This document shows positions 1 through 64,000 of a DNA stretch of 64,000 nt, one piece after another (position 1 is the stretch's first letter; each line of letters starts with the position of its first letter). The position numbers were made by a program, and so were the translations under genes. The notes below the pieces were generated by a model. The model did no database searches. It was given only the letters and a program-made list of their open reading frames with translations, and was not told the origin of the DNA. Origin of the DNA: Liolophura sinensis (Eukaryota > Mollusca > Polyplacophora > Chitonida > Chitonidae); contig NC_088302.1 of the NCBI RefSeq assembly GCF_032854445.1, positions 12,891,338-12,955,337 of the forward strand, given 5' to 3'.

Positions 1-306
1 TCTTTTAATAGTTTGTAACTCCAGTAAAGCTAGATAGAAAGCTTGAGTAGCTTAGAGGATATTTCCTTATGTATTTCGTAGTAGAAACCCACGAATGTGC
101 GATGTCAAATGTATGTAAACAAGGGGATAACTCCTGATGGAATACGCTTAGCAGGGGCAACTACTTTTGTTGGAATAATGGAAATAAGGGGCATAACTCT
201 AAATGTCAAACGACAATACGTGTCTGGAAAGAGTAATATATGGTAATTTTCTTTATTTTTTGTTCCAAAACTGTATAGGGGTTTTGCAGAGTTAACAATT
301 GTATCA

Positions 307-351
<45 letters not shown>

Positions 352-690
352 TTTATTTCATTTAGTTCACATTTATGTAAAGCAAACTTATGTCACAATT
401 CATTTAAAAACATTGTATTACTTTATTTTACTTAATTTACAATATCCCATGAAAATTAATTATGATGTGTTGTTATTTAAATCGGGCACTCATTTACCAT
501 CCTTGAGACGATCACCAATAGTATGGGTCAGTATGTCAGTGTGTCATGCTAGGGTTGCTATCTATCCGAATGGTTCCTATGTATTATATGTATTATATAA
601 ATTTTTTTAGCGGAACATACGTACATATGCACATATGTACAATAGTATGTATATAGAGTATGTCTAGGGTTTGGATATAACGTCCACAAC
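1..690. other. Polinton non-coding spacer upstream of PolB, with (TA)n
   Basis: No gene is seen. The block is repeated in inverted orientation at about 22430-23117, including the (TA)n run at about 308-350 (partner about 22770-22812). In copy B it separates the divergent PolB and RING genes, so the PolB promoter should lie here. Low-complexity reading frames across the TA run are not genes. Confidence 0.75.
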
Positions 691-695
691 CTTCT

Positions 696-3600
696 ATGTT
701 ACAGAGACCTGTTTCATCTACAACTACCCCAATGAGTAAAGCTCAAGTGAGTTTAGCGGGGGATGCCTCGCTGAAAGAAGAAGAAAAGAAAAAAAGTCCA
801 ACGAGCCAGTTCGAGCCCGACCCAGTACAACGGGCTGACCTGCGAGGATTCCACACCCAGCATCTCCTCACCCAAGATCCGCTTACCAGGGCCCAAAAAC
901 AACGCCCCAATACGAAATGGACCGTCGACCTCATCACCAACGTGCTGTTTTTCGTCCACAAACTGCCGCATCAGCCTATCGGTAAAGGTGGGGTAACGTT
1001 ACCCTCTTACCTGAAAGGAAACAAGGGGCTACACACGTTGGTGGATGGAAATAACGGTCTGTACAGGGACTATTTGTGTTTGTTTCGGTGTCTGGCCTTC
1101 CATCTAGATCAGGCCAACCCCAATAACTGCGAACACCAGGCTGAAGTGTATTACCGCAGGTATCTGGAGGAAATGGAGATGGAGCCGAGGTATTTCCGCA
1201 GGGTACCGCTCAGTGCGCTGGACACGGTGGAAAGCCTGTTTCAAGTGAATATTCAAGTCTACCAGCTCATCCCCATGGACAGGTCGTACTCAGCACAACT
1301 CATTCACCGCAGTGCCAAGCGCTATTCTCCCCCTACCCTGCGGTTAAACCTGTACCAGCGGCATTTCAGCTATATCAAAGACATGGGGCGTTATGCTCGA
1401 TCTTTCACCTGCCAGGTGTGCCAGAAGAGTTTCCCGAAACTGTGGGAGTTACGACGGCACGGTCAAACGTGCACCGACGCCATTCGACGAAAGTACCCGG
1501 GGGGTGTCTTCCGCAATCGGCCCGCCATTTTCGAAACGTTGGCGGACATGGGGATCGAACTCCAGAATGGTGACGACGGCATCTTCCCGTACCGAGCGTG
1601 TTACGACTTTGAGGCGTACTTGGCTCCGGTGAACCCGGTGGACGATGCGGCGACTGCCTCGACGGAATGGACGGCTCAACACATCCCCATGAGTGTCAGC
1701 GTCAACTCTAATGTACCGGATTACGACCAGCCCGTGTGTTTCATCTCCACCGGCGATCCCCAGGCACTCGTCGAGGACATGATGGCTTACCTCAACACCA
1801 TCAGCGAGATCAGTAGCGCCTATCTCCACGAGCGTTATGCTTACATCCTGGACGCCTTAGACGAGCGGATCGATCCCGACGAGAAGAAACCGTCTTACAC
1901 ACGCCGAGTGCGGGACAGATTCGTGACCTATATGGACCAACTCCCCGTCCTCGGCTTTAACTCGGGTAACTATGACCTGAACTTAATCAAACAACAGCTT
2001 TACCCCCACCTGGTCCAGAGCGGTGATTTGGAGTATGTGATTAAGCGGAACAATAATCACATGGCCCTCACCACACCGCAGCTGAAATTTCTGGACATTC
2101 GGAATTACCTGGCCCCGAATTACAGTTACGACAAGTGGGTGAAAGCTTACGACTGTCACGTGACCAAAGGGAAATTTTTTTACAGCTACATAGACTCCCT
2201 GGCCCGGCTGGAGGAAACCACACTGTCACCGCAGCATGCTTTCGACAATGATCTCATCCACCAACCGTGCACGGACGCAGAGTACAACACCTTACAGACG
2301 GTGTGGCGAGAGCACGGCATGCGGACCGTCAAAGACTTGCTGTGGTGGTATAATAACCTAGATGTCATTCCCTTCATTGAGGCTGCGGAGAAGATGTCGG
2401 TGTTCTACCGAACCATGCATGTGGATGTCTTCAAACACTGCATCAGCATACCAGGGCTTACCCTCCGCTATTTATTCCATGATTTACGCTCCGTGTTCAC
2501 CCTCGTCGGTGAGAAAGACAAAGACATGCACGATTGCCTCAAGAAAAACATCGTGGGTGGGCCGAGTATCATTTTCCACCGCTACCACGAACGAGGTGTA
2601 ACCCGTATACGGGGCGGAAAGCTGTGTCAGTGCATCGTGGGATTCGATGCCAAGGCGCTGTACCTGTACTGCCTGGCCTCACCTATGCCGGCAGGTCACT
2701 GCGTCCGTTGGCGCCGTCAGGACGGGGGAGAGAAGTTCGTTCCCTCCGGCACCGCCACCCGTCTGGCTGAAAAATTCCTGGACTGGAAGTCACAGCAGCT
2801 GGGGGTATCGATCCGTCACCGACTCAATCACACCGAGAAGCGGATCGGCGATCGACAACTCCCCGTAGACGGGTTCGCCTATATCGACGGACAGCCTACT
2901 GTGTTTCAATTCCACGGGTGTTATTTCCACTATCACGGCTGTCACCTGAATCACCCTCGCCCGGGAAAAGTGTGCTACAACGAGCGGCGGGGATTAACCC
3001 CCCCCCCCCCCCCCCAGGACTTACGGCGGGAGGTGGATGCGAACGACGCATACATTCGCTCCCAGGGCTATCCATTGGTAACGATATGGGAGTGTGAGTT
3101 CCACCGCCAACGCGCGACAAACCCAGCCTTACGGGACTTCCTTCAACAGTACGGTTTACCCCCGTCACAGCGACAACCCAAGACATAAGCTCAGCTCATG
3201 GAGGCTGTCATTCAAGGTCAGTTGTTTGGATTTGTGGAATGTGACATCCACGTGCCGGACCACCTCAAAGCGGACTTTGCCGAATGCCCACCCATCTTTA
3301 AAAACACCGAGGTGAGTCGGGCTGATATAGGCCCCACCATGGCAGAGTTCGCGGCTGTGAATGACATCATGCCAACACCCAGGCGTATGCTGATCGGGAG
3401 CATGTTTGGGAAGCAAATTCTGCTAGCCACACCTCTGCTCCAGTGGTATCTCGGTCGGGGATTGGTCGTCACGCACGTCTACCAAGCGATGGAATACACA
3501 CCGGAGCGAGCGTTCGAAGCATTCGCAGACGCCGTCACCCAAGCTCGACGGGAGGGAGATGTTGACCCCACCAAAGCCCTGATCGGGGAGACGATGAAGC

Positions 3601-4348
3601 TGTTGGGGAATTCAGGTTATGGAAAAACCGTCACCAATCAAGACCGACACGTGGATGTCAAAATCTGTGATCTGGCAAAAACACGAAAATTACTGGCGAG
3701 TGTTCGGTGTCGAACCGTCGACCCCATCGACGAGACCACCTTTGAAGTGACGAGTAGCAAGAAGACCATTCGCTACAATCTCCCCTTGCAAATAGGGTGT
3801 ATGGTCTACCAGTATGCCAAACTCCGCATGCTGGAATTTTATTACGATTTCATGGCTCGTTTTTTCGACAAGGCAGATTGGCAGTACTGTGAGATGGACA
3901 CAGACTCTGCTTACATGGCTTGGTCTGACCCAGACTGGGAATCTCTCGTCAAACCCGAGCTGCGAGTCGTGTACGAGACCGAGCGGGATGCGTGGTTACC
4001 CCGTCGCGACCATTACGACCATGATAAGCGCACACCGGGGCTTTTCAAGTCGAGTGGACCGGTGATGCCATCGTCAGTTTGTGTTCCAAGACTTAATATT
4101 GTTACGGCGGGGCATCCAACACCAAAGACAAACTCTCCTGCAAAGGTGTGAGCGCACGAGGTGTGGACAAGGCCGTGTACCTCTCTGTGTTGCGCAATCA
4201 CCAAAGCGCGAGTGGTGTGAATCGGGGGATGCGGATGCGGGGCAATACGATGTACTCGTATACCCAACACAAAGACGCATTCACATACTTTTACGGGAAG
4301 CGAAAAGTGCTCCCCGACGGGGTGAGCACCACCTATTTAGATCTGTAG
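696..4348 (+). pseudogene. Polinton protein-primed type DNA polymerase B (PolB), broken
   Basis: Replicative family B polymerase of the element. The ATG at 696 is shared with copy B. The N-terminal part holds a C2H2-type finger (CQVC...H...C pattern near residues 238-260). Exonuclease motifs follow: the DFE of Exo I near residue 301 and an FNSGNYDLN segment resembling Exo II. The palm region shows a DAKALY segment corresponding to motif A (near 2640), the NSGYG motif B near 3610 and the DTDS catalytic motif C near 3900. The frame reaches a natural-looking end at 4348, close before the histone-type stem-loop at 4406. The copy is broken, with about three breaks. It is convergent with the capsid gene block. 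The family assignment is firm from motif order and context. Confidence 0.93.
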
Positions 4349-4405
4349 AACGGTGCTATGGATACTCTACACACCCGGCTCCTGTGCTCTTGTGACACTT
4401 CCCAC

Positions 4406-4446
4406 GGCCCTTTTCAGGACCAAGCAACTCTTCCCGAAAGAGTACT
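4406..4446 (+). terminator. Histone-type mRNA 3' end (stem-loop and downstream element) after PolB
   Basis: Positions 4406-4421 read GGCCCTTTTCAGGACC, a 6-bp stem with one mismatch and a 4-base TTTC loop, close to the metazoan histone stem-loop consensus bound by SLBP. A purine-rich CCGAAAGAG element starts about 13 bases after the stem, where the U7 snRNA target of histone genes lies. A second, perfect copy is at 25009-25044. About 150 bp around the two are similar. Known: this arrangement makes non-polyadenylated, S-phase mRNA 3' ends. Inferred: PolB mRNA ends this way. Confidence 0.75.
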
Positions 4447-4644
4447 TTCTCAACCTAAGCACTAAAAAAAGAAAGAAAGGAAACCCCACACCAGACACAG
4501 TCTTCCCATTTTTTTTAATTATACAATTTTTTTCATGTGTTTTATCATTCGCAGTGGTACGTACGTTAAAAAGTTAAAAACGCCTAGCGGGGGGCGGCGG
4601 GCCGGCAGCCGTAATAGCCTGACACACTGACCCGACTTGCCGTG

Positions 4645-4747
4645 CCTGCTACATCGTCATACATTGTTGCCGAGCGGCGCCTTGCCGGTATACGGCAGAC
4701 GGCCTGGTAACAATGTATGACGCAACAATGTATGACGATGTAGCAGG
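4645..4747. repeat. Perfect 26-bp inverted repeat between convergent PolB and protease genes
   Basis: 4645-4670 and 4722-4747 are exact reverse complements separated by 51 bases; the spacer holds a smaller GCCG/CGGC palindrome around GTATAC. It sits in the only gap between the + strand PolB and the - strand capsid block, a plausible place for a bidirectional 3' end or a structure with a role in replication. The function is not shown. Confidence 0.8.
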
Positions 4748-4834
4748 CGGGGTAACAGGTCGAACAGGGAAAACAAGAACGTGGAATGCATAACACGTCG
4801 AACTGGAAAGAAAGAATGTTATTTGATGCATGTT

Positions 4835-5401
4835 TTACAGTCCATGGGTGTGGAAAAAAAACGAGGGATGGATCCCAAACTGACGATCCACCCAATCGAA
4901 CACCCGTAAGTCATTATCGTAGGTCGTGCACGCTGTGTCCAACGTGTGTACAATAGCATCCATGGGACGGCCTCGAGCTCGCTGGGTTAAGTAATACACA
5001 CAATATTGACCGCACACGGTCGTGTCCAGACTCTGCAGCCGCCGATCGTTCCACGTCCAGTGGTGTGTTCCCCAGTTAAGCCAAGCGGTGATATCGGGGT
5101 AGAGGGGTGGGCGTCCGTAGGAATCAAAGTATTCGCCCCGGAGATGGGGTGGATTGGACCACTGGTCTATGAAGACGGCGACCCAATGTCGTCCTGGGTG
5201 AAGGCACGTGTCTGTGTTAATGATGCAGGCCCAGGGGGTCCAGGGTATCCTAGGGGTGGGGCTTGAGGGGCGTGAGGAGCGTGAGGGGCGTGGGGGGAGT
5301 GAAGGAAGATGATCCCGAGGGTAGACCCCACCCCCTCCCCCCACCACAGCCCGGGTAAACACGTCTGTTTGTAGCACACGTCGCAATTGCACCGTGTCCA
5401 T
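4835..5401 (-). CDS. Polinton adenain/Ulp1-like cysteine protease (PRO)
   Basis: Maturation protease of the C5/Ulp1 fold, which in adenoviruses and Polintons processes capsid proteins. Likely catalytic residues visible in order are His in GRHWVAVFID, Asp in EYFDSYG, and Cys in TVCGQYCVYYL, the usual H-D/E-C arrangement with a Gln-containing turn near the Cys. The first ATG, MDTVQLRRVL, is at 5401; a slightly longer frame begins only with TTG. About 188 residues is the normal length for this family. It lies directly downstream of the major capsid gene on the same strand, almost touching it. The N-terminal third contains a Pro/Ser-rich stretch. The frame is open throughout. Confidence 0.88.
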   Translation of the reverse strand: MDTVQLRRVLQTDVFTRAVVGGGGGVYPRDHLPSLPPRPSRSSRPSSPTPRIPWTPWACIINTDTCLHPGRHWVAVFIDQWSNPPHLRGEYFDSYGRPPLYPDITAWLNWGTHHWTWNDRRLQSLDTTVCGQYCVYYLTQRARGRPMDAIVHTLDTACTTYDNDLRVFDWVDRQFGIHPSFFFHTHGL

Positions 5402-5424
5402 GTTGTTGTTTGTTTTTTGGGTGT

Positions 5425-6735
5425 TCAACTGGCGAAGTCACAGAGCACGTTTCGGCTTTGGTCTATTTCTATGATATTGCTGAATTCAGCGTAGCACACC
5501 ACGTTAATGGTTTCCGGCAGTGGTTTGGCAAACCGCATCTCCAGGCGCAAATCCCCTTTTTGTACCAGGTTCAGTTGGTGGTCATCGTGGAGGCTAGGGG
5601 TCAAGTCGAAACAAAACAGCGTGTGGCCTTCGGCGAATGTGGTGCGCTTGATATTGTTTCCCTCGTCGTGGAACGCTTTCCCCGTGTGGGTAAAGAGGTT
5701 CATGTACGTGCGGATGAAATTCTCGTTCTCAAAGTCGGGTGTCAGGGGCTTGGTTGGAATCTGACGACCGCCAACGTACGAAGCGACGAAGTTTGTGTAG
5801 CAGTGTCGGAAACGAAACGGGTTTTTAGTGTAGTCCCCGTCAAAAGCCTTGTTGCTCACACACCCCACCACTAAACGTGTCGGTATGCTGCCCAGAAATA
5901 GGTTTTGTTCATTGATGAGGGTGTGACCTCTGGGGACAGAGAAATACTTGGTCAGCACGCGGCGGATTGGGTACTTGGCAGGAGCTTTGGCCAAGGCTTT
6001 CAAATGCCCCAGTTGTACACCGCTGGTGATTTTCACTTTGCGCACAAAGATCAAGACCTCCTCCAAGCGAGTCTTGTAGCCGGGAGTGGCTTCATCGGAC
6101 ATCAAAGCAAACGAATCCTTAGCCGGGGTGAGACGGATGCGGACCGTGACGTTGTTAAGCAGGTGTCGGTGTTGTAGGAACATGTCACAATGCAGGCGAC
6201 CCAGCATGTCAACCGACCGACTTTCAGCCGTGCACTCCAGCCGATCGACAAACCCATCGTTGGTGTCAGTCATCGTGTCAAACTTTCCTGGGGTGTCCGC
6301 ATACCACAAGGCAGCAGACAGCTGGCTCTTTTTAGCCTCTTTACCATAAGACAACAATGTCTCCAAGTAAGCCCGGTATGGGTACATGTTGGTGGACGGC
6401 GTGATGAGTTTATCGTTCAGGGAGACGTCTACCTGTCGCCACATGGATTGTATCCACAGGTTAGTCGGAGCCACCTTCTTGTCAGCCGCCACAGCCGTCC
6501 CGTCCCCGTTGAGGATTTTTGCTTTCACGTACAGCATGGTGTTGGCCAAGTCCAAGTAAGTGTCTGCGTCAGCGTTGGTGATGACAAATTCTACAGGTCC
6601 CACATCACTCAGGCTGGCGATGGGGCTGTAAGCATCCCAGCGGCCTTCTCGAACGCTGGTGTCGGTCGGGGGTAAGGTCCACAAATCAAACTCACTGCTG
6701 GCGGACGGGCAGCACTCGGGGTGGGGAAGAGCCAT
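5425..6735 (-). CDS. Polinton major capsid protein (double jelly-roll, hexon-like)
   Basis: A 436-residue open frame from ATG at 6735 (MALPHPECC). Position in the - strand block, next to the adenain-type protease, and sequence style (for example the SMWRQVDVSLNDKLITPS segment near residue 95 and the YPYRAYLETLLSYG segment near residue 120) match the Polinton PY/hexon-like family, whose members form the virus-like shell. Family members are often annotated as uncharacterised proteins similar to worm F54H12.2. The frame looks whole. Assignment rests on recognised segments plus gene order; a structure prediction showing two eight-stranded jelly rolls would settle it. Confidence 0.88.
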   Translation of the reverse strand: MALPHPECCPSASSEFDLWTLPPTDTSVREGRWDAYSPIASLSDVGPVEFVITNADADTYLDLANTMLYVKAKILNGDGTAVAADKKVAPTNLWIQSMWRQVDVSLNDKLITPSTNMYPYRAYLETLLSYGKEAKKSQLSAALWYADTPGKFDTMTDTNDGFVDRLECTAESRSVDMLGRLHCDMFLQHRHLLNNVTVRIRLTPAKDSFALMSDEATPGYKTRLEEVLIFVRKVKITSGVQLGHLKALAKAPAKYPIRRVLTKYFSVPRGHTLINEQNLFLGSIPTRLVVGCVSNKAFDGDYTKNPFRFRHCYTNFVASYVGGRQIPTKPLTPDFENENFIRTYMNLFTHTGKAFHDEGNNIKRTTFAEGHTLFCFDLTPSLHDDHQLNLVQKGDLRLEMRFAKPLPETINVVCYAEFSNIIEIDQSRNVLCDFAS

Positions 6736-6766
6736 GGCTTGTGTATGTGCGCGTGCGTGTGTGTGT

Positions 6767-7231
6767 TTAGCTGAAAATATCCGGTGGATTCAGGGCATTC
6801 GATGTGGCTCGAGCTTTGATGTGTCTACTTCTGGGCTTGACGGCACGTCTTTTAAGTCCCACGTGTCGGTGACGAGTGGGCGTGACGCGCGGTGTCTTCC
6901 GTTTTATAGGCTCACCCAGTAACCGCTGTCGGGCGTAGCGACTAGCTTTGACCAGCAGCTGTTTTCCAGTCGCCAAACCGCGTCGTTTCAGAGCCTGTTG
7001 TGGTGACACGCCCCCACTCAGCACGTCCCCCACGACTTGCAGTCCGGTTCGTAACGCCGTTTTGCCCAGTGCTTTCACAGCCGGTGAGGTTAACAAGGGT
7101 TGTGGGAGGAGTTTGCTGAGACCGCCCAGCAAACCGTGACCGCGCTGGACAGCCACACCCCGAAACACAGGTAACCCACCTCCGCCGGCTTGTTTGGTGT
7201 AATAGTCAACGTAAGCCTGCTGTGATGCCAT
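6767..7231 (-). CDS. Polinton pVI-like small capsid-associated protein
   Basis: A 154-residue frame from ATG at 7231. A Gly-rich start (GGGGLPVFRGVAVQRGHG) is followed by an amphipathic stretch (LLGGLSKLLPQPLL) and a KALGKTALRTGLQVVGDVLSGG segment, then a strongly basic tail (RHRHVGLKRRAVKPRSRH). This layout is typical of the adenovirus protein VI-like gene of Polintons/adintoviruses, proposed to be membrane-active and to bind the inner capsid. It starts where the minor capsid gene ends and lies just upstream of the major capsid gene. The frame looks whole. Confidence 0.78.
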   Translation of the reverse strand: MASQQAYVDYYTKQAGGGGLPVFRGVAVQRGHGLLGGLSKLLPQPLLTSPAVKALGKTALRTGLQVVGDVLSGGVSPQQALKRRGLATGKQLLVKASRYARQRLLGEPIKRKTPRVTPTRHRHVGLKRRAVKPRSRHIKARATSNALNPPDIFS

Positions 7232-8058
7232 TATTGCAAGGGTAAAGCACGCCGCTGTCGACAGTGAAGTGTCACCACCACTTTACCGCGTTCAAATGCG
7301 ACGGATTGACCCGTGTCGTCCCTAATATCAATGTCCACCGTCGAGAAATGTTTGGACTGCACGGGGATGTATTCCACGTGTTGGAAAGTCTTGGAGACGT
7401 GCTCCCCATACTGCCCTTCCGTGGTAACCGTCCGCAACAACGGGGCCAACGTGTCCCCCACCACACGCGGTTCGATAATGTCTGTGTACACGTACAGCGT
7501 GGGTGTGCTGATCGTTAAATCCTCGGCACCGACATACATGAGGTCCGCCGGTCCCATGAGCCATCCGTACGGTAAATTCATGAGTTGCATTAGCCGTGGG
7601 CTGAAACCAAGCCCCAGTGGTTTCTCAAACCGCACGCTGTATTTCCGCTGCATATCGTCGAACTCAAACGTTAAGTCCCCGGCGTGCTCCTGGAGATCGC
7701 GGATCTCTGTCTCGCTTAACAATTTGGTCAACCCCCAGGCCAGGTCTTTGGGTGTCGGGTAGTAGCCGGCTGGTAATATGAGCTTATGCGTACCGTGGTG
7801 CGAGTCCTTTGGGGAGCCTATGGTATACCACACTTAACCTGCCCGCACGTTAAACCAGGTCCGAGGATACTGTATTTCGACCAGCCCACATTCCCAGTCA
7901 CCTGTCAAATGGATGGGGCGGGGTAATTGGGTGGTGAAACGCGTCAAGGTATTGTTGGGGAAGTAGTCCAGCGAGCTGTTACTGGGTAGCGTCACGTGAA
8001 ACATGGTGTGGATGAGATGATCTCCCTCAGGTGGACTGATCGTTTTGTCCTCTGGCAC
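7231..8058 (-). pseudogene. Polinton minor capsid (penton-like) protein, broken
   Basis: The - strand stretch between the pX-like and pVI-like genes encodes segments typical of the Polinton penton-like protein. The first part has MFHVTLPSNSSLDYFPNNTL and GDWECGLVEIQYP; the later part has HKLILPAGYYPTPKDLAWGL and MQRKYSVRF. In the family this protein has a single jelly-roll and sits at capsid vertices. The gene is broken at least once. Identity rests on gene order and recognised segments; confidence is moderate to high. Confidence 0.78.
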
Positions 8059-8064
8059 CTGTAT

Positions 8065-8586
8065 TTAATTAATAGGGACTCCACCTGAGCGGGCGTATGA
8101 TAGATGAAGCGGGCCGGAGTTCAGGTCGCTGGCCTCGTCGCGTCTTCTTGGGTCGCTTTGGTGTGGTGTGTGTGGTGTGTGTGGAACTAGAGGCGGTAGT
8201 GGAGGGCCTGGTTTTTTTTTTGCTCTGTGGGCTGGTCGGGGTTCTGGCGATCGGGGGATTCCCCAGCTCGGTCGGGGAATGGCTTTGGCGAGGAGGGGGG
8301 CAAGTAGCAGTGGCAGGAATCCACCACGTTGAACAATCCGTCCTTTCTTATGCAGGGGAACACTTTTCTTCACCAAAGTGCGAAGACCCGTCTTGTGTCG
8401 CTGTAACTTCACCTTCTGAGCCGGCGAGAGTGGAACGTTTCCATTTAACACATTCTTAGCACATTCACACAAGCACCGGAGTAATCCTGGATCGTTACCC
8501 CGCAACACAGCCTGACGAATAGAGGGGGTGGCTCGCACGAGCAGTGTTAATAAGGGACCGTAACGTTGGAGACGGCGTGACCTCAT
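8065..8586 (-). CDS. Polinton pX-like basic core protein
   Basis: About 173 residues from the first ATG at 8586 (MRSRRLQRYG). Family-typical segments are LLRCLCECAKNVLNGNVPLS (near residue 40) and a basic run, KLQRHKTGLRTLVKKSVPLH, followed by QRGGFLPLLLAPLLAK, a short hydrophobic patch. The C-terminal half is Pro-rich with HTPHTPH repeats. Adintovirus annotations compare this protein with adenovirus core protein X. It is likely to bind DNA or join core to capsid. The frame looks whole. It sits between the tandemly duplicated spacer (8639-9034) and the minor capsid gene. Confidence 0.72.
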   Translation of the reverse strand: MRSRRLQRYGPLLTLLVRATPSIRQAVLRGNDPGLLRCLCECAKNVLNGNVPLSPAQKVKLQRHKTGLRTLVKKSVPLHKKGRIVQRGGFLPLLLAPLLAKAIPRPSWGIPRSPEPRPAHRAKKKPGPPLPPLVPHTPHTPHQSDPRRRDEASDLNSGPLHLSYARSGGVPIN

Positions 8587-8638
8587 CACGGGTTGTCGTT
8601 GTGAGAGCAACTGAGGCGATAGACTGTGTGTTCAAAGT

Positions 8639-9034
8639 TTTATGATGACACACTGACACACTGACCCAGTCACCGCTCGCCACAATAATACACTGTTTTA
8701 CCAGGCCGTCAGCTGACACGTCAACCAGCCCACCCACCAACCAACCCACCAGCCAGCCAGCCAGCCAGCCAAAAACAAACTGATGTGACAGATTGTAGGT
8801 TCAAAGTTGGTATTATGACTTGGGAGCTAGGTGTGTTGTGTTTATGATAACACTGACACACTGACCTAGGCACCGCTCGCTGCAATAATACACTGTTTTA
8901 CCAGTCCGTCAGCTGACACGCCAGCCAGCCCACCCACCAGCCAGCCCACCAGCCAGCCAGCCAGCCAAAACAAGCTGATGTGATAGATTGTAGGTTCAAA
9001 GTTGGTGTTATGACTTGGGGAGATAGGCGTGTTG
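8639..9034. repeat. Two tandem copies of a ~198-bp unit between pX-like and ATPase genes
   Basis: Copy 1 (about 8639-8836) and copy 2 (about 8837-9034) share the same order: TGACACAC repeats, a CAATAATACACTGTTTTACCAG block, a run of CCAGCCAGCC, then a TTGTAGGTTCAAAGTTGG block. The 3' end of the ATPase frame falls inside copy 2, so the unit includes the gene's tail region. Apart from the tandem duplication no gene is seen here. Confidence 0.85.
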
Positions 9035-9625
9035 AATCTCCCCGGGGAAAATGTGGGTGCGAAGTCGCAGGTGATCGGGTGTGGTTTGCTTGAAATCCAC
9101 CAGCAAATACCCGTGAGGTTCAGCCGTGGCATCTTCAAAGGCCTCGCGCACGTACTGTGTTCGCCCTGGAGCCATTTGTTTAGCGATCGTGGTAATTTGG
9201 GATACATCTCGCGGGTTTTTGAACAGCACCAAGTAGTGTGCATTCAGACTGATGGTCCGATGGTCTTTGGTTTTGTTAAACAAATTCTGCACGATGTACA
9301 CCACGCTGATATTGCGGTGGTGACTGCCTTTGGTGAAGAGTTTTGTCACGCGATCGTCGGCTTCAGCCATCAAATCATCCACGACGACTAACGTCCGCTC
9401 CCCAGGGTCGAAAGTGGACGGGCTGGGCACACCTTCTTCAAACTGAACGTGAGGTAATGTGGTGTACAATGGCTGCCACTCCCCGTAACACCAGACGATG
9501 CGTTGTGGGGGTGGATGAAAGAGAGTTGGAGCGTGTTCCACTAACCGTTTCACAAACACAGACTTCCCAGATCCCGTCGGGCCGCTGACAATGCAGGTAA
9601 AGGGATGCTCCCATCGCGTGTCCAT
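9008..9625 (-). CDS. Polinton FtsK/HerA-type DNA packaging ATPase
   Basis: About 205 residues from ATG at 9625 (MDTRWEHPF). Walker A is GPTGSGKS at residues 15-22 and Walker B is TLVVVDDLM near residue 80; a later HRNISVVYIVQNLF segment fits the sensor region of A32/FtsK-like packaging ATPases. In Polintons and related viruses the enzyme pumps genome DNA into the capsid. Length is normal for the family. It is followed on the same strand by the pX-like gene and preceded by the membrane protein gene, with only a few bases between. The frame looks whole; the C-terminus runs into the duplicated spacer. Confidence 0.93.
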   Translation of the reverse strand: MDTRWEHPFTCIVSGPTGSGKSVFVKRLVEHAPTLFHPPPQRIVWCYGEWQPLYTTLPHVQFEEGVPSPSTFDPGERTLVVVDDLMAEADDRVTKLFTKGSHHRNISVVYIVQNLFNKTKDHRTISLNAHYLVLFKNPRDVSQITTIAKQMAPGRTQYVREAFEDATAEPHGYLLVDFKQTTPDHLRLRTHIFPGEIQHAYLPKS

Positions 9626-9633
9626 GGGTAGAA

Positions 9634-10227
9634 CTAGCTCCGTCGGCGGTTTGGATCGTCGTACGGGTGGGGGTGGTGGATAGTGGGGGGAGTGACGGCA
9701 GGTGATGGTACCTGTGTCGCCTGCGTTGGCTGTGTTGCCTGTGTTACCTGTGTTACCTGTGTTGTGTTAGGGGGTAGATAGACAGGTGTGGAAACGATGC
9801 TAGGTATTGGTGTGGTGGGGTGAGTAGGGGTGGGTGACTGGGGTGAGGAGTTTGAGGAGTTTGAGGAGTTTGAGGAGAGTGGGTGTCGTCGGTGTAGTGT
9901 GATTGTGGTGGGTGTGGAGGGTTGTGACGTGGGAGTTCGATCCCAGCTCGGGGTAATGGCGCTAGTGGCAGTGACGGCGTTCTCGGTATTGTCAAACCGA
10001 CGGGCAATTGACGGTGGTTGGGGTGGCGATACAGGTGTCCCAATCCAGCGGAAACGCGTCTTGTTCAATTGTCCTCGTAGATATTGCAGGGTTGACTGGT
10101 CTTGGAGCAGTTGTAGGCTGAGTTCCGCAGCCAATCCACCCACTAAAGCACCGATGTACAAGAGAACGCCCAGTACGGCTGCTACGGTCCCTTTATTCTC
10201 GCGCAAGCCTTGTATACACCGATCCAT
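9634..10227 (-). CDS. Membrane-anchored Ser/Thr/Pro-rich Polinton protein, unknown function
   Basis: About 197 residues from the first ATG at 10227 (MDRCIQGLRENKG). One hydrophobic segment, VAAVLGVLLYIGALVGGLAA (near residues 15-34), is followed by a short helical part and then about 110 residues made mainly of Ser, Thr and Pro, with SSNSSNSSNSS and TQVTQVTQATQ runs. That pattern suggests a single-pass membrane protein with a mucin-like, potentially O-glycosylated tail. It lies between the integrase and ATPase genes on the same strand. I do not recognise a family. Because low-complexity tails evolve fast, similarity searches may fail even if it is a real structural or attachment protein. Confidence 0.6.
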   Translation of the reverse strand: MDRCIQGLRENKGTVAAVLGVLLYIGALVGGLAAELSLQLLQDQSTLQYLRGQLNKTRFRWIGTPVSPPQPPSIARRFDNTENAVTATSAITPSWDRTPTSQPSTPTTITLHRRHPLSSNSSNSSNSSPQSPTPTHPTTPIPSIVSTPVYLPPNTTQVTQVTQATQPTQATQVPSPAVTPPTIHHPHPYDDPNRRRS

Positions 10228-10277
10228 CCCTTGAGGCAGGTCAGTCGGAAGTGGTGGCGATCCCGTTAGCCTCGGGT

Positions 10278-11420
10278 TTAAATACGTTTCACGTCCGTGG
10301 CCGACACCCAAGAATTAAAGCTGGGTGGATAACCGACCCACTTCACCCAGTAGTACAGTTTCCCGCGCCGCCGCTCCCTTTTTAAGATCTTCTCCACCTG
10401 ATAAAACTTATCCACCGCGGCTGTCACCGGTTGGAGTTCGGTTTCGTAAAACGTCCCTAGCAATTGGTCCCCGTTCAAATCCTCCAGTGTGTACACTGCA
10501 GGCTGTCGAGGGTGGGAGCGGACGATGCGGAACATTTCCGTGCTCCAATTCGGCAGGTATGATTTTTCAAATTTCCCTTTCACTTTACTGATACGCACGA
10601 GATCACCGGCCCGATACCGGTGGACCGAACGTTTGGCTGTGGGTGGACCGTACAAGACTTGCCGGACTTCCTTCTGGTTCTGGGGGGTGACGTCGATAGG
10701 AGCTCGTCGTATGCTTCGGTGGTAGGCTTGATTGTAACCGCGAACCAGCGTCGGTAAGGCGTCCAGGTAGCGCCGAGTGTTGTGAGCGGTGAAATATTTG
10801 TACATGCGACCTTTCAAAGTGCGGTTGAACCGTTCTACCACGGAGGCTTTGGTTTCGTTAAACGTGTGAAAGAAAAACACCCCTTTGTCCTTTAAAAAGG
10901 CTTGAAACGGTCTGTTCAGAAACTCTTTGTCCTCGCCCGTTTGCAGGTACAACGGTTGGCGACCCGTCTTGAAAATCTGTTGAAATGCCTCGATCAAACG
11001 AGCCCCGGTTTTGGCCCGGAGTGGCATCACCCAGGCATACTTGGAGAGCACATCGATGCAGGTCAGTAGGTAACGGTTGTTGTCATTCTCTTTGGCGAAC
11101 GCTGTCATGTCGACCAGGTCCGCCTACCACTGACTGTCCATACCCCCAACCACCACTCGGTTACGCGGGTAATGGCGGCGTGCAGGCCGCTGGAGTGTGT
11201 ACGTGTCCTGCTGAGCCAGCGAAGCCGACACGTGGGTTCGACTGACTTTGAGTCCCTGTTGTCGAGCTGCCTTGAGCAGGGGTTGAACCCCGCTGTAAGC
11301 CGCTGGACTGTCCGGTTTATAATACAAAGCATGGAGAGCGGCATCGATCGGGTTTGAACGACGGCCCGGGGTGACTGATTTTTTTTCCGCCGTGGGTTGG
11401 TGCGAGGCATAGTCCGCCAC
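10278..11420 (-). pseudogene. Polinton retroviral-type integrase with chromodomain, broken
   Basis: Integrase that joins the element ends to the target. The N-terminal region (about 11100-11420) carries the family's PIDAALHALYYKPDSPAAYS-type segment. The catalytic core lies below 11108, with ENDNNRYLLTCIDVLSKYAW, the TGEDKEFLN segment, and the final acid in KASVVERFNRTLKGRMYKYF. The C-terminus is a chromodomain (FYQVEKILKRERRRGKLYYW, then KWVGYPPSFNSWVS), typical of Polinton integrases. The gene is broken about once or twice. It is the promoter-most gene of the - strand block. Its last bases overlap the longer possible frame of the membrane protein gene. Confidence 0.9.
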
Positions 11421-11510
11421 GTCGTCCTTGCTGCTTGGTGTCTGTTGTGTGTAATGAGTGAACCCACCTCAGACCACCTATATATAGTATAGAGTGGGGT
11501 GGACCTTGCT

Positions 11511-11599
<89 letters not shown>

Positions 11600-12033
11600 T
11601 AGAGTGGTGTGGAGTGGGGTATAGTAGAGTATAGTATAGTAGAGTGTAGTATAGTCTAGTAGAGTATAGTTTAGTCTAGTCTAGTAGAGTAGAGTAGAGT
11701 CTCCAGTGTGCATGTATGTTTGGGTGGGGTGTCGATCCAACCATCCCTACCACAACCCACAGGTAGCCAGACAGGGAAATCCCACCGACAGGCTCTACGG
11801 TTCATAACACCGACCCTCTGCCTGCAGCAGTGAGCCTTCCTGGGCGAACAGTGTTGCAAAGACACGCTGAGCGATCCTACCCACCAGCCTGATGGTAGCA
11901 TGCAGGGGGTTCACGGTGGTGGAGCGTTTCATCTCGCCAGGCAGGTAGGCAGGCAGGCAGGCAGGCCGGTAGAGCGTCAGGTGCGTCTAAGGCTGCCGGT
12001 CGCTGTCTTCACCGGCTTTTATCCTATCCAAGC
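11421..12033. repeat. Non-coding stretch with (TA)n and a TATAGTAGAG minisatellite
   Basis: Between integrase and the terminal repeat there is no gene. About 11511-11594 is nearly pure TA. About 11595-11700 is a degenerate repeat of 5-base steps such as GTATA/GTAGA. At 11940-11970 there is a short GGCAGGCAGGCAGG run. A promoter for the - strand gene block would be expected here or in the adjoining terminal repeat, but no clear element stands out. Confidence 0.7.
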
Positions 12034-12337
12034 GGAAATTCACCACACGCTGATTGGTTCGTTTTTTCTTACGTAACCTCTTCTCGCACGCTGATTGGTC
12101 CGTTTTGCGGGCCCCCCCATTGGGCAGTTTTGGGGCAAATCCGGCTTACCCATTGGCCCGTTTTGGCGCCCGGGAGCTCTTTTCGAGCTGTCCCACTCGA
12201 CTTTACAAGCCGACGTTTTGCCTCTTTTTTTTTCTCTCTTTTTTCCTTATACTGTTATACTGTACACTATATCACACTAGTCTATACACATACACCCCGC
12301 GGCGTGGGAAAAACCCACAACTGAGGGGTGACGTCAC
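12034..12337. repeat. Polinton copy A right terminal repeat
   Basis: About 300 bp matching 26838-27151 in the same window orientation. Because copy B is inverted, that makes the two the opposite ends of the same element type, that is, terminal inverted repeats. Shared features are two CACGCTGATTGGT blocks containing inverted CCAAT boxes, a TTTTTTTTCTCTC run, a CACTATATCACACTAGTCTA block and a terminal GGGGTGACGTCAC containing a CRE-like TGACGTCA. In copy B the outer end reads AGTGACGTCACC inward, fitting the usual AGT start of Polintons. Confidence 0.85.
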
Positions 12338-12394
12338 ACCTGCCCCAGTGCTCCAGTGCCGCCAGCCCTTCGGGCTGGCAGGTGTGACGTCACC
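12327..12394. repeat. Nested palindrome at the copy A right end
   Basis: 12327-12344 and 12377-12394 are perfect 18-bp reverse complements (GGTGACGTCACACCTGCC and its complement). Between them, 12361-12379 is a perfect GCCAGCCC-TTC-GGGCTGGC hairpin. Each outer arm also contains the self-complementary GTGACGTCAC. The outer side of the copy B terminus lacks this structure, so it may be a local rearrangement of the element tip. Confidence 0.85.
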
Positions 12395-12639
12395 ACCACA
12401 TCACCACAAAAAACAAATCCTCAAAACCACAAAAAATCAATCCTCAAAAATGAACCAAACCTACATTATATACTACTATCGCATCCTGTTCCCGGCGCCA
12501 GACTCCGATTTCACGAAGTGATCATAGGCTTATATCTTAGTCCTGGTGCCTGTAAGCATCATGCTTATATTTGTAACAGTTAACATAACCTCTCGAACTA
12601 ATGAAATGTGATTCAGAGAGTATTTTATACCAAGTTTTG

Positions 12640-12990
12640 TGTCAGTACATTGGTACCGTCTTGTCTTTTATAAGTATACTGTGACTTGGTGGTGCGTCTC
12701 GTCTGTTGTCAGTAGGTTTATACTGTAACAGGGTGGATACTGCGCTCTGTACACTGTGACTGAGCGGTATTCCTTGTCTGTTGTCGGTGTACTGTGAACG
12801 GGTTAGCCGTCTTGTGTGATGTCAGTACACTGTGATTGGGGAGTACATTTTCGTCGTGTCTGAAGTTAGTATACTGTGACTGGGTGGTGCGTCTTGTCTG
12901 GTGTCAGTATACTGCTTGTGTCACTTTGTGGTGCGTCATGTTTTGTGTACTGTGTTTGGTTGGAGAACCGTGTCTGGTGTCGGTACCCTG
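12640..12990. repeat. Minisatellite, GTACTGTGACTGGGTGGTGC-like units
   Basis: Degenerate tandem units of about 40-50 bp with the core ACTGTGACTGGGTGG-TGCGTCTTGTCTG-TGTCAGTA. The inverted partner array is at about 30055-30765 and is longer, so the arrays have expanded or contracted separately since duplication. Confidence 0.75.
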
Positions 12991-14932
12991 TAACTGGGAG
13001 GGAAATAATAATTTTGAGAATGTATCGGTAAGAAAATCAGTAGGGATTGTCATATTCATTAGGATGGATATTTAAGTAAATTACATTGTCTTTTATTTTT
13101 TAATAACCCTTTTCCGTCAAAAATAATCTGCATTACGTCAAGGACAGTTTTGTATTACCTCCCTATAACATCATTTTTAAATGATGGGAAGACGTGAATT
13201 ACTTTCTTTCATATGAACGTGAAAATAAATATATAATACTGGTTAAATAATTGTAAATGCAGACATTTAAAACGGGTGTTCGATTTAAACTGATTGTATC
13301 TATCTAGTAAGCTAAGAATAATGATTTGTCTAACGTCTATATGAAGATTAAAATCCATAAATTCATTCTGTGAGATGACAGAGGTGATGATATTACGGAC
13401 ATAAATGCACCTGAGACTTATGCTCGAGACCTTGAAAGTAGACCTCTGATAAATCCACAGGAAACATTTCTTAACAATTGATGGTCTGATCCAAGCCACT
13501 TTCAGGAATAGTGATGACCAGTAGAAACGGGGGTAAGTGTGGGGATGGAAGGGGGGGAGGGGGTCGGTCATGGTTTAGCACAGAGGTTTATGATAGAATC
13601 AACAGGAAGCATTTTTATTCATGGATGGGATGTGTGTGTGTGTTGGGGAGGCTAGGTTCTGGTTTAGCACAATGGTTTCTGACACAATCAACAGGAACAC
13701 AATTATCAACGCAAGCTCTCTCTCTTCTACTTTGATAAAACTAGTAAACAGATTGTTAGATACGTATCTACAGAATCTGTGTGTTAATCTGTTTTTCAAA
13801 ATGTGAATTTGACCACATTTTATAAAAACTGTTCATACAGTTGGATAAAAGTGAGCGAACTGTGTTCATAGGATTTTCCACCTCACAGTCTATACGAGAA
13901 AAAGACTCACCAGACATAACACAGAACATGAATGTAATCCGAAGAAAATATTTTTGCTTAAATTCTCTCCTCTCTTGGATTTCAAGGTAAATAAAACCTA
14001 TGTTTAACTTAATGGGACCGGTCATACTGGAAAACCTAGTCAGCATCCGATTATCTGTAATTACTCGCAAATTCCCTCCTTTCTGGTTGTCGCATAGCAT
14101 ACACGGTGCTCTCTAATTCTAAGAAAGCCTTGTCAACAAAACTGCCTTCAGTTACAGAGTAAGTGTGTTACTTATCGAGTCTCGTCTGCAGACACTGTTA
14201 TTATCCTTCGGAATATTATGAGGGTATTGAAGATCATGAAAGGAAAAGTTTTGTAATGATATATTCGTGAGCACAATATCTATGTACGGTAACATAATAA
14301 GTATGTCGTGAGACTCGCTGTGATGACACACTGTAATCGCGCCGTTCCAACTTTGGAGTCAATTCCGTACGTTTTGCATTTGACTTCACGCCGACAAATA
14401 TATGCGAGAAGGCATCCAGTTGTGAGAGTTACCTTTCTTTCGATCACAAGAGAACAGATTAATGCTGTCCCGTTGTATCAGCCAGTTCCGTCTGTCACGT
14501 TCCCCGCACTGATTGTTCATAGACATGGAGCTGCCTGAAAAAGGGCGGTCCGGTTCGGTACTTTGTCCTTCTTTGCATGACCACTGAAATGATAATTTAT
14601 ATATATGTGATTTATGGTGATGCGGAGACGTGGCAGTAAGAACAAGTCTGGAGCAGTATGATTTATGAGCCAGTCAATACGGTTCATTATACAGCTTGTG
14701 GTCTAGTAAGTCAACAGACAAGAAATACACAGAATTCAGCTTAATCTCACAGCGTTCAACAATGTCCATAAGGAGGCTATAAAAGAGAAAAACAGAGGCA
14801 AAAATATGCTGGATATAACGAATTTTTGACCAACAAATATTTCGTCTGAAGTTTGGGAAAATGATTTGTACCTTGATTGGCAACGCGTTTTTCTATCTTG
14901 AAACGAAGTACTTACACAAGCAATCTGGACCC

Positions 14933-15520
14933 AGGATCACGAAGCTGTCTTAGGGTCACGTCAGACTTAATCTTAACTTGAAAACAGTTTACTACGCTAA
15001 AATTTAGACTCACCTTAAGGATGTTTATTTCAGTACTAAGCGGCGTCTTACTCTTAGGCACACGTGACAGAAATGAAACATGTACGCTCAAGTGTAAGTT
15101 CTTGAATAACACGACAAATTAAAATTAAGTCTGACCTAACAATAAGACAGCTTCGTGATCCCAGGGAAGGATTAACCATCAAAAGTTAACCACTGTGAAG
15201 AGGTTTCATGTTTTGACTCAAGTCAGAAATAGCTTTATAAAATTTTCCCCTCTCACCGGGAAGCAATCACGAAGCAATCTTAGACTTAAGTCAAAATGTC
15301 ATTGAACTTGGTATGCTCCTTTTCTTAAATTTGTTTTACAATAACTTACCCAAAATGTATGTTGTTAAGCAATATTTTGACTTTGTTACGTTAGAAATAA
15401 CAATTTCAAAGTGATCTGAAATTTTCACTCAAGTCTAAGATCGCTTTCTGTTTCCGGGGCCAGGCTCCAGTTTCACGAAGTAATCATAGACTTAAATGTT
15501 AGTCCTGGTGCCTGTAGGGT
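14933..15520. repeat. Cluster of TCACGAAGC-type repeat units with a foldback
   Basis: GGATCACGAAGCTGTCTTA at 14933 pairs with its reverse complement near 15143, forming a foldback about 230 bp long. Related units (TCACGAAGCAATCTTAGACTT, TCACGAAGTAATCATAGACTT) recur near 15265, 15475 and 12510 and in the inverted H arm near 27580, 27800, 27905 and 28120. This looks like a non-autonomous transposon family; the class is unknown. Confidence 0.6.
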
Positions 15521-15936
15521 TAGTAAGCCTGAAATACGTAAAACCCCTGAAAATTTTTTTGTAGAGAAACTAGTACGGAAAGGCGGTGAATCGGTCCCAG
15601 AGAGGTAAGGAAGTGCAAATTTCAAAACCAAATCACGTTCCTGTAAATTTCCAAATCAGGAGTATAAATCTTGGTCGAAGCACCCGTAAAAGTTTTAATG
15701 GCCATAAAAGAGATGGTTGCCTAGTAATAGCTCACCAAAAATGTATTCTCGATCAAAAACGCCAATTTTTCATACAAACCATGCACAATGTTTTTAATTT
15801 ACAGTATGAAGATCAACGTTAAGATAACGTTAACTTAACCAGAAAATGTCCTTACTCAAACTTTCATGTGTGTATTTTAAGGTGCTTTAACGATTTGGTT
15901 AACGTTTGCTTTTATGTGTAAAACATGAACTTTATA

Positions 15937-16524
15937 TTGTAATCAATTTTGTCACATTTTGGCAAGTTTGAAATACATATTTCTGTAGTAGTCTCTCAGT
16001 CGTCGTGTATAGTACAGTGGACTCGCTGTCGAGGAAATGTAGCACCTGTGGAAAAAACTGCCTGTTTCGTTTTATTTGGAAACATACTTTTGTGTGAGTA
16101 AAGATATAGGCCGTCTGACGTTATATAAGTGTTATCATGAATTAAAATGGATAGGCTACGGTATTACGTAACATTTGGCAACTTTGGGGAAAGCATACGT
16201 GTACGTTAATTCTGGTTGAGAGCACATGTGGTCCTCTAATTACACAATCACGTTATGTGTGGTGGAAATGTAAGGTTAAAAGTTACATTTGTTATATATT
16301 TATTTAATTGACTGGTGCAAAATTGTAAGCTGAAGAATTTGTTAGAAAGGTACGTTTGTGCTGCAGTGATTTTCACAACTCTATACAGTGTCATAGATAT
16401 TTCATTGTGACTGGAGCAAGCTACAATTTTTTGATTTTATGACCTATACATTGCTTTAGTGTATGTTTGGAGTTTTACAAGTCGCAAGCTAACCATATAA
16501 CAGGAAAAGAAGAGTAAAACAAAA
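15937..16524. other. Intergenic, nothing recognised
   Basis: AT-rich sequence after the end of the H block. I see no gene, SINE or tandem repeat. Confidence 0.5.
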
Positions 16525-18180
16525 ATGAAAACAGGAGTAGCCGTACGAGTGTGTCACCAGCTGTCCCTAACAGGCAGTCAGTTTCGCTGCTTGAGGGGGC
16601 ACATTTTTTTGCAATGGGGCAGATTCCACGTCTTACCATACCAAGTCTTTTATACTACGATTCCTCACAAAGATCTTATTGAAAGAATATCGTCGTTAAT
16701 TGTTTCGGTATTTACTGAAACAAGTCACCGTCACATTAACGTCAGAAGCAATAAGGCTTTCTTTAGTTCTACTCTTTATAAATGTTACCACTAATGGGAT
16801 GTTACATTATTTATTAAATTACTTGAATTTCTCATTAATAACATCTATGTGAAATTCGGAGATACCATTTACCAACAGTGCATAGGTATTCCAATGGATA
16901 CCAATTGTGCGCCTCTTTTGGCAGACCTATACTTGTTTTCATATGAATACGACTAGGCCTATATGCAGAAATTACTTAAAAATAGCCTAATATCTTTAAA
17001 GCTTGATCCTTTTCATTTACCAAGCGGTATATTGATGATCTACTGGCGTTAAATAATCCCCATATTGCTGAAGCAGTGAAGGAAATCTATCCGCCTTCAT
17101 TGGATTTAAAGGAGACAACAGATAGTCCTGATGGTACATCTTATTTGCATCTATATCTGTACAAAGACGAACAAGGTCTCCTTTCACGCCGCCTATACAA
17201 CAAAAGGGATAATTTCAATTTTGATATTGTAAATTATCCTTATTTAGATAGCAATATATCAAAGGGTCCTCGCCTTGTACCATTTGTCAGATCTTGCGTT
17301 AATGGTGATGACTTTAATCTGCGTCACAAGTTGCTAGTTCAAAAACTAGTTTCTCAAGGATACTCCATCAAACGAATTCATTCTAAGTTTCTCAAATTTT
17401 ACAATGAGTATAACACTCTCGTTGGCAGGTATGGACAGAGCGTTCAGAATCTCTTGCGATCTGCATTGTGGTCAACCACATAGGGGGCGCTGTTATCCCT
17501 ATGTACATGTCTATCACCTACATGGTATTTAACAACATAGATGGCGCTAGTGGCCGAGTATAACCGTCTATCTTGTATGTCATGTGTAACATCATAGATG
17601 GCGCCTCTTGTAGCATGAGATCTTTACATATTAACGGGAAAGACGTAATTGTCCGTTACTTTTGAATCACAATCTGATGGGTTAGGGTCTGTAACGCTCG
17701 TCATTTTCAAACTGTATCTAATACCGCTTAACCTGGGGCTAGGGGCCGTAAAGGTAGCCATGCTGATTAGATCAGCATGATGCCTTTATGAACAGTTGCA
17801 ATTAAAGCGCGACTGAGATACTTGTTTAATTGTTATTTGACATGGAACGTATTCACGGACTACGAATTTGAACTTTGATATGGACTTCATGCCTGGAATA
17901 TTCATTGTCTGCCCGGCATCATTGAAAACTGATGACCGCTTCTCTCTTGTGTATTACCGGCTTTATTTCTTATTTGTATAATTTCTTACATGCCTTTGTC
18001 TTTGGGAGTTAGTGTTAAACGTTGTTTTGGAAATGGATCTTGTGATTATCGACTTGGGACGCCCTTTACGGACTACGAATGGTATATGAATGTCGGACTT
18101 GACGCTTATATCTACTGCTTGGAAAGAGGTGATGCAGCACCGTGTCGTGTACGTGACAGGAACAAAACGTAAAGGCAAAT
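16525..18180 (+). mobile_element. Reverse-transcriptase retroelement remnant (Penelope-like or related)
   Basis: Three stretches translate to recognisable RT parts: a VFYTTIPHKDLIERISSLI segment near 16650, a GIPMDTNCAPLLADLYLFSYE-like segment near 16880, and at 17076-17483 a C-terminal part with LYNKRDNFNFDIVNYPYLDS and KFLKFYNEYNTLVGRYG. These match a common animal RT family with GIPMGTNCAPLLADL and YIDD motifs. Sequence to about 18180 resembles the family's 3' region (ACGGACTACGAAT, CTGCCCGGCATCATTGAAAA). It is old and broken; I am unsure of the exact class. Confidence 0.65.
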
Positions 18181-18568
18181 GATGTCAGAATGTAACCTTG
18201 CGCTTTATGTCAAGCACACAACTCTTGATGTAGCGAGGTCTGTCACTAACATTTTGCGTTACCTTAGTCCCACTCTACAAACAAACTTACGTCCCAAGTC
18301 CATGTCAACACACGTCGCAATAGTTATTAGGCTTTGTGTAATTTTTGAGACTTTTTAACATGACTCTGGTTTCTGGTGGGGAATCTGATACCAAAAACTT
18401 TAAAATCTGGTTTAAATCAATAACTTTAACATATTCTTTTTTGGTTTAATGGCTTTCACGGATTCTTTCTACCGTAGCCAGTAGACGTAGATTGTAGGTT
18501 ATTTGGGAATACGTTAATCAAGATTCAGTGACGTCATAGTTTTCATACATTGTGCGGTTTTGTTGGAC
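18181..18568. other. Intergenic, nothing recognised
   Basis: AT-rich sequence between the retroelement remnant and the TTAA that precedes the truncated piggyBac. I see no gene. Confidence 0.5.
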
Positions 18569-18572
18569 TTAA

Positions 18573-20247
18573 CCCTTTAGCTACTGAATTATTTATCAGT
18601 ATTACTTGAATTATAGGCATAGATTTTTGGAATGATGTAAGGTTGAAAGTGGCAAGAGGTAGAAACTTGGTATAATGGTAAACTTTATTGGGTATTACTA
18701 GTACCTCAAAATGACACTAATTAATTTGACCTATTTGCATATTAATTAGGTCACGTGAGCTCAAATGAGGTCACAAAAATAGGTCAACCAGTTTATTTCA
18801 TGTTTTCGTTACTATTTTTGCCCTATTGTCACATGTAAATCATTAGATATGCTAAAATGGATATTTTATAAACACAATAAAGTATATTCTGGGACATAAT
18901 TCATGAATTTTACTTCATTTACTTATGTATTTACTAGATTTTCTGGAGAGTCGCCTTCAGTTTTAGTTCGTATTTCTGACAATGTAAGTTTTGTTTCTAT
19001 TAGAATTACAACAATGAATGTCATATTCAGTAACAAGAGGTACAATAGTGTTCAGCTGTACCTTAGCTAAGGGTGTCATTACCGTGCAACAATAAACCTG
19101 GGCCAAATCCTAGAAAAACAAGTGGCACAGTTTGTAGTTTAGCTGGGTGTGGTAGCGCTCGTTGTATGGGTAGGCACAAAGCGCAACCCCACACTGACGG
19201 CAACGAAAGTGGGTTTGTTTCTTCCCCCCTGGAATGGATGTGTCACAGCAAACCACACACTGGGGTCTTGCCTTTCCCGTTGGTTCCAGCCAGTGTCTTT
19301 CTACCAATCTCTGAGGCTTATCACCTGTAATAGGGCGTCCTGGGCGTACAGAGTCACGTTTGCCATAGCCTTCAAGGAGTGAGGTACAGACTTCCATAAT
19401 GAAAGACTTCAGGTCAAGTTGTCTTTCTGCATTCACCACAGATCTGTGAATAACTTGAGCATTTACAAGGCAAATAGAAATGAGTGCATTGATGATGCGC
19501 ATGTACCATTTCCTTGACCTGTGCGGGAAGTTGTATGTTTTCATGCGCTGACCCGCAAGATCCACACCACCCATGTAAGAATTATACTGGACAACACAGT
19601 ATGGCTTTTTGACCACCCTAAATCCATCTGGACTGTGTTTTGATCGGATTCTCTTTTCGACATTTCGATTGGGATGGACAGTTGATATCACAGATACCCT
19701 TTTAGTATCATGCCAGGTAACGACCAGCAACTTATTATTCCTCATGTACACAGGATCGTCGCCTTTGCGCAGGGGTAGATTTGCAGGTTTTAGTTCAACT
19801 GGTATTCCCACACGATTTGCATTGATTGTACCACACATACCAGTTTGTTGATCAGCAAGGTCTTTTGCCAAAGGAATACAAGAGTAGTAGCTGTCAATAT
19901 ACACAATACGACCAACATGATTGTATTCGTTCATCAATTTTCTGACAACACGGTGAGCTGCCCCAATCCCATCACCATTGTTCTGAGGTGGGTCATCAGT
20001 TTTGCCAGTGTAGAGATCCCATTTCAAGGTATACCCGGTTTCAGACTCTGACAACACAAATGCCTTGTATCCCCATTTATCCGGCTTCTTCGCATTGTAC
20101 TGTTTGATTGCACTGCAACCCTTGAACGCAATTGTCATTTTGTCTAGGGACAGGTCTCTTTTCGGCTGATATATTTGACTGAACTTGGGAACAATAATGT
20201 CAATGATAGGCCTGATTTTGAAAAGCCGGTCATAACCTGGTTCACAC
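18573..20247 (-). mobile_element. Truncated piggyBac transposon (piggyBac-1)
   Basis: The 3' end of the element is at 18573: TTAA (18569-18572) followed by CCCTTTAGCTACTG, clearly related to the CCCTTTAGTGCCTG tip of piggyBac-2. The transposase lies on the - strand. The 5' half is missing: at about 20240-20250 the sequence passes directly into Polinton copy B PolB. The short CACAC shared by both parents at the junction suggests joining by microhomology. Confidence 0.88.
19110..20247 (-). pseudogene. piggyBac transposase, N-terminally truncated (PGBD-like)
   Basis: DDE transposase of the DDE_Tnp_1_7 family. The reading frame is open from the junction at about 20247 (segments RLFKIRPIIDIIVPKFSQIY and KRDLSLDKMTIAFKG) to the stop at 19110, about 378 residues; the first ATG inside is at 20138 but is not the natural start. 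First catalytic Asp is in SLDKM, second in GRIVYIDSYYSC. In the last acidic pair, normally VDxxD, the sequence reads VDLAG, so one catalytic Asp is replaced. The C-terminal Cys-rich zinc ribbon is present (CVVC, FRCRQCGVALC). With no N-terminal region, no 5' end and a changed active site, it is dead. It is a separate family from piggyBac-2. Confidence 0.9.
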
Positions 20248-22424
20248 CTTTCCCGGGCGAGGGTGATTCAGGTGACAGCCGTGATAGTGGAACTAACACC
20301 CGTGGAATTGAAACACAGTAGGCCGTCCGTCGATATAGGCGAACCCGTCTACGGGGAGTTGTCGATCGCCGATCCGCTTCTCGGTGTGATTGAGTCGGTG
20401 ACGGATCGATACCCCCAGCTGCTGTGACTTCCAGTCCAGGAATTTTTCAGCCAGACGGGTGGCGGTGCCGGAGGGAACGAACTTCTCTCCGCCGTCCTGA
20501 CGGCGCCAACGGACGCAGTGACCTGCCGGCATAGGTGAGGCCAGGCAGTACAGGTACAGCGCGTTGGCATCGAATCCCACGATGCGCTGACACAGCTTTC
20601 CGCCACACCTCGTTCGTGGTAGCGGTGGAAAATGATACTCGGCCCACCCACGATGTTTTTCTTGAGGCAATCGTGCATGTCTTTGTCTTTCTCACCGACG
20701 AGGGTGAACACGGAGCGTAAATCATGGAATAAATAGCGGAGGGTAAGCCCTGGTATGCTGATGCAGTGTTTGAAGACATCCACATGCATGGTTCGGTAGA
20801 ACACCGACATCTTCTCCGCAGCCTCCATGAAGGGAATGACATCTAGGTTATTATACCACCGCAGCAAGTCTTTGACGGTCCGCATGCCGTGCTCTCGCCA
20901 CACCGTCTGTAAGGTCTTGTACTCTGCGTCCGTGCACGGCTGGTGGGTGAGATCATTGTGGAAAGCATGCTGCGGTGGCAGTGTGGTTTCCTCCAGCCGG
21001 GCCAGGGAGTCTATGCAGCTGTAACAAAATTTCCATTTGGTCACGTGACAGTCGTAAGCTTTCACCCACTTGTCGTAACTGTAATTCGGGGCCAGGTAAT
21101 TCCGAATGTCCAGAAATTTCAGCTGCGGTGTGGTGAGGGCCATGTGATTATTGTTCCGCTTAATCACATACTCCAAATCACCGCTCTGGACCAGGTGGGG
21201 GTAAAGCTGTTGTTTGATTAAGTTCAGGTCATAGTTACCCGAGTTAAAGCCGAGGACGGGGAGTTGGTCCATATAGGTCACGAATCTGTCCCGCACTCGG
21301 CGTGTGTAAGACGGTTTCTTCTCGTCGGGATCGATCCGCTCGTCTAAGGCGTCCAGGATGTAAGCATAACGCTCGTGGAGATAGGCGCTACTGATCTCGC
21401 TGATGGTGTTGAGGTAAGCCATCATGTCCTCGACGAGTGCCTGGGGATCGCCGGTGGAGATGAAACACACGGGCTGGTCGTAATCCGGTACATTAGAGTT
21501 GACGCTGACACTCATGGGGATGTGTTGAGCCGTCCATTCCGTCGAGGCAGTCGCCGCATCGTCCACCGGGTTCACCGGAGCCAAGTACGCCTCAACGGGA
21601 AGATGCCGTCGTCACCATCCTGGAGTTCGATCCCCATGTCCGCCAACGTTTCGAAAATGGTGGGCCGATTGCGGAAGACACCCCCCGGGTACCAGGTTGG
21701 CCTGGTCTAGATGGACGGCCAGACACCGAAACAAACACAAATAGTCCCTGTACGGACCGTTATTTCCACCCACCAACGTGTGTAGCCCCTTGTTTCCTTT
21801 CAGGTAAGAGGGTAACGTTACCCCACCTTTACCGATAGGCTGATGCGGCAGTTTGTGGACGAAAAACAGCACGTTGGTGATGAGGTCGACGGTCCATTTC
21901 GTATTGGGGCGTTGTTTTTGGGCCCAGGTAAGCGGATCTTGGGTGAGGAGATGCTGGGTGTGGAATCCTCGCAGGTCAGCCCGACTCGCCACGCGGTACG
22001 GTGCGTTGAGTACTCGGGTGTTGTTGGTGCTCGGGTAATAATACCGCACCTGGCCCGTCTCTTTGTGGCGGAGGATATATCCAAAACTGTAATTGATAGT
22101 AAAAGCAGTCGGCTGGTCTTCGTAAATCTCGTCTACAAAGGCTGGGATAGCACCGAGATCACTCAGTCGGTAATTATAACAGTCTTGAATTGGTTTGTGG
22201 CGATGGAAATGCGTCCTGATCGATCGCCAATGCCGCTGGTACAACTCCCGCACGTCACTGTCACGGCTCGGCAAGACAGCCTCGTGAGGTTGCACTGGGT
22301 CGGGCTCGAACTGGCTCGTTGGAGTTATTTTCTTTTCTTCTTCTTTCAGCGAGGCATCCCCCGCTAAACTCACTTGAGCTTTACTCATTGGGGTAGTGGT
22401 AGATGAAACAGGTCTCTGTAACAT
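20248..22424 (-). pseudogene. Polinton PolB, copy B, partial and broken
   Basis: N-terminal and exonuclease regions plus the start of the palm, on the - strand, from the ATG at 22424 (MLQRPVSSTTTPM, the same as copy A). The Exo segment FNSGNYDLNLIKQQL and the later GMRTVKDLLRWYNNLDV segment are nearly identical to copy A. Coverage of the N-terminal region differs between the two copies, so neither represents the full original. It has a few breaks and ends at the piggyBac junction. Confidence 0.9.
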
Positions 22425-22768
22425 AGAAGGGTGTGGACGTTATAACCAAACCCTAGACATACTCTATATACATACTATTGTACATATGTGCATATGTACG
22501 TATGTTCCGCTAAAAAAATTTATATAATACATATAATACATAGGAACCATTCGGATAGATAGCAACCCTAGCATGACACACTGACACACTGACCCATACT
22601 ATTGGTGATCGTCTCAAGGATGGTAAATGAGTGCCCGATTTAAATAACAAGAAATCATAATTAATTTTCATGGGTTATTGTAAATTAAGTGAAATAAAGT
22701 AATACAATGTTTTTAAATGAATTGTGACATAAGTTTGCTTTACACAAATATGAACTAAATGAAATAAA

Positions 22769-22813
<45 letters not shown>

Positions 22814-23432
22814 TGATACAATTGTTAACTCTGCAAAACCCCCTATACAGTTTTGGAACAAAAAATAAAGAAAATTACCATATATTACTCTTTCCAGACA
22901 CGTATTGTCGTTTGACATTTAGAGTTATGCCCCTTATTTCCATTATTCCAACAAAAGTAGTTGCCCCTGCTAAGCGTATTCCATCAGGAGTTATCCCCCT
23001 TGTTTACATACATTTGACATCGCACATTCGTGGGTTTCTACTACGAAATACATAAGGAAATATCCTCTAAGCTACTCAAGCTTTCTATCTAGCTTTACTG
23101 GAGTTACAAACTATTAAAAGACACAACCATCCTTAAATATATTGAACTAAAACTACTGTTATTTCAATAAGAAATCTAGCGATCTCAGCTGTGAATAATC
23201 ATTTTGAGCAATGAAATGCAGCATGTCTTATTGCATATGATCCAGTAAAGAAGTTTTTTTTATACTTTTCATATACTGTTACAAACATGTAACATGCGAT
23301 AGCTCTTACTGTCTTCAATTAACTTTCAAGAAGCAAAGCGGGTTCAGGAAAGAAAGAAAGAAGACATCTAAGCCTACAATGACCACTTATTCAATTGACA
23401 CTTATACACGTAGAAATCACAACCACCAGCCG
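22425..23432. other. Polinton spacer between PolB and RING genes, with (TA)n
   Basis: No gene is seen. About 22430-23117 is the inverted counterpart of 1-690; homology is lost at 23117 only because copy A runs out at the window edge. The (TA)n run is at about 22770-22812. 22573-22594 carries the TGACACAC repeat ending TGACCC that recurs in other element gaps. A short TA run is at 23445-23460. Confidence 0.65.
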
Positions 23433-23737
23433 ATGTATTAGACATATATATATATATATATAAGATATATACATAGCAGGCGAGTTGAACACAACCCCGG
23501 CTGACAACAATGTAGCGTCACGCGCACAGCTCTGGCGGGCTGATGATTGTGTATGAAACGGGCAGGAGAAAAACATAAAAGCCCGCTCGCACTGATCATC
23601 CAATCAGTGGGCTGATAATTCATTTTGTCGTGCTTTCGCCCAGGCTAGGGTTGTTAGTATATATAACATAACCGCGGGTTTGAGTTGATCAGACTGTTAC
23701 GGAGTTTGCTTGACTTCAGTTTGCTATTTTCCACACT
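23433..23737 (+). promoter_or_regulatory. Promoter module of the RING gene
   Basis: TATATATAA at 23658-23666 lies 33 bases before the A of a TCAGACT initiator-like site (A at 23691), about 46 bases ahead of the first ATG (23738). Upstream, about 23433-23545 is a block (GCAGGCGAGTTGAACACAAC, then GACAACAATGTAGCGTCACG) repeated at 25515-25620. TATA plus initiator spacing fits an RNA polymerase II core promoter. Inferred from sequence only. Confidence 0.55.
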
Positions 23738-24832
23738 ATGGACCGTCGATTCCACGATTTTTTGGGGAGTGCCGGGGAGGGGCAATAGGATGATAGTGAT
23801 GAAGACCAGTCTTCTTCTAACCATAACCAGGATGAAGAACCATGGACGCCGTCACCCCCGGCCTCCCCAATCATCATCCCGGATACTCCACCACCCCAGG
23901 GGAGCAACACCACACCCAACGGGGAGGAAAGAGACCTCCGCCCCTGCCCCTGCCCGCGGTGCGTAGATAGGAGAGCGGGTAGGAGAGTGGGGGTGGGGCG
24001 AGGAAATTACGTCAATAGACTCCAGGAAATGATCACCAGCGGAGAGACGGTCGCCGCCGCCACCACCACCACCACCACCACCACCCCAGAAACACCCCGC
24101 CTCACACAAACGCTCATGGAGCGGTTTACGACGCGGAGGGATCCCGTGGGGCGGGGTATTGGCCGGGGACTCCCCCGGCAACTGAATCTGGAGGACGGGA
24201 GTTCTTCACCTGTACCATCACCTACACCACGGTCACCTGGGTGGTTGACAGCACGCCGGGGTCGGGCACGAGCCCGTCCTACAGCTCGTGTCCCACCCCA
24301 CCCACGGGACACCCGCCGTGAGGATGAGAGCCAGTTGCCATCACCCCTAGCCCAGGCTTTGCCTTCTACCCCGGTTAGGGAAGTAGGGGCGGTTAGAGCT
24401 CACCCCAACATGACATTTCGCACAACAGAAATTGGAAACCACAATTATCTAACTGCAGAGGAGCGCAACACCCTGGTTAGAGATGTAGAAGACCGGTTAA
24501 GAGCTCAACCGCCCCTACAATGGTTTCTCATCCCCGCGGCGGTAGGAGGCTTACCATTAACACCAACTCCACGCGAGTCAACAGCAGCAGCAGCACCACC
24601 TGTCTCACCTGGGCCGGGCGCAGGTGAGGGGCTTGCGGCATCCCCACAGGGTAGGGGACAGGTATCCGACGGTTTTCCGACATGTCGGATTTGCTATGAG
24701 AGACCGTCGAGTGCATGCCTCCTACCCTGCGGTCATGCGGCGATCTGTCTCACCTGTGCCCGCAGACTTGACCCACAGCAGTGTCCCTTCTGTAATTTGT
24801 ATATTTTACGTGTTGTTCGTTTATTTTATTAA
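23738..24832 (+). CDS. RING-finger protein carried by Polinton copy B
   Basis: The C-terminal RING domain is clear: CRICYERPSSACLLPCGHAA, then CLTCARRL and CPFC, a C3HC4 pattern with a short spacer, like the RING of IAP and other E3 ubiquitin ligases. The reading frame covering the domain is open from at least 23987 to the stop at 24832; its true start is not resolved and the copy may be broken upstream. The middle is Pro/Arg/Thr-rich with a run of Thr (CAC repeats near 24060) and no BIR repeat. It lies between the PolB spacer and a histone-type 3' end. IAP or RING-like genes are known as cargo of related viruses; a role in blocking cell death or modifying host proteins is inferred only. Confidence 0.72.
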
Positions 24833-24884
24833 TTGTATATCTCGTTTTTTTAATCGTTTTCATGTGAATTTGTTTGTTAAAAAA

Positions 24885-24998
24885 CAAGAAAAAAAAAAAA
24901 AAAAAAACAGCTGGCTGTTTAAAAAAAAAAAAAAAATGGCTGTTTAAAAAAGAAAAAAAGAAACATGGCTGTTTAAAAAAAGAAAAAAAGAAACAGCA
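24885..24998. repeat. A-rich tandem repeat, TGGCTGTTTAAAAAAAG units
   Basis: Three to four imperfect copies of a unit of about 30 bp made of TGGCTGTTT followed by an A-rich tract, between the RING stop codon and the histone-type stem-loop. It is probably 3' untranslated sequence. Confidence 0.75.
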
Positions 24999-25008
24999 CT
25001 TTTCCAAC

Positions 25009-25044
25009 GGCCCTTTTCAGGGCCACCCAACTCTTCCGAAAGAG
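25009..25044 (+). terminator. Histone-type mRNA 3' end after the RING gene
   Basis: 25009-25024 reads GGCCCTTTTCAGGGCC: a perfect 6-bp stem with a TTTC loop, followed at once by ACCCAACTCTT and a CCGAAAGAG element at 25036-25044. This matches animal replication-dependent histone genes at every recognised position (stem, loop, ACCCA, U7-type purine element). The same arrangement follows PolB in copy A at 4406-4446, and similarity continues to about 25135. It lies about 175 bases after the RING stop codon. Confidence 0.85.
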
Positions 25045-25249
25045 TACTTTCTCAATCTAAGCACTAAAAAAAAAAGAAAGAAAAGAAACCCCACACCAGA
25101 CACAGTCTTCCCATTTTTTTAATTGTACAATTGTACTTGTTCTGATATTTTTTTTTATCGCAAATCCTCTTCCTAAACTTCTGCTCCACTTAATTCATAC
25201 CTAAAACTTAAGAGTTACTTAAAACTTTGCCTAATTCACACCCAGCCTG

Positions 25250-26230
25250 AAACAAACAAACCACTGTTTTCTCTATTTATCTATCTATATCTATACCCCA
25301 TATACTGTTATACTGTTATACTGTACTCTAGTCTACTACACGCTATATCACGCTAGTCTATACACATACACCCCGCGGTGTGGAAAAAACCCACCAAATT
25401 TTCTTGTGTATATGTATAATGTATTGGTGTTACTTATGTATTTTCAATGCAGGCTGGTTGGGAGGTCGGCAGGCAGGTCAGTCGGTGCAGTCGGTGTAGG
25501 GTAGGCTTGTCAGTATTAGACATATATTACATATATACATAGCAGGCGAGGTGAACACAACCCCGGGTGACAACAATGTAGCGTCACGCGCACAGCTCTG
25601 CCAGGCACTGCCAGGCTTGGGATTCTGGATGAAACGCGCGGGAAAATGTAGCCGAGATGGATATATGAAAACACGCCCGCCAATGATACATCACTTTTAG
25701 TGCTCTCACTTAGGCCCGCGCCCCGCGTTTCCCTCCAACTTTACATAGACAGTGGATCCAAAACTGAATTCAAGCAATCTCCGTATCAGTCTGATGCATA
25801 CACTCGCCTTGTCTACACGGACAACAAACCAGGATTATAACGCTCTGCTGGTTTTGTTAGTTCTTTGTGGGTTCTTTCATACAATCGACCCGTCGAATAT
25901 TCCGGCCTAGAGGCACGCGCGTAAATGACCCAGAAAATAAATAACATTCTTGATGAGAATCAAAAGGTATATAACCGACCCGTTAGTAGGTCACTCAGCC
26001 CGAGCAGGACACAATGACTCGATCGCCGTACATGTTTGTTTACATATGACGATGTCATAACAGACATCATAATACATTATAATGCATTGTCACCAGTCAA
26101 GGCAGGGGAAAGGGAGAAAGGGATATGATGACGTCATAACATACAGCATAATACATTGTCACCACCCAAGACAGGGAGAACGGGTGAAAGGGGAAAAGTG
26201 TGAGGAATGCGTGGGAGGTTTGTGGTGGCT
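25250..26230. other. Polinton B intergenic region with repeated promoter-like modules
   Basis: 25320-25395 resembles the inner part of the terminal repeat (CACGCTAGTCTATACACATA, CCCCGCGGTGTGG). 25515-25640 is a second copy of the RING upstream module. TATATAA at 25968-25974 is followed about 25 bases later by TCACTC, a possible core promoter with no obvious frame behind it. The GTTAGTAGGTCACTCA block there recurs at about 26234. No gene is seen. Confidence 0.5.
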
Positions 26231-26307
26231 CGTGGGTTAGTAGGTCACTCAACCTGCTGCTTGGGGTGGAGAAAAATAAAATAAAATATAAAAAAAAAAG
26301 AACTTAC

Positions 26308-26739
26308 CGAGCCGTGTTTCCCACGTTGATGGGTCCGCCAATCCCACAACCGGTAGAAAGACTCCTCGCAGTCTTCGCAATGCCACACACGTTCTTTTTC
26401 GTTGTCATGGCGCTGTTGATGGCGGATCAAATTCGCCCGGCGAAAAAACGCCCGGTCACAGGTCGGACAGGTGAATCTTTTGTTTGTCTGGGGCTGGTGA
26501 TGCGTCCGCTGGTGCCGGAGCCAGTTATACCGCCGGGTAAAATGCTGGGCACACACCCGGCAAAAATATTTCTCCGTCTTCTTCTTTTCCTTAGCACCGT
26601 GTTGTGCTTTTTGGTGTCGTCGCCAGCTATCGCGTCGGGTGAATCCTCGATCGCACACCTCACAGGTAAATAGCTTCGCCGTCTTCTTCTCCTCCAACGT
26701 CTTCTTCTCCATATTAACCTCGAAATCCTCTTGATCCAT
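26308..26739 (-). CDS. Four-finger C2H2 zinc-finger protein of Polinton B (first coding exon)
   Basis: From ATG at 26739 (MDQEDFEVNMEKK) the frame encodes four C2H2 fingers in a row: FTCEVCDRGF...H, YFCRVCAQHF...H, FTCPTCDRAF...H and WHCEDCEESF...H, each ending RHQ/THQ-x-x-H style. After the last finger, at 26308, a GTAAGT donor follows (26302-26307, - strand) and the read-through sequence turns to low complexity, so the exon very likely ends there and the gene continues in an exon I cannot identify. It lies about 100 bp inside the terminal repeat and points inward. Probably a nuclear DNA-binding protein; its target is unknown. The exon looks whole. Confidence 0.72.
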
Positions 26740-26837
26740 CGTCGCTTGTTTACTCGGTCGCTCGATCGCTCGTTCGGTTGGTGTCTTCAGGTGAAGTGAT
26801 CTGCTACTGCTGCACCCGTCTTTTTGTACCTGAGACA

Positions 26838-27151
26838 CGCGGAAATTCACCACACGCTGATTGGTTCGTTTTTTCTTACGTAACCTCTTCTCGCACGCTG
26901 ATTGGTCCGTTTTGCGGGCCCCCCATTGGGCAGTTTTGGGGCAAATCCAGCTCACCCATTGGTCCGTTTTGGCGCCCGGGAGCCTTTTCGAGCTGTCCCA
27001 CTCGACTTTACAAGCCGACGTTTTGCCTCTTTTTTTTTCTCTCTTTTTTCCTTATACTGTTATACGGTTTTACTGTACACTATATCACACTAGTCTATAC
27101 ACATACCCCCCGCGGCGTGGGAAAAACCCACAACTGAGGGGTGACGTCACT
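26838..27151. repeat. Polinton copy B outer terminal repeat
   Basis: Matches 12034-12337. It sits directly upstream of the C2H2 gene, so it probably supplies its promoter: inverted CCAAT boxes (ATTGGT) near 26858, 26901 and 26955 and a CRE-like TGACGTCA at the tip. The outermost base is the T at 27151, giving an AGT start read inward. Adjacent H sequence TATAAC may be one half of a 6-bp target duplication; the other half is not available. Confidence 0.83.
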
Positions 27152-27153
27152 GT

Positions 27154-30100
27154 TATAAAGTTCATGTTTTACACATAAAGGCAAACGTTAACCAAATCGT
27201 TAAAGCACCTTGAAATACACACATGAAAGTTTGAGTAAGGACATTTTCTGGTTAACGTTGATCTTCATACTGTAAATTAGAAACATTGTGCATGGTTTGT
27301 ATGAAAAATTGGCGTTTTTGATCGAGAGTGCATTTTTGGTGAGCTAAAAAGGCAACCATCTCTTTTATGGCCATATAACTTTTACGGGTGCTTCGACCAA
27401 GATTTATACACCTGATTTGGAAATTTACAGGAACGTGATTTGGTTTTGAAATTTGCACTTCCTTACCTCTCACTGATTCACCGCCTTTCCGTACTAGTTT
27501 CTCTACAAAAAAAATTTTCAGGGGTTTTACGTATTTCAGGCTTACTAACCCTACAGGCACCACGACTAACGTTTACGTCTATGATCGCTTCGTGAAACCG
27601 GAGCCTGGCCCCGGAAACAGAAAGCGATCTTAGACTTGAGTCAATATTTCAGATCACTTTGAAATTGTTATTTCTAACGTAACAAGGTCAACATATTGCT
27701 TAACAACATAAATTTTGGGCAAGTTATTGTAAAACAAAATTAAGAAAAGGAGCATACCAAGTTCAATGACATTTTGACTTAAGTCTAAGATTGCTTCGTG
27801 ATTGCTTCCCTGTGAGAGGGGAAAATTCCACAAAGCCATTCCTGACTTGAGTCAAAACATGAAACCTCTTCACAGTGGTTAACTTTTGATGGTTAATCCT
27901 TCCCTGGGATCACGAAGCTGTCTTATTCTTAGGTCAGACTTAATTTTAATTTGTCGTGTTATTCATGAACTTACACTTGAACATACATGTTTCATTTCTG
28001 TCACGTGTGCCTAAGAGTAAGACGCCGCTTAGTACTGAAATAAACATCCTTAAGGTGAGTCTAAATTTTAGCGTAGTAAACTGTTTTCAAGTTAAGACTA
28101 AGTCTGACTTGACCCTAAGATAGCTTCGTGATCCTGGGTCCAGATTGCTTGTGTAAGTACTTCGTTTCAAGATAGAAAAACGAGTGGCCAATCAAGGTAC
28201 AAATCATTTTCCCAAACTTCAGACGAAATATTTGTTGGTCAAAAATTCGTTCTATCCAGCATATTTTTGCCTATGTTTTTCTCTTTTATAGCCTCCTTAT
28301 GGACATTGTTGAACGCTGTGAGATTAAGCTGAATTCTGTGTATTTCTTGTCTGTTGACTTACTAGACCACAAGCTGTATAATGAACCGTATTGACTGGCT
28401 CATAAATCATACTGCTCCAGACTTGTTCTTACTGCCACGTCTCCGCATCACCATAAAGCACATATATATATATTATCGTTTCAGTGGCCATGCAAAGAAG
28501 GACAAAGTACCGAATCCGACCGCCTTTCTTCAGGCAGCTCCATGTCTATGAACAATCAGTGCGGGGAACGTGACAGACGGAACTGGCTGATACAACGGGA
28601 CAGCATTAATCTGTTCTCTTGTGATCGAAAGAAAGGTAACTCTCACAACTGGATGCCTTCTCGCATATATTTGTCGGCGTGAAGTCAAATGCAAAACGTA
28701 CGGAATTGACTCCAAAGTTGGAACGGCGCGATTACAGTGTGTCATCACAGCGAGTCTCACGACATACTCACTATGTTACCGTACATAGATATTCTGCTCA
28801 CAAATATATCATTACAAAACTTCTGCTTTCATGATCTTCAATACCCTCATAATATTCCGAAGGATAACAACAGTGTCTGCAGACGAGACTCGATAAGTAA
28901 CACACTTACTCTGTAACTGAAGGCAGTTTCGTTGACAAGGCTTTCTTAGAATTAGAGAGCTACGTGTATGCTATGCGACAACCAGAAAGGAGGGAATTTG
29001 CGAGTAATTATATATAATAGGATGCTGACTAGGTTTTCTAGTATGACCAGTACCGTTAAGTTAAGCATAGTTATTAATTACCCTGAAATTCAAGAGAGGA
29101 GAGAATTTAAGCAAAAATTCATGTTCTGTGTCATCTTTGGTGAGTCTTTTTCTCGTATAGACTGTGAGGTGGAAAATCCTATGAACACAGTTCGCTCACT
29201 TTTATCAAACTGTATGAACAGTTTTTATAAAATGTGGTCAAATTCACATTTTGAAAAACAGATTAACACAGATTCTGTAGATACGTATCTAACAATCTGT
29301 TTACTAGTTTTATCAAAGTACAAGAGAGAGAACTTGCGTTGATAATTGTGTTCCTGTTGATTGTGTTAGAAACAATTCTGCTAAACCAGAACCTAGCCTC
29401 CCCAACACACACACACATCCCATCAATGAATAAAAATGCTTCCTGTTGATTCTATCATAAACCACTGTGCTAAACCATGACCACCCCCCCCCCCCCCTTC
29501 CATCCCCACACTTACCCCCGTTTCTACTGGTCATCACTATTCCTGTAAGTGGCTTGGATCAGACCATCAATTGTTAAGAAATGTTTCCTGTGGATTTGTC
29601 AGAGGTCTACTTTCAAGGACTCGAGGATAAGTCTCAGGTGCATTTATGTTCGTAATATCATCACCTCTGTCATCTCACAGAGTGAATTTATGGATTTTAA
29701 TCTTCATATAGACGTTAGACAAATCATTATTCTTAGCTTACTTGATAGATACAATCAGTTTAAATCGAACACGTGTTATAAATGTCTGCATTTACAATTA
29801 TTTAACCAGTATTATATATTTGTTTTCACGTTCATATGAAAGAAAGTAATTCACGTCTTCCCGTCATTTAAAAATGATGTTATAGGGAGGTAATACAAAA
29901 CTGTCTTTGACGTAATGCAGACTATTTTTGACGGAAAAGGGTTATTAAAAAATAAAAGACAATGTGGTTTACTTAAATATCCAACCTAATGAATATGACA
30001 ATACCCTACTGATTTTCTTACCGATACATTCTCAAAATTATTATTTCCCTCCCAGTTACAGTGTACCGACACCAGACACGGCTCCCCAACCAAACAGAAT

Positions 30101-30400
30101 ACACAGTACACAAATGACACACCACCCAGTGACAGAAGCAGTATACTGACTTCAGACAAGACGAAAATATACCGCTCTGTCACAGTCACAGTACACCGAC
30201 AACAAACAAGACGCACCGCCCAGTCACAGCATACTGACACCAAACAAGGCGCAGCATGTACCCTGTCACAGTATAGGCCGACAAGAAACAAGATACAGCA
30301 CCCAGTCACAGAACACTGACTCCAGACAAGGCGCAGCACCTAGTCACAGTGTACTCACACCAAACAAGACGCAGCATCCACGTTGTCACAGTAGAAACAT
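27154..30400 (-). repeat. Host repeat block H, arm B (inverted partner of 12600-15936)
   Basis: Reverse-complement match to arm A, entered at TATAAAGTTCATG (27154) and running to the minisatellite. It contains the same TCACGAAGC-type units and the duplicate of the 76-codon frame (28530-28760). Small insertions and deletions separate the arms. No gene is seen. Confidence 0.85.
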
Positions 30401-30765
30401 AGTGACAACAGACGAGACACGCCACGCAGTCACGGTACACGGACTCCAGGCAAGACGCACCACCAAGTCACAGTATACTGATAAAAGACAAGACATATCT
30501 GTACCACGCAGTCACAGTGTACTGACACCATATATATGCATAACACAGTCAGAGTACAGTGGCACCAGACAAGACGCACCACCCACTCACAGTACAGTGG
30601 CACCTGACAAGACGTCCCACCCCGGCACACAGCACTGACACCAAACAAGACGCACCCCTCCTCCACAGTGTTCTGATGCTACGACACGCACAACCCAATC
30701 ACAGTGCTCTCACACCGGACGTGGCGCACAACAAAATCACAGTATACTGACATCAGACAAGACGC
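30055..30765. repeat. Minisatellite, CAGTATACTGACACCAGACA-like units
   Basis: Degenerate units of about 40-50 bp with the core CACAGTATACTGACACCA-ACAAGACGCACCACCCAGT. It is the inverted counterpart of 12640-12990 but about twice as long. Confidence 0.78.
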
Positions 30766-31663
30766 TCCACAGAGCCGTAATATAAGTAAAATATTCTTAA
30801 GCTGACGCAAAACACCAACAAATTAAACCAATATATACAGTTTAAGGCATACATGAGTATACATAAAATATGCTCTGAAATTTGAATGCACCAATTTTAA
30901 GGTGCACTTTCGTATACAAGTTGCGCATTTAAAAGCAGACACAGAAGTTTTAACTGAAAACAACAAAACAAAACCTTCTTAATTTTGCAAATCTATTGAT
31001 GTACTTTCATATGACCATACATAAAAATATCATGAAATCAAAATGCTCCAACTTAAGTCGTGTATCAGCAGACATGTACATAAATAATACTTTGTAGTCA
31101 ACATGCACCAATGTGCCAAAAATAACGCTCGGGACTGGATATGACTCAGTTCGCTTTAATGTTGGAAATGACGTGCTGTAAACAGACAGCCTCATCTGGG
31201 AACCCTCCATACAAGATCGCTGTAACACTGACCTCTCAAATTGCCAGTAAGTATTTAGCCATCAAAATTTGGTTAATTTTAGTTACTTATATTGTTTAAT
31301 GCCAGAAAAGGAGAAAAGTTCATTGTCAAAATATATCAAAATTAAATCAACGCCAGCAAACTTGTATGACTGGCAACATTCCATCGGAAAGGGTTTAACA
31401 CTTTTGTTTTACTTTCATTGCCGTGTATTTTACTTGTTTTTGTCGGGGGGGGGAGGGGGAGATGCAATAGTTCATTATCACTTATTAAACACTATGCAAA
31501 AACATCTAGAGATTTTACTCTCTTACTTAGCACTATAAGACGTTATCAAGTTGAAATTCCTGGATATGTGAAAGGTACAAAATGTAAAAATGTATCAATT
31601 TGTCGGTTAGATGAAGTTAAAAGAACCCTTTCGTCAGGTCTGCCAATGACTTACCAGCTTTAC

Positions 31664-34600
31664 CAGGCTCCATACAGGACGTTGGTGCCGTGATCGCAGC
31701 AAACAACGCCCTTGTATGTGACCTGATACTGCCAGTAGGTCACCTCCCGGAGTCGACCGCGTGCTGGACCCAGACGCTGGACATCCATGTTTATGCCCTG
31801 TCCGGAATCCAACACCACGCCTACCCGGATGTCCCTAGAACGGACCCCCAAATACTGGGGGTTTCCATCCGGGTCTGTGTTGGACGACCACTGCAGGTCA
31901 GAAGGCGGCACCTGTAGTGCGTCAAACGTGCCGGCCAGCACAATTTTTGCTGCCTCAAAGACTCTTGAGATGGGCCCAATCAGGATGTTCCGAAACAGTT
32001 CCTCTTGTTTACTTGCTTCTTTCTGAAAGGGATGTAAAAACCATCAGCATCATATTTGTGGTGATAACGGCGTATAACAATGCTATCAATGCACTTTAAA
32101 AACCAATCCATATTTCAAAGCAAATCTTGGATTTGAAGTACAGTGTACAATGGTCGACGCAAAGAAAGATCATATCAAAGAATGTCTTACATGTGGGATA
32201 AAAATTTCCCCGTCAAGTTTGGTGATGACCGGGACAAGAACTTTGGATGTCATCTCGCTGGGCATCCCTGTATACTTATTGTTTCTGTTGTTATCTGGAG
32301 TCAAAATGTGTATATTTAATAGAACCTTCAACATGTAACAGGATACAAACAGACAGCGTTAGTATTAATGACAAGAAATGGGTCAATGGTCCTTATGCGG
32401 CATGGCGTCAGGAGGTTTGTCACGCACTCAACCTGACAATTCGCGGTGCATTACCTACTGAACCTGACAAGTCGCGGTGCATTACTTACTTAACCTAACT
32501 TTCGCGGTGCATTACCCAATGAACCTGACAATTCGCAGTGCATTACTTACTTAACCTGACATTCGCGCTGCATTACCCAATTAACCTGACAATTCGGGGT
32601 GCATTACCTAAAGAACCTGACAATTCACGGTCCGTATCCTCGAATCCGGTTTTCTCCACCCATAAACTTGACCGCCTTGAAATTAATAAATCAAGGGATG
32701 GTCAGGTCACTGCGTTCAAGACATATTTTCTTGTTCTCTAAAGTTTGTCCTTCTACTTCTCCGTTTTTCCTTCTCTAAAATTTACGTCAGGGCGTGTAAA
32801 AACATATATTTGTACTGTTTCTTTATTATTGTTGTTGTTTTATTATTCTTCCTTTTTTGTCATTTTCAATTCATTTGCAAAATGCACGTAACCATTAAAT
32901 ATGTAACTGTCACGTGACACATTCTTATTCATTCTCACCTCCTTTGCCATCACAACTCATGATCCTCGCGTGTCGCTTGGTTCTTTTCTTATCCAATCCA
33001 TACCGAAAGGCCGCTATGAGGTAAAGTTAATAATTAATGATAAAATTTGTAGTTATTGACTGTTAGTTTAAGATCACCTCTATGGACCGGCTATGATTGT
33101 CAGCAGTTATAAAAGGCGCTCTGATTCACACGATCATTTCATTAGTTCGTGAGCTTATGTTAACCCTTTAGTGCCTGGTGTATTTTCCAGGTATACTGCG
33201 AGGAGACCAAACTGATATTATGCCCTAACACAACTCTTACAACACCAAAACAAAATTTTTTGTAGACTTTTTTGATTTATTTGGATTCACAGAACTGTAC
33301 ACTTACGTGTACAACAGGCATTCATGGTGCTCAACCGATTTGCCGCCTTCACACAGAAAAAGGGAAAGAAATACAGAACATAACCTCTGTGTCAACAGTC
33401 TATTGTCAGTATGGCTATTTTGCCAACTCATAACAGTGAAAACCAAATGTTCATACGGTCAGAAGAAAGTTCTTATTCGCCAGAAACTCCATGGAACGCG
33501 AGAAAACAGTCAGATCCAACCACACAAAGGTACACCTGGCATTTGCCGCACATGAATCTGCTCCTTCTACCACAACCTGGGTTTTTGCACCTCTGTGCAT
33601 TGCCATCTACCTGAAAGGCCCAGTGGTTCACATTGTCATGCCGGATGTCAAGAGGCACGTGTCTGGCACTCAGTGTCCGTACGGGACGTTTTGCTGGAGG
33701 TTCTTCATCTTGAGTTGTGCATGAGCCAGCCAAGAGCGAACGGCTAATGTCAACCAAGAAGTCGACCAAACCACCTTTCCCTCCAATTTCCCTATAGACA
33801 ACCCAACTGTTTACGGCACACAAACTCAGCAAATGAGTGAAGATGCGTAGATACTATTTTCTGCATCGGAATTTGGTTTTGTAGAGACTAATCATCATGT
33901 CAGCCTTATCCACTCCGCCCATGAACTTGTTGTATATGGACACTATTGCAGGACGAGGGATTGTAATCTCCTGTTTCAGCTTTCTGTCATAGCGTTTACA
34001 TTCGTCAACTGGATCCACACCCACATAATTTGACGCAGTAAGGACCCGTCTACTGTCTTGCCAGGCACATACAACAACATTGTTATCCTTATCGACGCAT
34101 TGATCCATGGAACCCCTACCGGCCTTTTTGATGTCCTTCTCACTCATTACTGGACAATGCCTCAGACGATTTTGCCTTATGGTGCAAACTGCAAAGTGAC
34201 CCTGTTCCTTGAGGTAGACGAGAAGTTCAGGACTGGAAAAGTAGTTGTCAAAAAAGATCTTGTGTTGTTTTGGAGCCAGTGGCTGGATGAGTCGCAAAAC
34301 AACACATTCACTTTCCCCCAGTACTTTTGGTACTTCGGCTTCAGAGGGTGGGCCTTTGGGACCACCGCCACAAACCTCAAAGTCATACACATACCCAGAA
34401 ACGCCTGCCCTTGCCCACAACTTGTATCCCCATTTGGAAGGCTTTTTTGGCATATATTGCTTCAATGAATGTCGACCTTTGAAAGCAACCATCATCTCAT
34501 CTATACATTGGTAGGTTTCGGGCACTACAACACCTTTGAATCTCTGCTGTACATGATCAAGGAAAGGTTGTATTTTGAACAATTTTTGTGTTCCATCGTT

Positions 34601-37600
34601 GCTGGAATTGTCGTTGAAATGCAGGCAACTCATGATGCGTTCAAATCGATTTCGTGACATACTTTCTGAAATAAGTGGGACTTTAGTGCTGGGACACCAG
34701 TACATCCTTCTGTTTGGCATTTTTACAACCCCCATGTAGAGCAAGATCCCCAATGCTTTATTTATTTCTTCCACCGTGACTGCAGGTGGAGCCCTGGAAC
34801 CTGAAGCTTGAGAGCTCTGTGTTGAATAAAGGTTGGTTTGAAATGCCACTTCCTTGATATAATTTTCATCCATAAATGCTCGAAAGAAGCTGATGGGAGA
34901 ACTGTTATTTGAAAGGCTCTGTGTTTCAAGAAAATCTTGATTTAGAGTGAGTCGCCTTTCAGGAAAGTCAGCTTCAGGGCGTTGGGTTAGTTTAGCACTT
35001 TTGTTCCATTTGATAGTGTTTGTTCTGGAAGATTTCTGTGTTTGAGGGTGGGAAGGTAGTGACTGGTCGTCAGTGATGGTTTCATCCTCCGTGCTATCTT
35101 CAGATCCAGAACTGCCCTCATCATCATTTGGATGGAAGTCGGTGTCTAAATTATCCATGTTGAAGTCCTCATCACTGCTTAAGTCATCCTCACTGTCATC
35201 AGGAATGTCAACTTGAATATATCTCGGCCGATACTGGCGCCCGTAAAATGATCTATCAAGAGAAACAAGGACGAAACATTATCCAGGTGGAGTGCATACA
35301 TGCCTGTTGAACACATATGTGTACATTCTATGTTTTACCATAGTCGCCTAATGAGCACAAAAGTGATCACTTTTGAATTCAATAAATTTTTAACAAAAAT
35401 AGATTAGTCCTAACATGAGAAACACCTGTATGGCCTTCTCTTGTAGGAGTGGATTATGTTCAGGCAGACTAAAGTACTGAACATCAACTTGATACCTTCA
35501 TACAGGTGGAAAATGCCAAATCTACTTACCGCACACCCTGGGTTATGGAGGCTGCCATCTTGAAAGGATCGGTGGTGACCTCTTGTGGATCTAGGATGAA
35601 TTATTTTTGCTCACACATGTGGCCATCAGGCAATTACAAATCAATATGTTAACCTGTATCCAGGCTATCCAACCAAATGCTGTAGGGCTAGTTGGAAAAT
35701 GGTAACTTTTGTGACCAACAGGCACTAAAGGGTTAAGTGTTACAAATATAAGCTTTTTTCAGTTTTACTTAGTTCATGAGAAAAATATACCGTTTCAAAT
35801 ATAAAACAGATTACTCTGAAAAGAAACATTTTGCATACATTTTTCCCACTCCTGAATATCTCCGGCTACAGTCAGTTACATTTTCCTCCTGTTTTTAAAG
35901 TTTCCATTCACTGGGATAATATTAAAAGATCTTTACGGTGGACTAACCTTTCTTGTATGCAGACTTGATTGTTATCTTTGGGGGTCTTCGTGGAAAATAT
36001 GGCCTCTCCGCATACCACTACAAAAAATACAGAGAAAATACAACAGACTGATGTAAGAAGAAACAATCTTGCAGAGTCAATCTCTTCATGCACTTAAACC
36101 AAACTCTGAAACTGAACCTAAGAATTATTACATATAGTAAATGGTGTGCTCAGCTTGCTGCGTGTGGTTTGTGGCTGTACATGTCGATCAATGCAAAGTT
36201 TGGACATTTTCACCGAAGGTTTTACTGTAAGATAGCTGGAAACCCGAATTACATTGTCGTTCTATTATTCAAGTCCGAAACAGTTTCACATGTACATATT
36301 CTTTATTCTTGGCGGCAAGGGTAATTTATGGGAAAATTGTATGAAAAATGGAAGCTTACGTATATATTCAACTTTTCCAACGAACAAGAAATCCACCGGT
36401 TAATTGACAGTGTTGTTCACGACCATTTTATCAAGAAAAATAAATCAGGGGTGCGTTTGCGCATTACGTGTACAGTGAGACAAAAAGCATTGATAAAGCT
36501 ATCAGAGTGAACCGGACTGGCTAAAAAGTTTATAAGTCTACAGTAAAGATGTTGACTCAATATACGCACACGAAAAAAAAAAAACAAGAATAAAGCAAGT
36601 GAGTAACAAGACAATGTGTTCTACAGATACTTCAACTGGCATCTATGTAAACAGCTGATTTTTGTTCGCATGGAAATCTTCAATAACATATTAAGGACGA
36701 GTAAGAACTTAAGATAGGCTCTATTACGTATTGTGAGCATCTTTAGTCAAGACTTTTATGGTTATATAATAGGGCACATTTTTAAAAAAAATGATAACAG
36801 GTAGGTCAACTTACATCTTTTTCTCTTTCTCATATCAGTTAAAAGTCGGAGGTATATAATGATAAGCGAAATCACAACCACAGTGTCCAAACGTTCTGAA
36901 GTGAAAAACAACAACATAGTTTCTAGGTATGCAAGGGTATATTGTAAAGTGAAAATGAAAATATCACCAAGTCAGTATAGACATACTGCAAACTCAACAC
37001 GGAATCATTACAAAGTAAAGATTAAAAGGTATATGGCAAAATAGACGTGGAAATCACATGTAGATTTCTTGTGTGAATCATACATCTGTAGTTAGCAATC
37101 TATTTTAGCAATGTATTTACATGAAACAACCTGTTATCATTTTATGATATAGATGGCATCATCAAAAGAAAACAAAATATTGTCTTTTTTATTTTAATTT
37201 AAAAATCAATTAACATGATGGGTGATTGAGTGATGGGTATACAGGGGGAACAATACATACACATGCCATGACATTTGTTAGAATGTTAGAAAGATGATAT
37301 AACATATGGTATAGCACAGATTCGTACCTTGCTTTTGTTCTACTCTACACAGACATTCCCACCAGGGCGGGTCAGGGGATGGCAAAACCCAAAGGTATGT
37401 CAGAAGAGCCGCTATAAAATTCGGGAATGACCCCACTTGTTGACACCTGATAAAGATAAAGATTTTATAGCATCTTGCCTATATACCCACGCAATTTGCC
37501 GTAGATTTACAATGAATAGAGAGCTGGTATCTACAGACAAACACCATGTGAAATGTACCATTTGTTATAGGAACAGTGCAGTGAACCGGTGCAATTACTT

Positions 37601-37975
37601 ATCTAGTCTAATTAACTACACGCGCCTGTAATATTCTGTAGAAAATATAAAATACTGAAAAGCAAAACATCAATATACTTAAACTACACAGATGCTACTC
37701 AACATTTATAACTGTCAGAGATCTAAAACTTGGATTGCTGAGAGTAATAAACATTTCCCTGTCTACACTGTTATGACCGGTTAAGTACTTACTCCGTTTC
37801 CAAATAATCCACAGCTACATCTCCTGCCCATTTTAGACATAAAATTAACAGAAGAATTGGCAAATTCCTCATAACCTTCATCATGAGTCGTGCTGTCGAT
37901 GTGTTTACCAAAGAATGGGTACACAAACACGGCGTAAGTAATTGTGACGTCATAATCAGGAATCATCACTTCGTG
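31664..37975 (-). CDS. Unrecognised host gene, four exons with consistent phases
   Basis: Exons on the - strand: 37793-37975, 35948-36017, 32191-32294 and 31664-32022. Each has an AG acceptor and a GTAAGT, GTTAGT, GTAAGA or GTAAAG donor, and phases join without a stop. Segments are ITYAVFVYPFFGKHIDST and MSKMGRRCSCG (exon 1), WYAERPYFPRRPPKITIKSA (exon 2), GMPSEMTSKVLVPVITKLDG (exon 3), FRNILIGPISRVFEA and FDALQVPPSDLQW (exon 4). A possible start ATG lies at 37966, close to the centre of the inverted duplication, so upstream exons may have been lost. Later exons, if any, are not found. I do not recognise the family. An inverted, decayed copy is at 38165-42130. The intron between exons 2 and 3 holds piggyBac-2. 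Confidence 0.62.
32428..32640. repeat. Minisatellite, AACCTGACAATTCGCGGTGC units
   Basis: About six imperfect copies of a unit of 35-36 bp (AACCTGACAATTCGCGGTGCATTACCTA is the core, varying). It lies in an intron of the unrecognised host gene and is absent from the matching place in the other arm. Confidence 0.8.
33164..35732 (-). mobile_element. Nearly complete piggyBac transposon (piggyBac-2)
   Basis: The ends are CCCTTTAGTGCCTG (33164) and CAGGCACTAAAGGG (ending 35732), perfect 14-bp terminal inverted repeats, flanked by TTAA at 33160-33163 and 35733-35736, the duplicated target typical of piggyBac. Length is 2569 bp. It is inserted in an intron of the left copy of the duplicated host gene and absent from the right copy, so it arrived after the duplication. 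Confidence 0.96.
33473..35558 (-). pseudogene. piggyBac-2 transposase, two exons, one in-frame stop
   Basis: Probable exon 1 is 35530-35558 (ATG at 35558, MAASITQGV, GTAAGT donor) and exon 2 is 33473-35252 (TAG acceptor, SFYGRQYRPRYIQ); phases fit. The long open part starts MDNLDTDFH at 35158. An acidic N-terminus is followed by the DDE_Tnp_1_7 catalytic core: first Asp in CIDEMMVAFKGR, second in FFDNYFSS, third and fourth in MGGVDKADMM. All four catalytic Asp are present. A single TAG at 33854-33856 replaces the Trp of the conserved KWYLRI segment (here RK-stop-YLRIF); the same frame then continues through the C-terminal zinc ribbon (CKNPGCGRRSRFMCGKCQVY). Total about 590 codons. Otherwise it looks intact, so death is recent or the stop is an allele. 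Confidence 0.9.
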
Positions 37976-38164
37976 CTGGAAAACTATTGTCAAGTCAACA
38001 ATCCGACGTCAGGGGCTGGTTAATGACGTCACGATAGAGCATCGGGGGACTCGGCACAGTGGACTTTGCGTTATTGGCGGAAGGTTGCTCTATGGTGACG
38101 TCATTATCCGATAATTAAAAGGATCGTCCAGTTTTCTTGCACTAGATGGCGAATCCTGGCGCCG
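37976..38164. promoter_or_regulatory. Centre of the inverted host duplication with CRE-like sites
   Basis: TGACGTCA sites occur at about 38024 and 38096 in opposing arms (TGACGTCACGATAGAGCA versus TTGCTCTATGGTGACGTCA), with another TGACGTCA at about 37945 in exon 1. The short unique centre contains GCACTAGATGGCG. The two gene copies point away from each other from here, so this could act as a shared bidirectional promoter; this is inference. Confidence 0.4.
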
Positions 38165-41100
38165 TGTCACAATTACTTACACCGTGTTTGTGTACCCTTT
38201 CTGATAAACACATCGACAGCACGACCCACGATGAAGGTTGTGAGGAATTTGCCAATTCTACTGTTGATTTAATGTCTAAAATGGGCAGGAGAAGTAGCTG
38301 TGAAAGATATGGAGATTAGATTTTAGAACGTGTTTTTAGAGTGACGCGCACATCCAACGATCTCCCTCACCATGAAGAGAGGCCAAACTGAGTGTACTGT
38401 ATATCCGCCTCCAGTGCCAGAATACCGAAACGGGATCATTGCGAACGGGATAAAGCATCAGCAATCTGGTTATTCCTCTCACAAATATGCATGCTCTATA
38501 CTGTTAAATTGAGAGAGACACCGACCGTAACACAAAAACCCGAACTAAGCTTACACTCGCTGAGATTTGGATGTGTGGGAATTTAGAATTGGCGACAACT
38601 GCTGTATTGTCAGATCTTACAATTAGCTTATTGTTCTGCAGCTTGTCACCCAGATAATTATGGAGAAAACAACCGGGAAAAACTCCAGAGACGGGATGTC
38701 CCAGCCCACACCCAATTCCAACCAATCAGAAAACCAACACCCCTGAGACCAGCTACCATCAATATAAATACCCCAGGCCCTGATGGACGCCACGCGCAAC
38801 CTGTGAAAAATTGTAACTGATCAGATGTCAACCAAAATTTCCCGCTGAATGTACACTTACCATTAAAATTCCTAAAAAAAAGCCAGATACAGACATCATC
38901 CTTAACCGAAGTGTTAATCCGTACAAAATGGTAAGGTCAAGTTAATCCCATTGTAAGGTCTATAAGCCGTCGAGAGAAGGCCCGGCCGGGTATTATTGCC
39001 CGACAGGCAAAATTCAGGGAGCCCATGAGTGATTGAATCTGACGAAGCTGAGCCTTTTTCACCGACAGCAAAACAGTTATTTTCTCACAAATTTCAGATA
39101 CCTTACTTTCAGGAATTCTACCCAGCATAGCCTCAATATCAAGTTCCAGGCCCAGAAATTGGATACATGTAGTAGGACCCATTGCCTTTCCCTTACCTAT
39201 GGGCACATCGAGATTTCCAAATTCAGTTAAAAATGCGTCTAACAAACACTGACATTCTGAAAGAGTCAGATCTCCAAATAAAAAATCAACAATGTAATGA
39301 ATCTTGCACCCCGTAGGATGTCTCTGGTCAATATTCCATTCTAAACACGACGAAAAATTTCGAAAATTGAACAAGAAATAGAGTATCCCATCTGCATGCA
39401 TTTATCAACATAGTAGTCTAGGAGTCATTAAACTTGAAACCAAGCTGATCAAAATCGCTAGTGGAAACTGGTAACAAGCGAAAGACTTGCTCAATATCGG
39501 CCTTAGTCGAAATAACAGTTACTGCCCTTGTGTGGAAATTTGCAGCGCAAGCGAGAACAGGCCTTACCATTATAATCATAACATACGCCAGTCGGAGGTA
39601 ACCTGACATTTTTACCAGTCATAGCCTGATACTGAGGCTGTGAAGAGGCCACATGCATAACCATAGTTTGAGATGGGATCATAAATGTTATTAATGTCAC
39701 TAATTTCAAGCTAACTTGGCTAGAAATATCCACAGTGCACAACAGATCTTTTTGGCTTATGTTGAGTTTTCGTCATTCCTTAAATATGTTAATAAAAATT
39801 GTGATCAAAACGCAAAACACATTCATGTGTCTTGTTGTAAAAACATCTATTTCCCTGTTTCTACAGAACACAGATATCATTACAAGTACCTCTAGAACAA
39901 TTGGCTTTGTAACACTATTATTTCACTGTTACTTATTTCCACGTGTGTTTGTCGTAGTCAAAATACCTTACTGTAGATATATAATCCGATTAGCCAGTTT
40001 AGTTATCTGTTACCCCTGATTTGTTTTCACCTCGCTGTGGATCTAATCCGAATTACACATCCCCGAGGCTTTTTTTTTCCATATAATTTATATTACCATA
40101 ATAATAATATTTTATTTTCTGTCATTTTCAATTACAATCCTCCCATAAATTACCCGTATCGTCAAAAAGAAAGGTTTTCTACAATGGATGGGGATTCACC
40201 ACGATGTTATTCACGTTTCCATTTACCTTACGGTGAAGCGTCCTTTGAAAGTGTCCAAACTTAAGATGGATCTACCGGAGCGGCCAAAAACCAGCTTAAT
40301 ACGCCATTTACTACATGCAATAATTTTCATGTTTTGTAAAGTTTCTCGAACTTACTGTTGCGTGCTGGGAATGATTACTTTAGCCAAACCAATACTTCTA
40401 GTATCAGTTTATTGTGATTTTCTTTATAGTTGTGTCAGGCGCAGGCGTAAAGCGTGTACCAAAGACGCAAATGATGGCGGTCAAATCGGGATACAAGAAA
40501 GCTTAGTCCAGGTTATAGTTCCCTTAATATTAGCCCTGTGTATATTAGAACCATCACATTTGAAGGAAAATATAACTGGCTGTAGGCACAGATATTCCTG
40601 CAGGAGTGGGTAAATTTGTATGCAAAATGCTTCTTTGCAGTGTAATCGGTTCAAAACGGCTCATTTTCTTCATAAACTAAATAAAACTGAAAGAAGACGA
40701 AAGATAAATCAAAATCAACAAAATCCAACGTGCGTTTATACATTATAATTGTAATGCTTTGCACACGGTCTAGGGCTAACGAAATGATCATGTGAGTCAG
40801 AAAGTCATTAATAACGAGGGTTACAGGTGAAAATCATATCCCTTCTACTGATGTGTTCCCCTAAACTAACAGTTAATAACTAACTGGAAAAATATCCCCA
40901 CATTTTCAATCTTTGCCTTGTAGCAGCCGTTCAGTATGCATTGAACAAGAAAAAACCAAGCGACAGGTGACCATAGTCAATTTTCGTGGTAAAGAAGGTG
41001 AGAGTGAATAAGGATATGACGTGAGTGTTACACATTTAACGGTGACCTGCATTTTGAAAATGTATTGAAAATTAGATAAAAGGATGATATTAATAACAAT

Positions 41101-42130
41101 AATAAAGAAAAACAGCAAGAAACAAGACTAAAATATGCTTTCGCCATGGTCATATCTCCACACGCTGACATAAATTTTAGAGGTGGACAAAGAGAAATAT
41201 GTCTTGAATAAGTCACCGCATTTTGAAAGTTACCTGACAAACCTTTGCTTTATTTGTTTGATCACATTTCTGTTTAACGACGTAGCCAAGAACTGTCAAC
41301 CCATACGACGGTTGTCAGGTCTATAGGTGGAGGAAACCGTATTGTACAGCGGAAACAACCGCCATTTGCCAGGTTCATTAGCTGACAAACATCCTGACAT
41401 AAAGCCGTAGCAGGATCATTGACCCATTTCTTGACAAAGTAGCAACCCCGTCTGTTTATATTCTATTACATATATGTTGTAAATTCTGTTATTGCTACTG
41501 ATTAAAATGTTAATTGTACACATTTTGATTTCAGATAACAACGGAAACAATAAATATACATGCATACCCAAGGAGATGACATCCAAAGTTCTTGTCCCAG
41601 TCATTTGACGGGGAAATTTTCATTCAACATGTAAGACATTCTTTTTTTCAATGATCCGAGTTTGTGTCGCCATCGTACACTGTACTTCAAATCGAACATC
41701 AATTTTTGAAATACAAAGTGCATTGACAGTATATTCATACGTTGATATAAGCTAAAATATGATGCTGAAGGTTTTTTCATCTCGTGCAGAAAGAAGCAAG
41801 TAAAGAAGAGGAAATATTTCGGAACGTTCTGATTGGGCCTATCTCGAGAGTCTTCGAGGCAGTAAAAATTGTGTTGGCCAGCACGTTTGACGCACTGCAG
41901 GTGCCGCCTTCTGACCTGCAACACAGACCTGGATGGAAACCCCCAGTACTTGGGCGTGCGCTCTGGGGACATCCGGGTTGGCGTGGTGATGTATCCCGCA
42001 TAGGGCATAAACATGGATGCCCAGCGTCTGGGGCCAGCACGCGGTCAATTCCGGGAGGTGACCTACTGGCAGTATCAGGTCACATACAAGGGTGTTGTTT
42101 GCTGTGTTCACGGCCTGGTAAAGCTGGTAA
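38165..42130 (+). pseudogene. Inverted, decayed copy of the unrecognised host gene
   Basis: Matches the 31664-37975 gene in reverse. Exon 1 copy is at about 38165-38320: ITYTVFVYP, then a frame change (two bases fewer than the left copy before AAACACATCGACAGC). Exon 2 region is near 40437-40503. Exon 3 copy is at about 41536-41631 and lacks about 16 bases (the ITKLD stretch). Exon 4 copy is at about 41790-42120: EEEIFRNVLIGPISRVFEAV, then about 10 bases are missing after the DLQ codons. Acceptors and donors are still visible. Divergence between arms suggests an old duplication. A DIRS-like remnant (38390-39745) interrupts it. Confidence 0.72.
38390..39745 (-). mobile_element. DIRS-like retroelement remnant
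   Basis: Fossil Gag-Pol remnant on the - strand. Near 39520-39600 there is a Cys-rich PPTGVCYDYNGKACSRLRC-type knuckle typical of the Gag end. At 38937-39401 lies the RT thumb/connection region (HYIVDFLFGD, CIQFLGLELD, SLMGSLNFACRAIIPGRAF), and near 38600 an RSDNTAVVAN RNase H-like segment. Style and order match DIRS/Ngaro-type tyrosine-recombinase retroelements. No recombinase region or end repeats were found. It is broken in many places and old. Confidence 0.7.
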
Positions 42131-42790
42131 GTCATCGGGTGTCCGGACGATAGGGTTATTTTTAGTGGACCTAACTTTATTTCATCTAACTGGCGCAGTA
42201 GTACATTTTTTGTATTTTTGTACCTGTCTTATAAACAGAAATTTGAATTTCAACTCATTTTATAGTGCCAAGTACACGAATAAAAATCTCTAGTTGTTAT
42301 TGTATTGTGTTGAATAAGTGATGATGAACTATTGTAGCCCATCCTCCACAAAAACAAGTAAAATAGGCGACGAAAAAGTAAAACAAAAATGTTAAACCCT
42401 TTCTGATCGAATGCAGCTAGCCGTACAACTTTGATAGAGTTGATTTATTTTTTATACTTTTTAACGTTGAACTTTTCTCCTTTTCGGGAAATAAAGAATA
42501 ATCGACTATTAGTGACACGTGAAATTAAAACTGACCAACTTACTACTGGCAATTTGAAAAGCCAGTGTTGCCGCAAACTTGTATGGCTGGTTCCTAGATG
42601 AGGTAATTACAGCCCGTCATTCCCAACATTGAATCCAACTGAGTTACATCCAGTACAAGCCATTATTTATGTACTCATAAACGACTTAAATTTTTGCATT
42701 AAAATTTCAGAACATTCTTATATATGGTTATTTGAAAGTACATAAATAGATTGGCAAAAGTAAGAAAGTTTTGTTGTTACTTACATTAAA
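39746..42790. repeat. Right arm of the inverted duplication (partner about 30950-36600)
   Basis: Reverse-complement similarity to the left arm can be followed at about 39980-40290 (partner 36090-36530), 40440-40700 (partner 35740-36020) and 41290-42785 (partner 30950-32450). The only coding matter recognised is the decayed gene copy annotated separately. Confidence 0.72.
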
Positions 42791-43960
42791 AATTTGGTAT
42801 CTGATATAAAAACCCGCAACATGTAATCCTTGAATCGGTACATTCAAATTTCAGAAGAATAGAGATATTTGCACAATTAATAAAGTGTATTTTGTTTGTT
42901 GTTTTCATGAAACGATTCCGTCTCAAGTAGCACACACATCGCCGCCCCATGACTCTTCCGACTGAATTGGACATGTTTCGAACTTTCTTAAGCAGAGAGA
43001 TCTGTTACCAACAGCCTCTTTTTCTTTCGTGTCATTTTACTACCTCACACCGGTAGATCCGTACATGTGTTCCGAAATCTATGAAAATCTAAAGTAGTCA
43101 TGCGCACTCGCTGAAAGAAAATTCGTCACAACCTGTACAAGAGTTATGTTCGCAAATCCATCATATATTTTCCTGCACAGCTACCCCCGCCACACACACC
43201 CCCTCCCCACCACGCCGCCGCAAACGGTCACAAACAGTAAAGGTACCACAATTCCCATTCTTAATGCGAATGGAAGACATAATTGGTGTATGAACCGATG
43301 CAAATCACACATAGGAATCTTTATTATCCCTAAGAGTAATGTGTCTGCTATCTGACTGGTCATTTACCTCGTGGTCAGGACTTGTTTTTTTGCCATAGTA
43401 ACTAACACTCAACTTAAATAAAAAGTTTACTGCTCCACATTCCTTTACAAGTCTGCCCGCTAGAAAGTGAACTGTCAATATGCAAATGAGGATGCGTGAC
43501 ATAGTGGGAAATCGTAGACTCGTACAGGGTCTGTGTGAGGCATCGGATCCTTTTAGGAAAACACTGCCAAATACACGATCTTTTCATAAATTTGGTACAA
43601 TTTTAAAGCTCTTCGGGGTAGTAAATTCGTTATCATGTTTGGTTGAGAGGGGGATACGAAATACGAAGTTAGATGGTGAGTGTGGAAATTGATAGTGGTC
43701 TCGTCTGCACAGTTGAATCCGCCAGGCCTTTGCAGAAGACAAACCTAGAGACGGACAGACTCACGGACAGGTCCATCGTTCTATTTTCCCATTTTATATA
43801 GGCCTACCATTATTTTATGAGAAAATTTTTAACACTAAGGAAATATCCCACCAACAACTTATTTTTCAAGCAACTGAAATTATACTGCGTGATTAATGTA
43901 TGCCAGAAATCATCAATTAATCTATCAAACAAATAACCATACTTCGCTATAATATATGCA
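42791..43960. other. Intergenic, nothing recognised
   Basis: No gene, SINE or clear repeat is seen. Short C-rich stretches near 43180-43215 are low complexity. Confidence 0.5.
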
Positions 43961-43964
43961 CAGG

Positions 43965-44050
43965 AATGAATGAATGAACGAACAAATGCTTGTGGTTTAG
44001 CGTCGTACTTAACAATTTTTGACGACGAGGAGTCATTTGGTGTATACATT
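43965..44050 (-). repeat. Fragment of tRNA-derived SINE family 2
   Basis: GAATGAATGAACGAACAAATGC followed by TTAGCGTCGTACTTAACAAT and GACGACGAGGAGTC is the 3' end region of the SINE seen in full at 47460-47822. Confidence 0.7.
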
Positions 44051-44437
44051 TACTGTGTCTTCTTGTGGCATATACTCATAGGAGAAATTCACTCTTTCTC
44101 AGGAGGACAAATTAAACGCTTTTACTTTGTCGACTATTTAATACTATTTCTAAGTGCAGGTACCTGGTCCATTATATCTAGTTTTATATTTATTGCTGAA
44201 TTTATGGTCTTGTTATTTTCTGCCAAAACCTAAATGATCCCTGAAGTAATGACTACTACCTTTCCAATTTGCAGCAAACGCATTATATTTTCCCCTCAAC
44301 AACAACAATTATAGACGGACACTCGCTGCATGGCGTACAAAACTATGAATTCTGTGTCACAACAAATATTCTATGGAAAAGGTGCTTGTTGTTTATCTGT
44401 GCATTTACGTTAAGAATTTATGTTCTCATCCAAAAAT

Positions 44438-44683
44438 GCGCGCTAGCGTAGCGTAATGACTAAGGAGCCTCTCACCGATGCGGGCGCTGTGAGTTCAAGT
44501 CCAGCTCATGCTGGCTTCCTCTCCAGCCGTACATGGGAAGGTCCGCAAGCAACCTGTCGATGGTTGTGGGTTTCCCCCGGGCTCTGCCCGGTTTCCTCCC
44601 ACCATAATGCTGGCCGCCGCCGTATAAGTGGAATAGTCTTGAGTACGGCGTAAAACACCAATGAAATAAATAAATAGATAAAT
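44438..44683 (+). repeat. tRNA-derived SINE family 1, copy 1
   Basis: The tRNA-like head has a TAGCGTAGCGTAATGAC A-box-like part and a GAGTTCAAGTCC B-box-like part. The conserved body is CTGGCTTCCTCTCC...GGTTTCCTCCCACCATAATG and CCGCCGTATAAGTG, with an AAATAAATAAATAG tail. RNA polymerase III type retroposon. Copies of this body are common in molluscs (recalled, not searched). Confidence 0.88.
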
Positions 44684-45050
44684 CTCATGCAAAACTAATG
44701 TCACTTCAGCCTAAGATTAATAGTGGGCTTTTAAAAATTTTTTCACATACATGTGATAGGGGAAAACGTAAAATCTTGCTAAACTTATGGTCAACTAACG
44801 TGTCCAACTATATGGCTCTGACTCAGAAGGGCGATTGAAACAGGCTTCAGTCGCTAAAAGAAAATTATACTGCCTTACAATTTGTGGACGAAGTGGATGC
44901 ATCACCAGCCTCTGTAAAAACTGTGTCTTCGAGGCCAGCTAGCGTATGGTGTCCATCGTTTGCAACATTAAAGAGCCTACGGCACGACATAGACATATGG
45001 AAAGACCTTTAAGAAAATAAGTTTTAAAGGTCGTTTTTACATCTGAACTC

Positions 45051-45299
45051 TTGTCTGATATCCATTTCTTATTGATGGTGGGGCCTTCTCATTCCGAGTT
45101 TTATGAGGTAAAGATGGGATTACCTCAAGGCAGTCTTTTATCTCCCACACCGTTCAACACTAAAAATAATAACCTGGTGAAAACTCTGACATCTGGCATA
45201 AAGAGATTTTTGGATACATATGTCATTGATTCGCTATATTTTATCAAATTTATCATTGATAGTAAATTGTCATTGATATTACATATTGTCTTGGATTAA
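45051..45299 (+). mobile_element. LINE reverse-transcriptase fragment
   Basis: The stretch encodes KMGLPQGSLLSPTPFNTK and LVKTLTSGIKRFL, matching RT motif B' of non-LTR retrotransposons (GLPQGS-LSPTLFN). The rest of the element was not found. Upstream 44820-45050 may belong to it. Confidence 0.7.
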
Positions 45300-45583
45300 A
45301 GCTAAATGCACCAGGAGTGACATCGACCCCATCCCTGACCATTTTTTTTATTTAGTGTACATGAATTTTTGGTGAGAATTAAATTGGACTATATAATTCA
45401 CGCCATTTGAAAGCTTTGGAGCTTAGGATTTGTGATTTGATTTGAACTTTATGGGATATGTTTGTTTGCAGGGAATAACGAGGCTCATTGTACTGCAAAC
45501 ATTGAAAACTCAGTCTTTATTAGCTTACAAAGTTTAAAGTTTACCCATCAAATCCTGCTTATCAGTGAATGTACATATTGAGA

Positions 45584-45790
45584 TTAGTAGATAACTTTAA
45601 TAAAGCCATATAAGACATCTCTCCATATGTCGTAGTGAGTGGTATCACATGCATTCGTGGAAGCTAACAGTGGCAGCCAGGCTTTTTCCACACTGGAAAG
45701 TAATATCTGCTCTACATACAGGAACCGAGTAACATTTATCTTCGGGTTGGCGGTGTATAGGTTTAGAATTGTTTTCAACTTTTTATACAC
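45584..45790 (-). other. Unrecognised frame with protein-like composition
   Basis: The segments NPKINVTRFLYVEQILLSSV and EKAWLPLLASTNACDTTHYD look more protein-like than the surrounding AT-rich frames, but I recognise no family and no good splice sites frame it. It could be an exon relic or transposon fragment. Confidence 0.25.
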
Positions 45791-45849
45791 ATTGTGGGGT
45801 GAAAACTTTGTATCTATGACGACGCTTTTATGTCATCTCGAAAGATAGT

Positions 45850-47459
45850 TGCTGGAATAATGCCTTGTTTTTCTGTTTCAACAAAACATAAATGAGGAAT
45901 ATACTTTGTAATGGACCAGAGGTTTTCTTTTTTTGACTTTAACATTCTTCGTTCCACGAAATTTAGCTGCGACAAACAGCTTTATCCTTACTTCATTCAG
46001 CCAGTCGGTCAAACTTTTGGCATCCTCTCTTTTAACATGGGAAATTCACTCATAGCCTAGGGGCCTTCGTGTAAGACGACATGGACATTTTGTGGGATAT
46101 CGCAGCTATAACAAAATTCCGGTTGTTTGGTAAAACAATTAAAACATCAGTACATTAGTACATCGTTAGAGTTGTGTCTCACCAATTGAAACTTCACAAT
46201 AAAATTTGCGTCTTCCATCTGTTCTTTTCTTATTATTTCAGCAATACCACTTATCTTTGAATAATCTCTTTCCATTCTCACAATTATTTGAAGACTGTAT
46301 TTGTGGAAAGTTTTCTTTTTTACATAACATGCATATTAGTGCGAATTTACCGATCTCCCCAGCTTTTGCAACACAAACCATTCAAAAGACAATCGTGTGA
46401 TGATTAAATTCAAAGGTGGTATCAAAGGAAGACAGGGTATATTAAATATCATTCAAATTAAAGGTAGAGTTGTATAAATTCTTTTACAACACGTTAATGC
46501 TTTAAATGTAGCCCTGCGCTTGCTCTTGGTGGAAGAAATCGTGCACAGAATAAAATAAAAGAATTGAATGATTCGACAATCTCCCGTGTGAAAGACAGGA
46601 ATTTGATTTAGAAAAGATTACACCACTGATACTGGAGATTACATACTGTATTGAAAAAAAGAGTAAAACACTAAAAGTGAAGGAAAATTAATAAATAATA
46701 TTGAAAATAATAACTAACCTTTTACAATCAGCTGGCGCTGTTCCCGCTCGTTTAGTTTGCATGATAACGTCCATTTTGGTTGACGGCTGATATACGAATA
46801 TTAGTTTCGACGCAAATATTGTTATTAATATCAATCTCATCGTAACACATAACAAATGTCACAGATTAAACAGAATTTCTAGCATTAACCTCAGTACATT
46901 CCACTAGAGCAACTGGCTCATTTTACTTTACATGCATAGTGTGTAATGATTTCAATATATCACTTTTTAAAGTGTTCTTTGACTAACAAAGCCTTAATAG
47001 ACCGTTGAAGTTATAAGACTATTTTATTCAATGCAAGTAGTGATGGGTGAGCGGGGTTGGGTGGGGGGGGAGTGTGAGGTGGCATGTCATTTTTTTATAT
47101 TTCATTTATATTTTCATTCATTCTGCACAGGAGAATTCAAACCCAGGTAATATTGACATTATACATAATTTGTTGATGTGATTTTCCATATATGTGGTTA
47201 TCGAGATATTATTGCTTAAGCCCTGTTTTTATGTCGGAAAAACAGATGGCTTAGGTTTAAAGTGAAGAAAGATGAAGAGATTCATCAACGGGACAACTGA
47301 AAACTAAGATTAAAAGTATTTTTTTAACATTTTTTTTACCATTGAATACATTCAAATTTTAGAAATCTATGGTGTGTTTGACTTAGATACATTATAAAAT
47401 GTATTATTATTACCTCACTATTACGCTATTTTTGTTTTTTCGTCGCTTCTTGTCCTTTA
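45850..47459. other. Intergenic, nothing firm recognised
   Basis: AT-rich. A short G-rich run is near 47060. No gene is supported. Confidence 0.5.
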
Positions 47460-47822
47460 ACAGCGTCGAGTAAGTGAGCGAATGAAGTTGAACTTAACAA
47501 TTTTTCAGTCATATCACGACGAAGGAATCCTTAGAGTGCCTGTAATGTTCCTCCTTGTTGTAGGACGGATTTCCACTGCTCTTTTATCTAGTGTTGCTTC
47601 ACTGAGACGCCTTACCGAAGGCAAGTAATCTGCACCGCCCGAGCCATTTTACTGATACAGGTCAATCAGTCGTTGCACTATCATTTTCATGCTGAACTCC
47701 AAGCGAGGAAGTTACAACTTCCTCTTTTTAAGGTCTAAGGTGTGGCTCGACGGATGATTGACCTTGGGTCTACCGCTCCCGAAGCGGACGCTTTACCAAC
47801 TGTGCTATTGGGGCCGGTTAAG
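47460..47822 (-). repeat. tRNA-derived SINE family 2, full copy
   Basis: Read on the - strand, the head (47760-47822) is tRNA-like: GGCCCCAATAGCACAGTTGG (A box) and a degraded B-box region, with CTTCGGGAGCGGTAGAC between. The body contains GAGGAAGTTACAACTTCCTC, GCCTTCGGTAAGGCG and AAAAGAGCAGTGG blocks, ending in CTTACTCGACG. Other copies are at 58022-58378, 54400-54590 and 43965-44050. Confidence 0.85.
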
Positions 47823-48021
47823 ATCGTCATTCAGTCCTCTGTTTTCATGTCCTCGGTATAGATTGCCATCTGGTCGTCGTCAACAACCAGGTATTTTATG
47901 TCATAAAATGAACTGTAAACTCAGCATTGCGTATCCGTGCCAGATTTCATCAAAGACATAAGAGTACACTAGGTAGAATTTCAAGACGTGAAAATCTCTA
48001 GGCTATGGATGCCGAATAAGG

Positions 48022-48120
48022 CCATCATCGTGCCATCGCTTCATCGCCAGTCAATGGCACGAAGCGATGGCACGATGATGCCAAGGATGGCACGATACGA
48101 TGGCACGATATGGTGACACG
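48022..48120. repeat. 20-bp inverted repeat with GATGGCACGAT reiterations
   Basis: 48023-48042 (CATCATCGTGCCATCGCTTC) and 48061-48080 are exact reverse complements with an 18-base loop. GATGGCACGA then recurs three more times to about 48110. Confidence 0.8.
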
Positions 48121-48921
48121 TTGCCATGGTTCTTAATTACTAATCAAATCCTCAACGCTCTGTTGAAAGGGGTGGTTGGTGCTTGCTTTCAACACCATTC
48201 TGTCTGAAATATCCTCCCACATATTCTTCACTTACAAACACTAGCCTTGCAGATATAGTCCATACATACCACTCAAGTTTTTAGGTGCATCGTATTGCAC
48301 CCAGACATAAGCATCTATAGTTCACGAACACATTTTGTCCATCGAAGTCAACACTAACGATTGAGGTCTGTGATGGGATATGTATACTGTTAACTCCGAA
48401 TCTACTTGAGAAAGATCACACTGTCAAATTGTTTCTGTTGTCGGTAAAAATAGAAAGGTTAACAATCCGCTTTCACCCAAAACTAGTATCACAATCCTGT
48501 TAAACAAGGTTATCAGGAATCCCATCAGATGACCTGTAATGTCAAATCGGAATGTTTGGCTTATCCCCTTCACCGTCTCTTCCTGACAGAGGTTGACAAA
48601 AGTGCCACAAGGAATAGGTTTGCATTGAGAGGTTCAATATAGGGACATGGGGGCATTTAACCTGTACCTTACACACTACAACGATTACAGCCCAATATAC
48701 AGCTTGAGTGTCCTTGATGAATGAACGAATGATTATGACTTAAGGCCACTTCGGCAGTATTGCATCCATATCATGACCAGAACATGTTTAAACCAAGATA
48801 CGGTAATGTGTACCTACTGAAACCAAAACACAGTTCATCGGGTGAAGAAATTAGTATGACTTAAATTGTATATACGTGTATGGAGACATACAAAAAATAT
48901 ATATACATTCAAAAAATTAAT

Positions 48922-49118
48922 CTGTTAATTTTAACAGAATGTCTGTTGTCTGAGTGATGCTAAAATGTGTTCTGTTATTATAACAATATTCTGTTATATT
49001 CAACCGTTATGTTGAATTAATAGAATATGTGTTTTATATTTCCCAGCATAATCTGCTGCAATAACAGAATACATTCTAGCATCACTCAGGCAACACCCTT
49101 TTTGTTAAAATTATTACA
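48922..49118. mobile_element. Small inverted-repeat transposon (MITE-like), ~197 bp
   Basis: The ends CTGTTAATTTTAACAGAATG... and its imperfect complement pair over about 50 bp; both arms carry CTGAGTGATGCTA and TTCTGTTAT. No coding capacity. The superfamily is not determined. Confidence 0.7.
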
Positions 49119-51002
49119 GCATGAGGGGGGGGGTGTAGGCCTGTGAGAAAGTGTCTCGAAGGTGAAGGGTGAAAACGACATTGGTGGTGTACACAAAAAT
49201 TAAAGGTAATGCCATGCAGATTTCTTAAAGCTCTGGAACTAGTCAGTGAACTACACTTATCGTATAAACAGAAGACAACGATATTACCAGGAGACGGCTG
49301 TGGAGGAAGGTACGGTAATTATTTAAGATTACATGTAGCCTGTTCAGGGATGTAGGTTACTTAGTTACTTTGAGCCAGCACAACTCATCTCTTGAGCGGC
49401 GTAGAAGTATTCCAAATACTTTTAGCTATAAACTTAGATCCATTATTTTCGACCTGATCAGCACTAAACAATACGGCTTCAAGGCATGTTATTTACAAGA
49501 ACACACCAGAGACAGACAATCTGTGAGAGCAGGCAGCGGCGAATGTTGAAGCATTTCACTGTTGAGCTGTCCCATTTCCTGCTGTATGTTTGTCATTTTA
49601 AGCCATATCTGTTCCCGTAATACAGTTTCCTTTTTTTCTACCTTATGCTGCTTTGTTCTTCCAGTCTCACCTAATTCAGATTATATGTCCATATCTACAT
49701 GCATGAGGGCAAATCGTTTTGGATGAAAAAAATAATAGCACCAAGACAACACACGTTTGGTTGTAAATTATTGACTTGTTTAATTGATTGTTGCCTAAGG
49801 CCTCACTTGCATCATTTGTTACTGTAGATTGTCACTCAAAGTTTTTTGGGGGGAAAGGGACGGTTGTTACTCTGGCATATTATCCTATTTATTTACTTAT
49901 TTCATTGTTGTTTAATGCTACCCTGATGAATGTTTTCTGACATAAAAATAATTTAGTTCACAATGTTAGCAGGTTGAACGATGATCAGCGGACAAAGTTT
50001 GCTCTCCATTAAGAAAACACAGATCGTATCTTAACCTGCTCACATTGTATAAGCACTCAAAATTCACATCGCCTCATCTTAAAGAGCCATTTCAGCCAAG
50101 ATTCTTCTATTGATGAATGGAAGAAGGTACCCAGTCCAGCACAACATGCGTTATTTCATATACCATGCATGAATTTTCTCAGATCTTCAAATCATCCTAC
50201 TAATACAGAGTGCTTACAGAAACAAAATTTTCGGCCATCTTCATACATATTCCTCGAATGACGTCATTTTCCTGGAGCGACGTCATTTCTTCCTGAACTG
50301 ACGTAATCTTCGGCATTTTCAATCACACTAAAGCTCATTCACGGATAACGTGGTCTTCTGAGCACGAAACATCAACTGGAACTTTGTAAAGTCATAGCGG
50401 CGTCAAGAGGGGGTATATGACGTCACAGCAGGAATTTGTACGGAAATGACCAAACATCTTGTTTTTTGCACTGAATTGTACTACAGGGTGTTTGAATTGC
50501 CCAAAACGCTTAACATATCTTTATGTGATAACCGTTTGTACATACTATGTACCCATGTCGCATACTAGCAATTTTACCCTGAAATATGTGTGTACCGGAA
50601 TGGCTCTTTAATTGTTTATCACTTTTCTCATCGCCTGAAGTGCGTAACATGAACTGACTGATTTACATCATGTGCTATATTTATTGGCTACCGTGCTAAT
50701 ATATTTATACTAATTTGCAACAAATGTGGAAAAGAAACATCGCATTCTTAATGTCTAACCTAACAGAGGAAACAATCTTATTTGGTATGCATCATACAAT
50801 ACAAATTTGGTTAATACGTAAATTAACGTGTTTGGAAATTACATTTCTCGTCAACAGGAATAAAATTAACTGAGTTTCCCAATTAACACGTATTTACAAC
50901 GTAATACCTGCATGTGTAGTTTATAGGTTTTCATGTCAACTGAAACATATGTGTGAAAGCAACCAGTCAACTAAAGTCACAACCTTAATTTAGGGAGTAA
51001 AC
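49119..51002. other. Intergenic, nothing recognised
   Basis: No gene. A few GACGTCA-containing sites at 50265-50310 and scattered AT-rich stretches only. Confidence 0.5.
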
Positions 51003-51285
51003 TTGGGGCCTCCGTGGAATAGCGGTTAGCATTCCTACACAGCGCTTTGAATCAGGAGCTTGACAACCAATGCGGTCGATGTCAGTTCAAGTCCAGCCCA
51101 TGCTAGCTTCCTCTCCGGTCGTACGCGAGATGGTAATATAGTGACCTGCGGTAGGTCAGGGATTTCCCATGGAGATTTACTCGGTTTCCTCCCACCATAA
51201 AGCTGGTTGCCGCCGTATAAGTGAAATATTCTTGAGTATTGCGCGAAACACCAATCAAATATATAAATAAATAAATAAATAAATA
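51003..51285 (+). repeat. tRNA-derived SINE family 1, copy 2
   Basis: The head GGCCTCCGTGGAATAGCGGT, with TCAGTTCAAGTCC as B box, is longer than in copy 1. The body GGTTTCCTCCCACCATAAAG and CCGCCGTATAAGTG is shared, with a tail of AAATA repeats. Confidence 0.87.
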
Positions 51286-51526
51286 GCACGTAACCATTTA
51301 CCAAAAGGTTATACTAGACAACCTATCTCAAGCATGACTAAGCCAACGAAATATGAATTCGTTCATACGTTTATTCTTTGATATCATACTTGAGTTTATC
51401 GGTCAGAGTTTAATACAACATCAGTGAACTTGTTTGTACATGATATGATATGTACAAACAACCTTACATGCTATTTTCGAGACATAATTCAAATAATGCC
51501 AAATCCCGCCACTCAAAGTGAATTTA

Positions 51527-51749
51527 TGACCCAGGAGTCTCTCACCAATGCGGTCGCTGTGAGTTCAAGTCCATCTCATGCTGGCTTCCTCTCCGGCCGT
51601 ACGTGGGAAGGTCAGCAGCCTGCGGATGGTCGTGGGTTTCCCCGGGGCTCTGTCCGGTTTCCTCCCACAATAATGCTGGCCGCCGTCGTATAAGTGAAAA
51701 TATTCTTGAGTGCGGTGTAAAACACCAATCAAATAAATAAATAAATCAA
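51527..51749 (+). repeat. tRNA-derived SINE family 1, copy 3
   Basis: Contains GTGAGTTCAAGTCC, GGTTTCCTCCCACAATAATG and CCGCCGTCGTATAAGTG, with an AAATAAATAAATC tail. It is flanked by CAAAGTGAATTTA at about 51515-51527 and again at about 51747-51759, a likely target-site duplication. Confidence 0.88.
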
Positions 51750-51759
51750 AGTGAATTTA

Positions 51760-52241
51760 ATTCAAAATGATAAGACCGACACGTGAACACCAGTTTATCC
51801 AATATCCTGCAAATCTGGCCATTTAGTGTCAAATTGTTACCCATAACCCTGCTTCCGAGCTGACAATACAACTGACTAAATCTGTCAGCTATCTGATTAA
51901 CATACACAGAGTTTACTGTTTGCAATTTGAATGAAGACCGAGGTAACAGTTACTACTCAAGGATGTATACTGATGTGTCAGTTTGCTAACCTGAGGTGTG
52001 ATGAACAACTAAAATTGCTTTACATTCAGTAAAACACGAGTATCACATTATGTGTTGATACAATAAACGGCATACATGTACAATTTCCCCGAAAAAGCAC
52101 ATTTTTAGAGACAAATCATAAAAGTTTTGGTGCTGAAATCTACATCTTGCCAGTAGAATATCGTCTTACCTTGAAAGCAAACCTCCAAATACCTGTATAA
52201 GATCAATCGAGCTCGCAGAAACAAGCAAAATATGCAACATT
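51760..52241. other. Intergenic, nothing recognised
   Basis: No gene or repeat seen. Confidence 0.5.
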
Positions 52242-52244
52242 TAT

Positions 52245-52831
52245 CCCGTTCACACGGGCAAAATTTAATTCGGATCAAATCTGAGCCGGTTTAAATAGAA
52301 GCCAGATGTAAAAATGCGTGAGTTCACATGACCATGTGGCCAAGCCGGTTTTAAGCCAGTTCAGAGATTTGCCCGTTCACACGGGCACATTTAAGGCCGT
52401 TAAGTAATTGCAACGTCATGCCCCGTCTATACGTAGGTTCACTGACCTGCATCTTGTGCCACACCTTCTTGTTTCTCAATGCACCATTCAGTTGTTGTTG
52501 CATGATATTATCGCCCCAAACAGCGATTAGTGCCGAAGTTTCTTCGTCGCCCCAATTTATCCCTCGACTGTCAATCTTTGAATGTCGAGCTTGTCAACCA
52601 TACCATGTCCGCATGCGCGTCAAAAATACATCTCCGAGGCATTTAATTCAGCAATCGTTCACACAGCACGGATAAACCGGCTCAAGCTGAAACTGGCTTC
52701 AAACCACTTCGCTGGCTGGGCACACAAACCGGATTGAATGCCCCCACTTTGCGTTCACACATGCGACAACAAACTGGCCACAAGCCACTTTCGCAAGTTA
52801 CACCAGCTTAACTTTGCCCGGGTGAACAGGG
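52245..52831. mobile_element. Non-autonomous DNA transposon with CCCGTTCACACGGGC-type ends
   Basis: The left end CCCGTTCACACGGGCAAA (52245) pairs with the right end TTTGCCCGGGTGAACAGGG (ending 52831). A TAT target duplication flanks it at 52242-52244 and 52832-52834. An internal copy of the end, CCCGTTCACACGGGCA, lies near 52372 and further GTTCACAC motifs near 52655 and 52753. The 85-codon frame inside has no recognisable product. The superfamily is uncertain. Confidence 0.8.
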
Positions 52832-53772
52832 TATTGGTCATGGGTGAGAATTATGTCAATTACAATAATGCAGTGGGAAACTTCACAAGCACGAGCACTG
52901 GTTCATTGCTTGCCAGCATAATTACACACAAAGTGTGGCATAAATTCACCAAGACACTATTTAAGAGCTTGTCAATGACCGTCTAAAAGTTCATAAGCGG
53001 ATATGGTTCAACACTTACAAATAAAAAATATGTTTGATCTCTATTTGTTTATTCTTAGAATGGTTTATTCAAAAAGAAATGCATGCCTTTACAGTTCAAA
53101 ATGTAAGAGGTATTGGAAAGTATCTTCGTTTTGTGCCTTATAACCAATCTGCTTGAACCATGCTTGCGATGACAGATGTAAATGAAATGTTACAGTAGGC
53201 CGGGGGCGGAGTCAGCATAGGCTGTCGTAGATGATAGATGGAAGAGGGTTGGTAGAGCATGCAGTTCACCAATTTGTCACAGGCACTAAGCAGAGACTCT
53301 TGTCACTTACAGTCATCGTGCTGAAAGCACTCTTCAGGCTAGTTGTCTGTTTTCACAACTAGTAAGAAGATGTAAAAACTTTGTCTTCCCACGACGCGCC
53401 AGAATTTACACGTCATAACTCGCAGTAATGGAGAGAGTCCTCCATACTGAAATTTACTTGAAGCACAAAAGTTTGTACCTTGTCCCTAAAGCTCACAGCA
53501 TCAGTCCTACGAGAGAACCTTATGAGTGTAGACTGTACCTGTTAGACCATTCATTCGTCGGTACATTCGGTGTAGAAACATCTGGTCATAAAGCTACCAA
53601 ATGGAATATCAATGCGGATCACAATGTTTTCGTGTTAACATCCTTCATCAGCAGGCCAAGACCTGTACACCAGAAATACCATGACGAGTGGGCGACAACA
53701 CGTTTCTCCACTTGATAAATGTTGTCTCCAAACGGCAAACCGGGATTAGGAGCAAAGATGGACCTTCGTCCG

Positions 53773-56700
53773 TTATTTGGAGAACAGCATCAGTTGTATG
53801 AGCGGTATAACCTGTAAGGTGGTCAAATCCGCGAGAACTGCCTGCAAAAGACATGGATTCTCGGTCAATATACAGGAAAAATATCCTGATCCTCTAAATT
53901 AAATAAGGCTTTAAATGCAAAGAAAACACTAAAATAAAATATTTATTACATGAAAAACCAACACTCTCCAGAAAAACGGTTTGATTTATTTCTTGATTTT
54001 TTTTAAAGAATTTTTCTGTGCCAATATGATCAGGAAAAGCCACCGCAGAAGCCAAAGTTTTAAATGCATTTTACAAGGTCGAAAAATATCCTAAAAAAAT
54101 AAATCAAACTATTTTCCCGGACAATATTTAATGGTCTTTAAACTGAGGTACTTAATGTAACGTGTTCTTTGTCCTTAAGATAATATATGTAATCTGTTCA
54201 CATCGTTGTGAAGAAGTAGAACACCCTTCCAAACAATAATCAGTAAGCCTGGAAATCGTATAAAACTTAAACCTGCAATATGCAGCAGATTACAAAGTGT
54301 GATTGGAAGCTGTTTGCACCTTAGACCTAAGACCGCCTGGCGTTTAGCATTAACGGGATAGTGCAACAACTGGTTGACCCATATCAGCATAATGGCTCGA
54401 GTTGGTGGGCTTACTTGCCTTCGGTAAGTTGTTTCAGTGAAGCAGCACTAGATAAAAGAGCGGTGGAAATCCGTTCTGCAACAAGGAGGCACATTACATA
54501 CACTCTACGGACTGCTTCGTCAACACATGACTGAAAAATTCTTAAGTACAACGTTAAACCCATGTACTCACTCAGTCACTCAGTCACTCACCAGTCACGT
54601 TTCCTTGTTCTAACCTCTGTGCTGAGTGCTAAGCGAGGCAGCAGCAAGTACCAAATTCGGTATGGGCGCTCTAACCACTTAAGGACTTACCTCCGCTGCT
54701 GACACGGTTTGTACTTTGACTAAGTTTGTCTTCCTGAATGAGAAGATCGCCACAGCCAGAACTACAATGAAAACCAACAATGACACATTTCTTCTAATCG
54801 TTGATGTCAACGATAGTTTTTACACTTTAAATTTCATCTTCATAACAACTCTGAATCATACACTGTACTATCACCAATGTCTAAAATGCATTGTAAGGTC
54901 CGATTTTAAGTGGGTAAACGGGCTACCTATAAACATAATTACACACACATGATTGAATTATTTGGTTTTGTATGTACACCTATATGTCAAAATCTAACTT
55001 AAGTGCTTCAAATTCCTTCAGTTCACCTAAATATTAGCATTCAGATGACACTTTGCTTGATTCTGATCTATTCATCCACATTATGGGGCCACATAAGAGT
55101 TTTTTGTGAAGTTTGATTAGTTTCTTAACAGAAAAACATAAGTGAAGGCATTGACAGGTATAATATTAAGGCCTATATACGCTTCTGAAAGTGCATTTTA
55201 ACCAAGCTAACTTTAAGTGAAATACAGTATCCTGCTAACACACCATTCCCTTCATTCCCTGGTTAGTCGTCAAAGACTTCAGCAAGATAAGCAAGGGTTA
55301 CATGGGCAATGAGCAAAGGATGATTGATGTTATTGGTCATCCTATTAGGAACATTCCACAAGGCAAGTTAGTATCGGTAATGGTGATTCCAGCTATAAAC
55401 TCTAACAGATTCTGGTGGGAAACCTTCCCTGGACAATGACTGTTAATGACACAAGACACAAAGATCAAAGTGCTGCTAATACCAATCTCTCTGATCTGTC
55501 TGTCTCGGCACCATTACCCGGAAGCCTGTTTACTAGCATCTTGGGAGGATTTTGTCCTCAGTTGATTCTTATGTTCACAAAATAGCCATTAACTTACAAA
55601 TGGAAATACAAACTTCCCTGACCAGATTAATGAAAAATCTGCAACTCTTTACTAATTTGGAAGTCTCAACAAAGTAAATGTTAAAAGCTCTGTTTTAGAC
55701 ACAGGAATTCACCTATAGGTGATAATCGCTATATGATACTTGCTACATATAGGTACATGAATTTATTTTAATTTATTTATTTGATTCGTGTTTTACGCTG
55801 CACTCAAGAGTATTTCACTTTATAGTCAACAGCGGCCAGCATTTTTGTGGGAGGAAACCGAGCAGAGTCAGGGGTAAAGCCAAAACCATCCACAGGTTGC
55901 TGGCAGACCAACCCTGTCTTTTTGAGTTTGTTTTTAACAACACACAAAAAATTTAAATTGCAAGGTCCAGTAAAGTCACATTTTGTTCTTCTATACCCAT
56001 AGATGAACAAAGATTTGTGCATTTTATTCACGCTAGTACCATTCACCCATATAATAGAGCTGTTAAAAATAAAATGCTGGACTGGGCTAGAAAGCAAACA
56101 TATTTGAAGTAATCTGAATTTATACTGTCAGTATAAAGAATAAAACCCATGTTAAAGAAATTATGTGACATTTATCATCACAATTTATTTATTCATTTGA
56201 TTAGTGCTTCAGACAGAAACCCTAAGTACCTGACAAAACGTCCTGACTTAACGATGAACTGGACTCAAACCTACAACCTCAATGATTATGCCCCAAATGG
56301 CTCTGCCAAGAACAATGTTTCAGGCCAACAGGCCAACCAGGGATCTAAATCATGGTTATTTAATTATGTGTCAACACATACAGGAAGCACAAAAAAAATC
56401 ATTTTCTAATATGGCTATACATGTATCAAATGATAACCAGTTAAATTCAGTTTTTGTTGTACACATAACCCTACCCTACTTTGTAGAGTAAAATAGGGCT
56501 GTATGTCTAAATAGGGACTTTTATCCCACAAATAAAGTAATCTATCGTTCATTCCTGCTTTCTGCAATGACAATTTTGTGGGCAATTTTGTAAAGTAGTT
56601 ACTGATGTCTTACAAGAGAACAATAACCAAGCTTGGACCTTTGTGAGGGAGTACCCTACTTCTTCAACTTTTTCAACCACCTCTATCACCAATATTTTGA

Positions 56701-58940
56701 AATATTTAAAATAATTTGCAGAGTTTCTTGAAGCATGTATCTATAGTGACACAAACAAATCATTTTAGCACCATTTTCATAGTATAATTGCGTGCACAAA
56801 TTCCACTGCAAAAAGTGCTTTAGAGCTTCAAAGGTTGAAGGTTTACAGTAGGTAAAAAGTGCATGCATCCCTATTTCAATACCCAAGTATAAGGTTTGAT
56901 ATAAACAATATGGTTGTTTACCTGGTAATATTTCCAGGGAATTGTAGGCTAGTAGTCTGTCCCACAGCAGCAACACCTGATCACTGGACAGGTAGCCTGA
57001 GAATGCTCGCACCAGCCATTTGAAGGCTATCTTTAAGCTGACATATCAAAATAATAACATCAACTGTTAATAGCTTGTAAAATTACAGACCATTTGTACT
57101 GATGAAATGGTCTTATCATTCTGAAAAAAAGAATGTATGCAGATGAGTTTTTGAAATTGACAAAGAGTACATTCATGCAAGAAAACATATTAAGAAAACA
57201 TAAATAGGTTTCTAAAAATGAAACCCACATGTGACTTAAGCAGATGATATATGACAAAATGATTTCATTCTGGGACAAAAAAATTGCACATGTGTACTTT
57301 GATGAGTCATATAAAAGTGTATTAACAAAGTTAATGGAAACATTTATCTAAATTTAGGTGGGCGTGACATCATTGGAGAAGTTTCTGAAAACAAAAACTT
57401 CATGTTTTCATAACTCTAAACGTTAACCTTTCAATGAATGGTGATGTTACGTTGTTATAAAGCTGGAACGGAAGGCACTGTTTATCTAAACATGTTCCAG
57501 ACATTGACAGGCAAAACGTCAGACAGACAGACTGACAGACAGACAAACAGTCCAACTTACGGCTGACAGCCTATGGAGACTAGGTGATAACTCAGCATGG
57601 GTTCGCTTCCTTGTAGAAGATCTTCAAACAGTCGACACAGAGATACAATTCCCTGAACATACAACATAATTTATATTCACATAATTTCTGATTTAGTGTT
57701 ATTTGCTTTCCTTTTTCTTTAACATTTGTTATTTCTAAATGCTCTTGCTCGTTCGTGTAATTTATGTGCATGTTTAATTTGATTTTGCAGACAAAACTAC
57801 ATTGGTTGGATTGGCCAATATCAAGTCTAATATAATCAGTCTACATATACATGGAATAATGCCTTCAGAATATGCTTGAATAAACACCTTGCAAACTTGT
57901 GAAAAGGTTGAAGAATTACAGTACTGTGCTTTAGGACCTTGCAATTTTGATAAGATTCCATGTATATGTAATAACCACCAGTTTATATAAAAACACAGTT
58001 TGTGTTAATTTTCCCCTCACCTTGGAGTGAGTGAGTGAGTGAGTGCTTGGGGTTTAACGTCGTACTTAACAATTTTTAACAATTTTTCAGTCATATGTGG
58101 AAGGAGCCCTTAGGGTGCATGTACGTGTAATGTGCCTCCTTGTTGTAGGACTGATTTCCACCGCTCTTTTATCTAGTGCTGCTTCAATGAGACAACTTAC
58201 TGAAGGCAAGTAAGCCACCCCGCCCGAGCCATTATACTGATACAGGTCAACCTATCGCTGCACTATCCTCTTAACGCTGAACGCCAAGCGAGGAAGCTAC
58301 AACTTCCTCTTTTAAAGTCTCAGGTGTGACCCAACCCAGGATTGAACCTGGATCTACCGTTCCCAAAGCGGCCCTTGCATGGGATGAGAAATTTACACAT
58401 TTCCCTGCTCTTACTGTTCATGGGAACTTGGTAACAAATATGCAGCTGACACCATTCATGTGGTCATATGCATAGTCTATCGTTTTGTACACCATCTTGC
58501 TTCCACAATATATTGTGTGCATTCATGTATCTGTGTATTGCATATGGGAAAGTTTGTCATTAATTAGCCAAAGGTTGGTGGTTTACTCTGGGATAAAACT
58601 GACTGCCATTGTTTAGGTGAAAACAATCTAATAAATGAATAAATTTCCACTTAAAATACGACCAAACTGGGTTTAAGCTAACTGCCCAGAAAATGAAAAT
58701 ATGCCTCCAATATATATATCAACCTCTTTTCACAAGCATTAATTTAGAGATAAAAACCAGGGCTAAATTCAAGATATACATGTATAATATGATCATATCA
58801 ACAATGATCAATAGTGCTTGTAAGTCTTACCTGAGGATGTGATGAAATACTGTGTAACCTGAAGAAGTACCTGCAGTAGAACTCCCTGAAGACGTGGTAG
58901 AGTGTGACAATGTCATCATACAGGTAACACAGAGGGGCCA
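53773..58940 (-). CDS. TBC1D19: TBC1D19, last five exons (C-terminal half of TBC domain)
   Basis: Putative Rab GTPase-activating protein. Exons on the - strand: 58831-58940 (APLCYLYDDIVTLYHVFREF and RLHSISSHPQ), 57561-57652 (GIVSLCRLFEDLLQG, GCQP), 56922-57037 (KIAFKWLVRAFSGYL, LLLWDRLLAYNSLEILP), 54691-54761 (VLAVAIFSFRKTNL, TVSAAE) and 53773-53841 (AVLADLTTLQVIPLIQLMLF, then SK and stop). All have AG acceptors and GT donors, and phases join exactly (2-0, 0-2, 2-1, 1-0, 0-stop). These segments match animal TBC1D19 as I recall it (for example AFSGYL and LLLWDRILGYNSLEIL). The catalytic Arg and Gln fingers lie upstream, outside the window. The acceptor of the 58940 exon is tandemly copied about 72 times upstream. 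Introns hold SINEs. Confidence 0.93.
54400..54590 (+). repeat. tRNA-derived SINE family 2, 3' part
   Basis: TACTTGCCTTCGGTAAGTTG, GATAAAAGAGCGGTGGAAAT and AACAAGGAGGCACATTACAT are the body of family 2 in the opposite orientation to 47460-47822. It lies in the last TBC1D19 intron. It ends with CACTCAGTCACTCAGTCACT repeats. 54630-54690 resembles further SINE sequence. Confidence 0.8.
54765..55767. other. TBC1D19 intron, nothing else recognised
   Basis: No additional exon, SINE or repeat is seen between the penultimate exon and the SINE at 55768. Confidence 0.5.
55768..55912 (-). repeat. tRNA-derived SINE family 1, partial copy
   Basis: Reverse orientation: TTTATTTATTTGATTCGTGT, then TACGCTGCACTCAAGAGTAT and GTGGGAGGAAACCGAGCAGA. 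The tRNA-like head is missing. Confidence 0.83.
58022..58378 (-). repeat. tRNA-derived SINE family 2, head-truncated copy
   Basis: Begins with GAGTGAGTGAGTGAGTGCTT and continues through the body (TTAACGTCGTACTTAAC, GCTCTTTTATCTAGTGCTGC, GAGGAAGCTACAACTTCCTC) to GATCTACCGTTCCCAAAGCG, where the tRNA-like head should continue but stops. It lies in the TBC1D19 intron between the 58831 and 57561 exons. Confidence 0.85.
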
Positions 58941-61900
58941 CTGACAGGGAGAAAAAACACACACTACAGAGTGACAATGTCATCATACAAGTAACACAGA
59001 GGGGCTACTGACAGGGAGAAAAAACACACGCTACAGGGTGACAATGTCATCATACAGGTAACACAGAGGGGCCACTGACAGGGAGAAAAAACACATGCTA
59101 CAGACCGACAATGTCATCATACAGGTAACACAGAGGGGCCACTGACAGGGAGAAAAAAACACATGCTACAGACTGACAATGTCATCATACAGGTAACACA
59201 GAGGGGCCACTGACATGGAGAAAAAACACACACTACAGGGTGACAATGTCATCATACAGGTAACACAGAGGGGCCACTGACAGGGAGGAAAAACACACGC
59301 TACAGGGTGACAATGTCATCATACAGGTAACACAGAGGGGCCACTGACAGGGAGAAAAAACACATGGTACAGGGTGATAATGTCATCATACAGGTAACAC
59401 AGAGGGGCCACTGACAGGGAGAAAAAACACACGCTACAGGGTGACAATGTCATCATACAGGTAACACAGAGGGGCCACTGACAGGGAGAAAAAACACACA
59501 CTACAGGGTGACAATGTCATCATACAGGTAACACAGAGGGGCCACTGACAGGGAGAAAAAACACATGGTACAGGGTGATAATGTCATCATACAGGTAACA
59601 CAGAGGGGCCACTGACAGGGAGGAAAAACACACACTACAGAGTGACAATGTCATCATACAGGTAACACAGAGGGGCCACTGACAGGGAGAAAAAACACAC
59701 ATCACAGAGTGACAATGTCATCATACAGGTAACACAGAGGGGCCACTGACAGGGAGAAAAAACACACATCACAGAGTGACAATGTCATCATACAAGTACC
59801 ACAGAGGGGCCACTGACAGGGAGAAAAAACACACACTACAGGGTGACAATGTCATCATACAGGTAACACAGAGGGGCCACTGACAGGGAGAAAAAACACA
59901 CGCTACAGGGTGACAATGTCATCATACAGGTAACACAGAGGGGCCACTGACAGGGAGAAAAAACACACGCTACAGGGTGACAATGTCATCATACAGGTAA
60001 CACAGAGGGGCCACTGACAGGGAGAAAAAACACACACTACAGAGTGACAATGTCATCATACAGGTAACACAGAGGGGCCACTGACAGGGAGAAAAAACAC
60101 ACACTACAGAGTGACAATGTCATCATACAAGTAACACAGAGGGGCCACTGACATGGAGAAAAAACACACACTACAGAGTGACAATGTCATCATACAGGTA
60201 ACACAGAGGGGCCACTGACAGGGAGAAAAAACACACACTACAGGGTGACAATGTCATCATACAGGTAACACAGAGGGGCCACTGACAGGGAGGAAAAACA
60301 CACGCTACAGGGTGACAATGTCATCATACAGGTAACACAGAGGGGCCACTGACAGGGAGAAAAAACACATGGTACAGGGTGACAATGTCATCATACAGGT
60401 AACACAGAGGGGCCACTGACAGGGAGGAAAAACACACACTACAGGGTGACAATGTCATCATACAGGTAACACAGAGGGGCCACTGACAGGGAGGAAAAAC
60501 ACACGCTACAGGGTGACAATGTCATCATACAGGTAACACAGAGGGGCCACTGACAGGGAGGAAAAACACACACTACAGGGTGACAATGTCATCATACAGG
60601 TAACACAGAGGGGCCACTGACAGGGAGGAAAAACACACGCTACAGGGTGACAATGTCATCATACAGGTAACACAGAGGGGCCACTGACAGGGAGAAAAAA
60701 CACATGCCACAGGGCGATAATGTCATCATACAGGTAACACAGAAGGGCCACTGACAGGGAGAAAAAACACACACTACAGGGTGACAATGTCATCATACAG
60801 GTAACACAGAGGGGCCACTGACAGGGAGAAAAAACACATGGTACAGGGTGATAATGTCATCATACAGGTAACACAGAGGGGCCACTGACAGGGAGGAAAA
60901 ACACACACTACAGGGTGACAATGTCATCATACAGGTAACACAGAGGGGCCACTGACAGGGAGAAAAAACACACACTACAGAGTGACAATGTCATCATACA
61001 GGTAACACAGAGGGGCCACTGACAGGGAGAAAAAACACACATCACAGAGTGACAATGTCATCATACAGGTAACACAGAGGGGCTACTGACAGGGAGAAAA
61101 AACACACGCTACAGGGTGACAATGTCATCATACAAGTAACACAGAGGGGCCACTGACAGGGAGAAAAAACACACGCTACAGAGTGACAATGTCATCATAC
61201 AGGTAACACAGAGGGGCCACTGACAGGGAGAAAAAACACACGCTACAGACTGACAATGTCATCATACAGGTAACACAGAGGGGCCACTGACAGGGAGAAA
61301 AAACACACGCTACAGACTGACAATGTCATCATACAGGTAACACAGAGGGGCCACTGACAGGGAGAAAAAACACACACTACAGAGTGACAATGTCATCATA
61401 CAGGTAACACAGAGGGGCCACTGACAGGGAGAAAAAACACACGCTACAGACTGACAATGTCATCATACAGGTAACACAGAAGGGCCACTGACAGGGAGAA
61501 AAAACACACACTACAGAGTGACAATGTCATCATACAGGTAACACAGAAGGGCCACTGACAGGGAGAAAAAACACATGGTACAGGGTGATAATGTCATCAT
61601 ACAGGTAACACAGAGGGGCCACTGACAGGGAGAAAAAACACATGGTACAGGGTGACAATGTCATCATACAGGTAACACAGAGGGGCCACTGACAGGGAGA
61701 AAAAACACACACTACAGAGTGACAATGTCATCATACAGGTAACACAGAGGGGCCACTGACAGGGAGGAAAAACACACACTACAGAGTGACAATGTCATCA
61801 TACAGGTAACACAGAAGGGCCACTGACAGGGAGAAAAAACACACACTACAGAGTGACAATGTCATCATACAGGTAACACAGAGGGGCCACTGACAGGGAG

Positions 61901-63748
61901 AAAAAACACACACTACAGAGTGACAATGTCATCATACAGGTAACACAGAGGGGCCACTGACAGGGAGAAAAAACACATGGTACAGGGTGATAATGTCATC
62001 ATACAGGTAACACAGAGGGGCCACTGACAGGGAGAAAAAACACACACTACAGGGTGACAATGTCATCATACAGGTAACACAGAGGGGCCACTGACAGGGA
62101 GGAAAAACACACACTACAGAGTGACAATGTCATCATACAGGTAACACAGAAGGGCCACTGACAGGGAGAAAAAACACACACTACAGAGTGACAATGTCAT
62201 CATACAGGTAACACAGAAGGGCCACTGACAGGGAGAAAAAACACACACTACAGAGTGACAATGTCATCATACAAGTAACACAGAGGGGCTACTGACAGGG
62301 AGAAAAAACACACGCTACAGGGTGACAATGTCATCATACAGGTAACACAGAGGGGCCACTGACAGGGAGAAAAAACACACACTACAGAGTGACAATGTCA
62401 TCATACAGGTAACACAGAAGGGCCACTGACAGGGAGAAAAAACACACACTACAGAGTGACAATGTCATCATACAAGTAACACAGAGGGGCTACTGACAGG
62501 GAGAAAAAACACACGCTACAGGGTGACAATGTCATCATACAGGTAACACAGAGGGGCCACTGACAGGGAGAAAAAACACACGCTACAGAGTGACAATGTC
62601 ATCATACAGGTAACACAGAGGGGCCACTGACAGGGGGAAAAAACACATGCCACAGGGCGACAATGTCATCATACAGGTAACACAGAGGGGCCACTGACAG
62701 GGAGAAAAAACACACGCTACAGGGTGACAATGTCATCATACAGGTAACACAGGGGGGCCACTGACAGGGAGAAAAAACACATGCTACAGACTGACAATGT
62801 CATCATACAGGTAACACAGAGGGGCCACTGACATGGAGAAAAAACACACACTACAGGGTGACAATGTCATCATACAGGTAACACAGAGGGGCCACTGACA
62901 GGGAGGAAAAACACACGCTACAGGGTGACAATGTCATCATACAGGTAACACAGAGGGGCCACTGACAGGGGGAAAAAACACATGCCACAGGGCGACAATG
63001 TCATCATACAGGTAACACAGAGGGGCCACTGACAGGGAGAAAAAACACATGCTACAGGGTGACAATGTCATCATACAAGTAACACAGAGGGGCCACTGAC
63101 AGGGAGAAAAAACACACGCTACAGGGTGACAATGTCATCATACAGGTAACACAGAGGGGCCACTGACAGGGAGAAAAAACACACGCTACAGAGTGACAAT
63201 GTCATCATACAGGTAACACAGAGGGGCCACTGACAGGGGGAAAAAACACATGCCACAGGGCGACAATGTCATCATACAGGTAACACAGAGGGGCCACTGA
63301 CAGGGAGAAAAAACACACGCTACAGGGTGACAATGTCATCATACAGGTAACACAGAGGGGCCACTGAAAGGGAGAAAAAAACACACACTACAGAGTGACA
63401 ATGTCATCATACAGATAACAAAGAAGGGCCACTCACAGGGAGAAAAACACACACTACAGGGTGACATTGTCATCATACAGGTAACACAGGGAGGCCACTA
63501 ACAGGGAGAAAAAACACACGCTACAGGGTTATAATGTCATCATACTTGTAACACAGAGGGGCCACTGACAGGGAGAAAAAACACATGGTACAGGGTGATA
63601 ATGTCATGATACAGGTAACACAGAAGGGCCACTGACAGAGAAAAAACACACTGTACAGGGTTACAATGTCATCATACTGGTAACACAGAGGCGACACTGA
63701 CAGAGAGAAAAAACACATGGTACAGGGTGACAATGTCATAATACAGGT
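58903..63748 (-). repeat. ~72 tandem copies of a 67-bp TBC1D19 intron-exon boundary unit
   Basis: Period 67 bp over 4846 bp, about 72 units. On the - strand each unit reads TGTGTTTTTTCTCCCTGTCAG (a pyrimidine tract and AG acceptor), then TGGCCCCTCTGTGTTACCTG, TATGATGACATTGTCAC and a short TGTAGCG link. The second and third parts are identical to the first 37 bases of the TBC1D19 exon 58831-58940. The real exon is the unit at the left edge, the only one that continues into the rest of the exon and a donor. Variants (ACACGCTACAGGGTG, ACACACTACAGAGTG, ACATGGTACAGGGTG, ACATGCCACAGGGCG) recur in blocks, showing recent segmental duplication. Long frames inside are by-products of the repeat. Confidence 0.97.
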
Positions 63749-63807
63749 TTTGACAATGTACATGTTGTTACTGTAGAAATACATTTAAGATTCAATATGA
63801 TAAAATA

Positions 63808-64000
63808 AATATTTATTTATTTATTTGATTGGTGTTTTATGCCGTACTCAAGAATATTTCACTTATACGACGGCGGCCAGCATTATGGTGGGTGGAAACT
63901 GGGCAGAACCCGAGGGAAACCCACAACCATCCGCAGGTTGCTGGTAAGACCTTCCCACTTACGGCCGGAGAGGAAGCCAGCATGAGTTGGACTTGAACTC
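63808..64000 (-). repeat. tRNA-derived SINE family 1, cut by window end
   Basis: Reverse orientation: TATTTATTTATTTGATTGGT, TATACGACGGCGGCCAGC, CATTATGGTGGGTGGAAACT, then GGACTTGAACTC, the start of the tRNA-like B box, at the window edge. Confidence 0.9.

Follow-up and report, generated by a model that had tools for sequence, protein, structure and literature searches.

Histone-type 3'-end signals follow the DNA polymerase and RING genes of Polinton elements in a chiton genome

Histone mRNAs acquire their 3' ends through SLBP and the U7 snRNP, with cleavage behind a hairpin, and to our knowledge ends of this type have been regarded as almost private to histone genes. The S-phase role of histone mRNA, together with U7 and the downstream element, is covered in PMC5011920, and some histone pre-mRNAs are reported to use either histone or canonical processing (PMC9756948). 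In a literature search of partial coverage, none of the matches listed reported histone-type ends in Polintons, Mavericks or adintoviruses, in viruses or in transposons.

The window analyzed here is a 64-kb stretch (C8:12891338-12955337) of the 609-Mb assembly of the chiton Liolophura sinensis, and it holds portions of two Polinton elements. Element 1 carries PolB on the plus strand, followed by convergent genes on the minus strand, among them an integrase with a chromodomain and one resembling a packaging ATPase; its start lies to the left of the window, where the adjoining piece (L132) holds its RING gene on the minus strand and the partner of its terminal repeat, such that L132:6416-6730 and window positions 12337-12029 form terminal inverted repeats of 95% identity. 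Element 2, a fragment, has its PolB on the minus strand and RING on the plus strand, and its RING protein is 97% identical to that of element 1. In-frame stops at 3186-3188 and 4149-4151 interrupt the PolB gene of element 1, which was handled as separate pieces only. One of these (3189-4151) is matched by 2034 proteins, some of them named DNA-directed DNA polymerase, identifying it as a family-B DNA polymerase, putatively of the protein-primed type; against PF03175 PolB scores 16 bits, under the cut-off. Five Liolophura sinensis proteins match RING. The remainder of the window includes inverted repeats of 3.2 kb (12754-15936 and 27154-30311, 93% identical) between which lie the truncated second Polinton and a PF13843 (piggyBac) transposase (19110-20267), as well as another PF13843 transposase at 33854-35278 and a satellite array with a 67-bp unit (71 registered copies) from 58752 to near the right end.

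Table 1. Coordinates, in window numbering, of the Polinton genes and of the histone-type 3'-end features.
Feature	Position	Strand	Remarks
PolB gene, element 1	681..4349	+	681 is a stop-to-stop bound; TAG at 4347-4349
3'-end cassette, PolB copy, 130 bp	4399..4528	+	91% to 25002-25132
Histone-type stem-loop after PolB, GGCCCTTTTCAGGACC	4406..4421	+	one C.A mismatch
Purine-rich CCGAAAGAG after PolB hairpin	4434..4442	+	putative U7-pairing histone downstream element
CCTAAGCAC	4454..4462	+	counterpart of TCTAAGCAC in host H1/H3 and other copies
Gene convergent with PolB	4835..5437	-	3' end faces the cassette
Double jelly-roll capsid candidate, by position	5425-6789		no Pfam match
Packaging-ATPase-like gene	9008..9766	-	PF04665 and PF02456, both just under cut-off
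Integrase with chromodomain	10278..11123	-	PF00665, PF00385; retroviral-type integrase
Probable right terminal inverted repeat, element 1	12029..12337	+	partner L132:6416-6730
PolB fragment, element 2	20243..22439	-	divergent from RING
RING-finger gene, truncated element 2	23789..24832	+	stop-to-stop bounds; PF13920, 2.8e-11
3'-end cassette, RING copy, 130 bp	25002..25132	+	
Histone-type stem-loop after RING, GGCCCTTTTCAGGGCC	25009..25024	+	no mismatches; followed by ACCCA
Purine-rich CCGAAAGAG after RING hairpin	25036..25044	+	
TCTAAGCAC	25056..25064	+	past the RING purine element

A reading of the window made beforehand from its letters (the sequence-only reading) had described a histone-type hairpin with a purine-rich CCGAAAGAG after PolB, and a mismatch-free second copy with ACCCA after RING. 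Both are present (4406-4421 with 4434-4442, and 25009-25044), and the stretch that they share, put at 150 bp in that reading, comes to about 130 bp (4399-4528 and 25002-25132, 91% identical). The PolB hairpin begins 56 nt past the TAG, and in both window copies the purine-rich element is placed 11-12 nt past the hairpin, with a similar element in host H1 and H3 genes. Scored with the Rfam Histone3 model (RF00032, cut-off 34 bits), the RING hairpin stands above the cut-off (39.9 bits, E 3.1e-8) and folds to -11.4 kcal/mol, which 1 of 200 shuffles equalled. The PolB hairpin falls under the cut-off (18.4 bits, E 3.3), and is thus not significant alone; its fold of -4.2 kcal/mol was equalled by 86 of 200 shuffles. 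When up to 3 mismatches are allowed, the hairpin pattern by itself gave at least 2 matches in 27 of 100 shuffles of the window and is hence not improbable; the significance of the signal rests on the full Rfam model and on the relatives. The RING hairpin of element 1 (L132:8102) has no mismatch and scores 39.0 bits, so that RING and PolB of element 1 both carry the signal at their 3' side, and the PolB hairpin of the window looks like a damaged or decayed relative. A separate long hairpin after PolB (4644-4751), found again in 3 of 10 scanned PolB copies, scores 34.2 bits with a microRNA precursor model, far under the cut-off of 84.

Queried with the PolB piece at 3189-4151, the assembly gave 144 matches, the best 30 of which were studied with their flanks. 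A 26-nt core of the signal lies downstream in the sense orientation in 22 of these best 30 copies, 19 of them exact and three inexact (L141, 24/26; L157, 25/26; L161, 23/26), against 14-18 of 26 positions in control scans upstream and on the antisense strand; the enrichment behind PolB in other copies, which had been set as a test, is thus borne out. The distance from the stop could be measured in 19 cassette-bearing copies, and in all of them the first base of the hairpin is base 57-73 past the stop. The other 8 of the 30 reach only 14-16 of 26 core positions downstream: two copies that are 98-99% identical (L154, L163) have lost the PolB hairpin through deletions, four (L159, L164, L167, L169) match at the PolB end and in the sequence beyond while the cassette is missing as a clean block, and two more diverged copies without it (L165, L168) are too old to tell. 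Rfam itself was run, among the PolB copies, on L161-L170 only, where Histone3 matches occurred in 4 of 10 flanks (L170, 36.2 bits; L162, 31.8; L166, 28.2; L161, 21.2), 1 of 10 (L170) standing above the cut-off. Exact hairpins followed by AACCA in this set reach just 28-32 bits.

The assembly as a whole contains 146 exact copies of the 16-nt hairpin and none of a reversed control pattern. Among the 100 of these 146 places that were listed (contigs C1-C7), 50 fall in three tight clusters, of which the one checked, on C1, lies beside two histone genes; 13 are at PolB 3' ends, 8 are at the expected RING site (on the other strand and 4.1-7.4 kb 5' of PolB), with RING inferred by position, and the remaining 29 are without assignment. 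An exact hairpin at C7:7108258 was assigned to the element of L160. The two copies with a deleted PolB hairpin (L154, L163) still have a hairpin at the RING position, and no exact hairpin was found within 1.6 Mb of the cassette-free copies on C6 (L164, L165, L169). Among the RING positions read directly, that of L159 (L173) has element sequence matching 23396-23547 and no RING, that of L169 (L174) has neither element sequence nor RING, both being uninformative on the signal, and in L175 RING is present (81% at the nucleotide level), with the sequence read ending before the RING 3' end.

Histone stem-loops also occur elsewhere in the assembly, in a tandem array of ~1.41-kb units (C10:21.12-21.29 Mb, L102) that accounts for 71 of 75 scored Rfam matches. 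This array does not consist of histone genes: in L102, the units that were read code for a protein of 103 aa that is not a histone, and that has no Pfam match over the cut-off and 16 homologues, none of them named, 7 lying on contigs about as long as one unit (1.29-1.51 kb). A further 39.8-bit histone stem-loop at L135:5041 (C7:54.55 Mb) has no gene upstream to which a name could be given.

Host H1 and H3 genes on C1, identified with Pfam, provide a yardstick for these ends. Their 3' ends read ccaac, GGCYCTTTTCAGGGCC, a(a/c)cca, a GAAAGAG element and TCTAAGCAC, and score just 32.7 bits with Histone3, themselves under the cut-off of 34. The 42 nt after the Polinton hairpin are 70-77% identical to host H1/H3 (0/300 shuffles equal), a score about equal to that of H1 against H3, but no such resemblance to H1 and H3 extends into the 70 nt beyond (84 to 279 of 300 shuffles equal). 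Upstream, the 60 nt before the RING hairpin resemble H1 (0/300 shuffles) and, weakly, H3 (8/300), and the 60 nt before the PolB hairpin of L142 are less like H1 (14/300) and H3 (255/300). The signal may have been captured from a histone gene, or may have been built by selection.

The cassette extends beyond this locus, to the 22 of 30 PolB copies above, and an intact signal is present in a second PolB lineage on C10 (L134/L105). There, a perfect hairpin that scores 39.8 bits in Rfam stands behind a PolB 51-57% identical in its matching pieces; aaccacatcctcaaaagag and a TCTAGGCATG stretch come next, and here too the signal faces genes of the capsid side. The 70 nt past this signal, a low-complexity stretch, are 61% like the young cassette (0/300 shuffles equal), making a cassette common to the Polintons more likely than two captures. 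In the 10 kb scanned in L134, the hairpin was found solely after PolB, and none was found after the PolB copies of L171 (41%) and L172 (58%) in the 801 and 321 bp read. Among viral contigs, searches with the PolB piece and a PolB alignment gave no confirmed relative, and the hairpin with ACC gave 0 matches; 101 bare-hairpin stretches there, none directly followed by ACC, were set aside as chance.

In a PolB tree rooted at its midpoint, six cassette-free copies split from the other 24 (22 with the cassette, 2 with it deleted) with support of 100/100. This tree fits one gain of the cassette below the 24-copy clade followed by two deletions, the direction of gain resting on the midpoint root and on the ladder of cassette-free copies. 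This PolB family thus seems to have gained the signal once and fairly recently.

At 465-504 nt past the stop, 18 of the 19 measured cassette-bearing copies have a sense AATAAA, the window copy being the exception, and neither AATAAA nor ATTAAA was found between stop and hairpin in any of the 19. Since 6 of the 7 hairpin-less copies that were measured also have AATAAA, it is apparently older than the histone signal, and it seems to act now as a fall-back. Its retention in 18 of 19 copies suggests that polyadenylated PolB transcripts may exist beside hairpin-ended ones. The core itself shows modest constraint: all variants in its 54 columns are single-copy, so that columns with a variant shared by at least two copies number 0/54, against 36/430 non-homopolymer columns outside (p = 0.012), and diversity is 0.017 against 0.047 (column permutation, p = 0.0019). 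With 22 of 427 outside windows also free of shared variants and 14 of 427 as invariant as the core, these figures are suggestive, not strong.

Together, the signal, its position and sense strand, its distribution among copies, its likeness to host histone ends and the one-gain tree constitute support at the sequence level, and we conclude that these Polintons very probably carry a working SLBP/U7-type 3' end as a cassette. SLBP would bind the hairpin of PolB and RING transcripts and the U7 snRNP would pair with the CCGAAAGAG element, directing a cut just past the hairpin, and the resulting mRNAs would have a stem-loop end in place of poly(A), to be exported, translated and degraded on an S-phase schedule. 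We infer cleavage by the host U7 machinery, the absence of poly(A) and the coupling to S phase each from these sequence features; a polymerase dependent on nucleotides and on a replicating nucleus would be well served by use in S phase. Entry of the cassette into the PolB 3' UTR most likely took place once, on the branch to the young, amplified clade, and the AATAAA further downstream would be the remaining, older fall-back. As a whole, the account of a histone-type cassette that entered once and made PolB and RING mRNAs hairpin-ended and S-phase-scheduled, with AATAAA as fall-back, appears to us highly likely. The idea put forward in the sequence-only reading, that histone-type mRNA ends couple the replication genes to host S phase, is thus partly supported: it stands as far as an enriched, host-like signal after PolB and RING is concerned, but is qualified by the single, fairly recent gain of the signal and by the retained AATAAA. 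To a broader version, in which the cassette moves between genes and Polinton lineages, mRNAs are S-phase-timed and free of poly(A), and the gain at PolB set off a burst of copies, we give slightly better than even credence.

The arrangement of the genes raises the possibility that the histone-type end works, but that what it offers is a compact and efficient way to terminate transcripts of convergent genes, and not S-phase timing. Both cassettes indeed lie in tail-to-tail gaps, PolB facing the gene at 4835-5437 and RING facing a zinc-finger gene at 26245-27051; in L159, L164, L165 and L167, however, the same gap has AATAAA on each strand and no cassette, and the pathway is cell-cycle regulated where it has been studied (PMC5011920), leaving this reading rather unlikely. 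The two cassettes of element 1 face outward around RING and PolB, an inverted arrangement that could instead reflect action as DNA, for example as recombination or replication sites flanking a RING-PolB module. We regard this as very improbable, given that the histone-like part is an RNA signal including its single-stranded flanks, and that the lone hairpin of L134 lacks an inverted partner in the 10 kb scanned.

The cassette could also be host histone-gene DNA that was passively captured and has hitch-hiked, functionless, on a successful element. A single gain followed by amplification is compatible with the tree, two nearly identical copies (L154, L163) have lost the cassette, and the likeness to host histone genes is clear, reaching for RING and H1 into the 60 nt before the hairpin. 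Against this stand the sense strand and short stop distance in each measured copy, the presence of the cassette on two genes facing opposite ways, the perfect hairpin retained behind a PolB of 51-57% identity, the core without shared variants and the end of H1/H3 likeness downstream of the signal, and we consider passive capture improbable to the point of being a slim prospect. A chance palindrome might be suspected from the frequency of mismatched bare hairpins in the window and from the random-looking matches in viral contigs, but is already refuted by the 146 exact copies against none for the control and by the 22 of 30 PolB flanks, and deserves next to no credence.

If a functional histone-type end is confirmed, a selfish element would plug into cell-cycle control through the RNA 3' end instead of a promoter, and its replication genes could, through the signal, be linked to the DNA-replication phase of the cell. 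The genome moreover offers a natural before-and-after series of cassette-free copies, one inferred gain and later deletions, which makes effects on expression and copy number directly testable.

In its gene content the locus resembles known Polinton/Maverick (adintovirus-like) elements, with PolB, a chromodomain integrase, an ATPase-like gene, convergent capsid-side genes and terminal inverted repeats, and differs from them in the histone-type ends on PolB and RING. Those ends share with the Histone3 (SLBP/U7) type the hairpin sequence, loop, flanks, purine element and spacing, and are like those of host H1 and H3; the 6-bp stem, 4-nt loop and conserved flanks are found in the RING copies (39.9 and 39.0 bits) and in the divergent PolB (39.8 bits), the window PolB copy alone falling short (18.4 bits). 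Unlike histone ends, they follow genes for a viral-type DNA polymerase and for a RING protein, and have an AATAAA further on in most measured Polinton copies. The histone pre-mRNAs with dual processing described in PMC9756948 likewise combine a histone signal with a polyadenylation signal, whereas in the Polintons the histone signal seems to have come later than the AATAAA.
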